From positions 558,001 through 622,000 of the forward strand of contig NZ_CP085193.1 in assembly GCF_024298965.1 (NCBI RefSeq): DNA of 64,000 nt. The letters are read 5' to 3'. Both the position numbers and the translations under genes were made by a program. The notes under the pieces were generated by a model that saw only the letters and a program-made list of their open reading frames with translations, did no database searches and had not been told where the DNA came from. Source of the DNA: Streptomyces rapamycinicus NRRL 5491. Its GTDB lineage: Bacteria; Actinomycetota; Actinomycetes; Streptomycetales; Streptomycetaceae. This document shows, piece after piece, positions 1 to 64,000 of this stretch. Within the stretch, counting starts at the first letter, position 1; each line of letters opens with the position of its first letter.

Positions 1-3233
<3,233 letters not shown>

Positions 3234-3297
3234 TCCGGTGACCGGCCGACGATCAACGACCACCGCACCTGCTCCGTCAATTCCCCGAGAGGCCCCC

Positions 3298-5280
3298 ATG
3301 TCTTCCTCTTCCCTGCCGCTCAGCCGGCGCCGACTGCTGGCGGCGGCCGGCGCCGCCACGGCCTTCGGCCTGCTGCGGTTCGCCCCCGAGGCCGCCGCGA
3401 CCGACGGTCCCGGAAGCTACACCGCGAGCTGGTCCTCCGTGGACCAGCACCCGCCGGCCCCGGCCTGGTTCCAGGACGCCAAGTTCGGCATCTACTACCA
3501 CTGGGGTGTCTTCAGCGTTCCCGCGTTCGGGAACGAGTGGTATCCGCGCAACATGTACATCGGCGGCTCGGCCGAGAACAGACACCACATCGCCACCTAC
3601 GGCGACCCCTCGGTCTGGCCGTACAACAACTTCATCGACGGCGCCCGCGACAAGACCGGCAACTACGTGCAGTTCGCCCCCAAACCGGTCTCCCAGGGCG
3701 GCAAGTGGGATCCGGACGCCTGGGCGCAGCTGTTCAAGGCCGCCGGCGCCAGGTTCGCCGGGCCGGTCGCCGAGCACCACGACGGCTTCTCCATGTGGAA
3801 CAGCCACTCCAACCCGTGGAACTCGGTCCGGCACGGTCCAAGACTCGACCTGGTGGGTCTCCAGGCGCAGGCCATCCGCGGGCAGGGGCTGAAGTTCATG
3901 GCTTCGCTGCACCACGCCTACCACTTCAACGGCTACTACGACCACGTGCCGTCACAGTCGGACCCGGCACTCCGCGTCCTCTATGCCCAGCAGGGCTCGG
4001 CCGCGGAGAACAAGCTCTGGTACGACAAGCTGACCGAGATCATCGACGGCTACCAGCCGGATCTGGTCTGGCAGGACTTCGACCTGAACCTGGTGCAGGA
4101 GTCCTACCGACTCGAGTTCCTCGCGCACTACTACAACCAGGCGGTCTCCTGGAACAAGGACGTGGTCGCGACGTACAAGGACGGCCTCAACAACAAGGGT
4201 GAGGTCTTCGACTTCGAGCGCGGCGGCCCGGCAGGGCTGCTCACCCCCTACTGGCTGACCGACGACAGCGTCTCCTCCTCCAGCTGGTGCTACACGGAGG
4301 GCATCGGCTACTACTCGACACAGGCACTGCTGCACTCGCTGATCGACCGGGTCAGCAAGGGCGGCAGCATGCTGCTGAACATCGCCCCGATGTCCGACGG
4401 CACCATCCCCTCCGGGCAGCGGTCCATCCTGCTCGCCATGGGCGACTGGCTCGGCCGCTTCGGAGAGGCGGTCTACTCCACCCGCTCCTGGGCCAGTTAC
4501 GGCGAGGGCCCCACCAAGATGGGCGGAGGCTCGTTCAGCGGACCGGTGGCCGGCAAACCGCAGGACGTCCGGTTCACCCGCAGCCGGGACAACAAGGTCC
4601 TCTACGCCACCGCCCTGGGCTGGCAGGGCGGCACCATGACCATCACGACACTGAACTCGAACCAGATCAACCTCAGCAGCCTGACCGGCGCCAAACTGCT
4701 GAACGACACCGCCGGCGCCTACCTCGACCTGCCCGCACCGGTCCAGGACGCCTCCGGCCTGCACCTCACCATGCCCTCGTCCAACCCACCGTTCAGCGCC
4801 CTGGCGTACACGGTAAAGCTCACCTTCTCCGGTGAGATCCCCGTCCTGGGCGCGCCGGGCGGCTCGACGACCTGGGTGAAGATCGCCAATGTGACCAGCG
4901 GACTGGCGCTCGACAGCGGGGGCGACGTCGCCTCCGGATCCAACCTCAAGCAGTGGAACTACGACGGGAGCACCAACCTGCACTGGCAGCTGATCGACCT
5001 CGGCAACGGCTACTACCGCATCATGAACCGCACCAACGGCATGGCCGCCGACAGCTGGGGTGACTCCGCCAACGGCGCTCCCGCCCGCCAGGAGGTCTGG
5101 AACGGCGGCAACAGCCAGCAGTGGTCGCTGGGCAGCCTCGGCGGCAACCGCTACCAGATCATCAATCGGGGCACCGGTACCGCCCTCGACGGCGGTGGCA
5201 GCACCACGGTCGGCTCGACCACGGTGATGTGGACTCCGAACTCCAGCACCAACAACGAATGGACCATCACCGGCGTGTGA
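3298..5280 (+). CDS. Secreted (Tat-type signal) GH29 alpha-L-fucosidase with ricin-like C-terminal domain
   Basis: 660 residues, ATG start preceded by GAGAGG at 3289-3294. The N-terminus has a twin-arginine type signal (SRRRLLAAAGAATAFG), suggesting Tat export. GH29 features are WFQDAKFGIYYHWGVFSVP near residue 50, EHHDGFSMW near 160 and DLVWQDFDLN, where D260 is the best candidate catalytic nucleophile by position in the family. A beta-sandwich follows the barrel, and about residues 525-660 form a ricin-type/CBM-like trefoil with HWQL, QQWSLG and EWTI repeat ends. It hydrolyses terminal alpha-L-fucosides in this family, here likely from plant cell-wall or glycoprotein glycans. It is probably co-transcribed with the GH59 gene. 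A more upstream in-frame start would run through the GH59 coding region and is rejected. Confidence 0.9.
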   Translation: MSSSSLPLSRRRLLAAAGAATAFGLLRFAPEAAATDGPGSYTASWSSVDQHPPAPAWFQDAKFGIYYHWGVFSVPAFGNEWYPRNMYIGGSAENRHHIATYGDPSVWPYNNFIDGARDKTGNYVQFAPKPVSQGGKWDPDAWAQLFKAAGARFAGPVAEHHDGFSMWNSHSNPWNSVRHGPRLDLVGLQAQAIRGQGLKFMASLHHAYHFNGYYDHVPSQSDPALRVLYAQQGSAAENKLWYDKLTEIIDGYQPDLVWQDFDLNLVQESYRLEFLAHYYNQAVSWNKDVVATYKDGLNNKGEVFDFERGGPAGLLTPYWLTDDSVSSSSWCYTEGIGYYSTQALLHSLIDRVSKGGSMLLNIAPMSDGTIPSGQRSILLAMGDWLGRFGEAVYSTRSWASYGEGPTKMGGGSFSGPVAGKPQDVRFTRSRDNKVLYATALGWQGGTMTITTLNSNQINLSSLTGAKLLNDTAGAYLDLPAPVQDASGLHLTMPSSNPPFSALAYTVKLTFSGEIPVLGAPGGSTTWVKIANVTSGLALDSGGDVASGSNLKQWNYDGSTNLHWQLIDLGNGYYRIMNRTNGMAADSWGDSANGAPARQEVWNGGNSQQWSLGSLGGNRYQIINRGTGTALDGGGSTTVGSTTVMWTPNSSTNNEWTITGV

Positions 5281-5299
5281 CCCACCCCAATCGGACCTC

Positions 5300-5832
5300 C
5301 CGCGCGTACGGCGCGACGGTGATCCGGTCGATCAGCGGGGCATGGCGGGAGCGGAGCAGCACCCCGGGGAAGTGTCCGAGGCGTAGGTGGTGCCGTCGAA
5401 GTTCGGCAGTTCCCCGGGGCGGAAGGTGTGGCCGAGCCCGCGAGCTTGGCATCCTGCGCCTCGTACGTACACGCCTTCAGCCTGCCGGCGCCGGGTGTGA
5501 CGGTAAGGCGGTCGACGAGGGTGGTGGACGAACCGCCGGCCGGGGCCCCCTTGTTGACGCCACCCCAGTCGGGTCCTTGGCGAGCCGGACCGCCCCCGAG
5601 CCGCAGGCAGGGGGTTTTGGCTCGCCTCGGCAGGTTGTAGACGGGCTGTGCCCCACCGGCTGCCCTTCGCCTTCCCGGCCGGGCTGAGGACGATCTCGTA
5701 TGCCGAGGACTCCTTCAGCTTCGGCAGCTCGCCGTCACCGAAATCGGTGACGACCGTGCCGTCGTCACCGACCTTCAGGTCCCGCTCGCCGAGGACTTCG
5801 GGCCGGAGGAATCGCCTACCTGACCGCTCCAC
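5300..5832 (-). pseudogene. Degraded C-terminal remnant of a secreted carbohydrate-active enzyme
   Basis: Minus-strand frames contain isolated blocks that read like the tail of a glycosidase: KVGDDGTVVTDFGDGELP, LKESSAYEIVLSPAG, and further on HTFRPGELPNFDGTTYASD. Between and after the blocks the reading frame shifts and the composition becomes arginine/proline-rich, as in an unselected frame. No start codon with a ribosome site fits and no domain is complete. I cannot assign a GH family. It is convergent with the GH29 gene, supporting an island that is losing genes. Confidence 0.35.
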
Positions 5833-6266
5833 GGCCCGGTGGGCGAGGAAGAGGTGGGCCAGGCCGACAACGCATGCCCACCCGGCTCGCTTCCGACTTC
5901 CGCACGGACGAGATCCGCCGGCAGTCCCACGCAGGGGCCGACGCTGCCACCCCCTCGGCCCGGCGCGGCACCACCAGCCCGGCCACCACGCAGTCCCACC
6001 GGGCAGCCGGTATCACTCAGCACGAGCGGCCTGAAAGCTCGTCGGCGCGAGCGGTGGACAGCGCCGCCAAAGGCACCGTGCAGCAGATCGATCGCCGGTC
6101 CCTGCTGCCACAGACCCCGGCGCCATCCGGCTGGGCCCGCGGACGGTCGCCATCGAGGGCACCAGTCCGTGCCCGCCCGACAGCGACTGCCCCACAGCGG
6201 GCTGACGGTCCCGGGAAGGACTCGACCTCAGCAGGTCAGGCGAACTGCCGAGGTCGCGCAACAGGA
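5833..6266. other. Stretch without a recognisable gene
   Basis: About 430 bp between the CAZyme relic and the esterase gene. Both strands hold only short frames with proline/arginine/alanine-rich translations and no ribosome site. A piece of minus-strand sequence (about 5840-5880) may extend the relic above in another frame. I see no RNA gene or clear promoter. Confidence 0.4.
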
Positions 6267-7196
6267 TCAGAGACCGAAGAACTGCACGGCTGCGGCGGCC
6301 ATGCCACCCATCGGCAGTTGGTGCCCGGCCCCGGAGACGCTGATGGCTTCCAGCCGCACGGCGCCGTCGGTCCCGGCGAAGCGCTGCCGCGTCCAGCTCG
6401 GCTGCGGCTGGTCCGTCGAGGTCGGCGTCTGGCTCAGCCCGAAGACGTCCGTCCACTGCTTGGTCTCTTCCTGCATGAGCTGGAAAGGCACGAGTGTGTC
6501 GTTGGTGCCGTGCCACAGCTGCACGCGAGGACGGGTGCCGGAGTGGCCCGGGTACGCCTGCCGGACCAGGTTTCCCCATTCCTGTGCCGTCTTGTGCATG
6601 TTCCCACCCACACACTTGCTCGTCCACGGTGGGAAGTCGGCCTCGTTCGCGAAGCAACCGAAGGGGACGCCCATGAACGCCGAGCCGGCCTTGAAGACCT
6701 CCGGGTAGTCGGCCAGCAGCGCGCTGGTCTCCATGCCGCCGGACGAGCTGCCGGTGACGAAGACCCGCTGCGGGTCTCCGTTGTAGTGCTGTTCCACATA
6801 CGACACCATCGAGACGACCGAGACCGGGTCGCTGCCGCCGTCGTGGTGTTTGGAGGCATCGGACCACACGTCGAAGCAATTACTCATCGCTGTCTGCTTC
6901 GTGGCGGTCGGGTAGATGACGACGAAGCCGCGCTGGTCGGCCAGCGACGCGAACTCGCTGCTCTGGTAGAACCCCGGCCCCGAGCCGCCACAGCCGTGCA
7001 TGGCGACCACGATCGCCGGCTTGGCCGGACGGGAGTCCGGCACGTACACGTGCATGCGCAGGTTGCCCGGATTGCTGCCAAAGTCGGTCACCTCCGTGAG
7101 CGAAGCCGCCGTCGCCTGCGGCGCGAGAACGAGACCGGAGACGAGGAGTGCCAAGGCGCCGGCGACAGCCGCCAGCACGGTTCTGATCGCGGTCAT
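6267..7196 (-). CDS. Secreted PHB-depolymerase/feruloyl esterase family (CE1-like) esterase
   Basis: 309 residues with a strong AGGAGGTGG ribosome site just upstream of ATG 7196. A Sec signal peptide (about residues 1-30, ending APQATA) is followed by an alpha/beta-hydrolase of the PHB-depolymerase/LpqC-type esterase family: VAMHGCGGSGPGFY forms the oxyanion region, TGSSSGG carries nucleophile S151, LWHGTNDTLVP gives the acid, and SGAGHQLP the catalytic His. Members cleave acetyl or feruloyl esters from xylan or act on polyhydroxybutyrate-like esters; the glycosidase context favours a hemicellulose deacylase. The divergent neighbour is a GH78 relic, so the space between 7197 and 7263 probably held divergent promoters. 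Confidence 0.85.
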   Translation of the reverse strand: MTAIRTVLAAVAGALALLVSGLVLAPQATAASLTEVTDFGSNPGNLRMHVYVPDSRPAKPAIVVAMHGCGGSGPGFYQSSEFASLADQRGFVVIYPTATKQTAMSNCFDVWSDASKHHDGGSDPVSVVSMVSYVEQHYNGDPQRVFVTGSSSGGMETSALLADYPEVFKAGSAFMGVPFGCFANEADFPPWTSKCVGGNMHKTAQEWGNLVRQAYPGHSGTRPRVQLWHGTNDTLVPFQLMQEETKQWTDVFGLSQTPTSTDQPQPSWTRQRFAGTDGAVRLEAISVSGAGHQLPMGGMAAAAVQFFGL

Positions 7197-7263
7197 GGTG
7201 CAACCACCTCCTAGTGATCACGAGATTCGCACACGAGGTTAGGCATGTTCATGACGGTGCTCC

Positions 7264-8060
7264 ATGAGCACGCCCACCGATACACCGGTACGCGACGAGC
7301 GCACCCCTCCGGCCATGGACGTCCAGGCCTACCGGGACGCCGCGACGCGCGAATTCGGCATGGGGAGCTTCTACGCGAAGTATCTGCGGGACCTGCCGCC
7401 GGGCACGGCGCTGCCCTCCGACGACGTCAAGGCGCAGTACCCCGACATGGCCGGCGGACAGGTCACCTTGGCCTGGACCCTGTACGAGCAGTACCGCGAC
7501 CGGAACGCACTGGAGACGGCCTATCCGGACATGAAACGGTTCGTGAACCGCAACGCCGCCGAGGTACCCGGGCTCATCTGGCCCACGGACAAAGGCTTCG
7601 GCGACTGCTGACCGCCCGACCACCGACCACCGACCAACGACGGCATGGGCAGCCCCACCGCCGGAGACTGCACCACCGAGGTCTCCCTGGTCAACACCAC
7701 CCTCTCCTACCAGCAGGCCCGGGCCACCGCGAAGGCCGCGACAGTCCTCGGGCACCGGCGTCTTCGGCACCCGCTACCTGGCCGACGCGCTGGCCCGCAC
7801 CGGGAGGATCGACCTGGCGACGACCATGCTCCACCAACGCACCTACCCCGGCTTCGGCTTCCAGCTCGCCAACGGGGCCACAACCGCCTGGGAGCAGTGG
7901 CTCTACCGCTCCTCGATGGAAACCCACGACCACGCGATGTTCGCCGGCATCACCGCGTCCAAGCCCCCACCGAAGCGAGGAAGACACACAGGTCACCGAC
8001 CAAGCGGTCGCGTACCGAGTCGGCTCCGGAACCTGGGTGTTCGCTGTCCGAGCCCATTGA
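7264..8060 (+). pseudogene. Broken C-terminal half of a GH78 alpha-L-rhamnosidase
   Basis: Blocks typical of bacterial GH78 alpha-L-rhamnosidases lie in correct order. They are LETAYPDMKRFVNRNA and IWPTDKGFGD (frame 1, to 7611), then MGSPTAGDCTTEVSLV (still frame 1), then GTRYLADALARTGRIDLAT, YPGFGFQLANGA, WEQWLYRSSMETHDHAMF (frame 2, about 7760-7960), and a C-terminal VAYRVGSGTWVFAV (frame 3, to 8060). The family sequence GDWCPP reads GDC-stop here at 7609-7611. One frameshift follows near 7740, and sequence is missing between blocks, including the Trp-rich segment before the C-terminus. The N-terminal half is absent. It is clearly non-functional, and probably a former partner of the esterase next door. 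Confidence 0.75.
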
Positions 8061-8130
8061 CGGTGAACGGGTCGGCCCTCAGTGGGCCGGCCATACTGAG
8101 GTCTTCCCGGGCCTGCTGGAGCGGTCCGAC

Positions 8131-9054
8131 TCACCTGGTGAGGGCCGCTTGCCAGGAGGTGCCGTTGCTGGTGGCGTCGCTTCGCAGGCGGTCGCGGGCG
8201 GCGGTGTCGCCGTACAGGCTCCAGCGGAACCAGTCCAGGAAGGTGTTCTTGGTCTGGGCGTAGTAGCGGTAGTCCGGGGTCAGGTACTGGCCGTGGTCCG
8301 CCCCGACGTGAGTGAGGAACGCCTTGGGCGAGGGAAGCTCCGCGTACGCGGCGCGCGCCGAATTGTAGTCGCAGGTCGGGTCGTGATCACCATGGATGAA
8401 CAGCACATTGGCGTGGAGGCCGGCGGGGTTGCCCATGTCCACGCAGGCGACCGGGACGGCGGCGACAATGCGGTTGTCCGGCCAGGAGGTGAGAAGGCCG
8501 TGAGTGGTCATCCCGCCCATCGAGTGGCCTGACACACCGACACCGGCGCGGGTGTCGATGTGCCCGGCGAACGGGTCGCCCGAGGTGTTGTTGAGAGCCA
8601 GTGTCCGGGTGAGGACCTCGGAGACGTCCTTCGACCAGTTGCCGTTGTAAACGCTGCCGATGTTGGTGTTGTCGGAGAACGAGGGGGCGGGGCAGATGAA
8701 GCCCGCGGCGGCCAGATCGTGGGTCTGGGAGGAGTAGCAGTCGGAGTTGCACCCCATGCCGTGGCTCCATTCGGCGATGGGGAAGACGCCGTTGGCGATG
8801 GGCGCGTTCGGGATGGGATTGCCGCCCGCGGTTCCGGAGGCCGGGTAGAAGATCTTCGTGTTCAGCTGGCGGCTGCCACGCGACCAGTAGAACTGGCGCA
8901 CGCCGATGGCGAACTGCGCGGTGGGTGCCTGCCGCGGTGAGGCCATCCGTGGTGACAGGGTGCCGGCGGCCGCGCTGCTGCCGAGCAGGGACGTGCCCAC
9001 GCCCGTGGCCGCGGCCGCGCCGAGGCCCAGTAAGGTACGCCGTCGCATCGACAT
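8131..9054 (-). CDS. Tat-signal alpha/beta hydrolase (lipase / dienelactone-hydrolase-like fold)
   Basis: 307 residues from ATG 9054 (MSMRRRTLL), preceded by AAGGAG at the right distance; an upstream in-frame ATG at 9093 lacks a ribosome site. The twin-arginine start (MRRRTLLGLGAAAATG) predicts Tat export. The mature part is an alpha/beta hydrolase: AEWSHGMGCNSDCYSS, then GVGVSGHSMGG with nucleophile S178, LFIHGDHDPTCD (acid region) and VGADHGQYLTP (His). Several Cys residues around NSDCYS and DPTCD could form disulfides outside the cell. It resembles secreted polyester/triglyceride or acyl-sugar hydrolases; the substrate is unknown. The gene is divergent from the GH54 gene across a 711-bp spacer. 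Confidence 0.8.
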   Translation of the reverse strand: MSMRRRTLLGLGAAAATGVGTSLLGSSAAAGTLSPRMASPRQAPTAQFAIGVRQFYWSRGSRQLNTKIFYPASGTAGGNPIPNAPIANGVFPIAEWSHGMGCNSDCYSSQTHDLAAAGFICPAPSFSDNTNIGSVYNGNWSKDVSEVLTRTLALNNTSGDPFAGHIDTRAGVGVSGHSMGGMTTHGLLTSWPDNRIVAAVPVACVDMGNPAGLHANVLFIHGDHDPTCDYNSARAAYAELPSPKAFLTHVGADHGQYLTPDYRYYAQTKNTFLDWFRWSLYGDTAARDRLRSDATSNGTSWQAALTR

Positions 9055-9383
9055 GGGTGACTCCTTGTTGTCGTAGGGGTGAGCGGGGCACACGGGCGCG
9101 GTGCGCCAGCGTGAGAGGGAATCCCGCAGAGGTTGCTCAGGGGGGTGGATACGGGCGTCAGTCCAGCGGTGGAACGGCCGCCACCGTCGGAGGCGCGAGC
9201 CCAGCGGTAGGGGGAAGTAGCCGCCGTCCAGGGTGGTGATGGCCGTCGCGGTGCGGCGGGCCCGGCATTGTCGCGCCCGAGACGGTGAGGAAGACGCGCC
9301 TGTCGATCGTCATGACATGACCTTCCGGCGGCATGTGCGGAGGCGGGAAGCGCGGGCACGGGACGGGCAGCAGGTGCTCCGAT

Positions 9384-9394
9384 ACATCCCATGT
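9384..9394. promoter_or_regulatory. Candidate GntR operator ACATCCCATGT
   Basis: A palindrome with 4-bp arms and 3-bp spacer, identical to the site at 15115-15125 upstream of the gntR gene. FadR-subfamily GntR proteins typically bind short arms separated by three bases, so this is a plausible target of the island's own regulator. The site lies about 370 bp before the GH54 start. Confidence 0.4.
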
Positions 9395-9416
9395 CCCTCT
9401 AGGGGTCCCATGGGAT
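9386..9416. repeat. Nested inverted repeat (ATCCCATG ... CATGGGAT)
   Basis: Outer arms ATCCCATG (9386-9393) and CATGGGAT (9409-9416) are perfectly complementary, and the inside contains CCCT-CT-AGGG. It overlaps the first ACAT-N3-ATGT site. It could be an operator or a weak hairpin. Confidence 0.45.
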
Positions 9417-9513
9417 CTTTGGGGCTGTCAAGAGACTTGACGTCGAACAATACGGGCGCCTGCTGCGGAACTCGGGCCTACGGCCCTGTGGCATGGGCGG
9501 TGGGAGAGGCCAA

Positions 9514-9524
9514 ACATCACATGT
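9514..9524. promoter_or_regulatory. Candidate GntR operator ACATCACATGT
   Basis: Second ACAT-N3-ATGT palindrome in the same spacer, 130 bp from the first (about 12 helical turns, same face). It differs from the other two copies only in the spacer bases. Confidence 0.4.
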
Positions 9525-9602
9525 CGCCGACGATTCCGCCCCGCAGGACACCGCCGGGCTGCGGTTTTCATCGCGACCTCCACACCCGTCCGGTGTGCGG
9601 TC

Positions 9603-9630
9603 TTGACAGCCTCCGGGGCTCCCCTATCAT
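9603..9630 (+). promoter_or_regulatory. Promoter-like pair TTGACA - 16 bp - TATCAT
   Basis: A perfect -35 hexamer (9603-9608) and a good -10 (9625-9630) about 135 bp upstream of the GH54 start, in the right orientation. It is unusual for this GC-rich window and is probably the GH54 promoter, with the operators upstream of it. Confidence 0.5.
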
Positions 9631-9765
9631 CCATCTCTGTCCGGTGTTTCGACAGCAGTTCGAGATATCGAACGCCCGCTTCTTGTGCCCCACCCCATCC
9701 AGCCGATCCGCGGCGTGGCTCGACATGTCATGCCCTGATCAGATTCCACCCTCCAGGAGGAGACG

Positions 9766-10860
9766 GTGCAGTCTTCATTGGTTTCCGTGCCGGGCGGTGT
9801 GTCCCGTAGCCGGCGCTCGCTCGCCACCTTGGCCACAGGCTCGGCGCTGATGTTGATTGCGGTACTTGTGGCGGTGTTCGGCCGGTCGGCGCCGGCGTCC
9901 GCAGCCGCCACCGGCCCCTGTGACATCTACGCGTCGGGCGGCACGCCGTGTGTGGCCGCGCACAGCACGGTGCGGGCGCTCTATGGCTCGTACACCGGCA
10001 AGCTGTACCAAGTCAGGCGCTCGTCCGACAACGCGACCCGGGACATCGGCGCCCTGGCGGCAGGCGGCGTCGCCGACGCCGCCGCCCAGGACTCGTTCTG
10101 CGCGGGCACCTCATGCGTCATCACCTGGGTCTACGACCAGTCCGGGCACGGCAACAACCTGGGCTACCAGGGGCCGGGCGGAGTCGGTGGCTCCGACACC
10201 GCCGCGAACGCGACGAGTGAATCGCTGACGGTCGGCGGCAACAAGGCCTACTCGCTGTACATCAACCCCAGGAACAGCTACTGGCGTGACGGCCACACGA
10301 CGGGCGTCCCCACCGGCAGCACGCCTGAGGGCATGTACATGGTGACGAGTGGCGCACACGTCAACGGCGGCTGCTGCTTCGACTACGGCAACAGCGAGAC
10401 CACCCGCAAGGCCGACGGCCCCGGAGCCATGGACGCGATCAACTTCAGCACGCAGTGCTGGTTCGGCGGATGTTCCGGGAACGGCCCATGGGTCCAGGCA
10501 GACCTCGAATGGGGCCTGTACTCCGGGGGCAGTCAGTCCTGGAACCCGAACCAGCGGGCCTTCACCAGCAAGTTCGTCACCGCCACATTGAAGAACAACG
10601 GGACGACCCGGTTCGCGATCAAGGGCAGCAACGCGCAGTCCGGAAGTCTGAACACGCTGTACGCCGGCTCCCTCCCCGGTGGCTACAACCCCATGAAGAA
10701 GCAGGGGGCCATCATCCTGGGCAGCGGCGGCGACTGCTGCAACGGCAACACCAACCTCAGCGCCGGCACGTTCTACGAGGGAGCCATGGTCTCCGGCTAC
10801 CCCTCCGACCAGACGGAGAACGCCGTACAGGCCAATATCACCGCGGCCGGGTACCGCTGA
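9766..10860 (+). CDS. Secreted GH54 alpha-L-arabinofuranosidase catalytic domain
   Basis: 364 residues; GTG start with AGGAGG at 9754-9759. A long signal sequence (to about residue 46, ending PASAAA) precedes a GH54 catalytic domain that follows fungal AkAbfB closely: GPCDIYASGGTPCVAAHST, ALYGSYTGKLYQV, YDQSGHGNNL, EGMYMV, CCFDYGN, and AIILGSGGD. By homology the nucleophile is E248 (ADLEWGLYSG) and the acid/base D323. Paired cysteines including the rare vicinal CC are retained. The C-terminal CBM42 of fungal enzymes is missing, so this is a catalytic-only form. It releases arabinose from arabinan or arabinoxylan, fitting the GH27/GH43 neighbours. Confidence 0.93.
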   Translation: MQSSLVSVPGGVSRSRRSLATLATGSALMLIAVLVAVFGRSAPASAAATGPCDIYASGGTPCVAAHSTVRALYGSYTGKLYQVRRSSDNATRDIGALAAGGVADAAAQDSFCAGTSCVITWVYDQSGHGNNLGYQGPGGVGGSDTAANATSESLTVGGNKAYSLYINPRNSYWRDGHTTGVPTGSTPEGMYMVTSGAHVNGGCCFDYGNSETTRKADGPGAMDAINFSTQCWFGGCSGNGPWVQADLEWGLYSGGSQSWNPNQRAFTSKFVTATLKNNGTTRFAIKGSNAQSGSLNTLYAGSLPGGYNPMKKQGAIILGSGGDCCNGNTNLSAGTFYEGAMVSGYPSDQTENAVQANITAAGYR

Positions 10861-11047
10861 ACCGCGGCGTTCCCCGGTCCCGACGACCGCCGCCCTCCTC
10901 CGTGACCATCCGGGCCGGAGGTCACGACACACCACCGGATGCGGCGGCCGTCATCCGGGCCGACAGCCTGCCCGGCATCCGCCTGCCGCCGCATCGCGCG
11001 CACCGCGGGCGATCGCTCGTCGCATCCTTCCAGGAAGGAACCATCTC

Positions 11048-12691
11048 GTGTCGAAACCACGCGGACGATTACTCCGCTTCCTCACGGCCGCCGCGCTGAT
11101 CGGCACCGTCTTCACCACGGCCTCGGGCCACTCGACCGCCCAGGCGGCCCCGGGCAGTCCGGCGCTCACCCCGCCGCTGGGCTGGAACAGCTGGAACAGC
11201 TTCGGGTGCGGGGTCACCGAGGCACAGGTCCGGCAGGCCGCCGACGCGATGGTCTCCTCGGGCATGCGGGACGCCGGTTACCGATACGTGGTGGTCGACG
11301 ACTGCTGGTTCGACCCGCAACGCGACACCGCGGGCAACTTGCGGGCCAACCCGGCAAAATTCCCGAGCGGGATGAAGGCGCTCGGGGACTACATCCACGG
11401 GAAAGGCTTGAAGTTCGGCATCTACCAGGTGCCCAACGAGCGCACGTGTGCGCAGGGCGGGGGCAGTTACCCGGGGTCCACCGGCAGCAAGGATCATGAG
11501 GCCCAGGACGCTCGCACGTTCGCCTCGTGGGGTGTGGACTACCTCAAGTACGACTGGTGTTCCTCCGCCGGCACCCGGGACGAGCAAGTCGCGCGGTTCA
11601 CGCTCATGCGCGACGCGCTGCGCGGGACCGGGCGCCCGATCGTCTACAGCATCAACCCGAACAGCTACCACGCCATCACCGGCGACACATACAACTGGGG
11701 CGAGGTCGCCGACCTGTGGCGGACGACCGAGGACCTGCTCGACATCTGGCAGAACGGCAACACCAACAGCTATCCGATGGGCGTGGGCAACGTCGTGGAC
11801 GTCACCGCGCCACTGGCCGCGCAGTCGGGTCCCGGCCACTGGAACGACCCCGATATGCTCGTCGTCGGCCGCCCCGGGCTGTCGCTGACCGAGTCCCGCT
11901 CCCACTTCGCCCTGTGGGCACTGATGGCCGCGCCGCTCATGGCGGGCAACGACATCCGCACCATGTCGGCCGATGTGAGCGCGGTCCTGCGCAACCCGCG
12001 CCTGCTGGCGGTGAACCAGGACCCGCTGGGCGCGGGCGGGCGCAGGGTGCGCGACGACGGAGACACCGAGGTGTTCGCCAAGCCCCTGTCCGACGGCTCG
12101 GTCGCCGTGGGCCTGTTCAACCGGGGGAACAGCCCGGCGACCGTCACCGCCACGGCGGCACAGGCCGGCCTGTCCGGCGGGTCGTTCACCCTCACCGACC
12201 TGTGGACCGGCGGCACATCGAGCACGACCGGACAGGTCTCGGCGAGTGTGCCCGCACACGGCGTCGCCGCGTTCCGGGTGACCGGCGGCACTCCGCTGGC
12301 CGCCACCACGTCCCGGCTGCGCGGTGACGGGTCCGGCCGTTGCCTGGACGTGGAGAACGCCTCGACCGCGGCCGGGGCGAGGGTGCTGATCCAGGACTGC
12401 CGCACGGCCGCCGGCCAGTTGTGGACCACCTGGGCCGGCGGCGAGATACGCGTCTTCGGCGACAAGTGCCTGGACGCTTATGACCAGGGCACCGCCAACG
12501 GCACACGCATCATCACCTGGCCCTGCAACGGACAGGACAACCAGAAGTGGACACTCGACGCGAACGGTTCGATCCGCAACGTCCACGCCGGCCTGTGCCT
12601 GGACGTCGATCAAGCCGGCACCACGAACGGATCCCCGCTGATCCTGTGGACCTGCAACGGTCAGGGCAACCAGAGGTGGACCCGCACATGA
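11048..12691 (+). CDS. Secreted GH27 alpha-galactosidase or beta-L-arabinopyranosidase with ricin-type lectin domain
   Basis: 547 residues; GTG start after AAGGAA. Signal peptide (1-34), GH27 (beta/alpha)8 barrel from GWNSWNSFGCGVTE to about residue 325, beta-sandwich (about 330-415), and a C-terminal three-repeat ricin trefoil (about 420-547). By family alignment the nucleophile is D169 (YLKYDWC) and the acid/base D229 (WRTTEDLL). The sugar-recognition segment reads GIYQVPNER where classic alpha-galactosidases have YSDAG-like sequence. GH27 also contains Streptomyces beta-L-arabinopyranosidases, so either arabinopyranosyl or galactosyl ends could be cleaved. The stop overlaps the ATG of the GH43 gene (ATGA), so the two are translationally coupled. 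Confidence 0.9.
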   Translation: MSKPRGRLLRFLTAAALIGTVFTTASGHSTAQAAPGSPALTPPLGWNSWNSFGCGVTEAQVRQAADAMVSSGMRDAGYRYVVVDDCWFDPQRDTAGNLRANPAKFPSGMKALGDYIHGKGLKFGIYQVPNERTCAQGGGSYPGSTGSKDHEAQDARTFASWGVDYLKYDWCSSAGTRDEQVARFTLMRDALRGTGRPIVYSINPNSYHAITGDTYNWGEVADLWRTTEDLLDIWQNGNTNSYPMGVGNVVDVTAPLAAQSGPGHWNDPDMLVVGRPGLSLTESRSHFALWALMAAPLMAGNDIRTMSADVSAVLRNPRLLAVNQDPLGAGGRRVRDDGDTEVFAKPLSDGSVAVGLFNRGNSPATVTATAAQAGLSGGSFTLTDLWTGGTSSTTGQVSASVPAHGVAAFRVTGGTPLAATTSRLRGDGSGRCLDVENASTAAGARVLIQDCRTAAGQLWTTWAGGEIRVFGDKCLDAYDQGTANGTRIITWPCNGQDNQKWTLDANGSIRNVHAGLCLDVDQAGTTNGSPLILWTCNGQGNQRWTRT

Positions 12692-14124
12692 GGAGACGAC
12701 CACAACCCACTCGTACGAGACTCACGCGAGCGGTCGCCTGGGCGGCTGGTCTCCTGCTGGCCATTGTCCTCGCGCCCGCAGCGGTGTATCCCACGGAGGC
12801 CAGGGCGGACAACCCGATCGTGCAGCACGTCTACACGGCCGACCCCGCGCCTTTGGTCCATGACGGCCGCGTCTACCTCTACACCGGGCACGACGAAGAC
12901 AACTCGACCAACTACACCATGAAAGAGTGGCGGGTGTGGTCCTCCGCCGACATGGTCAACTGGACCGACCACGGCTCTCCGCTCAGCGTGGCCTCCTTCA
13001 GTTGGGCGTCCGCCAACGCGTGGGCGGGCCAGGTCGTCAACCGCAACGGAAAGTTCTACTGGTACGTGCCGACAACGGAGCGCGCGACCGGCCGCATGGC
13101 CATCGGCGTGGCGGTGTCGGACAGCCCCACCGGACCGTTCCGCGACGCCCTCGGCCACCCGCTGGTCGGAAACGGCGAGATCGACCCGACCGTCTTCATC
13201 GACGATGACGGACAGGCGTATCTGTATTGGGGCAACCCGAACCTGTGGTACGTCAGGCTGAACGCCGACATGATTTCCTACTCCGGCAACCCGGCCAAGA
13301 TCCCGCTCACCACGGCGGGCTTCGGCACCCGCACCGGTGATCCCAACCGGCCCACGCTGTTCGAGGAAGGGCCCTGGGTCTACAAACGAGGCGGCCTGTA
13401 CTACATCGTGTATGCCGCCAAGTGCTGCTCGGAGTTCATCGCCTACTCCACCGCCCCCGGCCCGACCGGACCATGGACCTACCGCGGAACGATCATGCCC
13501 ACGCAGGGCGCCAGCTTCACCAACCACCCGGGCATCGTCGATTTCAAAGGTAATTCGTATTTCTTTTACCACAACGGCGCGCTTCCGGGCGGAAGCGGCT
13601 ATACCCGCTCGGTCGGCGTGGAGAGGTTCTCCTACAACCCCGACGGCACCATCCCGACGATCAACATGACCAGTACGGGGGCGCCCCAGGTCGGCACGCT
13701 CGACCCGTACACCCGTCAGGAGGCCGAAACGATCGCCTGGGAATCCGGGATCGAGACGGAGCCGTCCAGCGAGGGAGGCAGGAACGTCGGGTACACCGAG
13801 AACGGCGACTACATCAAGGTCAAAGGTGTCGCTTTCGGCGCGGGCCCGTCCTCCTACACCGCACGCGTGGCCTCGGCGACCGGCGGCAGCACCATCGAAC
13901 TGCGTCTGGGCGGACCCAACGGAACCGTCGTGGGCCGGTGCGACGTGCCGAACACCGGCGACTGGCAGACCTGGACGACGGTGTCCTGCCCGATCAGCGG
14001 CGCCACCGGCACGCAGGACCTGTATCTGCGGTTTGCGGGCGGCAGCGGCTACCTGGCCAACGCGGACTGGTGGCGGTTCACCGCCGGCGCCACCACTGCC
14101 CCGCCGGGACGGGCGGGCGGGTGA
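12688..14124 (+). CDS. Secreted GH43 arabinofuranosidase/xylosidase with CBM6
   Basis: 478 residues starting at the ATG that overlaps the GH27 stop. Signal peptide (1-40, ending EARA) then a five-bladed GH43 propeller. The catalytic triad by family position is D52 (YTADPAPLVHDG), D166 (GEIDPTVF) and E227 (FEEGPWVYK). Residues about 345-465 are a CBM6 (RQEAETIAWESGIE, NGDYIKVKGV, ADWWRF). The domain order matches secreted arabinoxylan/arabinan-debranching GH43 enzymes. Translational coupling to the GH27 enzyme suggests both attack the same polymer. Confidence 0.9.
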   Translation: MRRRPQPTRTRLTRAVAWAAGLLLAIVLAPAAVYPTEARADNPIVQHVYTADPAPLVHDGRVYLYTGHDEDNSTNYTMKEWRVWSSADMVNWTDHGSPLSVASFSWASANAWAGQVVNRNGKFYWYVPTTERATGRMAIGVAVSDSPTGPFRDALGHPLVGNGEIDPTVFIDDDGQAYLYWGNPNLWYVRLNADMISYSGNPAKIPLTTAGFGTRTGDPNRPTLFEEGPWVYKRGGLYYIVYAAKCCSEFIAYSTAPGPTGPWTYRGTIMPTQGASFTNHPGIVDFKGNSYFFYHNGALPGGSGYTRSVGVERFSYNPDGTIPTINMTSTGAPQVGTLDPYTRQEAETIAWESGIETEPSSEGGRNVGYTENGDYIKVKGVAFGAGPSSYTARVASATGGSTIELRLGGPNGTVVGRCDVPNTGDWQTWTTVSCPISGATGTQDLYLRFAGGSGYLANADWWRFTAGATTAPPGRAGG

Positions 14125-14203
14125 TGGCTGACACGCGGCCGGGCCCCGCCACCGCGACGGCCTCGTCGTGGTGGCGGTGGGCGCGCCGTACGGCGCCACT
14201 CCG

Positions 14204-14929
14204 CTACGACGCCTCGTCGCCCGCCGGACCCGGCGGGCCGGCGGGCTCGTCGGGGTCCAGGTGCTGACGCAGCCACTGCTCCGTCGTACTCACATGCATC
14301 AGCGCCGCAGCCTCGGCCAGTGCGGAGTCCCGGCGCAGCAGGGCGGCGTAGATCGCCTCGTGCTCGGCGATGGTCCGGTCACCGGCGTGGTCGTCGACCA
14401 TGCCGCGCCAGACCCGGCCGCGCACGGTGCGGCTGGAGATGCCCTCCAGCAGCGTAGCCAGCGTGCTGTTCCCGGCGGCTGCGATCACCGCCCTGTGGAA
14501 GGCGGCGTCGTGCTCGTTGAGCAACTCGACATCGTCGCGGGCGGTCCTCATCGCGTCCAGGTGGTGCCTGACCACGACGAGGTCGTCGTCGGAGATCCGG
14601 GTGGCGGCCAAGCTGGTGGCAACGGGCTCGAAGAGCCTGCGCACTTCGGTCAGTTCCAGCAAGGTGTCACCGTGGAGCAATTCCACCGCCGTGCCCAGCC
14701 CCTCGAGCAGCAGCGCGGGCTCCAGGCTCGTCACATAGGTCCCGTCGCCCCGCCTGACATCCAGGACCCGCGCGACAACAAGCGCTCTGACCGCCTCACG
14801 CATCAGGTTCCTGGACAGACCAAGCTCCGTGGCCAACTGCTGTTCGGGCGGCAGCTTGGCGCCGGGCGGTAGTTCGCCGGACTGGATGAGCTCCCTGATG
14901 CGGGCGATTGCCTTGTCGGTCAGTGACAT
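14204..14929 (-). CDS. FadR-subfamily GntR transcriptional regulator
   Basis: 241 residues from ATG 14929 (MSLTDKAIARIR); an upstream in-frame start gives an N-terminal tail without family resemblance. The winged-helix part (about 1-70) has the GntR signature LPPGAKLPPEQQLATELGLS and SRNLMREAVRAL. The all-helical FCD effector domain (about 80-220) contains the usual metal-site histidine pattern: DAAFHRAVIAAAGN, then EHEAIYAAL, then MHVSTTEQWL. It probably controls the adjacent GH54-GH27-GH43 genes in response to a sugar acid or oligosaccharide product. It is convergent with the GH43 gene. Confidence 0.88.
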   Translation of the reverse strand: MSLTDKAIARIRELIQSGELPPGAKLPPEQQLATELGLSRNLMREAVRALVVARVLDVRRGDGTYVTSLEPALLLEGLGTAVELLHGDTLLELTEVRRLFEPVATSLAATRISDDDLVVVRHHLDAMRTARDDVELLNEHDAAFHRAVIAAAGNSTLATLLEGISSRTVRGRVWRGMVDDHAGDRTIAEHEAIYAALLRRDSALAEAAALMHVSTTEQWLRQHLDPDEPAGPPGPAGDEAS

Positions 14930-15114
14930 AGGCGGACTCCACACTCCCTGCTCACGCCATGCCACGCTAACAGGACCTCCCATGTTCCAAAAGGGACGGG
15001 AAGTCCTTCAAGGGCGCCCCGCTCGCCGATGTCCACGCTCTTCTGCCCTCACCTGCGAAAGTGCGGACCTGCCGACGATCCATAGTCAGGCGGTTCAACT
15101 GCGCTCGAACCAAC

Positions 15115-15125
15115 ACATCCCATGT
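15115..15125. promoter_or_regulatory. Candidate GntR operator ACATCCCATGT
   Basis: Third ACAT-N3-ATGT palindrome, extended to CACAT-CCC-ATGTG, about 190 bp upstream of the gntR start. It would allow autoregulation together with control of the GH54 promoter region, where an identical core occurs. Confidence 0.4.
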
Positions 15126-15260
15126 GACGGTGATGTTCGTGCCGCCGCCGGCGAAGGAGCTCATGAGGCTGTCCTCGCCGCCGGTCGCCCCGTTGTGCGC
15201 CGCGGCGAGTCCGCGGCGCACACGATCCCTGACGTGTCCCGGTTCGGTGGCCGAGGCCGG

Positions 15261-15836
15261 CTACCGCCTCGGTCCCGCGACGGCGTAGGCCGTGGTGCCC
15301 GCGATCGTGAGGACCAGGGCTGTCCAGGTGCCCGCCGCCGTGCCGGGTGGCAGCAGCATCCAGGACGCCACCTGCGTCGGCACGCTCGTCGGGTGCGGGG
15401 CGAAGAACGAGAACGAGAGCCAGGCGAACGGCAGCGTCCACGCGTACTGCCCCCCGCACACCGCCGCCCCGACCGCGGCGAGCCCCATCAGTCCCGCGCT
15501 GTCCCGCACGACGAACGCGGCGGTGGCCATGTCCTTCCCCGTCGCCTGCACCGCCAGCAGCACCACGGCGACGACCGCGCCGGCGAGCAGCACGTGCACC
15601 GCCCTGCGGGGCGCCCAGCGGATCGCGGCCGTCCGGTCCAGCGCGAGGTCCTGCCCGCTGAGCCCGGTCGAGACCGCCATCGCTCCCGCGGCGAGTACGA
15701 GCGCGGGCAGCCGCGGATCGCCCGGCCCCCCGCTGCCGTCCCGGGCGAGTGCCCACACCGTCACCGTGCTCATCACCACCGCGGCGAGTGACGCGGGTAC
15801 CTGACGCGAGCGCGCGTACAGCGTCAGCCATCTCAC
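15261..15836 (-). CDS. Small membrane protein, third gene of an ABC-2-type exporter operon
   Basis: 191 residues; the GTG start overlaps the stop of the upstream permease gene (GTGA). Five to six hydrophobic segments with short polar loops are visible (for example VPASLAAVVMSTVTVWALA, LPALVLAAGAMAVSTGL, VHVLLAGAVVAVVLLAV). No enzymatic motif is present. Position and coupling make it a second membrane subunit or accessory of the ABC transporter encoded by the two preceding genes. I do not recognise a named family. Confidence 0.7.
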   Translation of the reverse strand: MRWLTLYARSRQVPASLAAVVMSTVTVWALARDGSGGPGDPRLPALVLAAGAMAVSTGLSGQDLALDRTAAIRWAPRRAVHVLLAGAVVAVVLLAVQATGKDMATAAFVVRDSAGLMGLAAVGAAVCGGQYAWTLPFAWLSFSFFAPHPTSVPTQVASWMLLPPGTAAGTWTALVLTIAGTTAYAVAGPRR

Positions 15837-17230
15837 CGGTACGCACCGCCGGTCAGCGCGTCGAGTGCGTCTGCCTTGCAGGAGAGCGCGGCGGCGCGCA
15901 TCGCGTTGATCCGCGAGAGCTGCTCGGCCCGTGGCAGCGCTTTGAGGTCCTTCCACACCGCCCGGGGCCGGGGGCCGACTTCGCGGCGCACGTTCGGTGA
16001 CCCCTGGCCGGGCAGCGGCCTGAGGTCGCCGAGGACCCAGCCGACCGCGACGGTCCGCGCGATGTCCTCTCCCCCCGTGCCGCTCCAGCCGACGGGGGTG
16101 CACCCCGGCACCATGCCTTTGGCGACCAGGGCCCAGGTCAGCTCCCCGCCCTTCGCGGCGGCGATGATGCCGTCGTCGAAGTCGATGAGCACGGTCTTGC
16201 GGGACCACCGCGGCGTGGAACCCTCCGGCAATACGGCGGTGTCCTCCCGGACCGAGACCGGCGCCTGGCTCCCCAGGGCACCGTGCAGCAGGCGCAGCGC
16301 CTTTTTGCCGTGACCCGCGAGGTCGGTGAGTCGTGCCTGGTGGGTCCTGGTCACGCATACCGGGCCATCGCACACCAACTCCGCGGCGGCCTTGTCGAGG
16401 ACATACATCCGGCGCGGGTCGGAGGGGAGGACGAGCAGGGCGACGGCCGCGCCCGCCAGGACGGGCGTCAGGGCGAGCAGCCGGGTGCGCGGGGTCGCGG
16501 CGACCAGCAGCGCGAAGCCTGTCGCGGCCAGGCCGAGCAGCCAGATCGTCTGCCCGACGTGCACGGAGGCGGAGAGCGTGACGAGCGCGTCACGCACCTC
16601 ATCCACCGCCGGTGACAGCAGCGAGAGACGGTTCGGCTCCGTGCTCGGGACCCCCGTCGCCGTGTCCGTCTCCGTCCGGCCCAGCGACATCTGCATGAGG
16701 GCCGTGAACGCGAAGGCGCCCATGGCCAGCAGCGGCGGGGTGAGCGCGGACGGCAGGGCGCGCCCGGCCCCCATGCCCAGCACGGCTCCCGCGACCAGTG
16801 AGAGTGCCCCCACCAGCGAGATCGGCAGCCATCCGAGGTGCGTGTACTCGGTGTTGGCGAACACCTGGACCGCGCCCACGAGGACGAGCAGCGCGAAGGC
16901 CGAGGCCAGGCTGAGCGCCATCGTGCCCGCCAGCGTGGCGGCGCGGTGCCAGGCGGGACGCGATGTGGTCGTCAGCAGCTCGGACATCTTCGAGCGGTGG
17001 TCACGCAGGCCCTGCAACGCACCGAGCCCCACGGTCAGCGGCCACAGGTAGAACAGCAGGGAGCGGGTCCACAGGGCCAGGGACGTCCACTGAGCCGTCC
17101 ACGCCGTAGTGCCCCTCCACCATGCGGCGTCCACCAGGTACAGGAACGCCAGCGCGCTCGTCAGAACCACGGCTCCTGCCCAGAGGGCGACGGAGCGCTT
17201 CAGCTCGGTTCGCAGGACACGCGTATTCAC
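15833..17230 (-). CDS. ABC-2-like permease with large extracytoplasmic C-terminal domain
   Basis: 465 residues. ATG 17230 overlaps the ATPase stop. About six membrane spans fill residues 15-265 (e.g. SVALWAGAVVLTSALAFLYL, ALTPPLLAMGAFAFTALMQM, TIWLLGLAATGFALLVAA). The last 190 residues form a soluble domain with two Cys in LVCDGPVCVTR and one near the C-terminus, probably outside the cell. This topology resembles Streptomyces ABC transporter permeases next to sigma/anti-sigma pairs. The substrate is unknown. Confidence 0.8.
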   Translation of the reverse strand: MNTRVLRTELKRSVALWAGAVVLTSALAFLYLVDAAWWRGTTAWTAQWTSLALWTRSLLFYLWPLTVGLGALQGLRDHRSKMSELLTTTSRPAWHRAATLAGTMALSLASAFALLVLVGAVQVFANTEYTHLGWLPISLVGALSLVAGAVLGMGAGRALPSALTPPLLAMGAFAFTALMQMSLGRTETDTATGVPSTEPNRLSLLSPAVDEVRDALVTLSASVHVGQTIWLLGLAATGFALLVAATPRTRLLALTPVLAGAAVALLVLPSDPRRMYVLDKAAAELVCDGPVCVTRTHQARLTDLAGHGKKALRLLHGALGSQAPVSVREDTAVLPEGSTPRWSRKTVLIDFDDGIIAAAKGGELTWALVAKGMVPGCTPVGWSGTGGEDIARTVAVGWVLGDLRPLPGQGSPNVRREVGPRPRAVWKDLKALPRAEQLSRINAMRAAALSCKADALDALTGGAYR

Positions 17231-18036
17231 CAGGCGCCCCTTCCCTGGCCGGGGGTCAACAGCAGTGCCGAGTAGCCGCGTTCCAGCGGGCTGTCGCCCA
17301 CGTGCTCGGGGCCGCCCGCCGCGGCCAGGTCGTCCGGGGTGCCCTGGAAGACCAGTCGGCCCTCGGCGAAGAGCACCACGTCGGTGCAGGCGGCGGCCAC
17401 GTCCTCCACGAGGTGGGTCGAGACGACCACACAGGTGTCCTTGCCCAGTTCCTGCAGCAGCTCGCGAAAGCGCAGCCGTTGCGCCGGGTCCAGGCCGGCC
17501 GTGGGCTCGTCCAGCAGCAGGATCGACGGGTCATTGACGATGGCCTGGGCGATGCCCACCCGCCGCACCATGCCGCCGGACAGAGTCTTCATCCGCTTGT
17601 CGGCACGGTCGGCCAGGCCCACCCGCTCCACGGCGTGCTGCACCGCCGCGGGGATGTCCGCCTTGGGTACCTCCTTCAGCCACGCCATGTACTCGACGAA
17701 CTCGCGGACCGTGAAGCGCTTGTAGTAGCCGAACTCCTGCGGCAGGTAGCCGATCCGCCGGCGCAGCGCACGGTGCTCGCCCATGCCGCCCGCGGACTCG
17801 CCGAGCAGTTCCAGGGTGCCCTCGGCGGGGCGCAGTACGGTGGCCAGAGCCCGGATGAGGGTGCTCTTGCCCGCCCCGTTGGGGCCGAGGAGGCCGTGTA
17901 CACCGGTGCCCAGCGACAGGTCGAGCCCGTCGACGGCCATCCGGTTTCTGCCGACCCTGACCTTCAGCCCGGTGGCCCGGATCTCCCAGGCGTAGGGCGT
18001 CGGTGCGATGTCGGCCGCGCTCACCGCGGGCATCAT
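17227..18036 (-). CDS. ABC transporter ATP-binding protein (ABC-2 exporter type)
   Basis: 269 residues with all nucleotide-binding motifs: Walker A GPNGAGKST, Q-loop YLPQEFGYYK, signature LSGGM, Walker B ILLLDEPTAGLD and switch VVVSTHLVEDV. The short linkerless form and its partner permeases fit an ABC-2 exporter. ATG 18036 has TAGGA six bases upstream, and this ribosome site survives although an IS110 element lies immediately upstream. Transcription from the original sigma-factor promoter must now cross that element, so the three exporter genes may be uncoupled from it. Confidence 0.9.
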   Translation of the reverse strand: MMPAVSAADIAPTPYAWEIRATGLKVRVGRNRMAVDGLDLSLGTGVHGLLGPNGAGKSTLIRALATVLRPAEGTLELLGESAGGMGEHRALRRRIGYLPQEFGYYKRFTVREFVEYMAWLKEVPKADIPAAVQHAVERVGLADRADKRMKTLSGGMVRRVGIAQAIVNDPSILLLDEPTAGLDPAQRLRFRELLQELGKDTCVVVSTHLVEDVAAACTDVVLFAEGRLVFQGTPDDLAAAGGPEHVGDSPLERGYSALLLTPGQGRGAW

Positions 18037-18053
18037 GTGGTGTCCTACCTTTC

Positions 18054-18268
18054 AAGGGTGGTTGCTCTGGTCATTCGTAAGATCGGAGGGCCCAGGGGTT
18101 CTGGGTATGGCTGGCATGTGGGCGCCGTTGGCAAGGCTCAAAGGACTTGGCCGCCCGGGACCCCGCGACGACTCGACCGCCAATTGGGAGACGCGACTCG
18201 ATCGCTGCTGTAGGACAACGTCGGCGAGGTCGTCTGCGGGTGACATGTGAGACGGCGAGCTGGCGGAG
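18054..18268 (+). ncRNA. Candidate bridge RNA of the IS110 element
   Basis: IS110-group elements encode a structured bridge RNA in the non-coding end before the transposase. This 215-bp segment is in that position and has no convincing ORF. Two internal words relate to the element's right terminus: AAAGGACTT (18140-18148) is the exact reverse complement of 19479-19487, and ATTGGGA (18183-18189) is identical to 19473-19479. CATGTGG (18115-18121) also recurs in the left target flank at 18034-18040. These are the kinds of guide matches expected for donor and target loops, but they are short; I have not folded the RNA. Confidence 0.4.
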
Positions 18269-19465
18269 GTGGCCGTGCCCGAGATCTGGGCCGGAGTGGA
18301 CATCGGCAAGGAACACCACCACTGCGTGGTGATCAACGCGGACGGCGAACGGCTGCTGTCGCGCCGGGTCCTGAACGATGAGACCGAGTTGCTTCACCTC
18401 ATCGGCGATGTCCTGGCGATATCCGCGGACGTGCTGTGGGCCGTCGATCTCAACCACGGCGGAGCTGCCCTGCTGATCTGCCTGCTCCTCAGCCACGATC
18501 AGCCGATGGCCTATCTGACCGGCCTGGCAGTCCACCGTGCCTCGGCCACCTACAAGGGCGAAGGCAAGACGGACGCGAAGGACGCCTTTGTCATCGCCGA
18601 CCAGGCCCGCGTTCGCCGGGACCTCGGGCTGCTGAGGCCCGGTGACGAGATCGCTGTCGACCTGCGCACGCTGACCAACCGGCGCCTTGACGTGGTCTTC
18701 GACCGCACCCGGCAGATCAACCGGCTCCGCGCCCAACTGCTGGAGATCTTCCCCGCGTTGGAGCGGTCGCTGGACCTGGTCAATAAAGGCCCGGTGATGC
18801 TGCTGACCGGCTACCAGACCCCGGCCGCGATCCGCCGCGCCGGCGTCCAGCGGATCGAGACCTGGCTGAAGAACCGCAAGGTCCGCGGTGCCGCGGCGCT
18901 GGCGAAGACGGTTGTGGAGGCCGCCCGGGCCCAGATGACCGCACTGCCCGGCGAGAAGCTGGCGGCCGCCATGGTGGTCCGCCTCGCGAAGGGGGTGATG
19001 GCCCTTGATGAGGAGATCGTCGAGCTTGACGCCCTGATCGAGGCCACGTTTCGCGAGCATCCGCACGCCGAGGTGATCCGTAGCCTGCCCGGTATGGGCC
19101 CCAAGCTCGGCGCCGAATTCATCGCCGCGACCGGCGGTGACATGGACGCCTTCGGCAGCGCCGACCGCCTGGCCGGCTTCGCCGGCCTTGCCCCCAGGCC
19201 CCGTGACTCCGGCCGCGTCAGCGGCAACCTGCGCCGCCCCCGGCGCTACCACCGCGGACTGCTGCGGTCGATGTACCTCTCGGCGATGGTCAGCATCACG
19301 AAATGCCCCGCGTCCAAGGCGTACTACCAGCGGAAGAGAAGCGAGGGTAAGGGCCACAAGCAGGCCCTGCTCGCGCTCGCCCGCCGCAGGCTCAACGTCC
19401 TGTGGGCGATGATCCGTGACGGACAGTGCTACCAAGGTTCACCTCCCGTCACGACTGCGGCTTGA
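18269..19465 (+). CDS. IS110-family transposase (DEDD recombinase)
   Basis: 398 residues from a GTG start preceded by GGCGGAG. The N-terminal RuvC-like DEDD domain has D11 (WAGVDIGKEHH), D60, D102 and D105 (GKTDAKDA). The C-terminal Tnp_20 domain includes RSLPGMGPKLGAEFIAATG, a helix-hairpin-helix-like stretch, and LAPRPRDSGRVSG with the candidate catalytic serine, followed by RRPRRYHRGLLRS. The length is normal and no frameshift is seen, so the element could be active. It is transcribed against the host operon. Confidence 0.93.
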   Translation: MAVPEIWAGVDIGKEHHHCVVINADGERLLSRRVLNDETELLHLIGDVLAISADVLWAVDLNHGGAALLICLLLSHDQPMAYLTGLAVHRASATYKGEGKTDAKDAFVIADQARVRRDLGLLRPGDEIAVDLRTLTNRRLDVVFDRTRQINRLRAQLLEIFPALERSLDLVNKGPVMLLTGYQTPAAIRRAGVQRIETWLKNRKVRGAAALAKTVVEAARAQMTALPGEKLAAAMVVRLAKGVMALDEEIVELDALIEATFREHPHAEVIRSLPGMGPKLGAEFIAATGGDMDAFGSADRLAGFAGLAPRPRDSGRVSGNLRRPRRYHRGLLRSMYLSAMVSITKCPASKAYYQRKRSEGKGHKQALLALARRRLNVLWAMIRDGQCYQGSPPVTTAA

Positions 19466-19494
19466 CATCACGATTGGGAAGTCCTTTCCGATGG

Positions 19495-20313
19495 TCAACG
19501 ATGGGCTCCCAGCACGGAGTACGCGCCCCTGCGGGCGATCACGACACCGATGCCGAGCGCGAGGATCAGCCCCCACACGGGCAGACCGTCCGTCCGCAGG
19601 GCGAAGGTCGTATGGCCGGCGGCCAGGGCCGGTCCCACGACCACGGCGACCCACCCGGCCACCAGCCAGGCGGCGGCACGGGTCACACCGACGACACCGC
19701 CGAGCGCCAGGGTCGTCGAGGTGAAGGCCAGACAGGGCAGCAGCCATTGCGCGGCCGTCACCCCCGTCACCCATCCGGCCAGCAGCAACGCGGGGACGAC
19801 CACGGCGAGCACGGACGCGGTACGCCGCAGCACCAGGTACAGTCCCGCCCTCGGCGCGGATGCCGTCAGCTCGTACGCCGGGTCCAGACCGCGCGACCAC
19901 GACGCCGCGACGCCGAGCACGGGCAGGACCGGGGCGAGCAGCATCACCAGCGACACCTCGCCGGAGCCGGTGTCGGCCAGGTCGAGCAGCAACGCGAGCA
20001 GCGTCACACCCACGACCATGGCCAGCCACGGCACCATCACGGGCGTCATCCACCTCGACAGCCGCGCCGACCAGCGCCGTCGACGCGGTACCCGGGCGGT
20101 GCCCGCGAGCTGGGGTTCGATGTCGGACCACACCGTGCCGACCAGCGCCGCAACGGCGGGCGCCTGCGCCGTGACGGAGGCCGACAGCCGGTCACGGCAC
20201 ACCCGGCACGCCTCCAGATGGGCCTCCAGGGCCCACACCTCGTCGGCGGCGAGGTCCGTCTCGCCGCGCGCGTAGGCGTCGATGATCCGAATCGACGCGT
20301 GTTCCACACTCAT
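19495..20313 (-). CDS. zf-HC2 membrane protein (putative anti-sigma factor)
   Basis: 272 residues. The ATG overlaps the sigma-factor stop (ATGA). Residues about 1-50 form an anti-sigma zinc-binding motif (HLEACRVCRDRL: H-x3-C-x2-C). About six membrane spans follow (residues 85-265), unusual because most zf-HC2 anti-sigma factors have one; it resembles an anti-sigma head fused to an ABC-2-like membrane domain. It is the second gene of the sigma/ABC operon. The stop lies 6 bp from the IS110 right flank, so the protein itself is not disrupted. Confidence 0.8.
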   Translation of the reverse strand: MSVEHASIRIIDAYARGETDLAADEVWALEAHLEACRVCRDRLSASVTAQAPAVAALVGTVWSDIEPQLAGTARVPRRRRWSARLSRWMTPVMVPWLAMVVGVTLLALLLDLADTGSGEVSLVMLLAPVLPVLGVAASWSRGLDPAYELTASAPRAGLYLVLRRTASVLAVVVPALLLAGWVTGVTAAQWLLPCLAFTSTTLALGGVVGVTRAAAWLVAGWVAVVVGPALAAGHTTFALRTDGLPVWGLILALGIGVVIARRGAYSVLGAHR

Positions 20314-20870
20314 GCCAGTGCCTTCCGCATCTCGATCCGGGCCCGGCGGGCACGGGTCTTGACCGTGCCCTCAGGCAATCCCAGCAAGACAGAGGTCTCC
20401 CGGACGGACAGCCCGTCGAGCACCATGGCCTGCAATACCTCTCTGAGCTCCGGCGCGAGGCGCCGCAGCGCGTCCCCGACCTCACCACCGACGGTCGCCG
20501 CGAGCGCCTCCTCCTCGGCGGCGGGCGCCAGGGACCGCGGGACAGCCGCGGGCGGCGGCTCCGCGTGGTGGGCCCTGCGCCGGAACGCGTCGACGAGCCG
20601 ACGCGCCGCGATCGTCCACAGCCAGCCGACGGCGGTCCCCCCAGCCGCGGCCCCGAGGAACGCACCCGCCGCGCGCCACACCGCCAGATACGTCTCCTGC
20701 ATGACCTCGGCGACGATCTGCTCGTCCGCACATCTGCGGCGCAACCGCACCGCCAGCCACGGCGACGTACGCCGGTACAGCTCCTCGAACGCGGCACGGT
20801 CGCCTCTGGCCACCAGCCGGACGAGACGCTCCTCGTCCAGTTCGCCCGCTGTCTTCCTGACTGATCTCAC
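20310..20870 (-). CDS. ECF-family RNA polymerase sigma factor
   Basis: 186 residues. Region 2 (about 20-90) contains AFEELYRRTSPWLAVRL and VAEVMQETYLAVWRAA followed by GWLWTIAARRLVDAFRRR. Region 4 (about 128-180) contains LAPELREVLQAMVLDGLSVRETSVLLGLPEGTVKTR, quoted here only as a helix-turn-helix spanning residues 136-170. It is paired with the zf-HC2 protein and originally drove or belonged to the ABC exporter operon, so the exporter may respond to envelope stress or a toxic compound. The ATG start is at 20870; the upstream sequence lacks a clear ribosome site. Confidence 0.92.
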   Translation of the reverse strand: MRSVRKTAGELDEERLVRLVARGDRAAFEELYRRTSPWLAVRLRRRCADEQIVAEVMQETYLAVWRAAGAFLGAAAGGTAVGWLWTIAARRLVDAFRRRAHHAEPPPAAVPRSLAPAAEEEALAATVGGEVGDALRRLAPELREVLQAMVLDGLSVRETSVLLGLPEGTVKTRARRARIEMRKALA

Positions 20871-21290
20871 ACCCGCAAGACGTCAGGCAGGAACGCCAGG
20901 TTTTCCTCCGGGCGTGACCCCCGTCACATATGAGGGCTCGGAAGCCCCGCCCCGACGGCAGAGGCCGGGCCCTCACCGCGCACGGCACGCCGGCCGGGGC
21001 TCGGCGCCGTCACATGAGCAGAGGAACACCGCCCACCACGCCCGCGCGGATGTGACCTATCCCGTGGTTCGCCCTGGTCTCCGCCAAGGTCGGTACGGGC
21101 CACGGGTCGGTCGTACGGCGGCATCCTTCGCAAGATCATGGGCTGGCCGACCGTACCCGCATCATCACCGCCCCCGTGCCCCACCGGCTGACGGTGCGGC
21201 CGGTCACCAGTCCGCGGCAGAATGAGCCGCCGCCGACAGCGCTGTGCTGAAGCCTCCGGCCCGCAAGATGTACATGGACGACGTATACGT
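20871..21290. other. Intergenic stretch upstream of the sigma factor
   Basis: About 420 bp with no convincing gene on either strand. It must contain the promoter of the leftward sigma-factor operon, but I see no clear -35/-10 pair. Short open frames here are arginine-rich and lack ribosome sites. Confidence 0.4.
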
Positions 21291-21295
21291 TGCTC

Positions 21296-21313
21296 GGCAC
21301 AGGCACAGGCACA
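21296..21313. repeat. Short tandem repeat (GGCACA x3)
   Basis: Three perfect hexamers followed by a degenerate fourth (GGCAAC), in the presumed leader of the small gene at 21414. No function is evident. Confidence 0.55.
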
Positions 21314-21343
21314 GGCAACACAGGCGCAGAGCAGGAGATGGTG

Positions 21344-21361
21344 ATGACGCAGTTGCACTAG
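21344..21361 (+). CDS. Possible five-residue leader peptide (MTQLH)
   Basis: ATG-ACG-CAG-TTG-CAC-TAG lies six bases after GGAG (21334-21337) and ends exactly where a GC-rich hairpin begins. An in-frame ATG-GTG start two codons upstream is less well placed. The arrangement of ribosome site, very short ORF, stem-loop and then a gene with its own ribosome site is what an attenuator looks like. It is only 6 codons, so chance is a real possibility. Confidence 0.35.
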   Translation: MTQLH

Positions 21362-21394
21362 CCGCCCGCCCGGAGAGCCCGGGACCCCGGGCGG
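21362..21394 (+). promoter_or_regulatory. Hairpin between leader ORF and small gene
   Basis: CCGCCCG (21362-21368) pairs with CGGGCGG (21388-21394). An alternative inner pairing CCCGG/CCGGG inside the loop would compete. It starts one base after the leader stop codon and ends about 19 nt before the start of the downstream gene, so it could act on transcription or on ribosome access. Confidence 0.4.
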
Positions 21395-21413
21395 CTGGTT
21401 CCGGAGGAACGAG

Positions 21414-21713
21414 ATGTCCCGCACGGACAAGACGAAACCATCGTGGGTACGCCACCGAGAGCACGGTGGCCTGCCCCTGCACGACCACCGGCACGGCCCC
21501 TGCGACCTTCCGCCGCACCCGCCCCGGCAGGACACCGGCACCCGCTGCCGATGGGCCACCGTCACCGGAATGGCCTCCCCATGGACATGCTGCGCACGCA
21601 CCCAGGAACGTTCAGCGTATAAGGAATGGCAGGGGTGGGTGAGGGCTGCCAACCGCAAGGTCCGCTACGCCGATCGCCGCGCTGCACGCCAGTGGCAGAT
21701 GGGCATGGATTGA
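21414..21713 (+). CDS. Small basic, His/Cys/Trp-containing protein of unknown function
   Basis: 99 residues; ATG preceded by CCGGAGGAA at good spacing. The N-terminus MSRTDKTKPSWVR, the HDH motif and the DLP element near residue 32, followed by scattered Cys (CRW, TCC) and a basic C-terminal helix (RAANRKVRYADRRAARQWQ), resemble small uncharacterised Streptomyces proteins that begin with the same RTDKTKP-W words. The His/Cys content could bind a metal or nucleic acid, but no domain is recognised. Its leader peptide and hairpin suggest regulated expression. Confidence 0.5.
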   Translation: MSRTDKTKPSWVRHREHGGLPLHDHRHGPCDLPPHPPRQDTGTRCRWATVTGMASPWTCCARTQERSAYKEWQGWVRAANRKVRYADRRAARQWQMGMD

Positions 21714-22058
21714 CCGGGACCTCCCGCGCACACTGCGGTGCCGTGGCCAACATCGCCGTGGCATCCGCGGCGCTGCGTCCCGCGGACGAGCGCGTCAACG
21801 CCGCCCTGGCCCGGGATCTCAAGGTGCCCGTTTCCCGGCACCACCTTCATTCCACGGCAACGAGCTCAGCTCCGAGGAACTGAACGACCGGTCCGTAGCG
21901 CGGAAGTTCCTCCACCGCACCGGGCACGCGCTCCGGCCGCACACGCCGCCTCCTGGGACGGCGCGCTGGTCACAGGCCGACCCTTGGTGAATGTCGTCGA
22001 CCGCCCGCGATCACCATCGTCGGCCCGGGGCACGGCGCGACACGTCAGCCGTACGTAC
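21714..22058. other. Stretch with possible gene debris
   Basis: About 345 bp. Two short plus-strand blocks in different frames look coding-like (ALRPADERVNAALARDL near 21770-21820 and FHGNELSSEELNDRSVARKF near 21850-21910), but no start, stop or ribosome site joins them. They are probably relic pieces of one gene whose family I cannot name. Confidence 0.3.
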
Positions 22059-22110
22059 CGGGTGGGCGCGCGGCTGTCGGCCGTTCGGCCGACAGCCGCG
22101 CTCCCACCCG
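22059..22110. repeat. Long near-perfect inverted repeat upstream of the sensor kinase
   Basis: The core arms GCGCGGCTGTCGGCCG (22068-22083) and its exact complement (22086-22101) are separated by only TT. After one mismatch the pairing resumes for eight more bases (22059-22066 with 22103-22110). The total is 24 paired bases per arm, ending about 20 bp before the kinase start. It has no T-tract. It could be an operator for the cognate response regulator or a leader hairpin affecting translation. Confidence 0.7.
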
Positions 22111-22129
22111 CCCTCCTACGCTGAGGAGC

Positions 22130-23401
22130 GTGGATCGACATCTCCCGCGTACTCCGCACGTCAGACGGCTGATCACCGTCAGCGGCCTGTTCGTGTTCGC
22201 TCTCACCTGGCTGGCGGACATCGCCGTGGTCAGGAGCGGTTCCATAGCGTTCGGAACCGCCTGGCTGCCCGTCGTGGCTACCGGCCCCCTGATCGCCCTG
22301 GCTGTCACCGAGACCCCCTGGTCACCGTCGCTGGGTAAGTGCGTCGCCGCCGTGGTGTCACTGTCCTTGGCACTGACCGCTTGGAGCCTGATCGCACCGA
22401 GCACCATGGCCTGGTGGGGAGCACTGGAGACATTGGGCCTGCTGTGCATGCTCCTGCGCACCGCGGCCCGACCCGGCCGGGCGGCCGCCGCGGTGGCGGA
22501 AACCGTCCTGATCAGCGCGACCGTACTTCTGCTGCCCCTGCGTACCGGGTCGTGGCACGCGTTCACCGGCGGCGGCTATGTGCTGACCGTCGCGCTCGCC
22601 ATCTTCATCACGCTCGGCTATACCATCCGAGCCCTGGAAGCGCGGAGAGAGCGCACAGCCCGCGAGGTCCGATACGGGGAGCGCCTCGCCCTGGCCCGCG
22701 ATCTGCACGATCTCATCGCCCATCACATGACCGGCATCATCGTGCAGGCCAACGCCGCCTTGTCCATCCAGGCCGCCGCACCGGACAAGGTCAGGCCCAT
22801 CCCGCGCAACATCGCCCAGGCCGGTGCCGAGACCCTGGAATCCACACGCCGTCTGGTCCACGTCCTGCGAGAGGAGAACAACACGCCGTTGCTGCCCGGC
22901 GACTTGCTCACCGATCTCGGTGAACTCGTGTCCGCCCACTGCGCCGCCGCGTCGCCCGGCTCCGGGCCCACCGAAGCCGATACCGCACGCCTCGAAGCCA
23001 CAGCGGCAGCGCGGGCGGCCCGACTGCGGCCCGAAGCGGAGACCTCCACCCACCGCGTGGTCCAAGAAGCCCTGACCAACGTACGCCGCCACGCACCAGA
23101 CGCGCACGCCATCGTCCGCCTGGACGCCGACACCGAGCGACTGCGCGTGACCGTCACCAACACTCCACCGCACCGCAGGGCGCTCAAACCGGCCGGGGGC
23201 CGGGGCGGTTTCGGCCTGCTCGGGCTCCAAGAGCGCATCGAGGCCCTCGACGGCACCCTGCGCGCCGGGCCGCTGCCCGGCGGCGGATGGGAAGTCTCCG
23301 CCGCCCTCCCGCTCGCACCGTCATGCCCCCGGGCCGAGCCCCAACCGAGCCAGGCCCTGACGAAGCGGCCCGGGCCATCTCGACGCAGCCCTGCCCCGTG
23401 A
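22130..23401 (+). CDS. NarL-type sensor histidine kinase
   Basis: 423 residues. Five to six hydrophobic helices (about 10-170) form the sensor without a large external domain. A HisKA_3 dimerisation helix follows with LALARDLHDLIAHHMTG, where H193 is the phospho-acceptor, then a HATPase_c domain with VVQEALTNVRRHAPD (N box) and GRGGFGLLGLQERIEALDG (G box). The GTG start at 22130 is close to GAGGAG (only 1-2 bases), so a start slightly downstream is possible. A response regulator follows 15 nt later. The input signal is unknown. Confidence 0.88.
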   Translation: MDRHLPRTPHVRRLITVSGLFVFALTWLADIAVVRSGSIAFGTAWLPVVATGPLIALAVTETPWSPSLGKCVAAVVSLSLALTAWSLIAPSTMAWWGALETLGLLCMLLRTAARPGRAAAAVAETVLISATVLLLPLRTGSWHAFTGGGYVLTVALAIFITLGYTIRALEARRERTAREVRYGERLALARDLHDLIAHHMTGIIVQANAALSIQAAAPDKVRPIPRNIAQAGAETLESTRRLVHVLREENNTPLLPGDLLTDLGELVSAHCAAASPGSGPTEADTARLEATAAARAARLRPEAETSTHRVVQEALTNVRRHAPDAHAIVRLDADTERLRVTVTNTPPHRRALKPAGGRGGFGLLGLQERIEALDGTLRAGPLPGGGWEVSAALPLAPSCPRAEPQPSQALTKRPGPSRRSPAP

Positions 23402-23416
23402 TGATAGGAACGGTCG

Positions 23417-24097
23417 GTGCCCGAACCCCAGATTGACGTGGTCATCGCCGACGACCAGGAACTGGTGCGGATGGGATTCAGCCTGATCCTCGGTGTGCAG
23501 CCAGGGATCACCGTGGTCGGTGAGGCGGCAGACGGTGTGGAGTGCGTCGAACTCGCGCGTCGTCTGCGTCCCCGAGTCGTGCTGGCCGACATTCGCATGC
23601 CGCGGCTGGACGGGCTGGAAGTCGTGCGACAGCTGGCCGGTCCCGGCGTGGCCGATCCGATGAACGTCGTCGTGATCACCACATTCGACCAGGACGACTA
23701 CGTAAGAACCGCACTGCGCAACGGCGCATGCGGTTTCCTGCTCAAGGACGCCTCTCCCGACCTTCTGGTGGAGGCGGTCCAGGCAGCAGCACGGGGAGAC
23801 GCCCTCATCTCCCCAGCGGTCACCGTGCGGCTCCTGCGGCGGCTGGAAGCGACGGAACGCGGGACGGCACAGGCACCCGAGGGGTCCGATGACGCAGGTC
23901 TCAGCGAACGGGAGCGGGACATCGTCCGGCTGGTGGCCGTAGGGCGCACGAACCAGGAGATCGGCGATGAGTTGTTCCTGTCGCTGTCGACGGTGAAAAC
24001 GTACCTGGCACGCATCCAGGCCAAGCTCAACGCCCGTAACCGGGTCGAGGTTGCGGCCTGGGCCTGGGAACATGGAGCAGTCCGCGGGAGCAGATGA
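23417..24097 (+). CDS. NarL/LuxR-family response regulator
   Basis: 226 residues from GTG 23417. The receiver domain (1-120) has acidic D12-D13, phospho-acceptor D58 (VVLADIRMPRLDG), T near 86 and K near 108 (GFLLKDASP). The LuxR-type helix-turn-helix (about 160-220) reads LSERERDIVRLVAVGRTNQ followed by SLSTVKTYLARI. It forms a pair with the kinase just upstream. Its target may be the long inverted repeat before the kinase gene. It is convergent with the SufR-like regulator, 16 bp away. Confidence 0.92.
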   Translation: MPEPQIDVVIADDQELVRMGFSLILGVQPGITVVGEAADGVECVELARRLRPRVVLADIRMPRLDGLEVVRQLAGPGVADPMNVVVITTFDQDDYVRTALRNGACGFLLKDASPDLLVEAVQAAARGDALISPAVTVRLLRRLEATERGTAQAPEGSDDAGLSERERDIVRLVAVGRTNQEIGDELFLSLSTVKTYLARIQAKLNARNRVEVAAWAWEHGAVRGSR

Positions 24098-24113
24098 GAC
24101 GGCCGCCGGCACC

Positions 24114-24881
24114 TCACGTTCCAGCTTGGTGAGGAACTTCTTGAACTCCTCGGGGCGAATTGAGGTCGCTCGGGCCCAGCCGCACACAGCATTTCCCGGC
24201 CTCGGGAGCCAGCACGGCCCGGACCCCGTTGACCTCGAGGCCGTTGACGTAACCGGCGAGGAAGGCGTGGTTCATGCCGCACACCAGGTCGGGGGCCTTC
24301 GCGGTCAGCGGGTGGAACGGGCAGTTGCGCAGCCGGAGTTCGGTGGGGGCTTCCCGGACGGGTTCATAGCCGTACTCGTCCAGCAGGCGCTCACAGACGG
24401 TCAGCCCGCGCTCGGGGCCCAGGCGGCCGGGGCGGGTCTCGTCCCGCGCGGCCCCGCCCATCCGCCGGCCGCGCCGCTCGGCGGCCCGCACCGCCGCCTG
24501 CGCGGCGTTTTCGTCGGCCTCCTCGGTGAGGACGGCATCCAGGAGGAGGTCCGCCAGGAGTTCATGGCGCCGCTCGGGAATGCTGACCGTGATCTGGGCG
24601 TCGGTGGGTTCGTACACCTTCGGCCGTCTGCCGACCTTCCGGATCCCGCCGGGCGTTTCATAGCGGGCGCGCAGCAGACCGGCGTCGACGAGCTTGTCGA
24701 GGTGGAAGGCGGCCAGCTTGCGGGAGATGCCGACGCTCGCGGCGGCCTCGTCACGGGTGACCGGACGTCCGGCACGCCGGATGAAGACGAACATGCGCCG
24801 CCGCGAGTCCTCGCTCAGGACGCTGACGGAGTCGATGGCGGTGTTGACCGTGTCGGCCGGCGGAGTCGAGTCAGAAGCCAC
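24114..24881 (-). CDS. ArsR/SufR-like winged-helix regulator with C-terminal cysteine cluster
   Basis: 255 residues from GTG 24881 (ASDSTPPADTVNTAIDSV); the longer open frame adds an unrelated tail. The N-terminal winged helix (about 20-90) has RRRMFVFIRRAGRPVTRDE and GISRKLAAFHLDKLVDAGLL. The C-terminal part holds NCPFHPLTAKAPDLVCGMNHAF and AGKCCV, a C-x12-C-x-C-type arrangement resembling the [4Fe-4S] ligands of SufR repressors. It is divergent from folE, with an inverted repeat in the shared promoter. It may sense an iron-sulfur, redox or metal state; the family assignment is by pattern, and the ligand is inferred. Confidence 0.75.
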   Translation of the reverse strand: MASDSTPPADTVNTAIDSVSVLSEDSRRRMFVFIRRAGRPVTRDEAAASVGISRKLAAFHLDKLVDAGLLRARYETPGGIRKVGRRPKVYEPTDAQITVSIPERRHELLADLLLDAVLTEEADENAAQAAVRAAERRGRRMGGAARDETRPGRLGPERGLTVCERLLDEYGYEPVREAPTELRLRNCPFHPLTAKAPDLVCGMNHAFLAGYVNGLEVNGVRAVLAPEAGKCCVRLGPSDLNSPRGVQEVPHQAGT

Positions 24882-24959
24882 CCGAGCACGATAACTCCCA
24901 CTCACGTGGGCACAAGCGCCCTTTTGGCTCTCTGCACTCCGTGGCTTGACGCGCCACCG

Positions 24960-24980
24960 CAATAAGACCAAGATTTATTG
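24960..24980. promoter_or_regulatory. Candidate operator CAATAA-N9-TTATTG between regulator and folE
   Basis: A 6-bp AT-rich inverted repeat standing out in GC-rich DNA. It overlaps a possible -10 region (AAGATT at 24970-24975) about 18 bp from TTGACG at 24946-24951, oriented toward folE. It is likely the binding site of the divergent winged-helix protein. Confidence 0.5.
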
Positions 24981-25045
24981 GCGAAACTCGTTTGGGAGCC
25001 AGGAGTGTCCGGCTGCCTTCGCCATGCTCATCTCGGGAGTTCTCC

Positions 25046-25096
25046 ATGGACAACGTCCTCGTCCTGCCCACGGCTCCGGGCATCGGTGGCAGCTGA
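25046..25096 (+). CDS. 16-codon leader ORF upstream of folE
   Basis: ATG 25046 follows GGGAG (25035-25039) and the frame MDNVLVLPTAPGIGGS stops at TGA 25094-25096, one base before the folE ATG. folE lacks a good ribosome site of its own, so translation of this peptide probably feeds folE by reinitiation. Residues are hydrophobic with no sign of an amino-acid-run attenuator. Confidence 0.45.
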   Translation: MDNVLVLPTAPGIGGS

Positions 25097-25097
25097 C

Positions 25098-25754
25098 ATG
25101 ACCGAGCTCGCGCCCCGCGCCACCGCCCGGATACGGCCGCACGACCCGGAGGAGCCGGCGCCCGCGGGCCCCGCTCTGCGGGTGGTCCATGAGTCCGGCG
25201 ACATCGACCTGGCGGCCGCGGAAGCCGCGGCCGGCCAGTTCCTCAACGCCCTGGGAATCTCCACCTCGTCGGAGAGCCTGCGCGGCACACCGGGCCGGAT
25301 GGCCCGCGCGTATGCCGAGCTGTTCAGCCCGCGCCCCTTCGACCTGACCACCTTCCCCAACGACGAGGGCTACGACGAGCTCGTCCTGGCCCGGCGCATC
25401 CCCGTCCGGTCGGTGTGCGAACACCATCTGCTGCCGTTCGTCGGCACCGCCCACGTCGGCTACCTGCCCGGCGGCCGCATCCTGGGCCTGTCCAAGCTGG
25501 CCCGTGTCGTCGAGCACTTCGCCTGCCGCCCGCAGGTCCAGGAGCGCCTGACCAAGCAGGTCGCCGACTGGCTCCAGACCCATCTGGAGCCCAAGGGCGT
25601 CGGTGTGGTGATCGAGGCCGAGCACTCCTGTATGACCCTGCGCGGGGTCCAGGCCACCGGATCGAGCACCATGACCTCCACCCTGCTCGGACTGCTGCGT
25701 TCCGACGCCCGCTCGCGCGCCGAATTCCTCGCCCTGACCGGCGCGACCTCGTAA
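25098..25754 (+). CDS. folE: GTP cyclohydrolase I
   Basis: 218 residues. The enzyme converts GTP to 7,8-dihydroneopterin triphosphate, the first step to folate and other pterins. The zinc ligands are C107 with H110 in SVCEHHLLPF and C178 in AEHSCMTLRG; H176 is the catalytic histidine. GRILGLSKLARVVEHFACRPQVQE is split here as GRILGLSKLAR (about 128-138) and FACRPQVQERLT, both family hallmarks. The N-terminal 35 residues are variable. It stands alone, away from other folate genes, under a SufR-like regulator, which suggests an alternative or condition-specific copy, perhaps for a pterin-dependent pathway or metal stress. Confidence 0.93.
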   Translation: MTELAPRATARIRPHDPEEPAPAGPALRVVHESGDIDLAAAEAAAGQFLNALGISTSSESLRGTPGRMARAYAELFSPRPFDLTTFPNDEGYDELVLARRIPVRSVCEHHLLPFVGTAHVGYLPGGRILGLSKLARVVEHFACRPQVQERLTKQVADWLQTHLEPKGVGVVIEAEHSCMTLRGVQATGSSTMTSTLLGLLRSDARSRAEFLALTGATS

Positions 25755-26188
25755 TCGCTACGGTCCGGACGACATCGCGGCGACCGGTGACGGTTCGCGT
25801 ACGGAGTGAGGCATGACGCCGTGCCGGCCGGTGCGGCGGTCGCGCCCGATGACGACGTGGCGCGCCGTCAAGAGTTGGCGAGCCGGAGTGATGGCACCCG
25901 AGCCATGCCTCCAACTCTGAAGTGGGGCGATCGATACTTCCGCGGCGATGCGGTCAAGCCAAGGGCTTTGGTTCAACTAGTGAATTCAGCATGACCCTTG
26001 ACCGGCAAGGGCAGGGTCCAAGACAGTCGTTCCGTGTGAGCGCTCTCTCGGCCCCATCGGCGCTCGCTCTGCCCACTGTGCCCGAGTTCCCGTAGCCCGA
26101 TCTCCCATCACCCCCACGCCGGGGAGCGGGCTACGGGGGCTCGCACACCTCATCAACGCTGTTGCTACGAACGAAAGCAGCCCCCCAC
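25755..26188. other. Spacer with nested inverted repeats, between folE and GH16 genes
   Basis: 434 bp with no gene seen. AGAGTTGG (25871-25878) pairs with CCAACTCT (25911-25918), and within the loop ATGGC (25891-25895) pairs with GCCAT (25902-25906), making a two-tier stem that may terminate folE transcription or be a structured leader. A CebR-like box follows at 26035. The promoter for the GH16 gene should lie between about 25970 and 26100. Confidence 0.4.
26035..26048. promoter_or_regulatory. CebR/BglR-like operator TGTGAGCGCTCTCT
   Basis: This matches the streptomycete CebR box TGGGAGCGCTCCCA at 11 of 14 positions, including the central GAGCGCTC. It lies about 140 bp upstream of a beta-glucanase gene, the expected kind of target. 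Confidence 0.5.
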
Positions 26189-27166
26189 ATGTTCAGGATC
26201 ACTTCCTCAGGTACGACGGCGGAGGCCAAACCCCGCCGCCGACGACGACGCGTTCTGGCCTTCGTTGCCGCCTTGTCGCTTCCGGTGACCGGACTGCTGG
26301 CTCTCACGGTGTCCTCCAACACCGCCGCCGCGGGTGAGCCCGCGGCCAAGGCCGAGTGGACCACCGTCTTCCAGGACGACTTCGACGGCGCGGCGGGCAC
26401 CGGCCTGAACAAGAACGACTGGCTGTACGACATCGGCACCGGCTACCCGGGCGGCGCCGCGAACTGGGGCACCGGCGAGATCGAGTCGGTCACGGACTCC
26501 ACCGACAACGTCTACCACGACGGTGACGGTCACATGGTGATCAAGCCGATCCGCGACGGTTCCGGGAAGTGGACCTCCGGCCGTGTGGAGACCCAGCGCA
26601 CCGACTTCGAGGCGCCCGCCGGTGGGCAGTTGGAGATCAGCGCCTCCCTCAAGCAGCCCAACCCCGAGAAGGGCCTCGGCATTTGGCCCGCCTTCTGGGC
26701 CATGGGCGCCGACGCCCGCCCGGTCGGGGCCACCAACTGGCCGAGCATCGGCGAGCTGGACATCATGGAGGACGTCAACGGGCTCAGCAAGCACTCGAAC
26801 ACCTTCCACTGCGGTGAGTGGGCCGGCGAGTGCCACGACCCGGACGGGATCACCAGCGATCTGCTGCCGTGTGACGGCTGCCAGACCGACTACCACACGT
26901 ACTCCGTGATCGTGGATCGCACCGACACCTCCGCGGAACAGCTGCGCTTCTACCGCGACGGCAAGGAAACCTTCACGGTGAAGCAGAACCAGGTGTCCGC
27001 CGAGACCTGGAAGAAGGCCGTGGACCACGGGTTCTTCGCCATCTTCAACGTCGCGGTCGGCGGCTCTTATCCCAACAAGGTCTGCGGCTGCACCTCACCG
27101 GCGGCGGACACCACCTCCGGTGCGGGGATGAGCGTGGACTGGTTCTCGGTCAAGGTGAGCAAGTGA
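26189..27166 (+). CDS. Secreted GH16 endo-beta-1,3(4)-glucanase
   Basis: 325 residues from ATG 26189; a TTG nine codons upstream is less likely. The signal peptide is preceded by a run of basic residues (KPRRRRRRVLAF) and ends near NTAAAGE. The GH16 jelly-roll starts at TVFQDDFDG, with WGTGEIESVTDSTDNV, GRVETQ, GIWPAFWAMG and the catalytic signature GELDIMEDVNG: nucleophile E189 and acid/base E194. The DIME form with the extra Met is the laminarinase type. It cleaves beta-1,3-glucans such as laminarin or fungal wall glucan. A CebR-like box upstream suggests repression relieved by oligosaccharides. Confidence 0.92.
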   Translation: MFRITSSGTTAEAKPRRRRRRVLAFVAALSLPVTGLLALTVSSNTAAAGEPAAKAEWTTVFQDDFDGAAGTGLNKNDWLYDIGTGYPGGAANWGTGEIESVTDSTDNVYHDGDGHMVIKPIRDGSGKWTSGRVETQRTDFEAPAGGQLEISASLKQPNPEKGLGIWPAFWAMGADARPVGATNWPSIGELDIMEDVNGLSKHSNTFHCGEWAGECHDPDGITSDLLPCDGCQTDYHTYSVIVDRTDTSAEQLRFYRDGKETFTVKQNQVSAETWKKAVDHGFFAIFNVAVGGSYPNKVCGCTSPAADTTSGAGMSVDWFSVKVSK

Positions 27167-27205
27167 GCAAGTAGTACCGCGCAGCACATTCGTCCTGGTA
27201 GCAGA

Positions 27206-27240
27206 GCGCCCGGTCCCACCAGCGCGGCGGGACCGGGCGC
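27206..27240. terminator. Bidirectional terminator hairpin
   Basis: GCGCCCGGTCCC (27206-27217) and its perfect complement (27229-27240) enclose an 11-base loop, between the convergent GH16 and esterase genes. No T-run follows, as is common in streptomycetes. Confidence 0.75.
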
Positions 27241-27250
27241 ATCCGGGCGG

Positions 27251-28630
27251 CTAACGGGACTGATCGAAGAGCCAGTCGACGACGACGTCGTTCTCGTATG
27301 TCTGGGCCCACGCGAAGTGCGGACTCACCGGCGTCGTTCCGGGCGTGTAGCTCGTGAACAGCACATGGCTGCCGGCCCGGCGGGCCCGGTTCAGCAGGGC
27401 CCTGGAGCGGGCTTCGAACTCCGCTTTCGGCAGGTCGTTGGCCCACTCCCCGCGGGTGACCGGCGCACCGGCGCTCTCCAGCGCGTTCATCAGCGTCCAG
27501 GTGCCGGGCTTTCCGAACCGTCCCTCGCGGTAGGGGACCACGGGGTCGTCAATGGAGTGGTCGGTCCACATCGGGATGTGCGTGATCCCTTCCATGGTGG
27601 ACGGGTCGCCCCAGCCGGAAGTGGCCAGGGCCGCGGCGAAGGTGTGGGGGCGCCTCGGGAGCAGGTTGAAGATGCCTCGAGCACCTGATGAGAGACCGAC
27701 GAGATAGAGCCGATCCGCGTCGACGGGGCGCTGCGTCGTGAACGCGTCGATGAGTTCGACCAGCGCCGCGCGGACCTTGGGGTCGGTCCAGTCCGTACCG
27801 TCGGGTCCGTCCATGGGGCGGGGCAGTGGGATCTGAGGGGCGAGCACGAACGCCGGGTGCCGGCGCTGGCGTTCCGGCTTGGCGAAGGTGACGGCGATGC
27901 GATTGGCGGTGAGCTGGGTCATGTTGTTGTCCGCGACCTCGCCACCGCCGTGCAGGGTGACGACGAGCGGATACCGCGCGGCCGCCCCCGGACTCCGTAC
28001 GAACCCTTCCGGCTGGTACAGCCGGAAGGCCAGCTCGAATCCCGTGGAGTCGGTGAACGATCCCGCGGTGAAGTCGTCGACCACCGGGGTGATGACGTCG
28101 TCGTTCCGGATCGCCAACGGACCGGCCGCGAGCACCAGGTCACCGTCGGGGGTCCGCACATCGGCCACCTGCCTGACGGTGTAGGCGCGATGAAGCGGAA
28201 GAGGGTCGGTGCCGGAGGCCCGTGCGTTGGCGTCGTCCGGGTCGAGCTCGATGACGAGATATCTGCCCGGCCGTCCGGCGTTGGGGCGGTCGTCCGTCCT
28301 GGCCACGGTGTTCGGGTAGGCCCGGGTGACCGTTCGGGCCGCGCTCTGTCCGCCGAGGCCGGCGGTGACCTGGAACGCGGAGGGTGGGATGACACCGCCA
28401 CGTATGTCGATGGGATCCGCGTAGCGGATGGCGACGGCGGTCACCCGCCAGTTGTCCCTGGGCGTCACCTCTGTGATGAGGGCGGTCCGCAGAACGGGAT
28501 TGGCTCCGGACGCCACCGGCCGTCCCGGCGCCGGAGCATCGGCCGACGCCGTGGCCGTGTTGATCGCCAACGAGCCGGTGACGGTGCCCGCCGCCATGGC
28601 GAACGCCGTACGTCTGGTCATCTTTCCCAT
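27251..28630 (-). CDS. Secreted esterase with N-terminal Ig-like domain and PHB-depolymerase-like hydrolase domain
   Basis: 459 residues; ATG 28630 follows GGAGGACCC. A signal sequence (about 1-32, TRRTAFAMAAGTV, possibly Tat) leads into an N-terminal beta domain (about 45-200) resembling the Ig-like domain of Thermotoga EstA-type esterases. An alpha/beta hydrolase then follows: LVVTLHGGGEVADNN, GLSSGARG with nucleophile S314, SIDDPVVPYREG for the acid and SPHFAWAQTY for the histidine. It probably hydrolyses short acyl esters outside the cell. It is convergent with the GH16 gene. Confidence 0.8.
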   Translation of the reverse strand: MGKMTRRTAFAMAAGTVTGSLAINTATASADAPAPGRPVASGANPVLRTALITEVTPRDNWRVTAVAIRYADPIDIRGGVIPPSAFQVTAGLGGQSAARTVTRAYPNTVARTDDRPNAGRPGRYLVIELDPDDANARASGTDPLPLHRAYTVRQVADVRTPDGDLVLAAGPLAIRNDDVITPVVDDFTAGSFTDSTGFELAFRLYQPEGFVRSPGAAARYPLVVTLHGGGEVADNNMTQLTANRIAVTFAKPERQRRHPAFVLAPQIPLPRPMDGPDGTDWTDPKVRAALVELIDAFTTQRPVDADRLYLVGLSSGARGIFNLLPRRPHTFAAALATSGWGDPSTMEGITHIPMWTDHSIDDPVVPYREGRFGKPGTWTLMNALESAGAPVTRGEWANDLPKAEFEARSRALLNRARRAGSHVLFTSYTPGTTPVSPHFAWAQTYENDVVVDWLFDQSR

Positions 28631-28912
28631 GGGTCCTCCGTAAGGTATCGGGCGGCCCGGGAGGGCCGGACGTGGAGCCGGTGGCCTGGTGCGGGGGAAC
28701 CGAGGATGAGCGGTACGGCGGGGTGAGCGCCGGTGCGTGGCCGGGTGCGCCGTTCAGAGGGCGAGGCAGGCGGCGGGCATCGCCGTATCACCGTGAGTCT
28801 CCAAGCTGTGTTCGAACGGTGTCCAGCGTCGAAACCGGGATCTGTCGATGCGTCATCCGCATCAATCCGAAGGGCTCCCGCGGCCGACCGTAGGAGCCCT
28901 CGGAGGATCCGC
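28631..28912. other. Intergenic stretch upstream of the esterase gene
   Basis: About 280 bp that should hold the leftward esterase promoter. I see no distinct boxes and no gene. Confidence 0.35.
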
Positions 28913-29110
28913 TCAGAACGGACAGGTGTCCTGCCAGCGCGTGACCAGGGGGGTGTTCTTGAAGCCCCAGGAAGCGAGGCGGGGCGCGAGCCACCGCAGG
29001 TTCTGCTGGGTGCCTTGATAGCCCGGCATCAGCACGACGCCCGGTACGAGCCACTGGCCGTCGGGTGAGTGATCGTGCCGGACCCGTACCCGCTCGGTTG
29101 GACGCATCGA
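28913..29110 (-). pseudogene. Fragment of a polyester-hydrolase/cutinase-like alpha/beta hydrolase
   Basis: About 65 codons on the minus strand contain GVVLMPGYQGTQQNLRWLAP and RLASWGFKNTP, resembling the PGxxGTQ-xx-WL-xxLAS-GF strand/oxyanion region of Streptomyces lipases and PET-hydrolase-like enzymes. They run straight into a C-terminal-like RWQDTCPF and stop. The Ser-Asp-His core is missing, consistent with a large internal deletion. There is no start codon with a ribosome site. Confidence 0.4.
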
Positions 29111-29343
29111 TGTACCTCCAGGATGCGGCGCGGGTACGCGCTGCGGAAGCGCAGCGCGACCACACCGGCACGGGCCCATACGATGAAGGCTGTTGACGCG
29201 GTAGCTGAAGTGCTGGACTTCGCCCGGGCGCGTACCGGGCTCTCCAACGTGGCGGTGCCACTGTGCCTCGGATGCCCGTGGCCGCGGCACTTCGCCCTGA
29301 GGTGACCGCCGACAGCCATTGACCGAACGGGGGCTTCGACGTC

Positions 29344-31323
29344 GTGTTCTCCTCATCCGCCGCACCACCCGGCCCGACCGCACCGCACATGGTCGTCTGC
29401 GGTGACGACGCGCTCGCACACCGCCTGGCCGCGGAACTCCACTACGTCTACCGGGCACGGGTGACCCTCATCGTCCCGGGCGGCGTCTCCCTGGCGGAAC
29501 CCACGGGGCGGAGGATGGCCGGAGGCCGTGCCGCCGCACTCTTCGGCCGGTTGAGCACCGCTGTCGGACGGGTCCCGCCGCCGAGGTCCCCGGACGACGC
29601 CGCCCCGGACCGGGGAGTGGAGGTCATGGAAGCCCCGGCGCTGGACGACGAGGTGCTGGCCGAGGCGGGTATCGAGCATGCGACAGCGCTCGCCCTGGTC
29701 CATGACGACGACGAGGTCAACATCCACGCCGCGCTCCGCGCTCGCCGCCTCAACCCCCGGCTGCGCCTGGTCATCCGGCTCTACAACCGCAAACTCGGCC
29801 AGCATCTGGAGGAACTCCTCGACCAGGCGGCGTGGGTGGCCGCCCCCGGTATGGACCCGGCCGAGCTGGACGCGTCCACCACCGTGCTGTCGGACGCCGA
29901 CACCGTCGCCCCCGCACTCGCGGCCACCGCCGTCGCGGGCACCAGCAAGGTGGTACAGGCCGACGGGCTGCTGCTGCGTGCGGCCGAGCGCATTCCGTCC
30001 GGCTCCGACGAGGTCGCCGATCCGGGGCTGTGCACCCTCGCCCTGCTCTCGTCCACCACCAGCGATCCGGCCGGCAGCGAGGGCTCCGAGGGCAGCGGGG
30101 ACGAGGGGCCCAGGCTGCTGCCGGGGGACGAGGAGGTCGCCGCCGCCACCGGGCGCGGCACGGTGGTACTGGAAGCCGTCTCCGCCACCGGCACACCGCT
30201 GCCGCCGCGGCGGCTCGGCAGCCGCAGACTGCCGCTCGCCTCACTCTTCTCCCGCCGGCTGCGCTGGTCCGTCGCCGGTATGGCGATCGCCGTGCTCGCG
30301 CTCGCCGTCGCCTCCTGGTACTTCACCGGGGCCGGTCTCCTCCACGGGGCCTACCTCACGGTGCTGGACGTCCTGGCGATCGACGACCCGGCGCTGGACG
30401 AGCCGACCGGACGCAAGATCCTCCAGCTCCTGTCCGGGCTGACCGGACTGCTCCTGCTGCCCGTCCTGGTGGCCGCCGCGCTGGAAGCGCTGGGCACCTT
30501 CCGCACCGCGTCCGCGCTGCGCCGCCCGCCGCGCGGCCTCTCCGGCCACGTCGTGCTGCTCGGGCTCGGCAAGGTCGGCACCCGGGTCCTGGCCAGACTC
30601 CGGGAGATGGACATCCCCCTGGTGTGCGTGGAAGAGGACCCCCAGGCGCGCGGCATCCCGCTGGCCCGCAGGCTGGGGGTGCCGACCGTCATCGGCGATG
30701 TCACCCAGGAGGGCGTCCTGGAGGCCGCCAAAATCCAACGCGCACGCGCCCTGCTCGCCCTGACCAGCGTCGACACCACCAACCTGGAGGCGACACTGTA
30801 CGCCCGCTCGGTCAAACCCCGGCTGCGGGTGGCCCTGCGCCTGTACGACGACCACTTCGCCACCGCCGTCTACCGCACCCTGCGCGCCGCCCACCCGCAG
30901 GCGCTGACCCGCAGCCGCAGCGTCTCCAGTCTGGCGGCGCCCGCCTTCGCCGGGGCGATGATGGGCCGCCAGATCCTGGGCGCCATACCGGTCGAGCGCC
31001 GGGTACTGATCTTCGCCGCACTGCATGTCGCCGGACATCCGCGGCTGGAGGGGCGTACCGTCGCCGAGGCGTTCGCACCGGGCGCCTGGCGGGTGATCGC
31101 ACTGGACACGGCCGAACCCGAGGACCGGCAACGCGACCTCGCGGCGGCACCCCGCTACGGCGAAGCCACCAGGCAACCCGCCCTGGTGTGGGAACCGCCC
31201 CCCGACTACGTCCTGCGGTCACAGGACCGCGTGGTGCTGGCCGTCACCCGCCAGGGCCTGGGTGAACTTCTCGCCGGTCACCCACCCGCCGGTATTCACG
31301 GATCGCAGGGAGCGGACCGCTGA
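29344..31323 (+). CDS. Channel-like membrane protein with two RCK/TrkA-N domains
   Basis: 659 residues from GTG 29344. The first Rossmann-like TrkA-N domain (about 15-220) begins HMVVCGDDALAHRLAAEL. Two membrane helices near residues 310-332 (WSVAGMAIAVLALAVASWYF) and 357-380 (LSGLTGLLLLPVLVAAALEA) flank a loop. A second, better preserved RCK domain starts HVVLLGLGKVGTRVLARL (GxGxxG) and continues to the C-terminus with a TrkA-C-like end. The layout resembles CASTOR/POLLUX-type or other NAD-binding K+ channel proteins, but the selectivity filter TVGYG is absent from the loop (TVLDVLAIDDPALD). Ion specificity, and even channel function, are therefore uncertain. Confidence 0.75.
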   Translation: MFSSSAAPPGPTAPHMVVCGDDALAHRLAAELHYVYRARVTLIVPGGVSLAEPTGRRMAGGRAAALFGRLSTAVGRVPPPRSPDDAAPDRGVEVMEAPALDDEVLAEAGIEHATALALVHDDDEVNIHAALRARRLNPRLRLVIRLYNRKLGQHLEELLDQAAWVAAPGMDPAELDASTTVLSDADTVAPALAATAVAGTSKVVQADGLLLRAAERIPSGSDEVADPGLCTLALLSSTTSDPAGSEGSEGSGDEGPRLLPGDEEVAAATGRGTVVLEAVSATGTPLPPRRLGSRRLPLASLFSRRLRWSVAGMAIAVLALAVASWYFTGAGLLHGAYLTVLDVLAIDDPALDEPTGRKILQLLSGLTGLLLLPVLVAAALEALGTFRTASALRRPPRGLSGHVVLLGLGKVGTRVLARLREMDIPLVCVEEDPQARGIPLARRLGVPTVIGDVTQEGVLEAAKIQRARALLALTSVDTTNLEATLYARSVKPRLRVALRLYDDHFATAVYRTLRAAHPQALTRSRSVSSLAAPAFAGAMMGRQILGAIPVERRVLIFAALHVAGHPRLEGRTVAEAFAPGAWRVIALDTAEPEDRQRDLAAAPRYGEATRQPALVWEPPPDYVLRSQDRVVLAVTRQGLGELLAGHPPAGIHGSQGADR

Positions 31324-31329
31324 GACGGC

Positions 31330-31633
31330 GCAGCATGCCCGCGGGCGCGGCGCCTGGCGGTACGCCAGGAGGAGTGGCATGGGTCTGGGCGAGCCGGCCG
31401 GCCGGGGCCTCCCACAGGTTGGCCTGCCGCACCTTCACCAGGAACTCCATGTCCAGCTTGCTCACCGGGCCGGCCGTGGTGACGACGTCACCGGGGGCGG
31501 CCGGTTTGGCGCTGGGGAAGCTCGCCGAGGAGTTCTCGGTGGCGTTCGCATCGCCTCGGGTGGCCCAGACGATGGCTCCGGCGATGACGGCCAGGGCGAC
31601 GAGCAGGTCCGCTACGGTCCCGCTCCCCGGCAC
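31330..31633 (-). pseudogene. Truncated DUF4142 secreted/membrane protein
   Basis: About 75 codons on the minus strand encode a hydrophobic N-terminus (ADLLVALAVIAGAIVWA) and then GPVSKLDMEFLVKVRQANLW and EAPAGRLAQTHA, matching the beginning of the DUF4142 domain of Streptomyces proteins. The rest of the domain is missing: the frame continues into sequence antisense to the channel gene. Its start is also unclear. It is probably a deletion remnant at the 3' boundary of the channel gene. Confidence 0.5.
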
Positions 31634-31753
31634 CTTGACCGCGTGGGTGCACGATGAGCGTCTTGAGACAGTGCAACATTTGCATGACCGAAGCAGCTGG
31701 CGGCGGCCCCGGCGGCGGTGTAGTCACCGTTCCAATGGGGCCGTCGCCCGACA

Positions 31754-32245
31754 TCACCAATTGGCGTGCGCCTGGGAGCCGTTCGGCACCGCCGGCTCGC
31801 CGCCCGCCTCCGTGAACGCCTGCAACGCGTCGATCAGATAGCGACGCCGGCCCGGCGGCATGGCGTCGACGATGCGTGCGATCTCCTGCCGACGCCGTTC
31901 GGTGGCCTCAGCCACGATCCGCCGCCCGCCCTTGGTGAGCGAGATCACGCTGGTGCGCCGGTCCTCCGCCGAGACGCCGCGCGCGGCCATTCCCGCCGCG
32001 ACCAGACGGTCGATCATGCGCATCGCGGTCGACGGCTGTACGCCCAACTCCCCCGCCAGCCCGGACAGGCTCAGCGGCCCCCGGCCGTCGAGCACCACCA
32101 GCATCCGGAACTGCGGCGGTGTCAGGGACTCCTCCACCTCGGCCAGTGACCGGACTGAGACGGCGACCAGCAGACGGGACGCGGTCAGCAGGGCGGAGAC
32201 CATCGCCTCGGCATCGGACTCGGGGCCTGGAGAACGGCGCGGCAT
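31754..32245 (-). CDS. MarR-family transcriptional regulator
   Basis: 163 residues; ATG 32245 after AAAGGG. The winged-helix core is LTPPQFRMLVVLDGRGPL, LAGELGVQPSTAMRMIDRLV and ARGVSAEDRRTSVISLTKGG, with long dimerisation helices at both ends. It lies 74 bp after the PCuAC-like gene in the same direction, at the end of the isonitrile/copper run, and could be its regulator. No operator palindrome was recognised in the 74-bp gap. Confidence 0.88.
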   Translation of the reverse strand: MPRRSPGPESDAEAMVSALLTASRLLVAVSVRSLAEVEESLTPPQFRMLVVLDGRGPLSLSGLAGELGVQPSTAMRMIDRLVAAGMAARGVSAEDRRTSVISLTKGGRRIVAEATERRRQEIARIVDAMPPGRRRYLIDALQAFTEAGGEPAVPNGSQAHANW

Positions 32246-32319
32246 ACGCCCTTTCTACCGTCTCGGCCCGCCGTACGGGGCACCGGCCGCTTCCCACGCC
32301 CGCGCTCGGACAGGCTCAC

Positions 32320-32832
32320 TCAGCCCTCGCCCGGCCGCACGACGACGGCGTTGGTCCCGACACGTCCGCCGTGTTCGAAGCGGAGGGTGAAGGGCACCAG
32401 GTCTCCGGGCCGCCAGCGGGCCGTGGCCGGGACGGTCACATCACTGGTGAACGGTGACATGTCGAGCGTGCCGCCCGCCGGAACCGGCAGGGACTCCGCG
32501 GCCTGGGGGTAGGCCGATCCCCGCCCGGTCATCCGGTGACGGCTGAGCGAGATCCCCCCGGTGACCGCGGGGGACGTCACCTCGACCAACCGGTCCCGCG
32601 CCCCGCCGGTGTTGGTGATCCGGAAGAACGCGGCGGTCCGGGGCACGCCCGGGGCGGGAAGGAAGAGCCGTGCGCCGGTGACGTCGATACGCGGGGGGCT
32701 GCCCGCGCTGCCCGAGGCGGTCCACACGGCGAGACCACCCAGCGCCAGGACACAGGCGCAGGCCGGAGCGACCGCGGCCCGTAGGGAATCGGTGAGGCGA
32801 CGGTGGCTGGGCGTCCAGGAGGGCTTTGTCAT
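32320..32832 (-). CDS. PCuAC-like periplasmic copper chaperone family protein with incomplete copper motif
   Basis: 170 residues from ATG 32832 (MTKPSWTPSHRRL). One N-terminal membrane anchor/signal (AVAPACACVLALGGLAVW) precedes a DUF461/PCuAC-type beta-barrel: RTAAFFRITNTGGARDRLVEVTSP and SLSRHRMTGRG. In true PCuAC proteins copper is bound by H-x(10)-M and a second H-x-M; here HRM is kept but the second site reads DMSPFTSDVTV without His. It follows the copper ATPase by 74 bp. It probably retains the fold with altered or lost Cu(I) affinity, or uses a different ligand set. Confidence 0.7.
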   Translation of the reverse strand: MTKPSWTPSHRRLTDSLRAAVAPACACVLALGGLAVWTASGSAGSPPRIDVTGARLFLPAPGVPRTAAFFRITNTGGARDRLVEVTSPAVTGGISLSRHRMTGRGSAYPQAAESLPVPAGGTLDMSPFTSDVTVPATARWRPGDLVPFTLRFEHGGRVGTNAVVVRPGEG

Positions 32833-32906
32833 CGGGCGGGTCTCCACCTCGGTATCGGGCCGCGGTCGCGGGCAGGCAGTCCGCCCGCGAGCGGGGAACA
32901 GGGGCG

Positions 32907-35186
32907 TCACAGTGGTGTCCGGGCGGCGGGCCGGGTGGGGCGGCCGCCGGTCGGTGACGGCTGCCAGACACGCAGCCGCAGGCTGTTGCCGACCACGAGC
33001 AGCGAGCTGGCCGACATCGCGACAGCGGCCGGCATGGGGCTGAGCAGGCCGACCATGGCCAGCGGCACGGTCACGACGTTGTAGCCGAACGCCCAGACCA
33101 GGTTGGCCCGGATCGTGCCCAGCGCACCGCGGGCGAGGCTGACCGCGTCCGCCAGGGTCTCGATGTCGCCGCGTACCAGGGTCACGTCGGCCGCGCCGAT
33201 CGCCACGTCCGTGCCCGTGCCCATGGCGATGCCGAGGTCGGCGCCGGCCAGGGCGGCCGCGTCGTTGACACCGTCGCCGACGACGGCGACCCGGTAGCCC
33301 CGCTCCCGCAGCCCGCGGACGAGGGCTGCCTTGTCCTCCGGGGTACATCGGGCGTGCACCTCCTCGATGCGGAGGTCGGCGGCGACGGCGCGGGCGGGCG
33401 CCTCCCGGTCGCCGGTGGCGAGCACGGGTCGCACCCCCAGGCGGCGCAGCCGGTCCACGGCCCGGTAGCTTCCCGGCCGCAGGACGTCCCCGACCTCGAT
33501 CAGTGCCTCCGTCTCGCCGTCGACGCGGACCACGACCGGTGTGCGGGCGGCGGTCTCGCCGGCCGACAGCGCCCGGGCCAGGGTGGGCGGCAACGTGTCG
33601 TCCGGGGCCAGGACCTCGATCAACCGGCCCGCCACCCGCCCGCGGACGCCCTTCCCCGGCAGTGCGAGGAAGTCGGCCACGGCCGGAAGCGGCTCCCCGG
33701 GAACGGTTCGCCGGGCATACGCGGCGATGGCACGCCCCAGCGGATGTTCCGACCCTTGTTCGACCGCGCCCGCCAGCCGGACCGCCCGCTCCTCGCCGAG
33801 TCCGCCCGGCACGGCGGTGACCCGGGCGACGCTCATGTGCCCGGAGGTGAGTGTTCCGGTCTTGTCGAGCACCACGGCATCGAGGTGCCGCAGTCCCTCC
33901 AGCGCCCGCGCCCCGCTGACCAGGACGCCGAGTTGGGCTCCCCGGCCGGTCGCCGCCATCAGGGCGGTGGGGGTCGCCAGGCCCAGCGCACAGGGGCACG
34001 CCACGACCAGGACGGCCACGCACGCGGTGATCGCCGCCTGCGGCTCGGCTCCGGCCCCGAGCCAGAATCCGAGCACCGTGACGGCAAGGGCCAGCACGAC
34101 GGGGACGAAGACCCCCGCGACCTTGTCGGCGAGCCGCTGCGCCCGTGCCTTGCCCGCCTGGGCCTCGGTCACCAGCCGGGTGATACGGGACAGTTGGGTG
34201 TCGGCCCCAACCGCGGTGGCCCGTACGAGAATCAGCCCTCCGGCGTTGACGGCACCGCCGATCACCGGCGCTCCGGGGCCGACTTCCACCGGCTCGCTCT
34301 CCCCGGTCACCAGGGAGAGATCGACGGCCGAGCCGCCCTCCACAACGGTGCCGTCGGTGGCCAGGCGCTCCCCGGGGCGGACGGCGAAGACCTGACCGAC
34401 CCGCAGTTGTCCGATCGGGATCAGGCGCTCGCCGTCGCCGTCGCGTACCGAGACTTCCTTGGCGGCCAGCCGGGCCAGTGAGCGCAGTGCCGCGCCGGTT
34501 CCCCGCCGGGCCCGTGCTTCCAGGTGGCGGCCCGCCAGGACGAACAGCGGTACGCCGACGGCGGCCTCCAGATAGATGTGGGCGACGCCGTCCGGGGCGG
34601 TGGGCACCAGGCTGAACGGCATCCGCATGCCGGGGTCGCCGGCGCCGCCGAAGAACAGCGCGTAGGAGGACCAGGCGAAGGAGGCCGCGACTCCCAGCGA
34701 CACGAGGGTGTCCATGGTCGCCGCCGAGTGCCGCAGTCCGCGCGCCGCCCGCAGGTGGAAGGGCCAGGCTCCCCAGACGACGACGGGCGCGGCGAGTACG
34801 AAGCACAGCCACTGCCAGTCGCGGAACTGCAGACCGGGAACCATCGACAGGATCAGCACCGGCACCGCGAGCAGAGTCGTGATCACCAGCCGGTCGCGCT
34901 CCTGCCGGGCGTCCTCCGCTTCGTCGTCGTCCTCGCGCCGTCGCTGTCCGGGCGGCTCGGGGAGCGCGGCGGAATAGCCGGCCTGCTCGACGGCCGCGAT
35001 CAGCTGGTCCGGGCCGATCCCGGAGGGGTGGTTCACCCGGGCCCGGCCGGTGGCGAGGTTCACGTTCGCCGTGACCCCGTCCAGCCTGGCCAGCTTCTTC
35101 TCGACGCGCCGCACACAGGCCGCACAGGTCATTCCGCCGACGGAGAGGTCGGTCACGACCGCCTGGGAAGTCGATTCGGCGGCCAT
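32907..35186 (-). CDS. Copper-translocating P1B-type ATPase
   Basis: 759 residues. ATG overlaps the upstream stop (TGATG). It has an N-terminal HMA domain with GGMTCAACV (C21, C24), eight membrane spans, the actuator TGESEPVEVG, the ion-path CPC motif in VACPCALGLATP, the phosphorylation site DKTGTLTSG, the SEHPLG nucleotide-domain motif and GDGVNDAAALAGADLG. CPC with a single MTCxxC domain indicates Cu(I) (or Ag(I)) export. It is probably co-transcribed with the isonitrile biosynthesis genes upstream (only 30 bp separate them from the small gene before it), tying that pathway to copper. Confidence 0.93.
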   Translation of the reverse strand: MAAESTSQAVVTDLSVGGMTCAACVRRVEKKLARLDGVTANVNLATGRARVNHPSGIGPDQLIAAVEQAGYSAALPEPPGQRRREDDDEAEDARQERDRLVITTLLAVPVLILSMVPGLQFRDWQWLCFVLAAPVVVWGAWPFHLRAARGLRHSAATMDTLVSLGVAASFAWSSYALFFGGAGDPGMRMPFSLVPTAPDGVAHIYLEAAVGVPLFVLAGRHLEARARRGTGAALRSLARLAAKEVSVRDGDGERLIPIGQLRVGQVFAVRPGERLATDGTVVEGGSAVDLSLVTGESEPVEVGPGAPVIGGAVNAGGLILVRATAVGADTQLSRITRLVTEAQAGKARAQRLADKVAGVFVPVVLALAVTVLGFWLGAGAEPQAAITACVAVLVVACPCALGLATPTALMAATGRGAQLGVLVSGARALEGLRHLDAVVLDKTGTLTSGHMSVARVTAVPGGLGEERAVRLAGAVEQGSEHPLGRAIAAYARRTVPGEPLPAVADFLALPGKGVRGRVAGRLIEVLAPDDTLPPTLARALSAGETAARTPVVVRVDGETEALIEVGDVLRPGSYRAVDRLRRLGVRPVLATGDREAPARAVAADLRIEEVHARCTPEDKAALVRGLRERGYRVAVVGDGVNDAAALAGADLGIAMGTGTDVAIGAADVTLVRGDIETLADAVSLARGALGTIRANLVWAFGYNVVTVPLAMVGLLSPMPAAVAMSASSLLVVGNSLRLRVWQPSPTGGRPTRPAARTPL

Positions 35187-35443
35187 CAGCGCCCGCTTCC
35201 GCGGTCCGTGCCCATGCCGCCCATGTCCATGCCGCCACCGCCGTGGCCGCCTCCCGGGCCGTCCTGTGTCGTGCCGGTGCCGTGCATGCCGGGGGCGACG
35301 GGCCCGGCGCCCGTGCCGACGGCGTAGGAGGCGGCGAACACCACCACGAGCAGCAGGAGGAAGCCGCACAGCGCGGGCGGGGGCAATGCTCCGGACAGCG
35401 ACGCGGCCGCCCGGCGGCGGGCCGGCCGGTGGTTCTGCTCCAT
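35186..35443 (-). CDS. Small single-span membrane protein with Met/His/Gly-rich tail
   Basis: 85 residues; GGAG lies nine bases before ATG 35443. A basic N-terminus, one membrane helix (ALCGFLLLLVVVFAASYAVG) and an outward or inward tail rich in Met, His and Gly (MHGTGTT, GGGHGGGGMDMGGMGTD) are visible. Such tails bind Cu(I)/Cu(II) in copper resistance proteins. The stop overlaps the ATPase start, so it is very likely an accessory copper-binding subunit. I know no named family. Confidence 0.7.
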   Translation of the reverse strand: MEQNHRPARRRAAASLSGALPPPALCGFLLLLVVVFAASYAVGTGAGPVAPGMHGTGTTQDGPGGGHGGGGMDMGGMGTDRGSGR

Positions 35444-35473
35444 GTGATGAGACTCCGATCAGTTCGTGCGGGT

Positions 35474-36409
35474 TCAGCCCTGTTCGTAATGGCTCGGTCT
35501 GCCGTGACGGTGGATGAGGCGGCCGAGCTGTTCCGCGCGGGTGCGGGGCAGGAGGGTCCAGGTGCCGTCGGTGCGGTGCAGGGCGGCGGAGTGCCAGGGG
35601 GTGGTCCAGACGTCGGGAACGTCGAGCAGGCGGATGCCGAACTTCGGGGCGCCGATGGGCTGGGGGTGGATGGACAACCGGATGGCGCGAGGGTGGTGTT
35701 CGGCGATCAGGTCGCCCCAGGCGCGGCTGCGCTGAATGACGCCGTAGGCGCGTTCGCGGCATTCGCGTTGGAGGGCGGAGCGGGTGCCGGTGAAGTCCGC
35801 GGTGTCGTCGACGAGGAATCGGGTGATGCCCCGGTACAGGGCCAGGGTGTCGCCCTCGGAGCGGACCTCCGCCCGCAGCGCCTCCAGGGTGGGGGCGTAA
35901 CCCTGGTGCACCCGGGCGCGCTTGGCGCCGTGGGGCAGGTCACCCAGCACATCGCGCAGGTCGAAGACGGAGAGGCGGCGCAGGTCCGCCTCCCGTATGA
36001 GGTGTCCGAGCGCGTCCGCGTAGGCGTCTATGTGGTCGTCCGGGACGCGGATGAGGTCGCCGAAGACATGGCCGTCGGAGCAGATGATCACGCGGGCGCC
36101 CGGCGGGTGGATCCGCTCGATCTCCTCGCACAGGGTGTTCAGGAAGCCGAGGGACAGGCGTTCGCCCTGGTCGGGGAGGTGGCCGAGGACCTTGGCGGGG
36201 TTGGGGGACTTGCACGGGAAGCCGGGCAGGGTGAAGACCACGGGTTCTCCGGCGCGTACGAACCCGGCGATCTGGCGCAGTTGGTGCGGGAACGCCATCA
36301 CTCCCCCGGGCACGGCGGCGGCCGTGCGGTGGTGCGGCAGGAGCAGGTTGAGGATGGCGGCGCTGATGCCGCTCGTGGAGCGGGTGTCCGGCGTGGTCGT
36401 CGGCGGCAT
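35474..36409 (-). CDS. DIT1/PvcA-family isonitrile synthase
   Basis: 311 residues from ATG 36409, with GGAGGA upstream; a longer frame begins 15 codons earlier without a ribosome site. Family hallmarks: VVFTLPGFPCKSPNPAK, VLGHLPDQGERLSLGFL, ICSDGHVFGDLIRVPD, and HPQPIGAPKFGIRLLD. PvcA/IsnA enzymes turn the alpha-amino group of Tyr or Trp into an isonitrile using ribulose-5-phosphate; yeast DIT1 acts in dityrosine synthesis with the P450 DIT2. No IsnB/PvcB-type Fe(II)/2-oxoglutarate oxygenase is present; a P450 and an AsnB-like enzyme lie just upstream instead. It is probably the committing enzyme of a metallophore pathway. Confidence 0.88.
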   Translation of the reverse strand: MPPTTTPDTRSTSGISAAILNLLLPHHRTAAAVPGGVMAFPHQLRQIAGFVRAGEPVVFTLPGFPCKSPNPAKVLGHLPDQGERLSLGFLNTLCEEIERIHPPGARVIICSDGHVFGDLIRVPDDHIDAYADALGHLIREADLRRLSVFDLRDVLGDLPHGAKRARVHQGYAPTLEALRAEVRSEGDTLALYRGITRFLVDDTADFTGTRSALQRECRERAYGVIQRSRAWGDLIAEHHPRAIRLSIHPQPIGAPKFGIRLLDVPDVWTTPWHSAALHRTDGTWTLLPRTRAEQLGRLIHRHGRPSHYEQG

Positions 36410-36481
36410 GGATGGGGTCCTCCGTGAAGGGGTGCGACGCGGGCATGCGGGCATGGCCGTATGGCGCCTCGGCGTGCCGCG

Positions 36482-37756
36482 TCATATGCGCCGGTCGTAG
36501 CCGACGAGCAGGTGGCTGGTGCCCCGTCCGAGGACCGCCGGGATCCACTCGAGGTCCTCGTCGTCGATGGCCAGGCGCAGTCCGGGCAGGCGGGCCAGGA
36601 GGGTGTCCAGGGCGATCCGGAGCTCGGCTCGGGCGAGGGCGGCTCCGGGGCAGAAGTGGATGCCGTGGCCGAAGGCCAGGTGGGGGTTGGGCGAGCGGTC
36701 GAGGTCGAGTGCGTCGGGGTCGGGGAAGCGGCGCGGGTCACGGTTGGCGGCGCACAGCGAGATGATCACCGAGTCACCGGCCGGGATCCTCGTACCGTGC
36801 AGGTCGCCGTCCTGGTCGAGGAAGCGCCAGGTGGTCAGCTCGAAGGCGCTGTCGTGGCGGAGGAGTTCGTCGACCGCGCGGGGCGTCAGACCGGGGTCGT
36901 CGCGCAGCCGGGCGAGCTCGGCGGGGTGGCGGAAGAGGGCGATCAGGGCGGTGGTGATCTGGTTGGTGACCGGTTCCTGTCCGGCCACGAGGAGCTGGAA
37001 GATCATCGAGTCCAGTTCCTCCGGCGACAGCTCTCGTCGGTCGCGGGCCGCGACGAGGCTGCTGAGCAGGTCGTCCTCCCGGTGTTCGCGCTTGTGGGCG
37101 ACGACGTCGGCGATATAGCCCTGCAGTCCGTGCAGACGGGACTCGTACAGCGGGCGTCCGGGGTCGGTGGGGCCCACCGGCTGGACGACCTTGCCCCAGT
37201 CGCGGTCGAAACGGGCGGCCAACTCGGGTGACAGGCCGATCACTTCGGCGAGGACCCGGAACGGGAAGTGGGCGGCGAAGCCGGTGACGAGGTCCGTGGG
37301 ACCGGTTTCCGGGAGGGCGTCGACGAGGGCGTCGGCCAGCTCCTGGAAACGGGGCCTCAGCCGCTCGATGCGGCGCGGGGTGAAGGCGTCGGTGACGAAG
37401 CGCCGCATCCGGGTGTGGTGGGGCGGGTCCTGGTGCAGTAGGTGGACCTGGAGCTGGGAGTGTTGTGGCTCGGGCATGATCGAGGCACGGGCGCGCCAGT
37501 GGTCGTTGCCGCGGTCGTGGTTCTTGCCCAGGCGGTCGTCGTTCAGCGCGGCGTGGGCGGCCTCGTAACCGGTGATGAGCCAGGCGTGCACACCGCTGGG
37601 GAACAGGACGCGATGGACCGGACCGCTCTCACGCATCCGCTGGTACAGCGGATAGGGGTCGGCCTTGTACGGGCAGCCCATGAGCGGGACCGGGTCGGGC
37701 AGGGGTTCGCCCGGGCGGTCCGCGTCCATGGCGGGCAGAGGTTCCTGGAGGGTCAT
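36482..37756 (-). CDS. Cytochrome P450 with altered I-helix
   Basis: 424 residues. The heme ligand is C369 in FGHGIHFCPGAALA; ELLR in DELLRHDS provides the ExxR motif; HLLHQDPPHHTRMRR is the C-helix heme-contact region. The I-helix reads LLVAGQEPVTNQI, so the usual acid-alcohol pair (E/D-T) is E261-P262, lacking the threonine that normally helps proton delivery. This suggests unusual chemistry such as phenol coupling, or water-assisted activation. It lies 72 bp before the isonitrile synthase and 12 bp after the asparagine synthetase-like gene. By analogy with DIT2 it may couple or hydroxylate an isonitrile-tyrosine product. Confidence 0.92.
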   Translation of the reverse strand: MTLQEPLPAMDADRPGEPLPDPVPLMGCPYKADPYPLYQRMRESGPVHRVLFPSGVHAWLITGYEAAHAALNDDRLGKNHDRGNDHWRARASIMPEPQHSQLQVHLLHQDPPHHTRMRRFVTDAFTPRRIERLRPRFQELADALVDALPETGPTDLVTGFAAHFPFRVLAEVIGLSPELAARFDRDWGKVVQPVGPTDPGRPLYESRLHGLQGYIADVVAHKREHREDDLLSSLVAARDRRELSPEELDSMIFQLLVAGQEPVTNQITTALIALFRHPAELARLRDDPGLTPRAVDELLRHDSAFELTTWRFLDQDGDLHGTRIPAGDSVIISLCAANRDPRRFPDPDALDLDRSPNPHLAFGHGIHFCPGAALARAELRIALDTLLARLPGLRLAIDDEDLEWIPAVLGRGTSHLLVGYDRRI

Positions 37757-37768
37757 GGGGGGCGCTCC

Positions 37769-39595
37769 TCAGAGGGCGAGGTCGGGCTGGTGGTGGTCGA
37801 GCCAGAGGGCGAGGTCGACGACGCGTTCGAGGCGGAGCCGGTGGCCCCAGCGGAGTTGATCGGGCGCGGTGTCGAGACAGGGCTTGATACGGGTCTCGTC
37901 GGCGAGGGAGCGGACCCGGTCATCGACGAGTGCGTCGCGGGCCATGTCCTGCAGGCCGCGGTTGTAGTCGGGGTGGTGGGTGGCCGGGTAGTGGTTCTTG
38001 GGCCGGCGCAGCACCGACTCGGGCGCCAGCCCCGTGCCCGCCGCGCGCAGCAGGCTCTTCTCCCGGCCGTCGAAGCTCTTCAGCGCCCATGGGGAGGTGA
38101 AGGCGTACTCGACGAGCCGGTGGTCGCAGTAGGGGACGCGCACTTCCAGGCCCTGTGCCATGCTCAGCCGGTCCTTGCGGTGCAGTAGCTGGCGCAGCCA
38201 GCGGGTGAGCGACAGGTGCTGCATCTCGCGTTGCCGGTGCTCGGTCTCCGACTCGCCTTCGAGGTGCGGTACGGCGGCCAGGGCGGCTTGGTATGTGTCG
38301 TCGCGGAACTCGCCGATTCTCAGGTCGAGTTCGGGGTTGAGCGGCATGGCGGCCTCGTCGCCGGTCACCAGCAGCCAGGGGAAGGTGGGCGCGGCGAGCG
38401 CCTTGGGGTCGTGGAACCAGGGGTAGCCGCCGAAGACCTCGTCGGCGGCCTCACCGGACACCGCGACGGTGGAGTGTTTCCGGATCTCCCCGAAGAGGAG
38501 GTAGAGGGAGGTGTCCATGTCGCCGACACCGATCGGCGAGTCGCGGGCCACGACCACGGCCTTGCGGTGCTCGGGGTCGAGCAGAGCACGCGGGTCCAGT
38601 ACGACCGTGCTGTGATCGGTGCCGATGAACGCGGCCGCTTCCGTGGCGTACGGGGTGTCGTGGCCGGTGCGCAGGACGTCGCCGGTGAAGGTTTCGGCCT
38701 GGTCGCTGTAGTCGACGGCGTAGGAGCGGATGCGGGCGTCCGGGCCCTCGCGCAGGCGCAGTTCGTCGGCGAGCAGGGCGGTCAGGACGGTGGAGTCGAT
38801 GCCGCCGGACATCAGGGAGCACAGCGGGACGTCGGCCTCCAGCTGGGCGCGGGCCGCGGTGCTCACCAGGTCGTGCACGCGGGCGACGGTCGTGTCCCGG
38901 TCGTCCGGGTGGGCGCCGGCCTCCAGTTGCCAGTAGCGGCGTTCGCGGATGCCGTGCCGGTTCAGCAGGAGCAGGCCGCCGGGCTCGACCTCCCGTACGC
39001 CCGACCACACCGTCGGGCCGGTGTTGAACAGCAGGCTGTACGCCTCGCGCAGCCCGTCCGCGTCCACCCGCGGCCGTATCTCCGGGTGGGCGAAGAGCGC
39101 CTTGGGCTCGGAGGCGAAGGCCAGGCCGCCGTCGATGGCGGCCCAGAACAGGGGTTTGACACCCAGCCGGTCGCGGACCAGGAGCAGCCGCCGCCTCCGC
39201 TCGTCCCACACGGCGAACGCGAACATGCCGTCCAGGTGGTCGGCCACCGCCTCGCCCCACTCGGCGTAGGCGCGCAGCACCACCTCGGTGTCACCGCGGG
39301 TCCGGAACTCGTGTCCCAGGTTTCTCAGTCGGGCGCGGAGCTCATGGTGGTTGTAGATCTCACCGCTGTAGGTGAGGACGCTCGCCGGGACATCCGGCCG
39401 GTCGGTCATCGGCTGTGCGCCGCCTTCGATGTCGATGACGGCCAGGCGGCGGTGGCCGATCGCGGCGTGCTCGCCGAGCCAGACTCCGCCCGCGTCGGGC
39501 CCGCGCGGGGTGAGAGTGGCGGTCATGGCCTCGATGACCGGGGCCTGGGTGCGGGCGTCCTGGTGGAAGGACACCCAGCCGGTGATTCCGCACAT
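37769..39595 (-). CDS. asnB: Glutamine-dependent asparagine synthetase-like amidotransferase
   Basis: 608 residues, with GAGGAG upstream of ATG 39595. The N-terminal class II glutaminase domain starts MCGITGW with the catalytic Cys2, and contains RGPDAGG, GHRRLAVID, YSGEIYN and GDTEVVL. The C-terminal synthetase domain has the PP-loop SLMSGGIDSTV and GEAADEVFGGYPW. In natural-product clusters such enzymes amidate a carboxylate or form amides other than asparagine. Its place between P450 and exporter genes makes a tailoring role more likely than primary metabolism, for example making an amide of the isonitrile acid. Confidence 0.92.
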   Translation of the reverse strand: MCGITGWVSFHQDARTQAPVIEAMTATLTPRGPDAGGVWLGEHAAIGHRRLAVIDIEGGAQPMTDRPDVPASVLTYSGEIYNHHELRARLRNLGHEFRTRGDTEVVLRAYAEWGEAVADHLDGMFAFAVWDERRRRLLLVRDRLGVKPLFWAAIDGGLAFASEPKALFAHPEIRPRVDADGLREAYSLLFNTGPTVWSGVREVEPGGLLLLNRHGIRERRYWQLEAGAHPDDRDTTVARVHDLVSTAARAQLEADVPLCSLMSGGIDSTVLTALLADELRLREGPDARIRSYAVDYSDQAETFTGDVLRTGHDTPYATEAAAFIGTDHSTVVLDPRALLDPEHRKAVVVARDSPIGVGDMDTSLYLLFGEIRKHSTVAVSGEAADEVFGGYPWFHDPKALAAPTFPWLLVTGDEAAMPLNPELDLRIGEFRDDTYQAALAAVPHLEGESETEHRQREMQHLSLTRWLRQLLHRKDRLSMAQGLEVRVPYCDHRLVEYAFTSPWALKSFDGREKSLLRAAGTGLAPESVLRRPKNHYPATHHPDYNRGLQDMARDALVDDRVRSLADETRIKPCLDTAPDQLRWGHRLRLERVVDLALWLDHHQPDLAL

Positions 39596-39633
39596 GGGTA
39601 CGACTCCTCGGTGAGGGCTTAACGATCGATGGC

Positions 39634-41043
39634 TCAGCGGGGTGCGGCGGGTGCCGTGTCGGTGGCGTTCTCTGGGAGGTTCGCCGCGCCCCGGGCGGGC
39701 AGGGCGAGCAGCGGCACGGCGAGGCAGGCGGCGGTGGCGGCCAGCACCAGGCCCGTCCGTGCGCCGCCGTCCTGGCCCGTCAGCCTCCAGACCGCCGTGG
39801 CAAGAGCCGGGCCGAGCGTGAAGCCGAGGCTGCGGGCGAGCTGAACCGTGGAGCCGACCGTGGCGGTGCGGCCCGGCGGAGCGGCGCCCATGACCAGGGC
39901 CTGGGTGGGTCCGCCGGTCAGCCCCATGCCGAGTCCGGCCAGGACCAGCCGCCAGGCCACCTCGGGCGGGGACCAGCCGTCGCCCGGCAGGACGAGCAGC
40001 AGCAGCCCGGTGGCGGTGAGGGCGGCACCGGTGACCGCGACGGGCCTGGCACCGTAGCGGTCGGCGAGCCGTCCGCCGAGGGGGCCCGCCAGCCCCATGC
40101 CGAGGGGGAAGGCGAGCACGGTCAGGCCCGTGGTGGTGGCGCTGACGTCCTCGTCGTGCCGGAGGTGCAGGGCGACCACGTAGTGCATGGCGGCGAAGCC
40201 CACCGCCAGCGCCAGCACCGCGCCGTGCACTCGCAGCAGCCCGGCGGCCCGCAGCACATCGGTCACCGGACGGCCGCCGGGGCCGCGCAGCCACCACCAC
40301 AGCGGCGGTACGGCGACGAGGGCGAGAGTGAGCCAGGCGGGTGCGTCGGAGACCAGGGTCAGGGACAGCAGCAGGATCGTTACGCCTGTGGCCACCAGGG
40401 CCGTATCGGCAAGGGAGCGCCGGTCCGGGCGGCTCAGGCGCCCGGACCGGGGCATCGCCCGCCACACCACCGCCAGCGCCACCGCGCAGAGCGGGATCTT
40501 GACCAGGAAGATCCAGCGCCAGCCCAGATGGTCCAGGACCAGCCCTCCGGCCGCCGGTCCGATGACGGCGCCCAGGGGGCCGAGGGTCGCCGGCACGCTC
40601 ATCGCGCGCCCGCGCAGTTCCGGCCGCACGGAGCGGACCGCCAGCACCGGCATCAGCACGAACAGCACCGCGCCGCACGCGCCCTGTCCGATCCGGGCGG
40701 CGATCAGCCACGACGCCCAGGGGGACGCGGCGGCGAGCGCGCTGCACAGCCCGAAGCCGGCGGTCGCGGCCAGCAGCGCGGGGCGGACGCCCATGCCGTC
40801 GAGCCACCGGCCGACGGGCAACAGAAGTGCGACGACCGGGAGTTGATAGCCCAGGACCACCCACTGCGCCGCCGCGTCCGACACCCCCAGGCCCTCGGAG
40901 ATGTCCGCGAGCGCCACGTTCACGATGTTCATGTCGAGCATCGCCACGAACGACAGCACGCCCGCAACTGACACCAGGAGCCAGCGGTCGTGCACTTCGG
41001 GTACGTCCCCGGGCCGCTCCGCACCGGACGTGTCGTCCGTCAT
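39634..41043 (-). CDS. DHA2-type MFS exporter
   Basis: 469 residues, about 14 membrane spans. It has the DHA2 motif LDMNIVNVALADI in helix 1 and GRWLDGMGVRP in loop 2-3. The ATG overlaps the ABC ATPase stop (ATGA). Such transporters export small metabolites and drugs by proton antiport; here it probably secretes the pathway product (or excess). Confidence 0.88.
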   Translation of the reverse strand: MTDDTSGAERPGDVPEVHDRWLLVSVAGVLSFVAMLDMNIVNVALADISEGLGVSDAAAQWVVLGYQLPVVALLLPVGRWLDGMGVRPALLAATAGFGLCSALAAASPWASWLIAARIGQGACGAVLFVLMPVLAVRSVRPELRGRAMSVPATLGPLGAVIGPAAGGLVLDHLGWRWIFLVKIPLCAVALAVVWRAMPRSGRLSRPDRRSLADTALVATGVTILLLSLTLVSDAPAWLTLALVAVPPLWWWLRGPGGRPVTDVLRAAGLLRVHGAVLALAVGFAAMHYVVALHLRHDEDVSATTTGLTVLAFPLGMGLAGPLGGRLADRYGARPVAVTGAALTATGLLLLVLPGDGWSPPEVAWRLVLAGLGMGLTGGPTQALVMGAAPPGRTATVGSTVQLARSLGFTLGPALATAVWRLTGQDGGARTGLVLAATAACLAVPLLALPARGAANLPENATDTAPAAPR

Positions 41044-41837
41044 GCGCCCTCCCGCTGGCCAACCACCGCGTTTTCGCGATGGTCGAGGGCGATCAGCGGG
41101 TCCCCGGTCAGCGGGTGCTCGATCACGGCCGCGCGCACGCCGAACACCTCGGCCAGCAGGGGCGGCCGCAGCACGTCGCGGGGTGCGCCGGAGGCGACCA
41201 CCCGGCCCTCGTGCAGGACGTGGAGCCGGTCGCACACGGAAGCGGCGGCGTTGAGGTCATGCAGCGAGACCAGGGTCGTACGACGGTGGCCGCGCAGCAG
41301 GGCGAGCAGTTCGACCTGGTGGCGGAGGTCGAGGTGGTTCGTCGGCTCGTCCAGGACCAGGACGTCCGTCGCCTGGGCGAACGCGCGGGCCAGCAACACG
41401 CGTTGGCGTTCGCCGCCGGACAGCTCGGTGTAGCGGCGGGCGGAGTGGTCCGCCATGCCGACATCGGCGAGGGCACGGGCGACCATGTCCCGGTCGGCGG
41501 CGTCGTCCCCGGCGAACGCCCGCTTGTAGGGGGTGCGCCCCATGGCGACGACCTCACGCACGGTCAGCTCGAAGTCCGCACCGCGCTCCTGCGGGAGGGC
41601 CCCGATGTGCCGGGCCGACCGGGCGGGGCTCAGCTCGCGGATGTCGGTGCCCTGGAGCAGCACGCGCCCGGCGGCGGGCTTCAGGTGCCGGTACACGGTC
41701 CGCAGGATCGTGGACTTGCCGCTGCCGTTGGGCCCGACCAGGCCGGTGATCTCGCCCGCGGCCGCGATGAGGTGGGCACCGGCCACGACCGTGCGCCCAG
41801 CATACGCGACGCTCAGGCCCTCGATGTCGATCCTCAA
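41040..41837 (-). CDS. ABC ATPase of a siderophore/metallophore importer (FecE/BtuD type)
   Basis: 265 residues from TTG 41837 with GGGGGAG six bases upstream; GTG 41870 is an alternative. Motifs: Walker A GPNGSGKST, Q-loop ALPQERGADF, signature LSGGERQRV, Walker B DVLVLDEPTNHLD and switch LVSLHDLN. The FecE-like PTNHLD and the helical domain typify ATPases that energise FecCD permeases. It forms an importer with the two preceding genes. Confidence 0.9.
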   Translation of the reverse strand: MRIDIEGLSVAYAGRTVVAGAHLIAAAGEITGLVGPNGSGKSTILRTVYRHLKPAAGRVLLQGTDIRELSPARSARHIGALPQERGADFELTVREVVAMGRTPYKRAFAGDDAADRDMVARALADVGMADHSARRYTELSGGERQRVLLARAFAQATDVLVLDEPTNHLDLRHQVELLALLRGHRRTTLVSLHDLNAAASVCDRLHVLHEGRVVASGAPRDVLRPPLLAEVFGVRAAVIEHPLTGDPLIALDHRENAVVGQREGA

Positions 41838-41911
41838 CCGGCGCTCCCCCGGTCCGTCCCCGGCTCCCACTTCCCCGGGCAGGACCGCGTCTCCCGCCCT
41901 CCGTCCGGTCC

Positions 41912-43006
41912 TCAACTCCCGCTCCCCAACCGCCGGTCCAGCAGATACAGCAGCGCCGGAGCGCCGATCAGCGAGGTGACGACCCCGACCGGCAGTTCCT
42001 GCGTGTCCATGGCCGTGCGGCACACGAGGTCGACCACCACCAGCAGCAGCGCGCCGAAGAGCGCCGACAGGGGCAGCAGGCGACGGTGGTCACCGCCGAC
42101 GACCAGACGGCAGACGTGGGGGACCATGAGCGCGACGAAGGCGATGGCCCCGGAGACCGCGACGAGGACGCCGGTGAGCAGGCTGGTGACCGCGAACAGC
42201 TCACGGCGCAGCCGTACGACGTCGATGCCGAGCCCGGCGGCCGTCTCATCACCCATCAGCAGCGCGTTGAGCCCTCGGGCCCGGGCCTGGAGCAGCAGCA
42301 GGACCGCCGGAACCGCCACCGCGGGGGCGGCCAGCAGGGGCCAGCTCGCGCCGCTCAGGCTGCCCATGAGCCAGAACAGCACACTGTGCGTCTGCTGCTC
42401 GTCCCCGGCCTGGAGGACGAGGTAGCTGGTGAAGCCGGACAGGAACTGCCCGATGGCCACCCCGGCGAGCACCAGTCTGAGCGGCGCGAATCCCCCGCCG
42501 CGCCGGGCCACCACCCAGACGAGGGCGAAGGTGGCCAGGGCTCCCGCGAACGCGGCACCGGACAGGCCGAGGCCCAGAGCGCCCCCGGTGCCGAGGCCGA
42601 GGACGATGGCGGCTACGGCGCCGAGGGAGGCGCCGTTGGAGACGCCCAGGAAGTACGGGTCGGCCAGTGGGTTGCGGACGAGGGCCTGCATCGCCGTACC
42701 GACCAGACCGAGCCCGGCACCCACCAGCGCGGCCAACAGGGCGCGGGGCAGGCGCAGTTGCCAGACGATCAGATCGTTCGTGCCGGGCCTGGGGGCATGG
42801 CCGGTCAGCCTGCGCCACACCACGCTCCACACCTCACCCGGCGGGATCGACGTGGAGCCCCAGGCGACCGCCGCTGTGAGGGCCGCGAGCAGCGCGACCG
42901 CGAGGAGCAGCGCCAGCGGCCCGGCGGGCACGGAACGCCGCGTGCGCGCGGGGGCCTCGGTGGCGCCATCGGTGGCGCCCTTCCTGCTCACCGTGGTGTC
43001 GAGCAC
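41912..43006 (-). CDS. FecCD-family permease of a metallophore importer
   Basis: 364 residues from GTG 43006, two bases after the binding-protein stop. About ten membrane spans, with FecCD signature words WQLRLPRALLAALVGAGLGL, MQALVRNPLADPYFLGVSNG and FVALMVPHVCRLVVGGDHR. It is a single permease subunit, so the transporter is probably a homodimer. This family imports chelated Fe(III), cobalamin, heme and other metal complexes. Confidence 0.9.
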   Translation of the reverse strand: MLDTTVSRKGATDGATEAPARTRRSVPAGPLALLLAVALLAALTAAVAWGSTSIPPGEVWSVVWRRLTGHAPRPGTNDLIVWQLRLPRALLAALVGAGLGLVGTAMQALVRNPLADPYFLGVSNGASLGAVAAIVLGLGTGGALGLGLSGAAFAGALATFALVWVVARRGGGFAPLRLVLAGVAIGQFLSGFTSYLVLQAGDEQQTHSVLFWLMGSLSGASWPLLAAPAVAVPAVLLLLQARARGLNALLMGDETAAGLGIDVVRLRRELFAVTSLLTGVLVAVSGAIAFVALMVPHVCRLVVGGDHRRLLPLSALFGALLLVVVDLVCRTAMDTQELPVGVVTSLIGAPALLYLLDRRLGSGS

Positions 43007-43008
43007 GG

Positions 43009-44091
43009 TCAGCCGACCTTGCCCGGGTAGAGGGTCTTGGCGATCTTCTGGACGGTGTCGGCGTTCTCGACGCCGGCGATGGTGGTCTGCTCGGAACCGA
43101 TGCGCAGGAAGTGGCCTTCCCTGACGGCCTTCAGGCCCTTGGTGGCGGAGTTCGACTCGAGCCACTTCCGCGCCTCGTCGAACGCCTTCTCGTTCGCCGC
43201 CCGGCTGCCCCGGTTACGGACGCCCAGCTGGATCCAGTCCGGGTTCCTGGAAATGACGTCCTCCCAGCCGACCTGCTTGTAGTCGCCGTCGCAGTCGGCG
43301 AAGACATTGCGGGCACCGGCCAGAGTGATCACCGCATTGGCGACCTGCCTCTCGCAGACGGCGGTGGGCTGCTTGGTACCGGCGTCGTAGTCGAAGAAGA
43401 AGTACGTCGGCCGCTCGTCCTCCGCCGTCCTGCCGACCGCTTTCCGGACGGCGTCCACCTTCTCCTTCATGCCGCCGACGAGTTCCTTCGCCTTCGCGCT
43501 CGTACCGGTGACCGCGCCGAGGGAGGTGATGTCGGCCTCCACCGCGGACAACTCGGTCAGCGCGCGCTTGTTCCGCGCCGCACAGGCGGTGGACTTGAGG
43601 TAGATGTGTTTGATCCCGGCCGCCTTGTACTCCTCCTCCGTCGGAGCGTCGCCCATGCCGCCGCCCATGTTCATCGAGGCGAAGGTGTCGATGTACACAT
43701 CCGCCCCGGAGCCGAGGAGCTTCTCCTTCGGGATCACGGATTGGGCGAGCACCTTCACCTTCCGCGCCCGCGCGTCGAGTTCACCGGGCAGCGTGCCCTC
43801 ACCGGGCGGGAAACCGGTGCCGAGCACCTTGTCGCCGGCGCCCAGGCGGAGCAGCAGCTCCAGGCTGGAGGCGTTGCTGGTGACGATCTTCTCGGGGGCC
43901 TTCGAGAACGTGGTCTCGGCGCCCGCGCAGTCGGTGACGGTGACCGGGTAGTCGCCGGTGGTGGGCTTCTCGGCGCCGGCACTCGCCTTGTCGCCGTCCC
44001 CACTGCCGCTGCCGCCTCCGTCGCCACAGCCCGCCACGAGGAGGCCGCCCAGCACGACGGCCGTCGTACCCCACCACACACGAGAACGCAT
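43009..44091 (-). CDS. Lipoprotein substrate-binding protein of a metallophore importer
   Basis: 360 residues; AGGAG seven bases before ATG 44091. The lipobox LLVAGC places the lipid-modified Cys at 22. A Gly/Ser-rich tether precedes a class III (FepB/BtuF-like) binding fold: KIVTSNASSLELLLRLG, GADVYIDTFA, VGWEDVISRNPDWIQLG. The region MNMGGGMGD near residue 138 and several Cys (ACAAR, VCERQ, DCDG) are Met/Cys-rich for this family and could contact soft metal ions such as copper. It is the first gene of the run leading into the isonitrile synthase, so its ligand may be the pathway's own metal complex. Confidence 0.88.
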   Translation of the reverse strand: MRSRVWWGTTAVVLGGLLVAGCGDGGGSGSGDGDKASAGAEKPTTGDYPVTVTDCAGAETTFSKAPEKIVTSNASSLELLLRLGAGDKVLGTGFPPGEGTLPGELDARARKVKVLAQSVIPKEKLLGSGADVYIDTFASMNMGGGMGDAPTEEEYKAAGIKHIYLKSTACAARNKRALTELSAVEADITSLGAVTGTSAKAKELVGGMKEKVDAVRKAVGRTAEDERPTYFFFDYDAGTKQPTAVCERQVANAVITLAGARNVFADCDGDYKQVGWEDVISRNPDWIQLGVRNRGSRAANEKAFDEARKWLESNSATKGLKAVREGHFLRIGSEQTTIAGVENADTVQKIAKTLYPGKVG

Positions 44092-44532
44092 CGAAACACT
44101 CCTGGATCCACTTGGTACACGGGGAGGGAACGTCGCCCCGGTTCAGTAGTCGTGGCGGATCCGGCATCGGTTCCCGCCCACGCGTCGAACGGGGACGGGG
44201 CCGCCTTTTCGCGGACCCGTCCCCGGGGGCGGGCGGTCTGTCGAGGGGTGCGCGCTCCGCCGTACCGGAGGCAGCATGCTCGGAAACGGCTGGGTGCGGG
44301 GCAGCGTGGCATTTGGCGTACGACCTCGCGGGCGGCGCCGTGAGCTTCCCCCAAGGTGCCGGGCCCATGTCCAGGGTCTTGGTAGCTTTACCGAGTGAGC
44401 CTGGGCTGCGGCAGCGTCGAGGGAGGCACGCGGCACCGCCTCCCGCGCCCGCCCTGCCACATGCCACCATCACCCCGCGTCCGCCCCGCGCCGCCGACCC
44501 CATTGCCCGCATCACCCTCCGAAAGGCACCCC

Positions 44533-44871
44533 ATGAGCCAGCCTTCCGCCGGTCCGATCGTCGAGCGGATGGATGCCCGGCATCGATACGAGATCCTCGT
44601 CGACGGTGAGCGCGCCGGCCTGACCGCCTACCGCGACCGCGGTGAGCAGCGCGTCTTCCATCACACGGAGGTCGGCGACGCGTTCGCCGGGCAGGGCCTG
44701 GCCGCGCTGTTGGTCCAGCGGGCACTCGCCGACGTACGCGGCTCCGGGAAGCGGATCGTGCCCGTCTGCTCGTACGTGGCCAAGTTCGTAAAGAAGCACG
44801 GTGAGTTCGCCGACATCACCGACCCCGTGACCCCCGATGTCCTGCGATGGCTGGAAGCGGAGCTGGACTGA
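44533..44871 (+). CDS. Small GNAT-like N-acetyltransferase (YjdJ/Gcn5-related)
   Basis: 112 residues; GAAAGG six bases before ATG 44533. It has a compact GNAT core without the usual N-terminal strands: LVDGERAGLTAYRD, FHHTEVGDAFAGQGLAALLV (acetyl-CoA loop) and KRIVPVCSYVAKFVKKH. This short type is described for plant/bacterial YjdJ-like proteins, whose substrates are mostly unknown. It is divergent from the metallophore operon. Confidence 0.88.
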   Translation: MSQPSAGPIVERMDARHRYEILVDGERAGLTAYRDRGEQRVFHHTEVGDAFAGQGLAALLVQRALADVRGSGKRIVPVCSYVAKFVKKHGEFADITDPVTPDVLRWLEAELD

Positions 44872-44977
44872 CCGCTGAGGAGGGCGCACCAGCGGCCGGA
44901 GGGCGCACCATCCGCCGGGTGCGGGGCCCTGGCGCCGCTGCGCGTCTGCACCTGAAGGCTGAATCACCTCGGATGCG

Positions 44978-45001
44978 GCCGGACCCGTTCCCGGGTCCGG
45001 C
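44978..45001. terminator. Bidirectional terminator hairpin
   Basis: GCCGGACCCG (44978-44987) and CGGGTCCGGC (44992-45001) pair perfectly around a TTCC loop, between the convergent GNAT and lipoprotein genes. Confidence 0.7.
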
Positions 45002-45075
45002 ACCCGAACATCCGGTGACCCCCGTACGGCTCCGTGGCATGACGACTCTCGCCCTGCCCGGCAGCCGGCCGGTGG

Positions 45076-45906
45076 TCAGCTGCCGGTGGACCGGACGGTG
45101 CTCATGATCTTCTTGAGCTGGGCGTCCGTCAGCGCCTTCGGAACTCCCTGGTCCGCGTAGATCACCCAGCCGTGCATCGTCCCGTCGGGGAGCTTCTGCG
45201 CGACGCTGTGCACGACGGCCTTCGGCGGAACGCAGGAGCTCGGGCGGTTGGTGACGGTGACCTGGGCGGTCGCGGTGTAGCCCTCAATACCCCCCTGCTT
45301 CCACGGCTTGGCCTCGCTGACCTTGATCTTGGGCTTGTGGTCCGCACCGCCGTACGCGGCGAAGCCCCAGTTGCCCGCCCAGTTGCGGGCGTTCTCCTGG
45401 AGCGTGCCGTCCTTGCCGCCGCCCGTGGTGCCGACGGTGGCGAGCTGCCCCTTCCCCGCCTCGCCGAAGGCCTTGGGATTGGGACTCGACGCGCAGCCGC
45501 CCTCACGGTAGTTGCCGGCCGCGGTCATGACGACGATCGGCTGGCCGTTCTTGTCCGTGTAGGAGAGGGCCGTCTCCTCGTCGAGGATCTTCCACTTCTC
45601 GGCCTTGGCGGGCACGTCGTAACGGAAGTGGTGCTTCTGCGAGGTCTGCGTCTGCCACCCCGTGAACAACGGCTGATCGCCCGAGGGGCTCGCCGGGGCG
45701 GAGGACTGGGACGACCCCGCGGAAGGCGCCTTCGACTCCGCGGCGCCGGTGTCCTTGTCCGTGCCGCTGCTGGTGTCCTCGTTGCATCCGCTCAACGCGA
45801 CGGCCATGCCGATGCCGACGGCCGCGATCAGGGTCTTCTTCATCCGCCGGGATGGCGTCGAGGTGGGCTGCTGAGCATGGTTCTTGAAGATCTTTGTTTG
45901 GGACAT
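45076..45906 (-). CDS. Lipoprotein of unknown function (DUF8017-like)
   Basis: 276 residues from ATG 45906; a start at 45843 (MKKTLIAAVGIG) would give a textbook 20-residue lipoprotein signal (lipobox ALSGC), so either is possible. A Ser/Ala/Pro-rich linker (about 42-75) precedes a globular domain with FRYDVPAKAEKWKIL, VVMTAAGNYREGGC, and a C-terminal TDAQLKKIMSTVR. The layout matches Streptomyces lipoproteins carrying DUF8017-type domains. Two to three Cys could form a disulfide. The role is unknown. Confidence 0.75.
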   Translation of the reverse strand: MSQTKIFKNHAQQPTSTPSRRMKKTLIAAVGIGMAVALSGCNEDTSSGTDKDTGAAESKAPSAGSSQSSAPASPSGDQPLFTGWQTQTSQKHHFRYDVPAKAEKWKILDEETALSYTDKNGQPIVVMTAAGNYREGGCASSPNPKAFGEAGKGQLATVGTTGGGKDGTLQENARNWAGNWGFAAYGGADHKPKIKVSEAKPWKQGGIEGYTATAQVTVTNRPSSCVPPKAVVHSVAQKLPDGTMHGWVIYADQGVPKALTDAQLKKIMSTVRSTGS

Positions 45907-45993
45907 GACCGGCACTCTAGGCGAGCCGCGTCGCCGCACATCCCCAGGTGGGCGCCCCACCGCAAGACGGATACCCACTCGTGACACATCAGA

Positions 45994-46689
45994 TCAAGCT
46001 GATACGCGCGGCTGGGGAGCCTCGTAGCGGACACCGGCCTTGGCGGCCAGGCCGGAGATCATCAGCTCCAGCCCGTACTGGAACTCCGCGTCGTGATCGC
46101 TGTCGGCCAGATAGGGCGCGGTCGCGGTCAGAATCGGGTCGCCGGAGGCCGCGATGGCTTCGGTGCGCTGCTGGACCTGGTCGCTGTCCATGGCGCCCAG
46201 ATAGATGGCGTAACCCAGTTCGCGCATGATCGAGCCGACCATGAAGGCGGTGTAGCCGCGCAGGACGTGGACCATCTCCTCGGGGGCCAGGCGGAGTTCG
46301 TCGAGACAGGACAGCGTGGAACGCATGGCCTCCAGGGCGGCGGGTGACTGCGTGGGCCGGGTCAGCACCAGCGGGAACGCCTTCGGGTGCCGCTTGGCGG
46401 CGGCGCGGAAGGCGGCGGCGTGCGCCCGGATCCGCTTCTGCCAGCTTCCGCCCGTCTCCTCGGGAAAGGCGATACCGGCCAGCAGCGCTTCGGCGACGCC
46501 GTCGAGAAGGGCCTCCTTGTTCGGTACGTGGTTGTAGAGCGACATGTTCTCGATGTCGAGCTCCGTGGCCAGTTTGCGCAGGGAGAAGGCGTCGTGGCCA
46601 TCGCGGTCGATCATCGTCACCGCTGCCGCGATCACCTTTTCGCGGGTCAGGCCGACCCGCCTGCCACGGCCGGTTCCTCGCGCCGTCAT
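45994..46689 (-). CDS. TetR-family repressor
   Basis: 231 residues; GGAAGGTG before ATG 46689. The HTH (about 15-60) is LTREKVIAAAVTMIDRDG, FSLRKLATELDIENMSLYNHV, shown here in two parts. The C-terminal helices follow the TetR_C_1 type with AFRAAAKRHPKAFPLVL. It is divergent from a three-gene metallo-hydrolase operon, with two identical-type 15-bp palindromes between them; it is almost certainly their regulator. Confidence 0.92.
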   Translation of the reverse strand: MTARGTGRGRRVGLTREKVIAAAVTMIDRDGHDAFSLRKLATELDIENMSLYNHVPNKEALLDGVAEALLAGIAFPEETGGSWQKRIRAHAAAFRAAAKRHPKAFPLVLTRPTQSPAALEAMRSTLSCLDELRLAPEEMVHVLRGYTAFMVGSIMRELGYAIYLGAMDSDQVQQRTEAIAASGDPILTATAPYLADSDHDAEFQYGLELMISGLAAKAGVRYEAPQPRVSA

Positions 46690-46702
46690 GCGTCACCTTC
46701 CC

Positions 46703-46731
46703 TTGACATCACTTACGCCGCAAGTCTAGCG
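46703..46731 (+). promoter_or_regulatory. Putative promoter (TTGACA at 46703-46708) of the metallo-hydrolase operon
   Basis: A perfect -35 is followed 17 bp later by a weak -10 (CTAGCG, 46726-46731). The spacer is exactly filled by one TetR operator, so repressor binding would block polymerase. Confidence 0.5.
46711..46725. promoter_or_regulatory. TetR operator 1 (ACTTACGCCGCAAGT)
   Basis: 15-bp imperfect palindrome with ACTT/AAGT ends, located between TetR and the operon and inside the presumed promoter spacer. Confidence 0.55.
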
Positions 46732-46745
46732 TTCCGGCCCACAAG

Positions 46746-46760
46746 ACTTGCAGTGCAAGT
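46746..46760. promoter_or_regulatory. TetR operator 2 (ACTTGCAGTGCAAGT)
   Basis: Near-perfect 15-bp palindrome (7-bp arms ACTTGCA/TGCAAGT, centre G), 35 bp from operator 1. It shares 11 of 15 bases with operator 1. Confidence 0.65.
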
Positions 46761-46818
46761 GTCACTGTGGGCGATCGCACTGGGTTCACGAGCTGACCAG
46801 GGAAGAAGGACTCGATCG

Positions 46819-47922
46819 ATGAAACTCGCCTGGCAGGACACCGACGTCCTCGGCACGCCCACGCTCGGCACCCCGATCACCACCCTCGACGGCCTCGCGG
46901 ACATACCCGGCGGCTACGGCGCACAGCTCGTACGGGCCCGTACGCGGGCGGAGGCGCTGCGTACCGAGTTCGCGGCGACCGGTACCCCGGACACCGTCAC
47001 CACCTGCGACCTGGTGACCCTGCCCTATCCCACGAGATTCGGCCTCTTCCGCGCCTCCCGGGCCATCGCCCCGTTCCTCGCCATCACCAACCGCATGCTC
47101 GTCATCCGCTGGACCGAGAGCGACGGGCGGCGGCGGGTGCTCCTGTTCGAGCCGAGCGATGTCCAACTCGGCCGCAACACCCCGTACTTCGCCGCGCTGG
47201 CCCGCCGCACACCCGGCCCGGTGCGCTCCCTGATGGTCACCGAACACGGCACCGTCCTCGGGCATCTGGCCCGGCTCGGCATCGCGCCCGAGGACGTCGA
47301 CTATCTCCTCTTCGACCATCTGCACACCCAGGACCTGCGCCGGTGGATCGGCACCAGCACACCCCAGCCGGATTTCGGCGACGGTCCGGTCGAGCCCGTG
47401 TTCCCCCGCGCCAAGGTGATCGTGCAGCGGGATGAACTGCTGGCCATGTCCGAGCTCCACCCGCTCCAGCGGCCCTGGTACCAGCCCGAGGCCTATCGGG
47501 ACGTGCGGCTCGAGGCCTTGTACGCCGTCGACGGCTCGCTGCTCCTCGGCCCCGGTGTCGCCGTCATCTCCACTCCCGGCCATGTGCTGGGCAATCAGAC
47601 CCTCCTGCTGAACACCTCCAGCGGCATCTGGGCGTCCAGCGAGAACGCCATCGCCGCCGAGTGCCTGGCCCCCGAGCACTCCCGCATGCCCGGCATCGCC
47701 CGCTGGGCTCGCGCCTGGCAGCAGGAGGTCGTACTGAACGCCAACACCATCGAGACGACCGCCGAGCAGTACAACTCGCTCATCGTCGAGAAGACGCTCG
47801 TCGACCGCGCCCAGGCCGACCCCCGCTTCCCGCAGTTCTTCCCCTCCAGCGAACTGACCGCCGCCTGGACCAACCCCGGCACCGGCCCCACCTTCACCCA
47901 CAAGGCAGTGACCCACCGATGA
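46819..47922 (+). CDS. MBL-fold protein with altered metal motif
   Basis: 367 residues from ATG 46819. The metallo-beta-lactamase-like region has FDHLHTQDLRRW where the usual HxHxDH would read HLHxDH; here the Asp-His pair is Gln-Asp. Later STPGHVLGNQTLL and ASSENAIAAECL occupy the other metal-ligand positions, the latter with Glu-Asn instead of Gly-Asp. The fold is kept but the metal site is probably changed or lost. It is first in a coupled operon with an NTF2-like protein and a second, canonical MBL enzyme. Confidence 0.75.
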   Translation: MKLAWQDTDVLGTPTLGTPITTLDGLADIPGGYGAQLVRARTRAEALRTEFAATGTPDTVTTCDLVTLPYPTRFGLFRASRAIAPFLAITNRMLVIRWTESDGRRRVLLFEPSDVQLGRNTPYFAALARRTPGPVRSLMVTEHGTVLGHLARLGIAPEDVDYLLFDHLHTQDLRRWIGTSTPQPDFGDGPVEPVFPRAKVIVQRDELLAMSELHPLQRPWYQPEAYRDVRLEALYAVDGSLLLGPGVAVISTPGHVLGNQTLLLNTSSGIWASSENAIAAECLAPEHSRMPGIARWARAWQQEVVLNANTIETTAEQYNSLIVEKTLVDRAQADPRFPQFFPSSELTAAWTNPGTGPTFTHKAVTHR

Positions 47923-48482
47923 CCACCGTGATCAGCGACGAAATCCTCGCGGCCCGCCAGAAGCTGGTCCTGGACCACTTCCATGACGAGGTCCGCCAGG
48001 AGTGGGACGACGTCCTGGCCACCTTCCCGCATCCGCGCTACGAACTGATCCCCACCATGACGGTCCACGACGGCGGTACCGCCGTACGCGGCTACTACCG
48101 CGACAGCCGCCGCGCCTTCCCCGACCAGGACCACGAGATCATCGCCCTGCGCCACAGCGGCGACGCCGTGATCGTCGAGTTCTGGCTGCTGGGCACCCAC
48201 CTCGGCCCGCTGGGCGCCATCCCGCCCACCGGAAACCGCTTCCGTGTCCGCATGACCGCGTACTTCATCTTCGGCGACGACGGAGACGGGGCTGAGAACC
48301 TCGTCTGCGAGCGGATCTACTTCGACAGCCTCACACTGCTGAAGCAGCTGATCGGCGGCCTGAACCTGCGCAACCCGCGCAACTGGCTCCTGGCCGTCCG
48401 CTGCCTGCGCGGACTCCTGAAGGAAGCCGGCGGCACCCCGCACCCCGCCCTCGTCAACACGCCGAAGGCGGACCTGTCGTGA
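47919..48482 (+). CDS. NTF2/SnoaL-like small protein
   Basis: 187 residues; its ATG overlaps the preceding stop (ATGA). [19 protein letters not shown] and [14 protein letters not shown], plus an N-terminal helix ([20 protein letters not shown]), are typical of cone-shaped NTF2-like folds used by SnoaL cyclases and ketosteroid isomerase relatives. The extra 40-residue C-terminal helical part is unusual. It may bind or cyclise a small hydrophobic molecule shared with the MBL enzymes. Confidence 0.75.
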
Positions 48483-49267
48483 AGGTCCACCACCTCAACT
48501 GCGGCACCATGCACCTGCGCGGCGGACCGCGGCTGGTCTGCCACGTCCTCCTCCTCGAAACGGACGCGCAGGGGCTCGTGCTCGTCGACTCCGGCTTCGG
48601 CCTCATGGACATCGCCACCCATGGCCGCCGTGTGGGCCCGGCCCGCCACTACATCAGACCGGCCCTGGACCCCGAGGAAACCGCCGCCCGGCAGGTCGAA
48701 CGGCTCGGCTTCCACCGCGACGACGTCCGCCACATCGTCCTCACCCACTTCGACGCCGACCACATCGGCGGCCTCGCCGACTTTCCGCACGCCACCGTCC
48801 ACGTCACCGCGGCCGAGGCACACGGCGCGATCCACGCCCCCTCCTGGCGGGAACGCCTCCGCTTCCGCCCCGCCCAGTGGGCCCACGCACCGAGCATCGT
48901 CGAACACAGCCCGGACGGCGAGGCGTGGCGCGGGTTCGCCGCCGCCAAGGAGCTCGACTCCGTCGCGCCCGGTATCGTCCTGGTCTCCCTCCCCGGCCAC
49001 ACCCGCGGCCACGCCTGCGTCGCGGTCGACACCGGCACCCGCTGGATCCTGCACGCCGGGGACGCCTTCTACCACCCCGGCACCCTCGACGGCCGCGTCC
49101 CCGTCCCCGCGGCCCTGCGCGCCATGGAAGCGGCCGTCGCGTACGACCTGAAACAGGTCCGCGCCAACCACGCCCGCCTCGGCGAGCTGCACCGGCGCGC
49201 GGAACCCGACCTGGCGATCATCTGCGCCCATGACCCGGCCCTGTACGAACGGATGCGGGGCGGTTGA
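48479..49267 (+). CDS. MBL-fold hydrolase (lactonase/glyoxalase-II-like)
   Basis: 262 residues; GTG overlaps the preceding stop. The metal motif is [10 protein letters not shown], with [23 protein letters not shown] and ICAHDP completing the ligands (His, Asp, His). This layout matches AHL-lactonase and related hydrolases. Together with the altered MBL protein and NTF2-like protein under one TetR regulator it probably degrades or detoxifies a small ester or lactone. Confidence 0.85.
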
Positions 49268-49274
49268 GGGAAGA

Positions 49275-49299
49275 GCCCGGGTGCCGACCGCACCCGGGC
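49275..49299. terminator. Bidirectional terminator hairpin
   Basis: GCCCGGGTGC (49275-49284) pairs perfectly with GCACCCGGGC (49290-49299), with a 5-base loop, between convergent MBL and SDR genes. Confidence 0.8.
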
Positions 49300-49336
49300 C
49301 GAACGGCTGCCACCGGGACTACCTGGTTTACCACGG

Positions 49337-50029
49337 CTACCAGGGCACGAGCTGGTCCTGGTGGTTGAGGAATCGCAGGCCCGGTTCGCCGCTGTGGCGG
49401 TCGATCGTGTCCACCACGCCAGGGATGGACTGGTCGATGGTCAGCGGTGCGCCCGGTCCGCCGAGTCCGGTGCGTACGTGGCCGGGGCACATGAGCAGCA
49501 GCGTGTGCGCGGCTTCGGCGTACCGGGCGGCGTAGCTGCGCATCAGCTGGTTCAGGGCGGACTTGCTGGCGCGGTAGACATCCTGGCCGCCCTTGGTGTT
49601 CAGGCCGAGGCTGCCCTGGCGCGAGGACATGACGCCGATGGTTCCGGTCGGGGCGACCAGCGAGCGGAGGGACTCGACCACGCGCATCGGGCTGAGCGCG
49701 TTCGTGACCATGACCTCGGTGAACATCTCGGTCGGTACGTCGCCGATCGGAATGTTACCCCTGGTGATGGCGGCATTGACGAACAGCAGGTCGAGCGTGT
49801 GCTCCGCCAGGCGCTCGCGCAGCGCGGCGACCTCGTCCGGCTTCGTCATGTCCATCGACTCGACCGTGACCCGGCCCCCGGACGCCTCGGCCAGGTCGTG
49901 GAGGCCGGTGCGCCGCTCGCCCCGGACGGTGCCGATGACGTTCCAGCCGCGGTGGGCGTACTCGGTGGCGAGGCCGAGTCCGAGGGCGCGGGACGCGCCG
50001 ATGATGAGCGCGGTCCTGGGGGCGCTCAC
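49337..50029 (-). CDS. Short-chain dehydrogenase/reductase
   Basis: 230 residues; GTG 50029 overlaps the preceding stop (GTGA). It has the cofactor motif IIGASRALGLGLA (GxxxGxG), LLFVNAAI where many SDRs have NNAG, VMSSRQGSLGL with the catalytic Ser, and YRASKSALNQL (YxxxK). The second Gly of the classical TGxxxGxG is Ala-Leu, a minor change. It is coupled to an NmrA-like partner; both face a LysR regulator. Confidence 0.88.
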   Translation of the reverse strand: MSAPRTALIIGASRALGLGLATEYAHRGWNVIGTVRGERRTGLHDLAEASGGRVTVESMDMTKPDEVAALRERLAEHTLDLLFVNAAITRGNIPIGDVPTEMFTEVMVTNALSPMRVVESLRSLVAPTGTIGVMSSRQGSLGLNTKGGQDVYRASKSALNQLMRSYAARYAEAAHTLLLMCPGHVRTGLGGPGAPLTIDQSIPGVVDTIDRHSGEPGLRFLNHQDQLVPW

Positions 50030-50922
50030 GCCTGGACCGCCGGCTTGAGGACCTCTTCGCACCACTGGCGGAAGGTCGTCGGACTGGCGGTCTCGGGGGT
50101 GCGCCGCACGCCCTCGTCGATACCGTCGTCCTTGGAGCGCATCATGTCGACGTAGCCCTGCACGATGGCGTCGCCGACGCCGCGCCCGGTGAATGCGGCG
50201 CGGAGGTCCTCCAGCGACTGCCGCTGGTAGCGGATCGGACGGCCGAGCACCTCGGACATGATGTGCGCCATGTCGTTCGCCGAAAGGTCCTCGGGGCCCA
50301 GCACCGGGACCTCGCCCGTCCCCGTCCACGAGCGGTCCAGCAGCAGACCGGCGGCGGCCGCGGCGATGTCTCCGGTGGTGGCCGTCGGTGCCGTGCGGTC
50401 GGCGGCGGCGGTGTCGGTGAACACGCCGTCGTCGCGGATCGAGGCCACCTGCCGCAGCAGGTTGTCCATGAAGCTGGGGCAGGCGAGCGCCCGGTAGGCC
50501 ACGCCCGTGCCCGCGATGAGGTCGTCCATGGCCAGCGACGCCGTCACATGCCCGGCGCGGCCGGCGGCGGGAGTGCCGCGGCCGAGCGCCGATACACCGA
50601 CGACGTGTCCGACCCCGTGGACCGTGAACGCCTTCGCGGCGGCGCGGGTGAACCCGGAGTAGGCGGCGTCCAGGCTCGGTGCCCGCGGGTGCGGCGGAGC
50701 CAGCCAGAAGACGGCGTCCGCGCCGGCGAAGGCCCGGTCGACGACCTCGGCGTCGCCGTGCGAGCCGGTGACGACGTCGACACGGGCGCGGACGGCGTCG
50801 GAGAGCTTCCCCGGGTCGCGCACGATGACCCGCAGTTCTTCGCCGTGCTCGGGGGCCTCGTTGAGCAGGATTCCCAGGACCCGGCCGCCGATCTGGCCGG
50901 TGGGAGCGGTAATAACGATCAT
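50026..50922 (-). CDS. NmrA-like NAD(P)-binding protein
   Basis: 298 residues from ATG 50922. It starts MIVITAPTGQIGGRVLGILL (Rossmann GxxGxxG) with ELRVIVRDPGKL, and has VLGPEDLSANDMAHIMSEVL as in NmrA/NAD(P)H-azoreductase-like proteins of the atypical SDR family. No catalytic Tyr is obvious. It may be a quinone/nitro-reductase or a redox sensor. It is divergent from LysR. Confidence 0.88.
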   Translation of the reverse strand: MIVITAPTGQIGGRVLGILLNEAPEHGEELRVIVRDPGKLSDAVRARVDVVTGSHGDAEVVDRAFAGADAVFWLAPPHPRAPSLDAAYSGFTRAAAKAFTVHGVGHVVGVSALGRGTPAAGRAGHVTASLAMDDLIAGTGVAYRALACPSFMDNLLRQVASIRDDGVFTDTAAADRTAPTATTGDIAAAAAGLLLDRSWTGTGEVPVLGPEDLSANDMAHIMSEVLGRPIRYQRQSLEDLRAAFTGRGVGDAIVQGYVDMMRSKDDGIDEGVRRTPETASPTTFRQWCEEVLKPAVQA

Positions 50923-50958
50923 GTTGTGAGTCTCGGGGCGGGCGCCCTGTGGCGTCCA

Positions 50959-50984
50959 ATACCTTCCCCGGCAATTGATACCTT
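50959..50984. promoter_or_regulatory. Direct repeat ATACCTT x2 in the LysR intergenic region
   Basis: Identical heptamers at 50959-50965 and 50978-50984 are spaced 19 bp apart, about two helical turns, in the 68-bp gap between lysR and nmrA. They may be part of the LysR binding site. Confidence 0.35.
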
Positions 50985-50990
50985 GAGGGC

Positions 50991-51803
50991 ATGGATCTCG
51001 ATCTGCGCAAGCTCCGCTATTTCGCCGCGGTGGCCGAGCACCGGCACTTCGGCCGGGCCGCGGAGCAGCTCTTCATCGCCCAGCCGGTCCTCAGCCGCCA
51101 AATCAAGGCGTTCGAGCAGGAGTTGGAGTGCGCCCTGCTCATACGGACGACCCGCAGCGTGGAACTGACGCCCGCCGGGAAGCAGCTCCATGAGGAGGCG
51201 CGGCGGATCCTCGGGGCGGTCGACGCGGCGGTGCGGCGCGTACACGACGCCGAACGGGGCGCCCAGCGCCTCGTGGTCGCCTTCTCCCCCGGGCTGCGGG
51301 TGTCGGCCGCGATCCGGGCCTTCACATCGCGCCACCCGGACGTCGAGACCGATGTCGTCCCGGCCCACTGGTGGCAACCGGACGCGCCGCTCCGGGACGG
51401 CCGGGCCCAGGTCGCATACCTGCGACAGCCTTTCGACGCCTCGGGGTTGCGCACCATCCCCATCGGCCATGAGCCCAGAGTCGCCTGCATGCCCGTGACG
51501 CACCCGCTGGCGCGCCGCGAGAAGCTCACCTGCGCCGACCTCGACGGCGAGAAGATGATCGACGCGACGACCCGGCCGATGTCCTCGATCGAGGAGAAGT
51601 TCGAGCTCATCGCCGCCGGGCACGGTATCGCGCTCATCTCCATGAGCGCCGCGCGCTCCTACTCCCGCCCCGACCTCGTCCACCTCCCCGTCGCGGACGC
51701 CCCGGGGGCCGAGACCTGCCTGGCCGTCGCCGCCGACCGGCGCGAGAAGCAACTGCTGCGCGACTTCCTGGAGATCGCCACCGCGACGCTGCGGGGCGCC
51801 TGA
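50991..51803 (+). CDS. LysR-family transcriptional regulator
   Basis: 270 residues. The HTH (1-60) is LRKLRYFAAVAEHRHFGRAA, QPVLSRQIKAFEQEL; the effector domain follows with LVVAFSPGLRVSAAIRAF and MCVPVTHPLARR-like text (CMPVTHPLARR), ending in a shorter than usual C-terminus. It is divergent from the NmrA/SDR pair and convergent with larC, with a 12-bp gap. Its inducer is unknown. Confidence 0.9.
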   Translation: MDLDLRKLRYFAAVAEHRHFGRAAEQLFIAQPVLSRQIKAFEQELECALLIRTTRSVELTPAGKQLHEEARRILGAVDAAVRRVHDAERGAQRLVVAFSPGLRVSAAIRAFTSRHPDVETDVVPAHWWQPDAPLRDGRAQVAYLRQPFDASGLRTIPIGHEPRVACMPVTHPLARREKLTCADLDGEKMIDATTRPMSSIEEKFELIAAGHGIALISMSAARSYSRPDLVHLPVADAPGAETCLAVAADRREKQLLRDFLEIATATLRGA

Positions 51804-51815
51804 GCGGGCTTCGTT

Positions 51816-53045
51816 TCACCCGCCCCGGCGCTGGAACTCGGTCATCAGCCGATCCACCACCACACGCAGCGGCAGGTCCAGGGCCCGGGCGGCCGATTCC
51901 ACGTCGGAGAGCTCCGGTTTGACCGTACGGCTGCCGTCCCCGACCTCGGACACCTTGACGCCGATGTGCTGCCGTCGCCCCTCGGGTCCGATGGCCACGG
52001 TCACCGACCGGCGGGGCAGGGTGGCCCGTTGCCAGGACGACCAGCGCACGCCCACCGTGGTGGTGTGGCGGAACACCGTGTCGACGATCGCCTCCCGCAG
52101 GCTTTCGTCGCACAGCGCGGTGAGGACCTGTCCCTGCCGGCCGTGCCGGGCGGTGATGGCGCTCGTCCAGCAGTCCCAGGCGCCGGCGGCCCGGACGGCG
52201 GCGAGCACCGACGGCCACAGCTGCGGGTCCAGGTCGTCGATGGTGGCTTCGACGACGAGCACATCGCCGGACGGTCTGCGTGCGTTCTCCTGGAGGGTGC
52301 CGACGACGACCCGGGTGATGTTGGGGCGGTCGGCGGGGTCCCGGGAACCGCCACCGATGCCGACGCCGCGCACCGTCATGGCGGGGAACGCCCCGGGCCG
52401 GGCGAGCGCGGCGACCAGGGCCGCCCCGGTGGGGGTCGTGCGCTCCCCCTCCAGGTCCCCCTCGGTCAGCGGCAGGCCCGCTCGCGCGGCGATGCCCAGC
52501 ACGGCCGGGGTGGGCACCGGCAGCCGGCCGTGCTCGGCGCGCACGGTGCCCCTTCCGGCCGCCAGTGGCGATGCCGTCACCACGGGATCTCCGCTGAGCA
52601 GCCCGAGGTCGTCCAGCGCCGCCGCGCAGCCCACGACGTCGGCCAGCGCGTCGAGCGCCCCCACCTCGTGGAAATGCACCGCTGTGGGGTCGATTCCGTG
52701 CACACCGCCTTCGGCGTGAGCGAGCAACTCGAACACCCGCCTGGCGTAGCTCCTGGCGCCCGGGGCCAGCTCCGCCGACTCGACCAGCGCGAGGACGTCG
52801 TCCAGGTGCCGGTGCGCCGGAGGTCCCGCGGGGACGCGGACCCGGGCGCGCAGACAGCGGAATCCGCCGCGTCGGCCGGGTTCCACGCGTACGGCGACGC
52901 CGAGGCCGAGCGACGCCACCGCGGCGGCGACCCGCTCCTGGTCCGCGCCCGTGTCGACGAGCGCGGCCATCAGCATGTCGCCGGCCAGCCCGGACGTGGC
53001 GTCGATCCAGCAGGCGACCCGCTCGGCCACGGCTCGCTCAGCCAT
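51816..53045 (-). CDS. larC: LarC, nickel insertion protein for the nickel-pincer cofactor
   Basis: 409 residues from ATG 53045, last in the lar operon. LarC is a CTP-dependent cyclometallase that inserts Ni into the pincer nucleotide. Motifs: IDATSGLAGDMLMAALVD, HRHLDDVLALVE, AVHFHEVGALDALADVVG (His-rich metal site), TTPTGAALVAALA and VVVEATIDDLDPQLW. In lactobacilli larC is made by ribosomal frameshifting from larC1/larC2; here it is one uninterrupted gene. It overlaps larB by 8 bases. Confidence 0.92.
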   Translation of the reverse strand: MAERAVAERVACWIDATSGLAGDMLMAALVDTGADQERVAAAVASLGLGVAVRVEPGRRGGFRCLRARVRVPAGPPAHRHLDDVLALVESAELAPGARSYARRVFELLAHAEGGVHGIDPTAVHFHEVGALDALADVVGCAAALDDLGLLSGDPVVTASPLAAGRGTVRAEHGRLPVPTPAVLGIAARAGLPLTEGDLEGERTTPTGAALVAALARPGAFPAMTVRGVGIGGGSRDPADRPNITRVVVGTLQENARRPSGDVLVVEATIDDLDPQLWPSVLAAVRAAGAWDCWTSAITARHGRQGQVLTALCDESLREAIVDTVFRHTTTVGVRWSSWQRATLPRRSVTVAIGPEGRRQHIGVKVSEVGDGSRTVKPELSDVESAARALDLPLRVVVDRLMTEFQRRGG

Positions 53046-53721
53046 GGCACACCACGTTGAGTATCTTCGCGACATGCACGGCGGCACCGAAGCCATTGTC
53101 GATGTTGACCACGGCCAGCCCGGGGCTGCAGGACGACAGCATGGTCATGGCGGCGGCGACGCCCCCGGTGGCCACGCCGTAACCGACGCTGGTCGGCACA
53201 CCGACGACCGGGGCCGCGACAAGGCCGGCGACCACGCTGGGCAGGGCTCCGTCCATTCCGGCCACGACGACGAGACAGTCCGCCGCGCGCACGTCGTCCA
53301 GCTTCGCCAGCAGCCTGTGCAGTCCGGCCACTCCGACATCCGCCATCACCTCGGCGCCCACGCCCAGCGCCGTCAGCGTGGCCAGGCATTCACGGGCCAC
53401 CGGCAGGTCGGTCGTGCCCGCGGTCAGGACCAGGGCATGTCCCGCCGGTGGTGGCGGCTCTCCTACGGTGACCGTCGCGGCCGTCCGGTCGACGCTCACC
53501 ACCTCGCCCGGAAACGCCTCGGCCGCGGCGTCGAGGACCGCTTCGGGGCAGCGGGTCGCCAGAGCCGGGCCGGTGCGGTCGTGCGCCCGCAGCTCGGCCA
53601 GGAGCCGCAGTGTCCGCTCGGGCGGCTTGCCCGTACCGAAGACCACCTCGGGGACGCCCGTTCGCGTCCTGCGGTCCACATCGAGCCGGGCGTAATCACC
53701 GACTCCCAGCGCCCCGCTCAC
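53038..53721 (-). CDS. larB: LarB, pincer-cofactor carboxylase/hydrolase
   Basis: 227 residues from GTG 53721, overlapping the larE stop (GTGA). LarB carboxylates and hydrolyses nicotinic acid adenine dinucleotide to P2CMN. It shows the PurE-like (AIR carboxylase) fold: VLTAGTTDLPVARECL, MDGALPSVVAGLVAAPVVGV and SVGYGVATGGVAAAMTML. The N-terminal DYARLDVDRRTRTGVPEVVFG is a family hallmark. Confidence 0.9.
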   Translation of the reverse strand: MSGALGVGDYARLDVDRRTRTGVPEVVFGTGKPPERTLRLLAELRAHDRTGPALATRCPEAVLDAAAEAFPGEVVSVDRTAATVTVGEPPPPAGHALVLTAGTTDLPVARECLATLTALGVGAEVMADVGVAGLHRLLAKLDDVRAADCLVVVAGMDGALPSVVAGLVAAPVVGVPTSVGYGVATGGVAAAMTMLSSCSPGLAVVNIDNGFGAAVHVAKILNVVCHG

Positions 53722-54542
53722 CGGCTCCGCTCCACCGGAGTGATCGGCAGGTTCAACGAGCCGGAGCGGAAGGGCCGTTCATCGATCTCCACCTGGTCGT
53801 AACCGGCGGCCCGCACGGCCGCCACCACCGCGGCGCGCTCCCCGGGGTCGCTCACCCGGGCGAGCTCCTCGGCGGCCAGCTGGACCCTGCCGAGCCGGCC
53901 GTGGTGCCGCACCCGCAGAACCTCGTAGCCGAGCCGCTTCAGCGCCAGCTCCGCCCTGTCGACCTGCGCGAGGACGGGAGCGCTGACGGCCGTGCCGTAC
54001 GGAAGGCGGGAGGCCAGACACGGGGAGGCCGGTTTCCCGGCGGAGGGCACGGACAGGTCGCGGGCCAGCGCCCGGACGGCTTCCTTGCCGAGACCCGCCT
54101 CCAGCAGGGGATGGCGTACACCGTGCTCGGCCGCGGCGCGCAGTCCCGGACGCCAGTCGCCCATGTCGTCGGCGTTCGCGCCGGACAGCACCGCCGCGTA
54201 GCCGCGCCGCGCGGCGAGTTCGTCCAGCCGGTCGTAGAGCTCGGACTTGCAGTGGTAGCAACGGAAACGGTCGTTGCGGCGGTAACCCTCCCGGGTCAGC
54301 TCGGCGGTGTCGACGACCTCATGGGCGATACCGACCGAGGCGGCCACGGAGCGCGCCCCCTCGAGCTCACCGGTGGCGAGCGCGGACGACACGGCCGTCA
54401 CGGCCAGCGCCCGTGGCCCGAGCGCCCGCGCCGCCACCGCCGCCACCAGTGATGAGTCGACGCCGCCCGAGAAGGCGACGACGGCACTGCCGACGGCGCC
54501 GATGCGCGCGGTCAGGGCCTCCAGCGGAGTGGTGGTGTGCAC
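53718..54542 (-). CDS. larE: LarE, ATP-dependent sulfur transferase of the pincer cofactor
   Basis: 274 residues from GTG 54542. LarE adds two sulfurs to P2CMN. The N-terminal PP-loop SGGVDSS (25-31) activates the carboxylates by AMP. SPCLASRLPYG contains the conserved Cys that donates sulfur in single-Cys LarE enzymes; there are also two Cys in RCYHCKSELY, so a cluster-based variant cannot be excluded. It is coupled to larB downstream and lies two bases after the DUF1858-like gene. Confidence 0.9.
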   Translation of the reverse strand: MHTTTPLEALTARIGAVGSAVVAFSGGVDSSLVAAVAARALGPRALAVTAVSSALATGELEGARSVAASVGIAHEVVDTAELTREGYRRNDRFRCYHCKSELYDRLDELAARRGYAAVLSGANADDMGDWRPGLRAAAEHGVRHPLLEAGLGKEAVRALARDLSVPSAGKPASPCLASRLPYGTAVSAPVLAQVDRAELALKRLGYEVLRVRHHGRLGRVQLAAEELARVSDPGERAAVVAAVRAAGYDQVEIDERPFRSGSLNLPITPVERSR

Positions 54543-54544
54543 GG

Positions 54545-54826
54545 TCAGCCCTCCTTGGGTTTCTTCGCCTTCGCGGCGGCGATCAGCTCGTCCGGCGGCC
54601 ACCCGTCGTCGAGCGCCTGGCACACCCGCAGAAACGCCCCCGGATCGCGGCCATGACGGCGGGCGGCCAGGGTGATCGGCTCCCGTGGGGCTCCACCGCA
54701 GTAGACACAGCCCACGCCTATCGCGGACAGCAGGCGCATCGCGGAGCCGTCAGGATGCCGCCTGATCAGTTCCGTGATGGTGGTCGAGCCCCGGACCGGT
54801 GACCGGGGTGGCCCGTCCGGATTCAC
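54545..54826 (-). CDS. DUF1858-like small CxxC protein in the lar operon
   Basis: 93 residues from GTG 54826, overlapping the larA-homologue stop. TTITELIRRHPDGSAM is followed by IGVGCVYCGGAPREPITLAARRHG, the helix-CxxC-helix pattern of DUF1858 proteins. Its Cys pair could carry sulfur or a metal, which would fit LarE or LarA. I know no characterised lar-operon role for this family; its function here is inferred only from position. Confidence 0.7.
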   Translation of the reverse strand: MNPDGPPRSPVRGSTTITELIRRHPDGSAMRLLSAIGVGCVYCGGAPREPITLAARRHGRDPGAFLRVCQALDDGWPPDELIAAAKAKKPKEG

Positions 54827-56247
54827 CGCGGCGCCTCTTGCGGGAAACGCAGGGGCTGGGCGTCCAGCCGGACCAGATCGCGGGGCAACTGGTAGCGGGC
54901 GAAGGGCAGGATCGCCACCTTGGCGTCGGGGCCGTGGCGCTCCATCGCCGCGGCGAACGCCGCGTCCAGCGAGGTGGTGGCGTCGATGCCGATGTCGTCC
55001 GCCATGGCGAGGTTCTCTTCGAGGGTGACCAGCGTCAGGTGCTTGCGCACCATGACCTCGTAGATCGGGGCCCAGATGCAGCCCGCCCACATCTGGATCT
55101 CACGGGCGTGGATGTCCCCCAGCAGCCGGTGGTATCCGGCCTCGGAGGGTGGCATGTAGGGCTTCATCAGGTCCATCAGGGCCAGGCCGGGGAAGAAGCC
55201 CGTCTCGGTCCGCACACCGGGCGAGGGACTGGTGTAGATGATGGTGCCGCCGTCGCGCACCACGTAGTCGGCGGACATGCAGCCCCAGCCGGTGTGGAAG
55301 AACAGGTGGTCGGTGGGCGCGAACACCCCGCAGATGACGATGTCGGCCGGACCGCTTTCGGCCACCGGGCTGTCGAAGGTGTAGATCTCGTTGAACCGCT
55401 CGATGGTCCTGCGGTGCGACACCGGATGTGCCCCGAAGTTCATCTCGATCACCTTGCCGCGGGTGTCGAGCAGGACGTCCAGGGTCGCGGTGAGGCCGGC
55501 CATCGTGGCGATCTCGTCGATGTCCGAGCGCATCGGTCCGGCCAGTGCTCCGTAATGCGTCTGGGGCGACATCACGAAGTTGCCGTGGTTGGCCTCGATG
55601 GTGATGTCGGCGCACACCCCCGGCATGACCAGCTTGCCGCCTCCGCCGTAACCCCAGTGGTTGGCCTGCGCCTGTCCGATCGCGATCACCACGTCGTGGC
55701 CGGTCACGGACTCATGCACCCATGCGGGCGTGCCGCGCGAGGTGACGCCGAGGTGGGTGTAGACGTCGTAGTTGAGGGGGTCGTTCTGGAGCAGCGGGAT
55801 GCCCAGCCGGGCCATGCGCGCGAGGTTGTCCCGGCCGACCTTCTGCTCGATGTCGCGCTGCGACATCGATATGACCTTGCCGTTGCCGGTGATGACGGTG
55901 GCCTTGGTGGTACCGGCCCGCTCGATCTCGTCGAGTACGGCCGGAAGGATCTTCGAGGCCGGGGTGGGCCGGAACTGGTTGTCGATGATGACCGTGATGC
56001 TCCGGCCGCCCTCGAGCAACTGCGCGAGACTCGGCCCGGCCACCGGGTTGGCCAGTGCGCGCCGCGCCTCGTCGGTGGTGTTCTTCACCGCGGGGGGTTC
56101 GTCGGGGTAGACCGCCGCGAGCAAGTTCCGCTCGGGGATGTCGAGGCCGAGTTCCTCGCGGCGGACGTTGCTCTCGTCGTCCATGACGCCGATGGTCAGC
56201 GGGTCCAGCGACTCGTAGGGAATTCGTGCGTGGAAAGTTCCGGTCAT
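54823..56247 (-). CDS. LarA-family nickel-pincer-dependent racemase/epimerase homologue
   Basis: 474 residues from ATG 56247, with AGAGG upstream. It has the LarA DUF2088 N-terminal DNQFRPTPASKI (D-x(n)-RPTP). In GGGGKLVMPGV, K205 should carry the pincer cofactor. H221 (IEANHGNF) lies 16 residues after it, as does the Ni-ligand H200 after K184 in Lactobacillus LarA. H197 (NHWGYGGGGK) matches catalytic H174 roughly. The other catalytic His (H108 in LarA, in GMHQP) seems replaced by ITGNGKVIS. The substrate is probably not lactate; the nearby CoA/hydroxylase genes suggest an alpha-hydroxy acid from a degradative route. Confidence 0.85.
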   Translation of the reverse strand: MTGTFHARIPYESLDPLTIGVMDDESNVRREELGLDIPERNLLAAVYPDEPPAVKNTTDEARRALANPVAGPSLAQLLEGGRSITVIIDNQFRPTPASKILPAVLDEIERAGTTKATVITGNGKVISMSQRDIEQKVGRDNLARMARLGIPLLQNDPLNYDVYTHLGVTSRGTPAWVHESVTGHDVVIAIGQAQANHWGYGGGGKLVMPGVCADITIEANHGNFVMSPQTHYGALAGPMRSDIDEIATMAGLTATLDVLLDTRGKVIEMNFGAHPVSHRRTIERFNEIYTFDSPVAESGPADIVICGVFAPTDHLFFHTGWGCMSADYVVRDGGTIIYTSPSPGVRTETGFFPGLALMDLMKPYMPPSEAGYHRLLGDIHAREIQMWAGCIWAPIYEVMVRKHLTLVTLEENLAMADDIGIDATTSLDAAFAAAMERHGPDAKVAILPFARYQLPRDLVRLDAQPLRFPQEAPR

Positions 56248-56320
56248 CGTCGACCTCTTCGCAAGCGGCGCAACCATGCTCAATGGACCATATGTTTAAG
56301 ACGGTTGATCAATATATCGG
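56248..56320. promoter_or_regulatory. Leader with palindromes upstream of the larA homologue
   Basis: The 5' leader contains TTGATCAA and ATGGTCCAT, both palindromic, between the promoter and the start codon. They may be operators of a GntR or IclR-like repressor, which is not encoded in the window. Confidence 0.4.
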
Positions 56321-56349
56321 AAGCTAGGCGAGATTTCAGATCCTGTCAA
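56321..56349 (-). promoter_or_regulatory. Promoter of the lar operon
   Basis: On the minus strand TTGACA (56349-56344) is separated by exactly 17 bp from TAGCTT (56326-56321), about 75 bp before the larA-homologue start. It is one of the best promoter matches in the window and shows that the lar genes can be expressed independently of the catabolic genes upstream. Confidence 0.65.
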
Positions 56350-56382
56350 CGCATCCTGTCAACGCCTCCTGTCAACGCCTCC
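56344..56382. repeat. Three tandem 13-bp repeats carrying TTGACA
   Basis: Three copies of TGTCAACGC(A/C)TCC (56344-56356, 56357-56369, 56370-56382). On the minus strand each contains TTGACA, so three potential -35 boxes are stacked 13 bp apart; only the proximal one has a correctly spaced -10. Changes in copy number could tune transcription. Confidence 0.8.
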
Positions 56383-56411
56383 TCGCCACGCTCGCGCATG
56401 CGGCGGCCCCG

Positions 56412-57755
56412 TCACAGACCGCTGCCGACCTGCTCGGCCCGTTCCGGCCGCCGGCCGAAGGACACCGAGCCCCGGGTTTCCGGAACGGCGATGAGCGTGA
56501 CGACGAACACCAGGCTCGCCCCGGCCAGGAAGAACACCAGCCGCGAGGGCACATCGGTGAGATCGGGACTGAGCAGGCTGACGAAGGTCGGCATGAGCCC
56601 GCCGAGCATGAAGCCCAGGTTCCAGCTGACCGCCGTTCCCCTGGCCCGCAGCTCCGTCGGATACCGCTCGTTCAGGAAGATCATCAGTGGCGCGTAGGCC
56701 GCGTTGGACAGCATCACCATGAGCACGCACAGCACCGCGACCACGGCGCCGCGCTCTCCCCCGGCCGCCGCGATGGCCCACACCACGGCCGGCAGGGCGA
56801 GGAGGTTGCACAGCCCGAATCCCAGCATGGTCCTGCGCCGGCCGATCCGTTCGCTCAGCTCCCCCGCCCCGATCGCCGCGACCACCACCGCCAGGCTGGA
56901 CACCAGGAGGATGAACCCTCGCATGCCTTCGGTGACGGGCACGATCTCGCTGAGCAGGGTGGGCAGGAAGCCCGACGTCAGGTAGTACTGCGCCCCGCCA
57001 CCGGCCGCGACGGCGACGTTCAGCGCGAGGATCTTCTTGCCGTTGCCGCGGAGTAGTTCACGGAACGGCACCGGCTCGGGGGCCCGGTCGGTATCACTTC
57101 CCTCCCAGGCCGGTGATTCCTCGACCTTCCTGGCGACGAACAGGCTCAGCAGCGCGCCGCCGAGCCCGCAGAAGAACAGCACCCGCCAGCCCCAGGCGTC
57201 GAAGGCCGGGCCGGGAAACGCCGCGGAGACACCGATGTACGCCACGCTGGCCAGCGCCCCGCCCAGGCCCGCCCCGCCGGCACCGATCAGTCCGCTCATC
57301 AGCCCCCGCCACCGCGGGCCGATGCTCTCCGTGCCCAAGGTGTGCGTGGTCGCGGTGACGCCGCCGACGAACAGGCCCTGCACCACCCGGAGGGTCAGGA
57401 AGAGGATGGGAGCGAGCACACCGACGGCGGCGTAATCCGGCACGAGTCCCATGGCCGCCGTGGTCAGGCCCACGCCGCTCATCACCACGACCATGGCCTT
57501 TTTGCGGCCTCTGCGGTCGGCCACTTCGCCGAAGAGGGCGGCACCGGCGGGACGCATGACCACGGTGACGGCGAACGAGCCGAACACCGCGGCCATCCCG
57601 AGTGTCGGATTGGATGTCGGGAAGATGCTCTCGCTGACCGGCCCCGCGACGTAGAGCAGCAGGAACAGATCGAAAAGGTCGAACGACCACCCCGCGACCG
57701 AGGCGAAAACGGCGGCACCTGGCGACTTCGCGGGCTGTCGGGTGGCGGGACTCAT
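56412..57755 (-). CDS. MHS-type MFS transporter (organic acid/H+ symporter)
   Basis: 447 residues; GAGGAG seven bases before ATG 57755. Twelve membrane spans with VVMRPAGAALFGEVADRRGR and KKAM, the MHS-family loop 2-3 motif, and IFLNERYPTELRARGTAV in the second half. This family imports organic acids such as alpha-ketoglutarate, shikimate, benzoates and sugar acids. Placed after the hydroxylase genes, it is likely the uptake system for the pathway's substrate. Confidence 0.9.
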   Translation of the reverse strand: MSPATRQPAKSPGAAVFASVAGWSFDLFDLFLLLYVAGPVSESIFPTSNPTLGMAAVFGSFAVTVVMRPAGAALFGEVADRRGRKKAMVVVMSGVGLTTAAMGLVPDYAAVGVLAPILFLTLRVVQGLFVGGVTATTHTLGTESIGPRWRGLMSGLIGAGGAGLGGALASVAYIGVSAAFPGPAFDAWGWRVLFFCGLGGALLSLFVARKVEESPAWEGSDTDRAPEPVPFRELLRGNGKKILALNVAVAAGGGAQYYLTSGFLPTLLSEIVPVTEGMRGFILLVSSLAVVVAAIGAGELSERIGRRRTMLGFGLCNLLALPAVVWAIAAAGGERGAVVAVLCVLMVMLSNAAYAPLMIFLNERYPTELRARGTAVSWNLGFMLGGLMPTFVSLLSPDLTDVPSRLVFFLAGASLVFVVTLIAVPETRGSVSFGRRPERAEQVGSGL

Positions 57756-57860
57756 GGTGTTCTCCTCGTCTCGGAGTGGGCATACGGGAGGGCCCCGTGG
57801 CTTCGGCGGGAGTCCACGGGCGGCGCGGTCGGCGGGGAGGGGTACCACTAACACCTGCGG

Positions 57861-59123
57861 CTAACGCTCCTTGTCCCGGCCGCTCCGCCGACGCGGTCCG
57901 GCACCGCGCAGCAGCCGCCTGACGCGGTCGAGCAAGGGCGCGAACACCAGGCTCAGGGCGCTGGGGGCCTTCACCGGCCCGGAGGGCGCCTGCCCCGATG
58001 TCGCCGCTTCGGTGACGGCGTCGGCGAACTGCTCGAACATCCGGCGGCTGACGTCACCGGCGAGAGCGCGACCGAACTGGGCGATGCGGCCGGTGAGATA
58101 GACCTTGGCGTCGGCGTGCATGGCGGTGCCGGTCCCGGTGGCCTCGGTGGTCAGTGTGATGTCCGCCTGTGTCTGCGCCCCGCCGGTGTCCTGGCCTTGC
58201 GCGATCGCCCGCAGCCGACCGGCCTCGCGGTCGTGTTCGAGGATCTGCGCCACTCCGTTGAAGGCCAGTTTGATCGGCCCCACGGAGACCCGGGCCCTGC
58301 CCGCGTAGTGGCCATTGCCGTAGTCGTCGGTGAGCTCCGCGCCCGGCAGGCAGCGCGCGAGCAAGTAGATGTCGTCGAGAACGCCCCAGACCCGGTCCTC
58401 GGGCAGGTCGATCTCCGTGGTGATCCGCACCGCGATGGTGGGATCGCCGCTGGGCAGCACGATGTCCTGGACGCTCGGCGACACCGTGTCCCCGGCCTCA
58501 TCCGGACCGCCGGACGCGTCCGTGCCCTGCCCGGCCCGGCCGACCAGCGCCGTGCGCACGCAGTTGCCCGGCCCGGGGATGCCCTCGGGGTGTGCGCGCC
58601 GGGTCTGGTCCACCGCGGTGAGGATGTTCCGGTACCCGGTGCAGCGGCAGATGACGCCCGACAGCTCCTCCGGCAGCTCCTCCTCGGTGACGTCCGGCTT
58701 GTTGACCAGCAGGTCGTAGGAGCTCATCAGGAAGCCGGGGGTGCAGAAGCCGCACTGCAGGGCGTGGTGGCGCCCGAACGACTCCTGCAGCGGGTGCAGG
58801 GAGTCGGGCCGCCCGAGGCCCTCGACGGTGACGATGTCCGTCCCGTCCAGCTGCACGGCGAACAGCAGACAGGCGCGGGCCGCCTCGCCGTCGACGAGCA
58901 CGGTGCACATACCGCAGACCCCGTGCTCGCAGCCGACATGCGTACCGGTGAGGCCGAGGTGGTCACGCAACGCGTCGGCCAGGGTGACCCGCGCCGGGAG
59001 GCTCAGCACCGTGGGCGTCCCGTTGACGGTCATCCTGACCTCGACCGGGTCGTCCGCGCCGGCCTTCACCGGGCGCGGCGTACGGGGCCCCGCCTCGCGG
59101 GACCCGGCTTCGCCGACGGTCAC
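57861..59123 (-). CDS. Fusion of [2Fe-2S] hydroxylase subunit (CoxS-like) and CoxG-like SRPBCC domain
   Basis: 420 residues from GTG 59123, overlapping the CoxM-like stop (GTGA). Residues about 28-185 are a two-cluster ferredoxin subunit of molybdenum hydroxylases: GCEHGVCGMCTVLVDG, QCGFCTPGFLM and CRCTGYRNI. Residues about 217-400 are a CoxG/SRPBCC domain (LPEDRVWGVLDDIYLLARC, PGAELTDDYGNGHY), which in CO dehydrogenase clusters is a separate membrane-linked protein. The fusion may tether the enzyme to the membrane or hand over substrate. It is a subunit with the neighbouring CoxM and CoxL-like proteins. Confidence 0.92.
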   Translation of the reverse strand: MTVGEAGSREAGPRTPRPVKAGADDPVEVRMTVNGTPTVLSLPARVTLADALRDHLGLTGTHVGCEHGVCGMCTVLVDGEAARACLLFAVQLDGTDIVTVEGLGRPDSLHPLQESFGRHHALQCGFCTPGFLMSSYDLLVNKPDVTEEELPEELSGVICRCTGYRNILTAVDQTRRAHPEGIPGPGNCVRTALVGRAGQGTDASGGPDEAGDTVSPSVQDIVLPSGDPTIAVRITTEIDLPEDRVWGVLDDIYLLARCLPGAELTDDYGNGHYAGRARVSVGPIKLAFNGVAQILEHDREAGRLRAIAQGQDTGGAQTQADITLTTEATGTGTAMHADAKVYLTGRIAQFGRALAGDVSRRMFEQFADAVTEAATSGQAPSGPVKAPSALSLVFAPLLDRVRRLLRGAGPRRRSGRDKER

Positions 59124-60016
59124 GTGGTCACCTCCTCGGCGCCATCGCGGGCGCGCTCGTAAGCCTTGGACAGTTCCCGGCCGGCCAGGGCGAGCAGCAG
59201 CCGGCGCCGGTAGTCCCTGGACGCGTGGATGTCGCCGTCGGTGTCGACGATCTCCTCGACGACGGCGACGAGTTGTTCCTTGAGCCGACCCGCGAGCCCG
59301 TCGCCGCCGTCGTTGACCGCGGCGGCGAGCCGCTCGGAGAGATCACGGGTGACCGGCCGGTCGGACACGCCGAACGCGGTCATCGTCGCCTCCGGGCCGC
59401 CCGCGCGCAGACGTACCCGCACGGCGACGCCCGCGAGCGCGAAGTCGCCGTGGCGACGGGCGATTTCGGCGAACCCGAACCCCTCCCCCGCGGCGGCCAC
59501 GGGCAGCCGTACGGAGGTGAGGATCTCGTCGGGGGTCAGCGCCGTGGTCATCGCACCGTGGAAGAACTCCCGGGCGGACACGCGCCGGTGGCCGTTCGGT
59601 CCGGACAGCGTCAGCTCCGCGTCGAGGCAGCAGGCCACGGCGGGAAGCTCGGCCGCCGGGTCGGCATGGGCGAGGCTGCCGCACACCGTCCCCCGGCTGC
59701 GCAGCTCGCGGTGGCCCACCCAGGGCAGCGCCAGGCGCAGCAGGGGAACGCTCGCGCCGAGCGGATCCCGCTCCACACGGCGCTGCCGTACGGTCGCGCC
59801 GATGTGCAGGGCCGGTCCGGAGCGGGTCAGCGCGCCGAGCTCTTCGACGGAGTTGATGTCGATCAGCGTGTCGGGGCGGGCGAGCCGCATGGCGAGCACC
59901 GGTGTCAGCGACTGCCCGCCCGCGATGACCTTGCCGCCCCCGCGGGTCTCCGCCAGTTCGGCGATCGCGTCGGAGAGGCGCGAGGGACGAACGTAGGCGA
60001 ACGGTGCGGCTTTCAT
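59120..60016 (-). CDS. FAD-binding subunit of a molybdenum hydroxylase (CoxM-like)
   Basis: 298 residues from ATG 60016. FAD motifs are GGKVIAGGQSLTPVLAMRLA and SLAHADPAAELPA; the C-terminal domain is typical of CO dehydrogenase medium subunits. It passes electrons from the iron-sulfur subunit to an acceptor. It is 8 bp after the enoyl-CoA hydratase gene and coupled to the CoxS-like fusion. Confidence 0.92.
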   Translation of the reverse strand: MKAAPFAYVRPSRLSDAIAELAETRGGGKVIAGGQSLTPVLAMRLARPDTLIDINSVEELGALTRSGPALHIGATVRQRRVERDPLGASVPLLRLALPWVGHRELRSRGTVCGSLAHADPAAELPAVACCLDAELTLSGPNGHRRVSAREFFHGAMTTALTPDEILTSVRLPVAAAGEGFGFAEIARRHGDFALAGVAVRVRLRAGGPEATMTAFGVSDRPVTRDLSERLAAAVNDGGDGLAGRLKEQLVAVVEEIVDTDGDIHASRDYRRRLLLALAGRELSKAYERARDGAEEVTT

Positions 60017-60024
60017 GGATCAGA

Positions 60025-60804
60025 TCACCGGCCCTGGAACTTCGGGGCCCGCTTCTCGCCGAACGCGGCGACGCCCTCGGCGAAGTCATGGCTCGACCGC
60101 AGCATCGCGTACGCCTTGCGCTCCAGCTCGATCCCCGAGTAGAGCGGTGCATCGATCCCCTTGTCGAGCACCTCCTTGGCGGTGCGCAGGGCCAGTGGCG
60201 AGTAGCCCAGCATGGTCTTCACCACCCGTTCGACCTCCGCGTCCAGCGCCGCGCGATCGGGCAGCACGGCCGACACCAGGCCCCAGTCCCCTGCCTGCCG
60301 CGCCGTGATGCGGGTCGCGGTCATGACGTGGTACTTGGCGCGGGAGAGACCGATGAGCCGGGCGAGGCGCTGGGTGCCGCCGGAGCCGGGGATCATGCCC
60401 AGGCGCATCTCCGGAAGGGCGAACTCGCTGCGCTCGGTGGCGATACGGATGTCCGTGGACAGCGCGAGCTCGAAGCCGACGCCGAAGCAGTAGCCGTCGA
60501 CCGCGGCGATGACCGGCTTCGGACTGCGGGACGGTGCCGTGATGTTCTGGCCCAGATCGGTGAAGCCGACGGGCTCCATCTCCATGAAGCCGGGGATGTC
60601 GCCGCCCGAGGTGAAGTGCTCGCCCTCGCCCCGGACGACCACGACCCGCACGTTCTCGTCCGCGTCGAGCTCGGCGAAGCGGTCGGCCATCGCCTGGCGG
60701 GTCTCCATGGTGACGATGTTGTACTTGCCGTGATCGAGGGTCAGGTAGGCGACACGTCCGTCGTGGCCGTGGTCCAGCCCGATCCGGCCTCCGGTCAGTG
60801 CCAT
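60025..60804 (-). CDS. Enoyl-CoA hydratase/isomerase family enzyme
   Basis: 259 residues from ATG 60804, one base after the CoxL stop; a start at 60822 would overlap that gene. The crotonase fold has VVVRGEGEHFTSGGDIPGF and GYCFGVGFELALSTDIRIA (oxyanion hole), and FALPEMRLGMIPGSGGTQRL with catalytic Glu residues in the usual place. It hydrates or isomerises an enoyl-CoA formed from the ligase product. Confidence 0.93.
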   Translation of the reverse strand: MALTGGRIGLDHGHDGRVAYLTLDHGKYNIVTMETRQAMADRFAELDADENVRVVVVRGEGEHFTSGGDIPGFMEMEPVGFTDLGQNITAPSRSPKPVIAAVDGYCFGVGFELALSTDIRIATERSEFALPEMRLGMIPGSGGTQRLARLIGLSRAKYHVMTATRITARQAGDWGLVSAVLPDRAALDAEVERVVKTMLGYSPLALRTAKEVLDKGIDAPLYSGIELERKAYAMLRSSHDFAEGVAAFGEKRAPKFQGR

Positions 60805-60805
60805 G

Positions 60806-63247
60806 TCACAGGTCCCTTTCATTGTCGGTGCCGTTGAGCAGCTCGTTGAGCACGTTGCCGTGGAGGGGCAGAGTGGTGATGTCCACGCCCGCGGGAGCGA
60901 GCGCGTCGGCGACCGCGTTGGCGATCGCGACGGGAAGGCTCATGCTGCTGCCCTCACCGCAGCCCTTCGCGCCGAGGCGGGTGAGGGGTGAGGGGGTCTC
61001 GAGGTGGTCGCTGTTGAGCGCGTACCGTGTCTCGGCCGTCGTGGGACACAGGTAGTCCATGAACGTGGCCGTCGGTTGTCCGGCGTCGGTGTAGCGCATC
61101 TCCTCGAACATCGCGCCGCCCATGGCGTGCGCGAGCGCGCCGTGGATCTGGCCTTCGAGGAGCGTGGGGTTGAGGATGGTGCCCGGGTCGTGGACGGTCA
61201 CCACCTTCTCGAGCCGGAGCTGCCGGGTCTCGGCGTCGATCGTCACGGTGGCGAGCTCGGCGACGAATCCGTAGCACAGGCTCGAGTTGATCTGGTCGTT
61301 CCGGCGGGCGGCCTTCGCCTGAGGCGGTGTGAAGGCGGCCTCCTCGTACAGCCGCGCGGTGGTGCCCTCGGGCAGCGCTCCGGGATCCCAGTGGACCAGC
61401 CCGGCCGCGTGCCGGAACAGCACCGACCGCTCGGGCTCGGCCCGGACCCGGACCCTGCCGTCGGCGAGTTCCACCTCGTCCCGGCGGACGTCCAGCAAGG
61501 TGGCACCGGCGACCTTGACGGTCTCGGCCAGCTTCTCACCGGCCTCGACCAGCGCGCTGGTCAGCAGGGGGGCGAACCGCGACGAATAGCTGCCGGAGGT
61601 CACCGTCCAGGGGGTGGTGGCGGTGTCCATCTCGACCACCGGACGGACCTGGTCCAGCGGCAGCCCGAGCTGTTCGGCGACCACGGCCTGGGCGACCGTG
61701 GCGTGGCCCTGCCCCTGCGGCACGGTGCCCAGCAGGACGGACACAACGCCGTTGAGGTCGACGCTGACGCGTACGTGTTCGGTGGAGCCGGACTTGCCGC
61801 GCCCCGCCGTGCGCTGTTCGGCCGGGGTGGCCAGGCTGACATAGCCGATGTTGGTCGCCGACGGGTCGACGATGGTGGCGACGCCGATGCCGTAGTACTC
61901 ACCGCGCTCCCGCGCCGCGCGCTGCTCCTCCCGGAGTGCCTGGTAGTCGGCGTTCTTCAGCAGCATGTCCAGCGCCCGCTGGTAGTCGCCCGAATCGTAG
62001 ACGCCGCCGGTCGGAGTGGCGTACGGGAAGTCCGCACTGCCCACGAGGTTGCGCTGCCGCAGTTCGACCGGGTCCAGGCCGCACACCCCGGCGATCTGGT
62101 CCATCAGCCGCTCCAGGCCGAAGTACAGCTGCTGGCCGCCGAATCCGCGGTTGAGTCCGGTGGGCGTCTTGTTGGTCACGACCGCGCGGGAGCGGATCCG
62201 CACGGCGTCGATCGTGTACGCGCCGGTGATGTTGCCGAAACAGCGGTACAGCGTGCTGGGCTCCGGCGGGCGGAGATACGCGCCGACGTTGTCCACCAGA
62301 TCCGCGCGGAGTGCCCGCACCTCGCCGTCGGCGGAGACCGCGGCCTCGAACCACATCACGCGGTCGGATCCGGCGGAGCTCGCGAGCATGTGCTCGATAC
62401 GGTCCTCGGTCCAGCGCACCGGGCGGCCGGCGTGCTTGCTGGCCAGCGCCATCAGGGCCACATAGGGGTAGATGCCGGCCTTGATGCCGAAGCTGCCGCC
62501 GTTGTCGGCCGGGATCATCAGCCGGACGCGTGAGGCGGGTACGCCCAGCGCCCCGGCCAGGACCGGGACCATGGAGAACGGCCCGTGGAAGTTCGCCCAC
62601 GCCTGAATGCCCGGTCCGTCGGCCTCGTCCTGCCAGTGGGCGACGACCGCGTAGCACTCCATCGGGGTGGAGGAGTACCGCGGGAAGGTGTACTTGCCCT
62701 TCACCACGTGGTCGGCGGTGGCGAAGTGGCCGTCCACGTCGCCGAATTCGAAGGTCCGATCGGTCGCCACATTGCTGTCGGCGCCCTCGTGCAGTCGCGG
62801 GGCGTCGGGCAGGAGGGCCTTCTCGACGTCGACCAGCGGGGGCAGCGGATCGTAGTCGATCTCGACGAGTTCGGCGGCGTCCTCCGCGAGGTAGCGGTCC
62901 GCGGCCACCACCACGGCGACCGGTTCACCGACGAACCGGACCTTGTCGGTGCCCGTCGGGTAGTACGGCATGGGCGTCTTGAGGGAGAGCGGGAACGGCC
63001 GCAGTGTCGCGGCGACCTCATCGGGACCGATCACGGCGGCGACACCGGGGTGCCGCCGCGCCCGGTCGAGGCACACGCCGCGGATGCGGGCGTGCGGATG
63101 CGGGCTCCGGACGACCGCGGCGGTCAGGGTGCCCGGCAGCGGGTCGAGATCGTCGAGGAAGCGGCCCCGGCCGGTGAGCAGTGCGGGGTCCTCGATCCGT
63201 GCGGTCGGCCGCCCCGGCCGTTCCGTGGTCGCGGTCACGTGGTTCAC
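60806..63247 (-). CDS. Molybdopterin-binding subunit of a xanthine-oxidase-family hydroxylase (CoxL-like, not CO dehydrogenase)
   Basis: 813 residues from GTG 63247, overlapping the ligase stop. The domains are ALDOX-like N-terminus (RIEDPALLTGRGRFLDDLD, FVGEPVAVVVAADR) and the Mo-binding part with GSFGIKAGIYPYV, GLNRGFGGQQLYF, VPQGQGHATVAQAVV and AKGCGEGSSMSLP, where E765 is the catalytic Glu. The active-site loop reads NRGFGGQ rather than AYRCSFR of true CO dehydrogenase or AYRGAGR of form II, so an organic molecule, not CO, is the likely substrate. The MCD cofactor would be supplied from elsewhere in the genome. Confidence 0.92.
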   Translation of the reverse strand: MNHVTATTERPGRPTARIEDPALLTGRGRFLDDLDPLPGTLTAAVVRSPHPHARIRGVCLDRARRHPGVAAVIGPDEVAATLRPFPLSLKTPMPYYPTGTDKVRFVGEPVAVVVAADRYLAEDAAELVEIDYDPLPPLVDVEKALLPDAPRLHEGADSNVATDRTFEFGDVDGHFATADHVVKGKYTFPRYSSTPMECYAVVAHWQDEADGPGIQAWANFHGPFSMVPVLAGALGVPASRVRLMIPADNGGSFGIKAGIYPYVALMALASKHAGRPVRWTEDRIEHMLASSAGSDRVMWFEAAVSADGEVRALRADLVDNVGAYLRPPEPSTLYRCFGNITGAYTIDAVRIRSRAVVTNKTPTGLNRGFGGQQLYFGLERLMDQIAGVCGLDPVELRQRNLVGSADFPYATPTGGVYDSGDYQRALDMLLKNADYQALREEQRAARERGEYYGIGVATIVDPSATNIGYVSLATPAEQRTAGRGKSGSTEHVRVSVDLNGVVSVLLGTVPQGQGHATVAQAVVAEQLGLPLDQVRPVVEMDTATTPWTVTSGSYSSRFAPLLTSALVEAGEKLAETVKVAGATLLDVRRDEVELADGRVRVRAEPERSVLFRHAAGLVHWDPGALPEGTTARLYEEAAFTPPQAKAARRNDQINSSLCYGFVAELATVTIDAETRQLRLEKVVTVHDPGTILNPTLLEGQIHGALAHAMGGAMFEEMRYTDAGQPTATFMDYLCPTTAETRYALNSDHLETPSPLTRLGAKGCGEGSSMSLPVAIANAVADALAPAGVDITTLPLHGNVLNELLNGTDNERDL

Positions 63248-64000
63248 CTGTCTGTCGCGGTGTCGCTGTCGGCCAGCGGGTGGTAGTCGCCGGAGCTCAG
63301 CCGGCGGCGGAGGATCTTGCCCGCCCCCGACTTCGGGATTTCCTCGACGGCGATGAGCCGCTTGGGGCGTTTGAGGGACGGCAGTCCGGAGCCCTCGCGC
63401 ACATAGGAGCGGAGCTCGGTCAGCGCGTGGTCGGGGGCCGTCCCGCTCTCGGGGACGAAGAAGGCGGTGGCGGCCTGCCCCCAGCGGTCGTCGGGGAGCC
63501 CGACGACCACGACCTCGCTGATCACCGGACAGCCGATCAGCTTGTCCTCGATCTCGTCCGGATAGATGTTCTCGCCCCCGGAGTTGATCATGTCGTCGAT
63601 GCGTCCGGTGACCCACAGGTCGCCGTCCTCGTCGGCGACGGCGAGGTCACCGGGGAAGTACCAGCCACCGCGGATCGACTTGGTGTTGGCGTCGGGCCGG
63701 TGCCAGTAGCCGGCGAAGGCGTCCGGGTTGCGCATGGAGACGGCGATCTGCCCCTGCTCGCCCGGCGCCACCTCGGCATCGGGCGGGGCGTCCGGGAACG
63801 GCTCCACCAGGCGGACCCGGGAGAAGACCCCCGCCCGGCCCGCGCATCCCGGCTTCGCGATGACGTCGGTCCCGACGGTGAAGGTGTAGATCTCGGTGGA
63901 TCCGAAGTGGTTGACGAAGGACTCCGGCCGCAGCGTGTCCACCAACCGCTTCACCAGCGTCGGAGTCATCGAAGCGCCCGCGTAGGCCAGCTTGCGCACG
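63244..64000 (-). CDS. Acyl/aryl-CoA ligase (AMP-binding), C-terminal part
   Basis: About 252 residues are visible; the N-terminal half lies beyond the window end. The visible parts are LAYAGASMTPTLVKRLVD, NHFGSTEIYTFTVG (A5), GWYFPGDLAVADEDGDLWVTGR (A7-A8), MINSGGENIYPDEIED and SGAGKILRRRL with the catalytic Lys (A10). These match acyl/benzoyl-CoA-type ligases. It activates the pathway acid to its CoA thioester and is first of the visible catabolic operon. Confidence 0.9.
   Translation of the reverse strand, partial: VRKLAYAGASMTPTLVKRLVDTLRPESFVNHFGSTEIYTFTVGTDVIAKPGCAGRAGVFSRVRLVEPFPDAPPDAEVAPGEQGQIAVSMRNPDAFAGYWHRPDANTKSIRGGWYFPGDLAVADEDGDLWVTGRIDDMINSGGENIYPDEIEDKLIGCPVISEVVVVGLPDDRWGQAATAFFVPESGTAPDHALTELRSYVREGSGLPSLKRPKRLIAVEEIPKSGAGKILRRRLSSGDYHPLADSDTATDR

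Follow-up and report, generated by a model that had tools for sequence, protein, structure and literature searches.

The hazimycin biosynthetic cluster was reportedly described by Matsuda et al. in 2024 (J. Antibiot. 77:228-237) as an actinobacterial chalkophore. Hazimycin, whose producer is Kitasatospora purpeofusca, carries a primary amide in its structure. Diisonitrile lipopeptide (SF2768/nrp) clusters contain NRPS and acyl-ligase genes, and in PvcAB/paerucumarin clusters the PvcB oxygenase adjoins PvcA. To our knowledge, fungal isocyanide clusters have other tailoring and regulation and no FecCD importer. Low copper raises the fungal crm cluster, according to two reports (PMC9381783, PMC5974471), and sigma factor C is reported to control the isonitrile operon and the P-type ATPase gene ctpB of Mycobacterium tuberculosis (PMC7924339). 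Two further bodies of work concern small regulatory membrane proteins. CruR of Bordetella senses copper on behalf of a copper-uptake operon (PMC9426467), and RGPP proteins encoded upstream of ECF sigma genes in Streptomyces lividans stall ribosomes, the functional relevance of the conserved regions of these arrest proteins being reported as unknown (PMC12992588). The available portions of the CruR and S. lividans reports (PMC9426467, PMC12992588) state no link to a chalkophore, and our literature search, mainly without subscription papers, found no chalkophore tied to an RGPP protein.

We analysed a window of 64,000 nt, the whole stretch from position 558,001 to 622,000 of contig NZ_CP085193.1 of Streptomyces rapamycinicus NRRL 5491. 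Ten genes run on its minus strand from 44091 to 32320, and family searches bore out the same-strand run and the families named in a preliminary description of this DNA. With ORF starts as chosen, the nine intergenic distances are 2, 74, -4, 38, 12, 72, 30, -16 and 74 bp in the 5' to 3' direction. All are below 80 bp, as had been stated, but four of the nine instead of the claimed six are below 15 bp or overlapping, a count that varies with the start codon.

The run opens with a metallophore importer made up of a substrate-binding protein (43009..44091, PF01497), a FecCD-type permease (41912..43006, PF01032, start chosen among candidates) and an ABC ATPase (41040..41837, family match, TTG start assumed). 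It continues with an MFS exporter (39634..41043, family match) and an AsnB-type glutamine-dependent amidotransferase (37769..39595) predicted to amidate a carboxylate, which has a glutaminase and an asparagine synthase domain, begins with MCGI including Cys2, and scores 462.9 bits against TIGR01536 (cut-off 267.1). Downstream lie a cytochrome P450 (36482..37756, PF00067), predicted to be a phenol-coupling or dimerising enzyme, and a DIT1/PvcA isonitrile synthase (35474..36409, PF05141, 250.7 bits) that matches the PvcA structure 3e59 with an E value of 2.6e-83. The sole NCBIfam match of the latter is L-tyrosine isonitrile synthase, at 272.2 bits under a cut-off of 600. The last three genes encode a peptide of 85 aa, rich in Met and His, that has a single hydrophobic stretch and no family match (35186..35443), a Cu(I) P1B-type ATPase CopA with an HMA domain (32907..35201, TIGR01511, 486.8 bits vs cut-off 397), and a PCuAC copper chaperone (32320..32832, PF04314, 65.8 bits). 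Elsewhere, homologues of the 85-aa peptide sit 5' of CopA, both in other loci and in the same genome at 2.05 Mb. A consensus scan of 31300-44600 revealed no terminator-like or sigma-70-like site, and an internal sigma-70 promoter or terminator splitting the operon was rejected on that basis.

Compared with the hazimycin cluster, the window shares the isonitrile synthase, the P450 and the importer/exporter genes, and adds AsnB and CopA/PCuAC in one apparent operon. An enzyme forming a primary amide is expected for the hazimycin type, a role that the AsnB-type gene could fill. The window has an isonitrile chalkophore, as predicted, and copper transport in common with SF2768 and mycobacterial nrp, but it encodes DIT1/PvcA, and family searches found no NRPS or acyl-ligase genes among the ten. 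Likewise, it shares a PvcA-family isonitrile synthase with PvcAB/paerucumarin and IsnAB, but a PvcB/IsnB-type oxygenase was not found among the ten genes by family search. With the fungal xanthocillin/crm clusters the window shares an isocyanide synthase. The isonitrile chemistry is probably of a known kind.

To place the operon among its relatives, we read 134 loci in total, some of them incomplete, and counted DIT1+P450 loci in two partly overlapping sets (n = 78 and n = 42). The P450 gene adjoins the synthase gene in the window and in 78 of the 80 loci from which the first set was drawn. Importer genes were present in 74/78 and 37/42 of the DIT1+P450 loci, the MFS gene in 67/78 and 30/42, and the AsnB gene in 55/78 and 20/42. 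AsnB had no match in the other 23/78 and 22/42, some of which are incomplete, and these AsnB-less relatives suggest that tailoring differs between loci. The core of the pathway recurs in dozens of Streptomyces loci. Because this core recurs and the combination of DIT1, P450, AsnB and importer/exporter genes fits the hazimycin type, the claim that no such cluster had been described probably does not hold. A MarR gene (31754-32245) does lie 74 bp beyond the PCuAC gene, at the operon end as noted before, but it is not a conserved part: it was matched in 1/80 loci of one set (L035) and in 1/134 of all loci read, some incomplete, and was rejected as pathway regulator.

CopA was matched in 28/42 DIT1+P450 loci vs 1/12 DIT1 loci without P450, with only 8 of those 28 matches being of the window type (77-81% identical). 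In a tree in which the placement of long rows (L165, L185 and an own-genome row at 7.53 Mb) was ignored, the window CopA falls within a 17-row clade (100/99) of CopAs from hazimycin-type loci, and the two next CopAs of the genome fall outside. Therefore, a core paralogue adjoining the pathway by chance was ruled out. Fusion of CopA at the 3' end, after DIT1, was seen only in the window and in L032, L033, L035 and L092, which keep the gene order of the window; in 12 other Streptomyces loci the importer is preceded by an orthologous CopA. By these comparisons, CopA and PCuAC form a block inherited as a partner of the predicted isonitrile pathway.

An ECF-type promoter precedes the importer at 44144..44175 on the minus strand, with a -35 element GGGAAC (44175-44170), a 17-nt spacer and a -10 element CGACTACTG (44152-44144), and is the sole zero-mismatch match in the window. 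The strict pattern GGGAAC-N17-CGACT[AT][CG] precedes the importer in 89/114 importer-bearing loci and was not found in the remaining 25/114. Within the locus set, a spacer of 17 gave 125 sites, whereas spacers of 14-16 and 18-20 and the reversed pattern gave none; five of the matches precede other cluster genes and 12 lie elsewhere. Furthermore, 14 of 21 reversed-importer loci outside the derivation set carry a site. The -35 and -10 elements are thus conserved at fixed spacing, as in an ECF regulon. In the 12.47-Mb genome, perfect GGAAC-N17-CGACTACTG sites number two (reversed control, 0), one preceding the window operon and the other a PepSY-TM gene adjoining a module 1.45 Mb away. Allowing one mismatch gave 8 sites (6 plus the 2 perfect ones) vs 33 control matches, and the six additional sites were therefore treated as chance. 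A search of 61 genomes yielded 15 sites, as did the reversed control; 8/15 lie before PepSY-TM genes, 2/15 before hazimycin-type importers and 5/15 before other or unassigned genes. PepSY-TM is not a usual member of DIT1 loci, with one weak match among 134 (L038, 28.7%).

An ECF sigma gene of one type was found in 58/78 and 35/42 DIT1+P450 loci, that is 93/120 in partly overlapping sets, and no match was found in 20/78 and 7/42, some loci being incomplete. At most loci, this sigma gene is preceded by one for a membrane protein, rich in Met and His, whose end carries the translation-arrest motif RGPP. In 87/95 sigma loci R[AG]PP lies within the last 35 residues of an ORF encoded upstream, and no such ORF was found in L048, L060, L091, L100, L108, L154, L180 and L185, some of them near contig ends. 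Since these 87 rows were chosen by motif, we recounted homologues collected irrespective of it, and 86/88 end in RGPP, the exceptions (L060, L154) being partial matches. The same end is present in 120/120 among the matches listed of 1046 homologues of the 2.05-Mb protein. An alignment of the RGPP protein, from which four picks judged spurious (L085, L147, L162, L165) were left out, revealed that its conserved residues are His and Met. CruR and S. lividans SLIV_33595/SLIV_33605, arrest peptides of the RAPP/RGPP kind, share with it the C-terminal RGPP, the membrane location and the position upstream of an ECF sigma gene, but CruR senses by CXXC (PMC9426467, PMC12992588). For SCO0864, a sigma factor of S. 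coelicolor, three targets are listed (PMC9205884).

The window itself encodes neither the RGPP protein nor an ECF sigma of this type. A paralogous module 1.45 Mb away carries both (ECF sigma at genome positions 2,053,127-2,053,777) beside a second CopA/PCuAC, and the PepSY-TM gene adjoins the module. The genome holds two candidate sigma paralogues, at 2.05 Mb and 11.17 Mb, each 64% identical to the hazimycin-locus sigma, and the stretch read around the latter contains no arrest partner. A copy of the hazimycin-locus sigma elsewhere in the genome was rejected, since this best identity of 64% compares with 77-95% in eight loci of collinear order, suggesting that the sigma was probably lost from the window strain. 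In the sigma tree, positions of long or mis-framed rows (L148, L060, L154, L050, L163, L082, L088, L100) were ignored.

Taken with the observed genes, their order, the CopA grouping, the conservation of promoter and RGPP protein and the two perfect genomic sites, we favor, with a probability of about 0.62, a hazimycin-type chalkophore operon driven by a single ECF-sigma promoter, the sigma being gated by an RGPP arrest protein. We infer the enzyme chemistry, product, acting sigma, copper response and direction of the switch. DIT1 would turn tyrosine into its isonitrile, AsnB would make an amide from the carboxylate, and the P450 would join two units into a diisonitrile that leaves via the MFS protein. 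The copper-loaded compound would return through the binding protein, FecCD permease and ATPase, and CopA and PCuAC, along with the Met/His peptide, would carry the captured copper from the cytoplasm to extracytoplasmic cuproenzymes or shed excess. Transcription would begin shortly downstream of 44144. Under copper starvation, the arrest protein would stall, the ECF sigma would be made and the operon would be switched on; in the window strain, the sigma/arrest pair would act from about 1.45 Mb away, adjoining the second CopA/PCuAC. The chalkophore reading of the operon stands at the level of sequence, and the earlier proposal of a copper-linked isonitrile that is exported and re-imported is backed by gene content and comparative genomics. 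The common promoter seems to tie the pathway to a copper-linked sigma and a ribosome-stalling type of protein.

Other readings deserve consideration. The copper genes could be a detoxification module, with the isonitrile acting as an antibiotic, CopA/PCuAC guarding against co-imported copper and induction by copper excess. CopA falls in an exporter family and may indeed serve detoxification instead of cuproenzyme loading, and isonitriles, hazimycin among them, can act as antibiotics. However, detoxification gives no reason for sharing a promoter with a high-affinity importer, and the conserved ECF promoter fronts the importer, not CopA. Moreover, mycobacterial SigC couples the isonitrile operon to ctpB, averting copper starvation, with copper export by CtpB left open in that work (PMC7924339), and we consider detoxification improbable. 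It is somewhat less doubtful, although still unlikely, that the operon yields a tyrosine isonitrile other than hazimycin, either an undimerised amide or a monomer oxidised in some other way, or that it makes a metallophore for a different metal. P450 function is unreadable from sequence, the structural hits being bacterial P450s in general with PikC chains as nearest solved relatives, tailoring varies to the point that AsnB-less relatives exist, and the top importer models are putative F420-0 and corrinoid/B12, all sub-cut-off. Conversely, the CopA matches in 28/42 loci indicate copper as the metal, and the DIT1/P450/AsnB content agrees with the hazimycin structure.

The promoter might also be read by a different ECF sigma, the RGPP protein-sigma pair being merely a frequent neighbour. 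A promoter consensus cannot name its factor, the genome contains 24 sigma-like matches, and the 11.17-Mb paralogue lacks an arrest partner in the stretch read. We regard this as improbable too, given the recurrence of the sigma gene in the DIT1+P450 loci and the second perfect site adjoining the 2.05-Mb sigma. Finally, biosynthesis/import (44091-35474) and copper efflux (35443-32320) could be two unrelated abutting operons. The 30-bp gap between these blocks and the placement of the copper block elsewhere within the locus in other Streptomyces would fit, but CopAs of the same clade occur at either end of the cluster, L032, L033, L035 and L092 keep the order, and the sigma-70 consensus scan found no promoter-like site in the gap, making such a split very unlikely.

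What is new here is the conserved ECF-type promoter, the RGPP protein-sigma pair and the trans module of the window strain, as the preliminary description had neither promoter nor regulator. More tentatively, and at somewhat below even odds, the Met/His-rich RGPP protein could be a Streptomycetaceae-wide copper-starvation sensor for isonitrile chalkophores, whose stalling yields the ECF sigma that reads GGGAAC-N17-CGACTACTG promoters of import, synthesis and PepSY-TM genes, the window clade having lost the local pair and a paralogous pair having taken over in trans. Such a circuit would parallel the mycobacterial SigC-isonitrile-ATPase regulon (PMC7924339), and suggests a role for sigma-linked arrest proteins of the kind known in S. 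lividans (PMC12992588). The promoter signature offers a handle to find or wake silent isonitrile clusters. A clade-specific 'fused' operon thereby becomes a general, testable circuit by which streptomycetes may register a lack of copper and turn on their isonitrile chalkophores.

The ten minus-strand genes that the preliminary description had read as one run, from the binding-protein gene (44091) to the PCuAC gene (32320), were confirmed, and their families are those named there. The gaps between them measure 2, 74, -4, 38, 12, 72, 30, -16 and 74 bp, values that depend on the starts chosen. The 12,466,108-bp single-contig genome of the strain contains one PF05141 (DIT1) gene, and such a gene is present in 98 of the 394 genomes of the family. 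The DIT1 of Streptomyces iranensis is 94% identical to that of the window, and the species names shown in the best 120 of 1176 matches were Streptomyces, on which grounds the host was assigned to that genus. The sole NCBIfam model matched by the window DIT1 was L-tyrosine isonitrile synthase, where it scored 272.2 bits and stayed below the model's cut-off of 600. Judged from gene content, a tyrosine-type isonitrile synthase, an amidotransferase and a P450 would fit hazimycin, a dimer of tyrosine-isonitrile amides. A hazimycin paper (J. Antibiot. 2024) appears among the references of PMC11085572.

We compared two sets of loci that overlap partly in species: the best 80 of 212 named loci, with flanks of up to 10 kb on either side, and 54 unnamed loci out of the 118 PF05141 matches in the family genomes, picked for long contigs. 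A homologue of the window P450 was found in 78/80 named and 42/54 unnamed loci. These DIT1+P450 loci were accompanied by importer genes (74/78 and 37/42, respectively), an MFS gene (67/78 and 30/42), AsnB (55/78 and 20/42) and an ECF sigma gene (58/78 and 35/42). The common Streptomyces layout places importer, MFS, AsnB, P450 and DIT1 in this order on a single strand. Kitasatospora-like loci carry the importer on the opposite side in reversed orientation and frequently lack AsnB. Such loci, L094, L098, L099 and L102-L111 among them, combine DIT1, P450 and importer without an AsnB match, and possibly specify a non-amidated relative of the compound. Locus L083, titled Archangium violaceum Cb vi76 and bearing a myxobacterial label, carries a Streptomyces-like DIT1 (72%) and P450 (83%) at 8601-10924 and upstream, adjoining genes of MFS, ATP-grasp/L-amino-acid-ligase-like and radical SAM type; we regard this as a transfer or a mislabelled contig.

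A CopA match was detected in 28/42 unnamed DIT1+P450 loci versus 1/12 DIT1 loci without the P450, and in 16/78 named DIT1+P450 loci, whose flanks often stop short of the CopA position. Several CopA types are involved, because identities to the window CopA among the 28 unnamed loci split into eight at 77-81% and twenty at 63-71%. Collinear Streptomyces loci begin with Met-rich peptide, CopA and PCuAC, continue with the Met/His-rich membrane protein and the ECF sigma, and end with importer, MFS, AsnB, P450 and DIT1, in that order; in the window, L032, L033, L035 and L092, the peptide-CopA-PCuAC block instead comes after DIT1. In a tree of 44 CopAs, these five fall with twelve CopAs encoded upstream of the importer in a 17-row clade (100/99), outside which lie two further CopAs of the strain, one at 2.05 Mb with 66% identity and one at 7.53 Mb with 56%. 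This pattern suggests that the association of block and cluster was inherited and that the block itself moved.

Alignment of 53 sequences revealed a single strongly conserved element upstream of the binding-protein gene, GGGAAC-N17-CGACTACTG, whose -35 starts 84 nt ahead of the start codon in the window. The strict form GGGAAC-N17-CGACT[AT][CG] occurred 125 times across all 134 loci: the binding protein was preceded by 89 of these sites, MFS by 19 and other cluster genes by 5, and the remaining 12 lay elsewhere. Spacers of 14-16 or 18-20 and the reversed pattern gave no occurrence in these loci, and 25/114 importer-bearing loci were devoid of a strict site. Since the pattern was derived from these loci, other tests weigh more. 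The 21 reversed-importer named loci (L085, L086, L090, L093-L099 and L101-L111), left out of the alignment, carried a site ahead of the binding-protein gene in 14 cases and lacked one in 7. In the strain's own genome, GGAAC-N17-CGACTACTG without mismatch was found twice, once ahead of the window operon and once ahead of a PepSY-TM gene at 2.05 Mb; the reversed control was found nowhere, and 0.06 matches were expected from the window base composition. Across 61 genomes, GGAAC-N17-CGACTACTGG gave 15 matches, a count that proves nothing because the reversed control likewise gave 15, but 8 of the 15 lie before PepSY-TM genes, 2 before hazimycin-type importers and 5 before others. L208 and L209 (around 1501), loci from two genomes, show the same promoter-like element at related ORFs (HWYEDDALWSDFASTMF and QWYEDDALWSDFASTMF), for which no copper link was seen.

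Where the sigma gene is present, the preceding gene usually encodes a Met/His-rich membrane protein. The translation-arrest motif RGPP lies within the last 35 residues of 86/88 homologues of this protein found by similarity alone, independently of the motif. The same holds for each of the 120 homologues listed, out of 1046, for the 2.05-Mb protein. An alignment of 113 rows (83 locus rows selected by motif and every fourth of the 120 listed homologues) shows 88-100% conservation of H46, M49, H95, M158 and H162, as numbered in L055. Many of the RGPP membrane proteins (P0121-P0240) are labelled 'PE-PGRS family', an apparent misannotation. PMC12992588 describes seven RAPP/RGPP proteins of S. lividans that stall ribosomes, two of which have four predicted helices, are encoded upstream of ECF sigma genes and contain conserved regions whose relevance is given there as unknown.

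No sigma or RGPP gene lies beside the window operon. Of the strain's sigma genes the nearest lie at 2.05 Mb and at 11.17 Mb, both with 64% identity to the L055 sigma. The former is preceded by an RGPP protein gene and followed by genes for a Met/His peptide, CopA and PCuAC, and the PepSY-TM gene bearing the second perfect promoter adjoins it in the opposite direction. This second copper module (L134, 3900-11801 and on) also includes a DUF5134 protein and a CopZ-like HMA protein. The 11.17-Mb paralogue (L133, 9389-10375) has no RGPP partner within the stretch read. In a sigma tree with some poorly framed rows, the 2.05-Mb sigma groups with L142, L147, L153 and four more (98/89) and not with the collinear hazimycin-type loci, whose sigmas form a clade of 38 rows. 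Because of this placement, we can only infer that the 2.05-Mb pair took over the window operon in trans.

In the regulation that we propose, the RGPP protein would stall when copper is low, allowing the sigma factor to be made and the operon to be transcribed. The direction of this switch is borrowed from Bordetella CruR, in which, according to PMC9426467, copper relieves RAPP arrest and a copper-uptake operon is shut off via Rho. The closest tested parallel for such a regulon is SigC of M. tuberculosis, whose induction raised the isonitrile operon nrp together with ctpB, a gene for a P-type ATPase, as stated in PMC7924339. The isonitrile would be exported and its copper complex then imported, and CopA and PCuAC would pass the imported copper outward.
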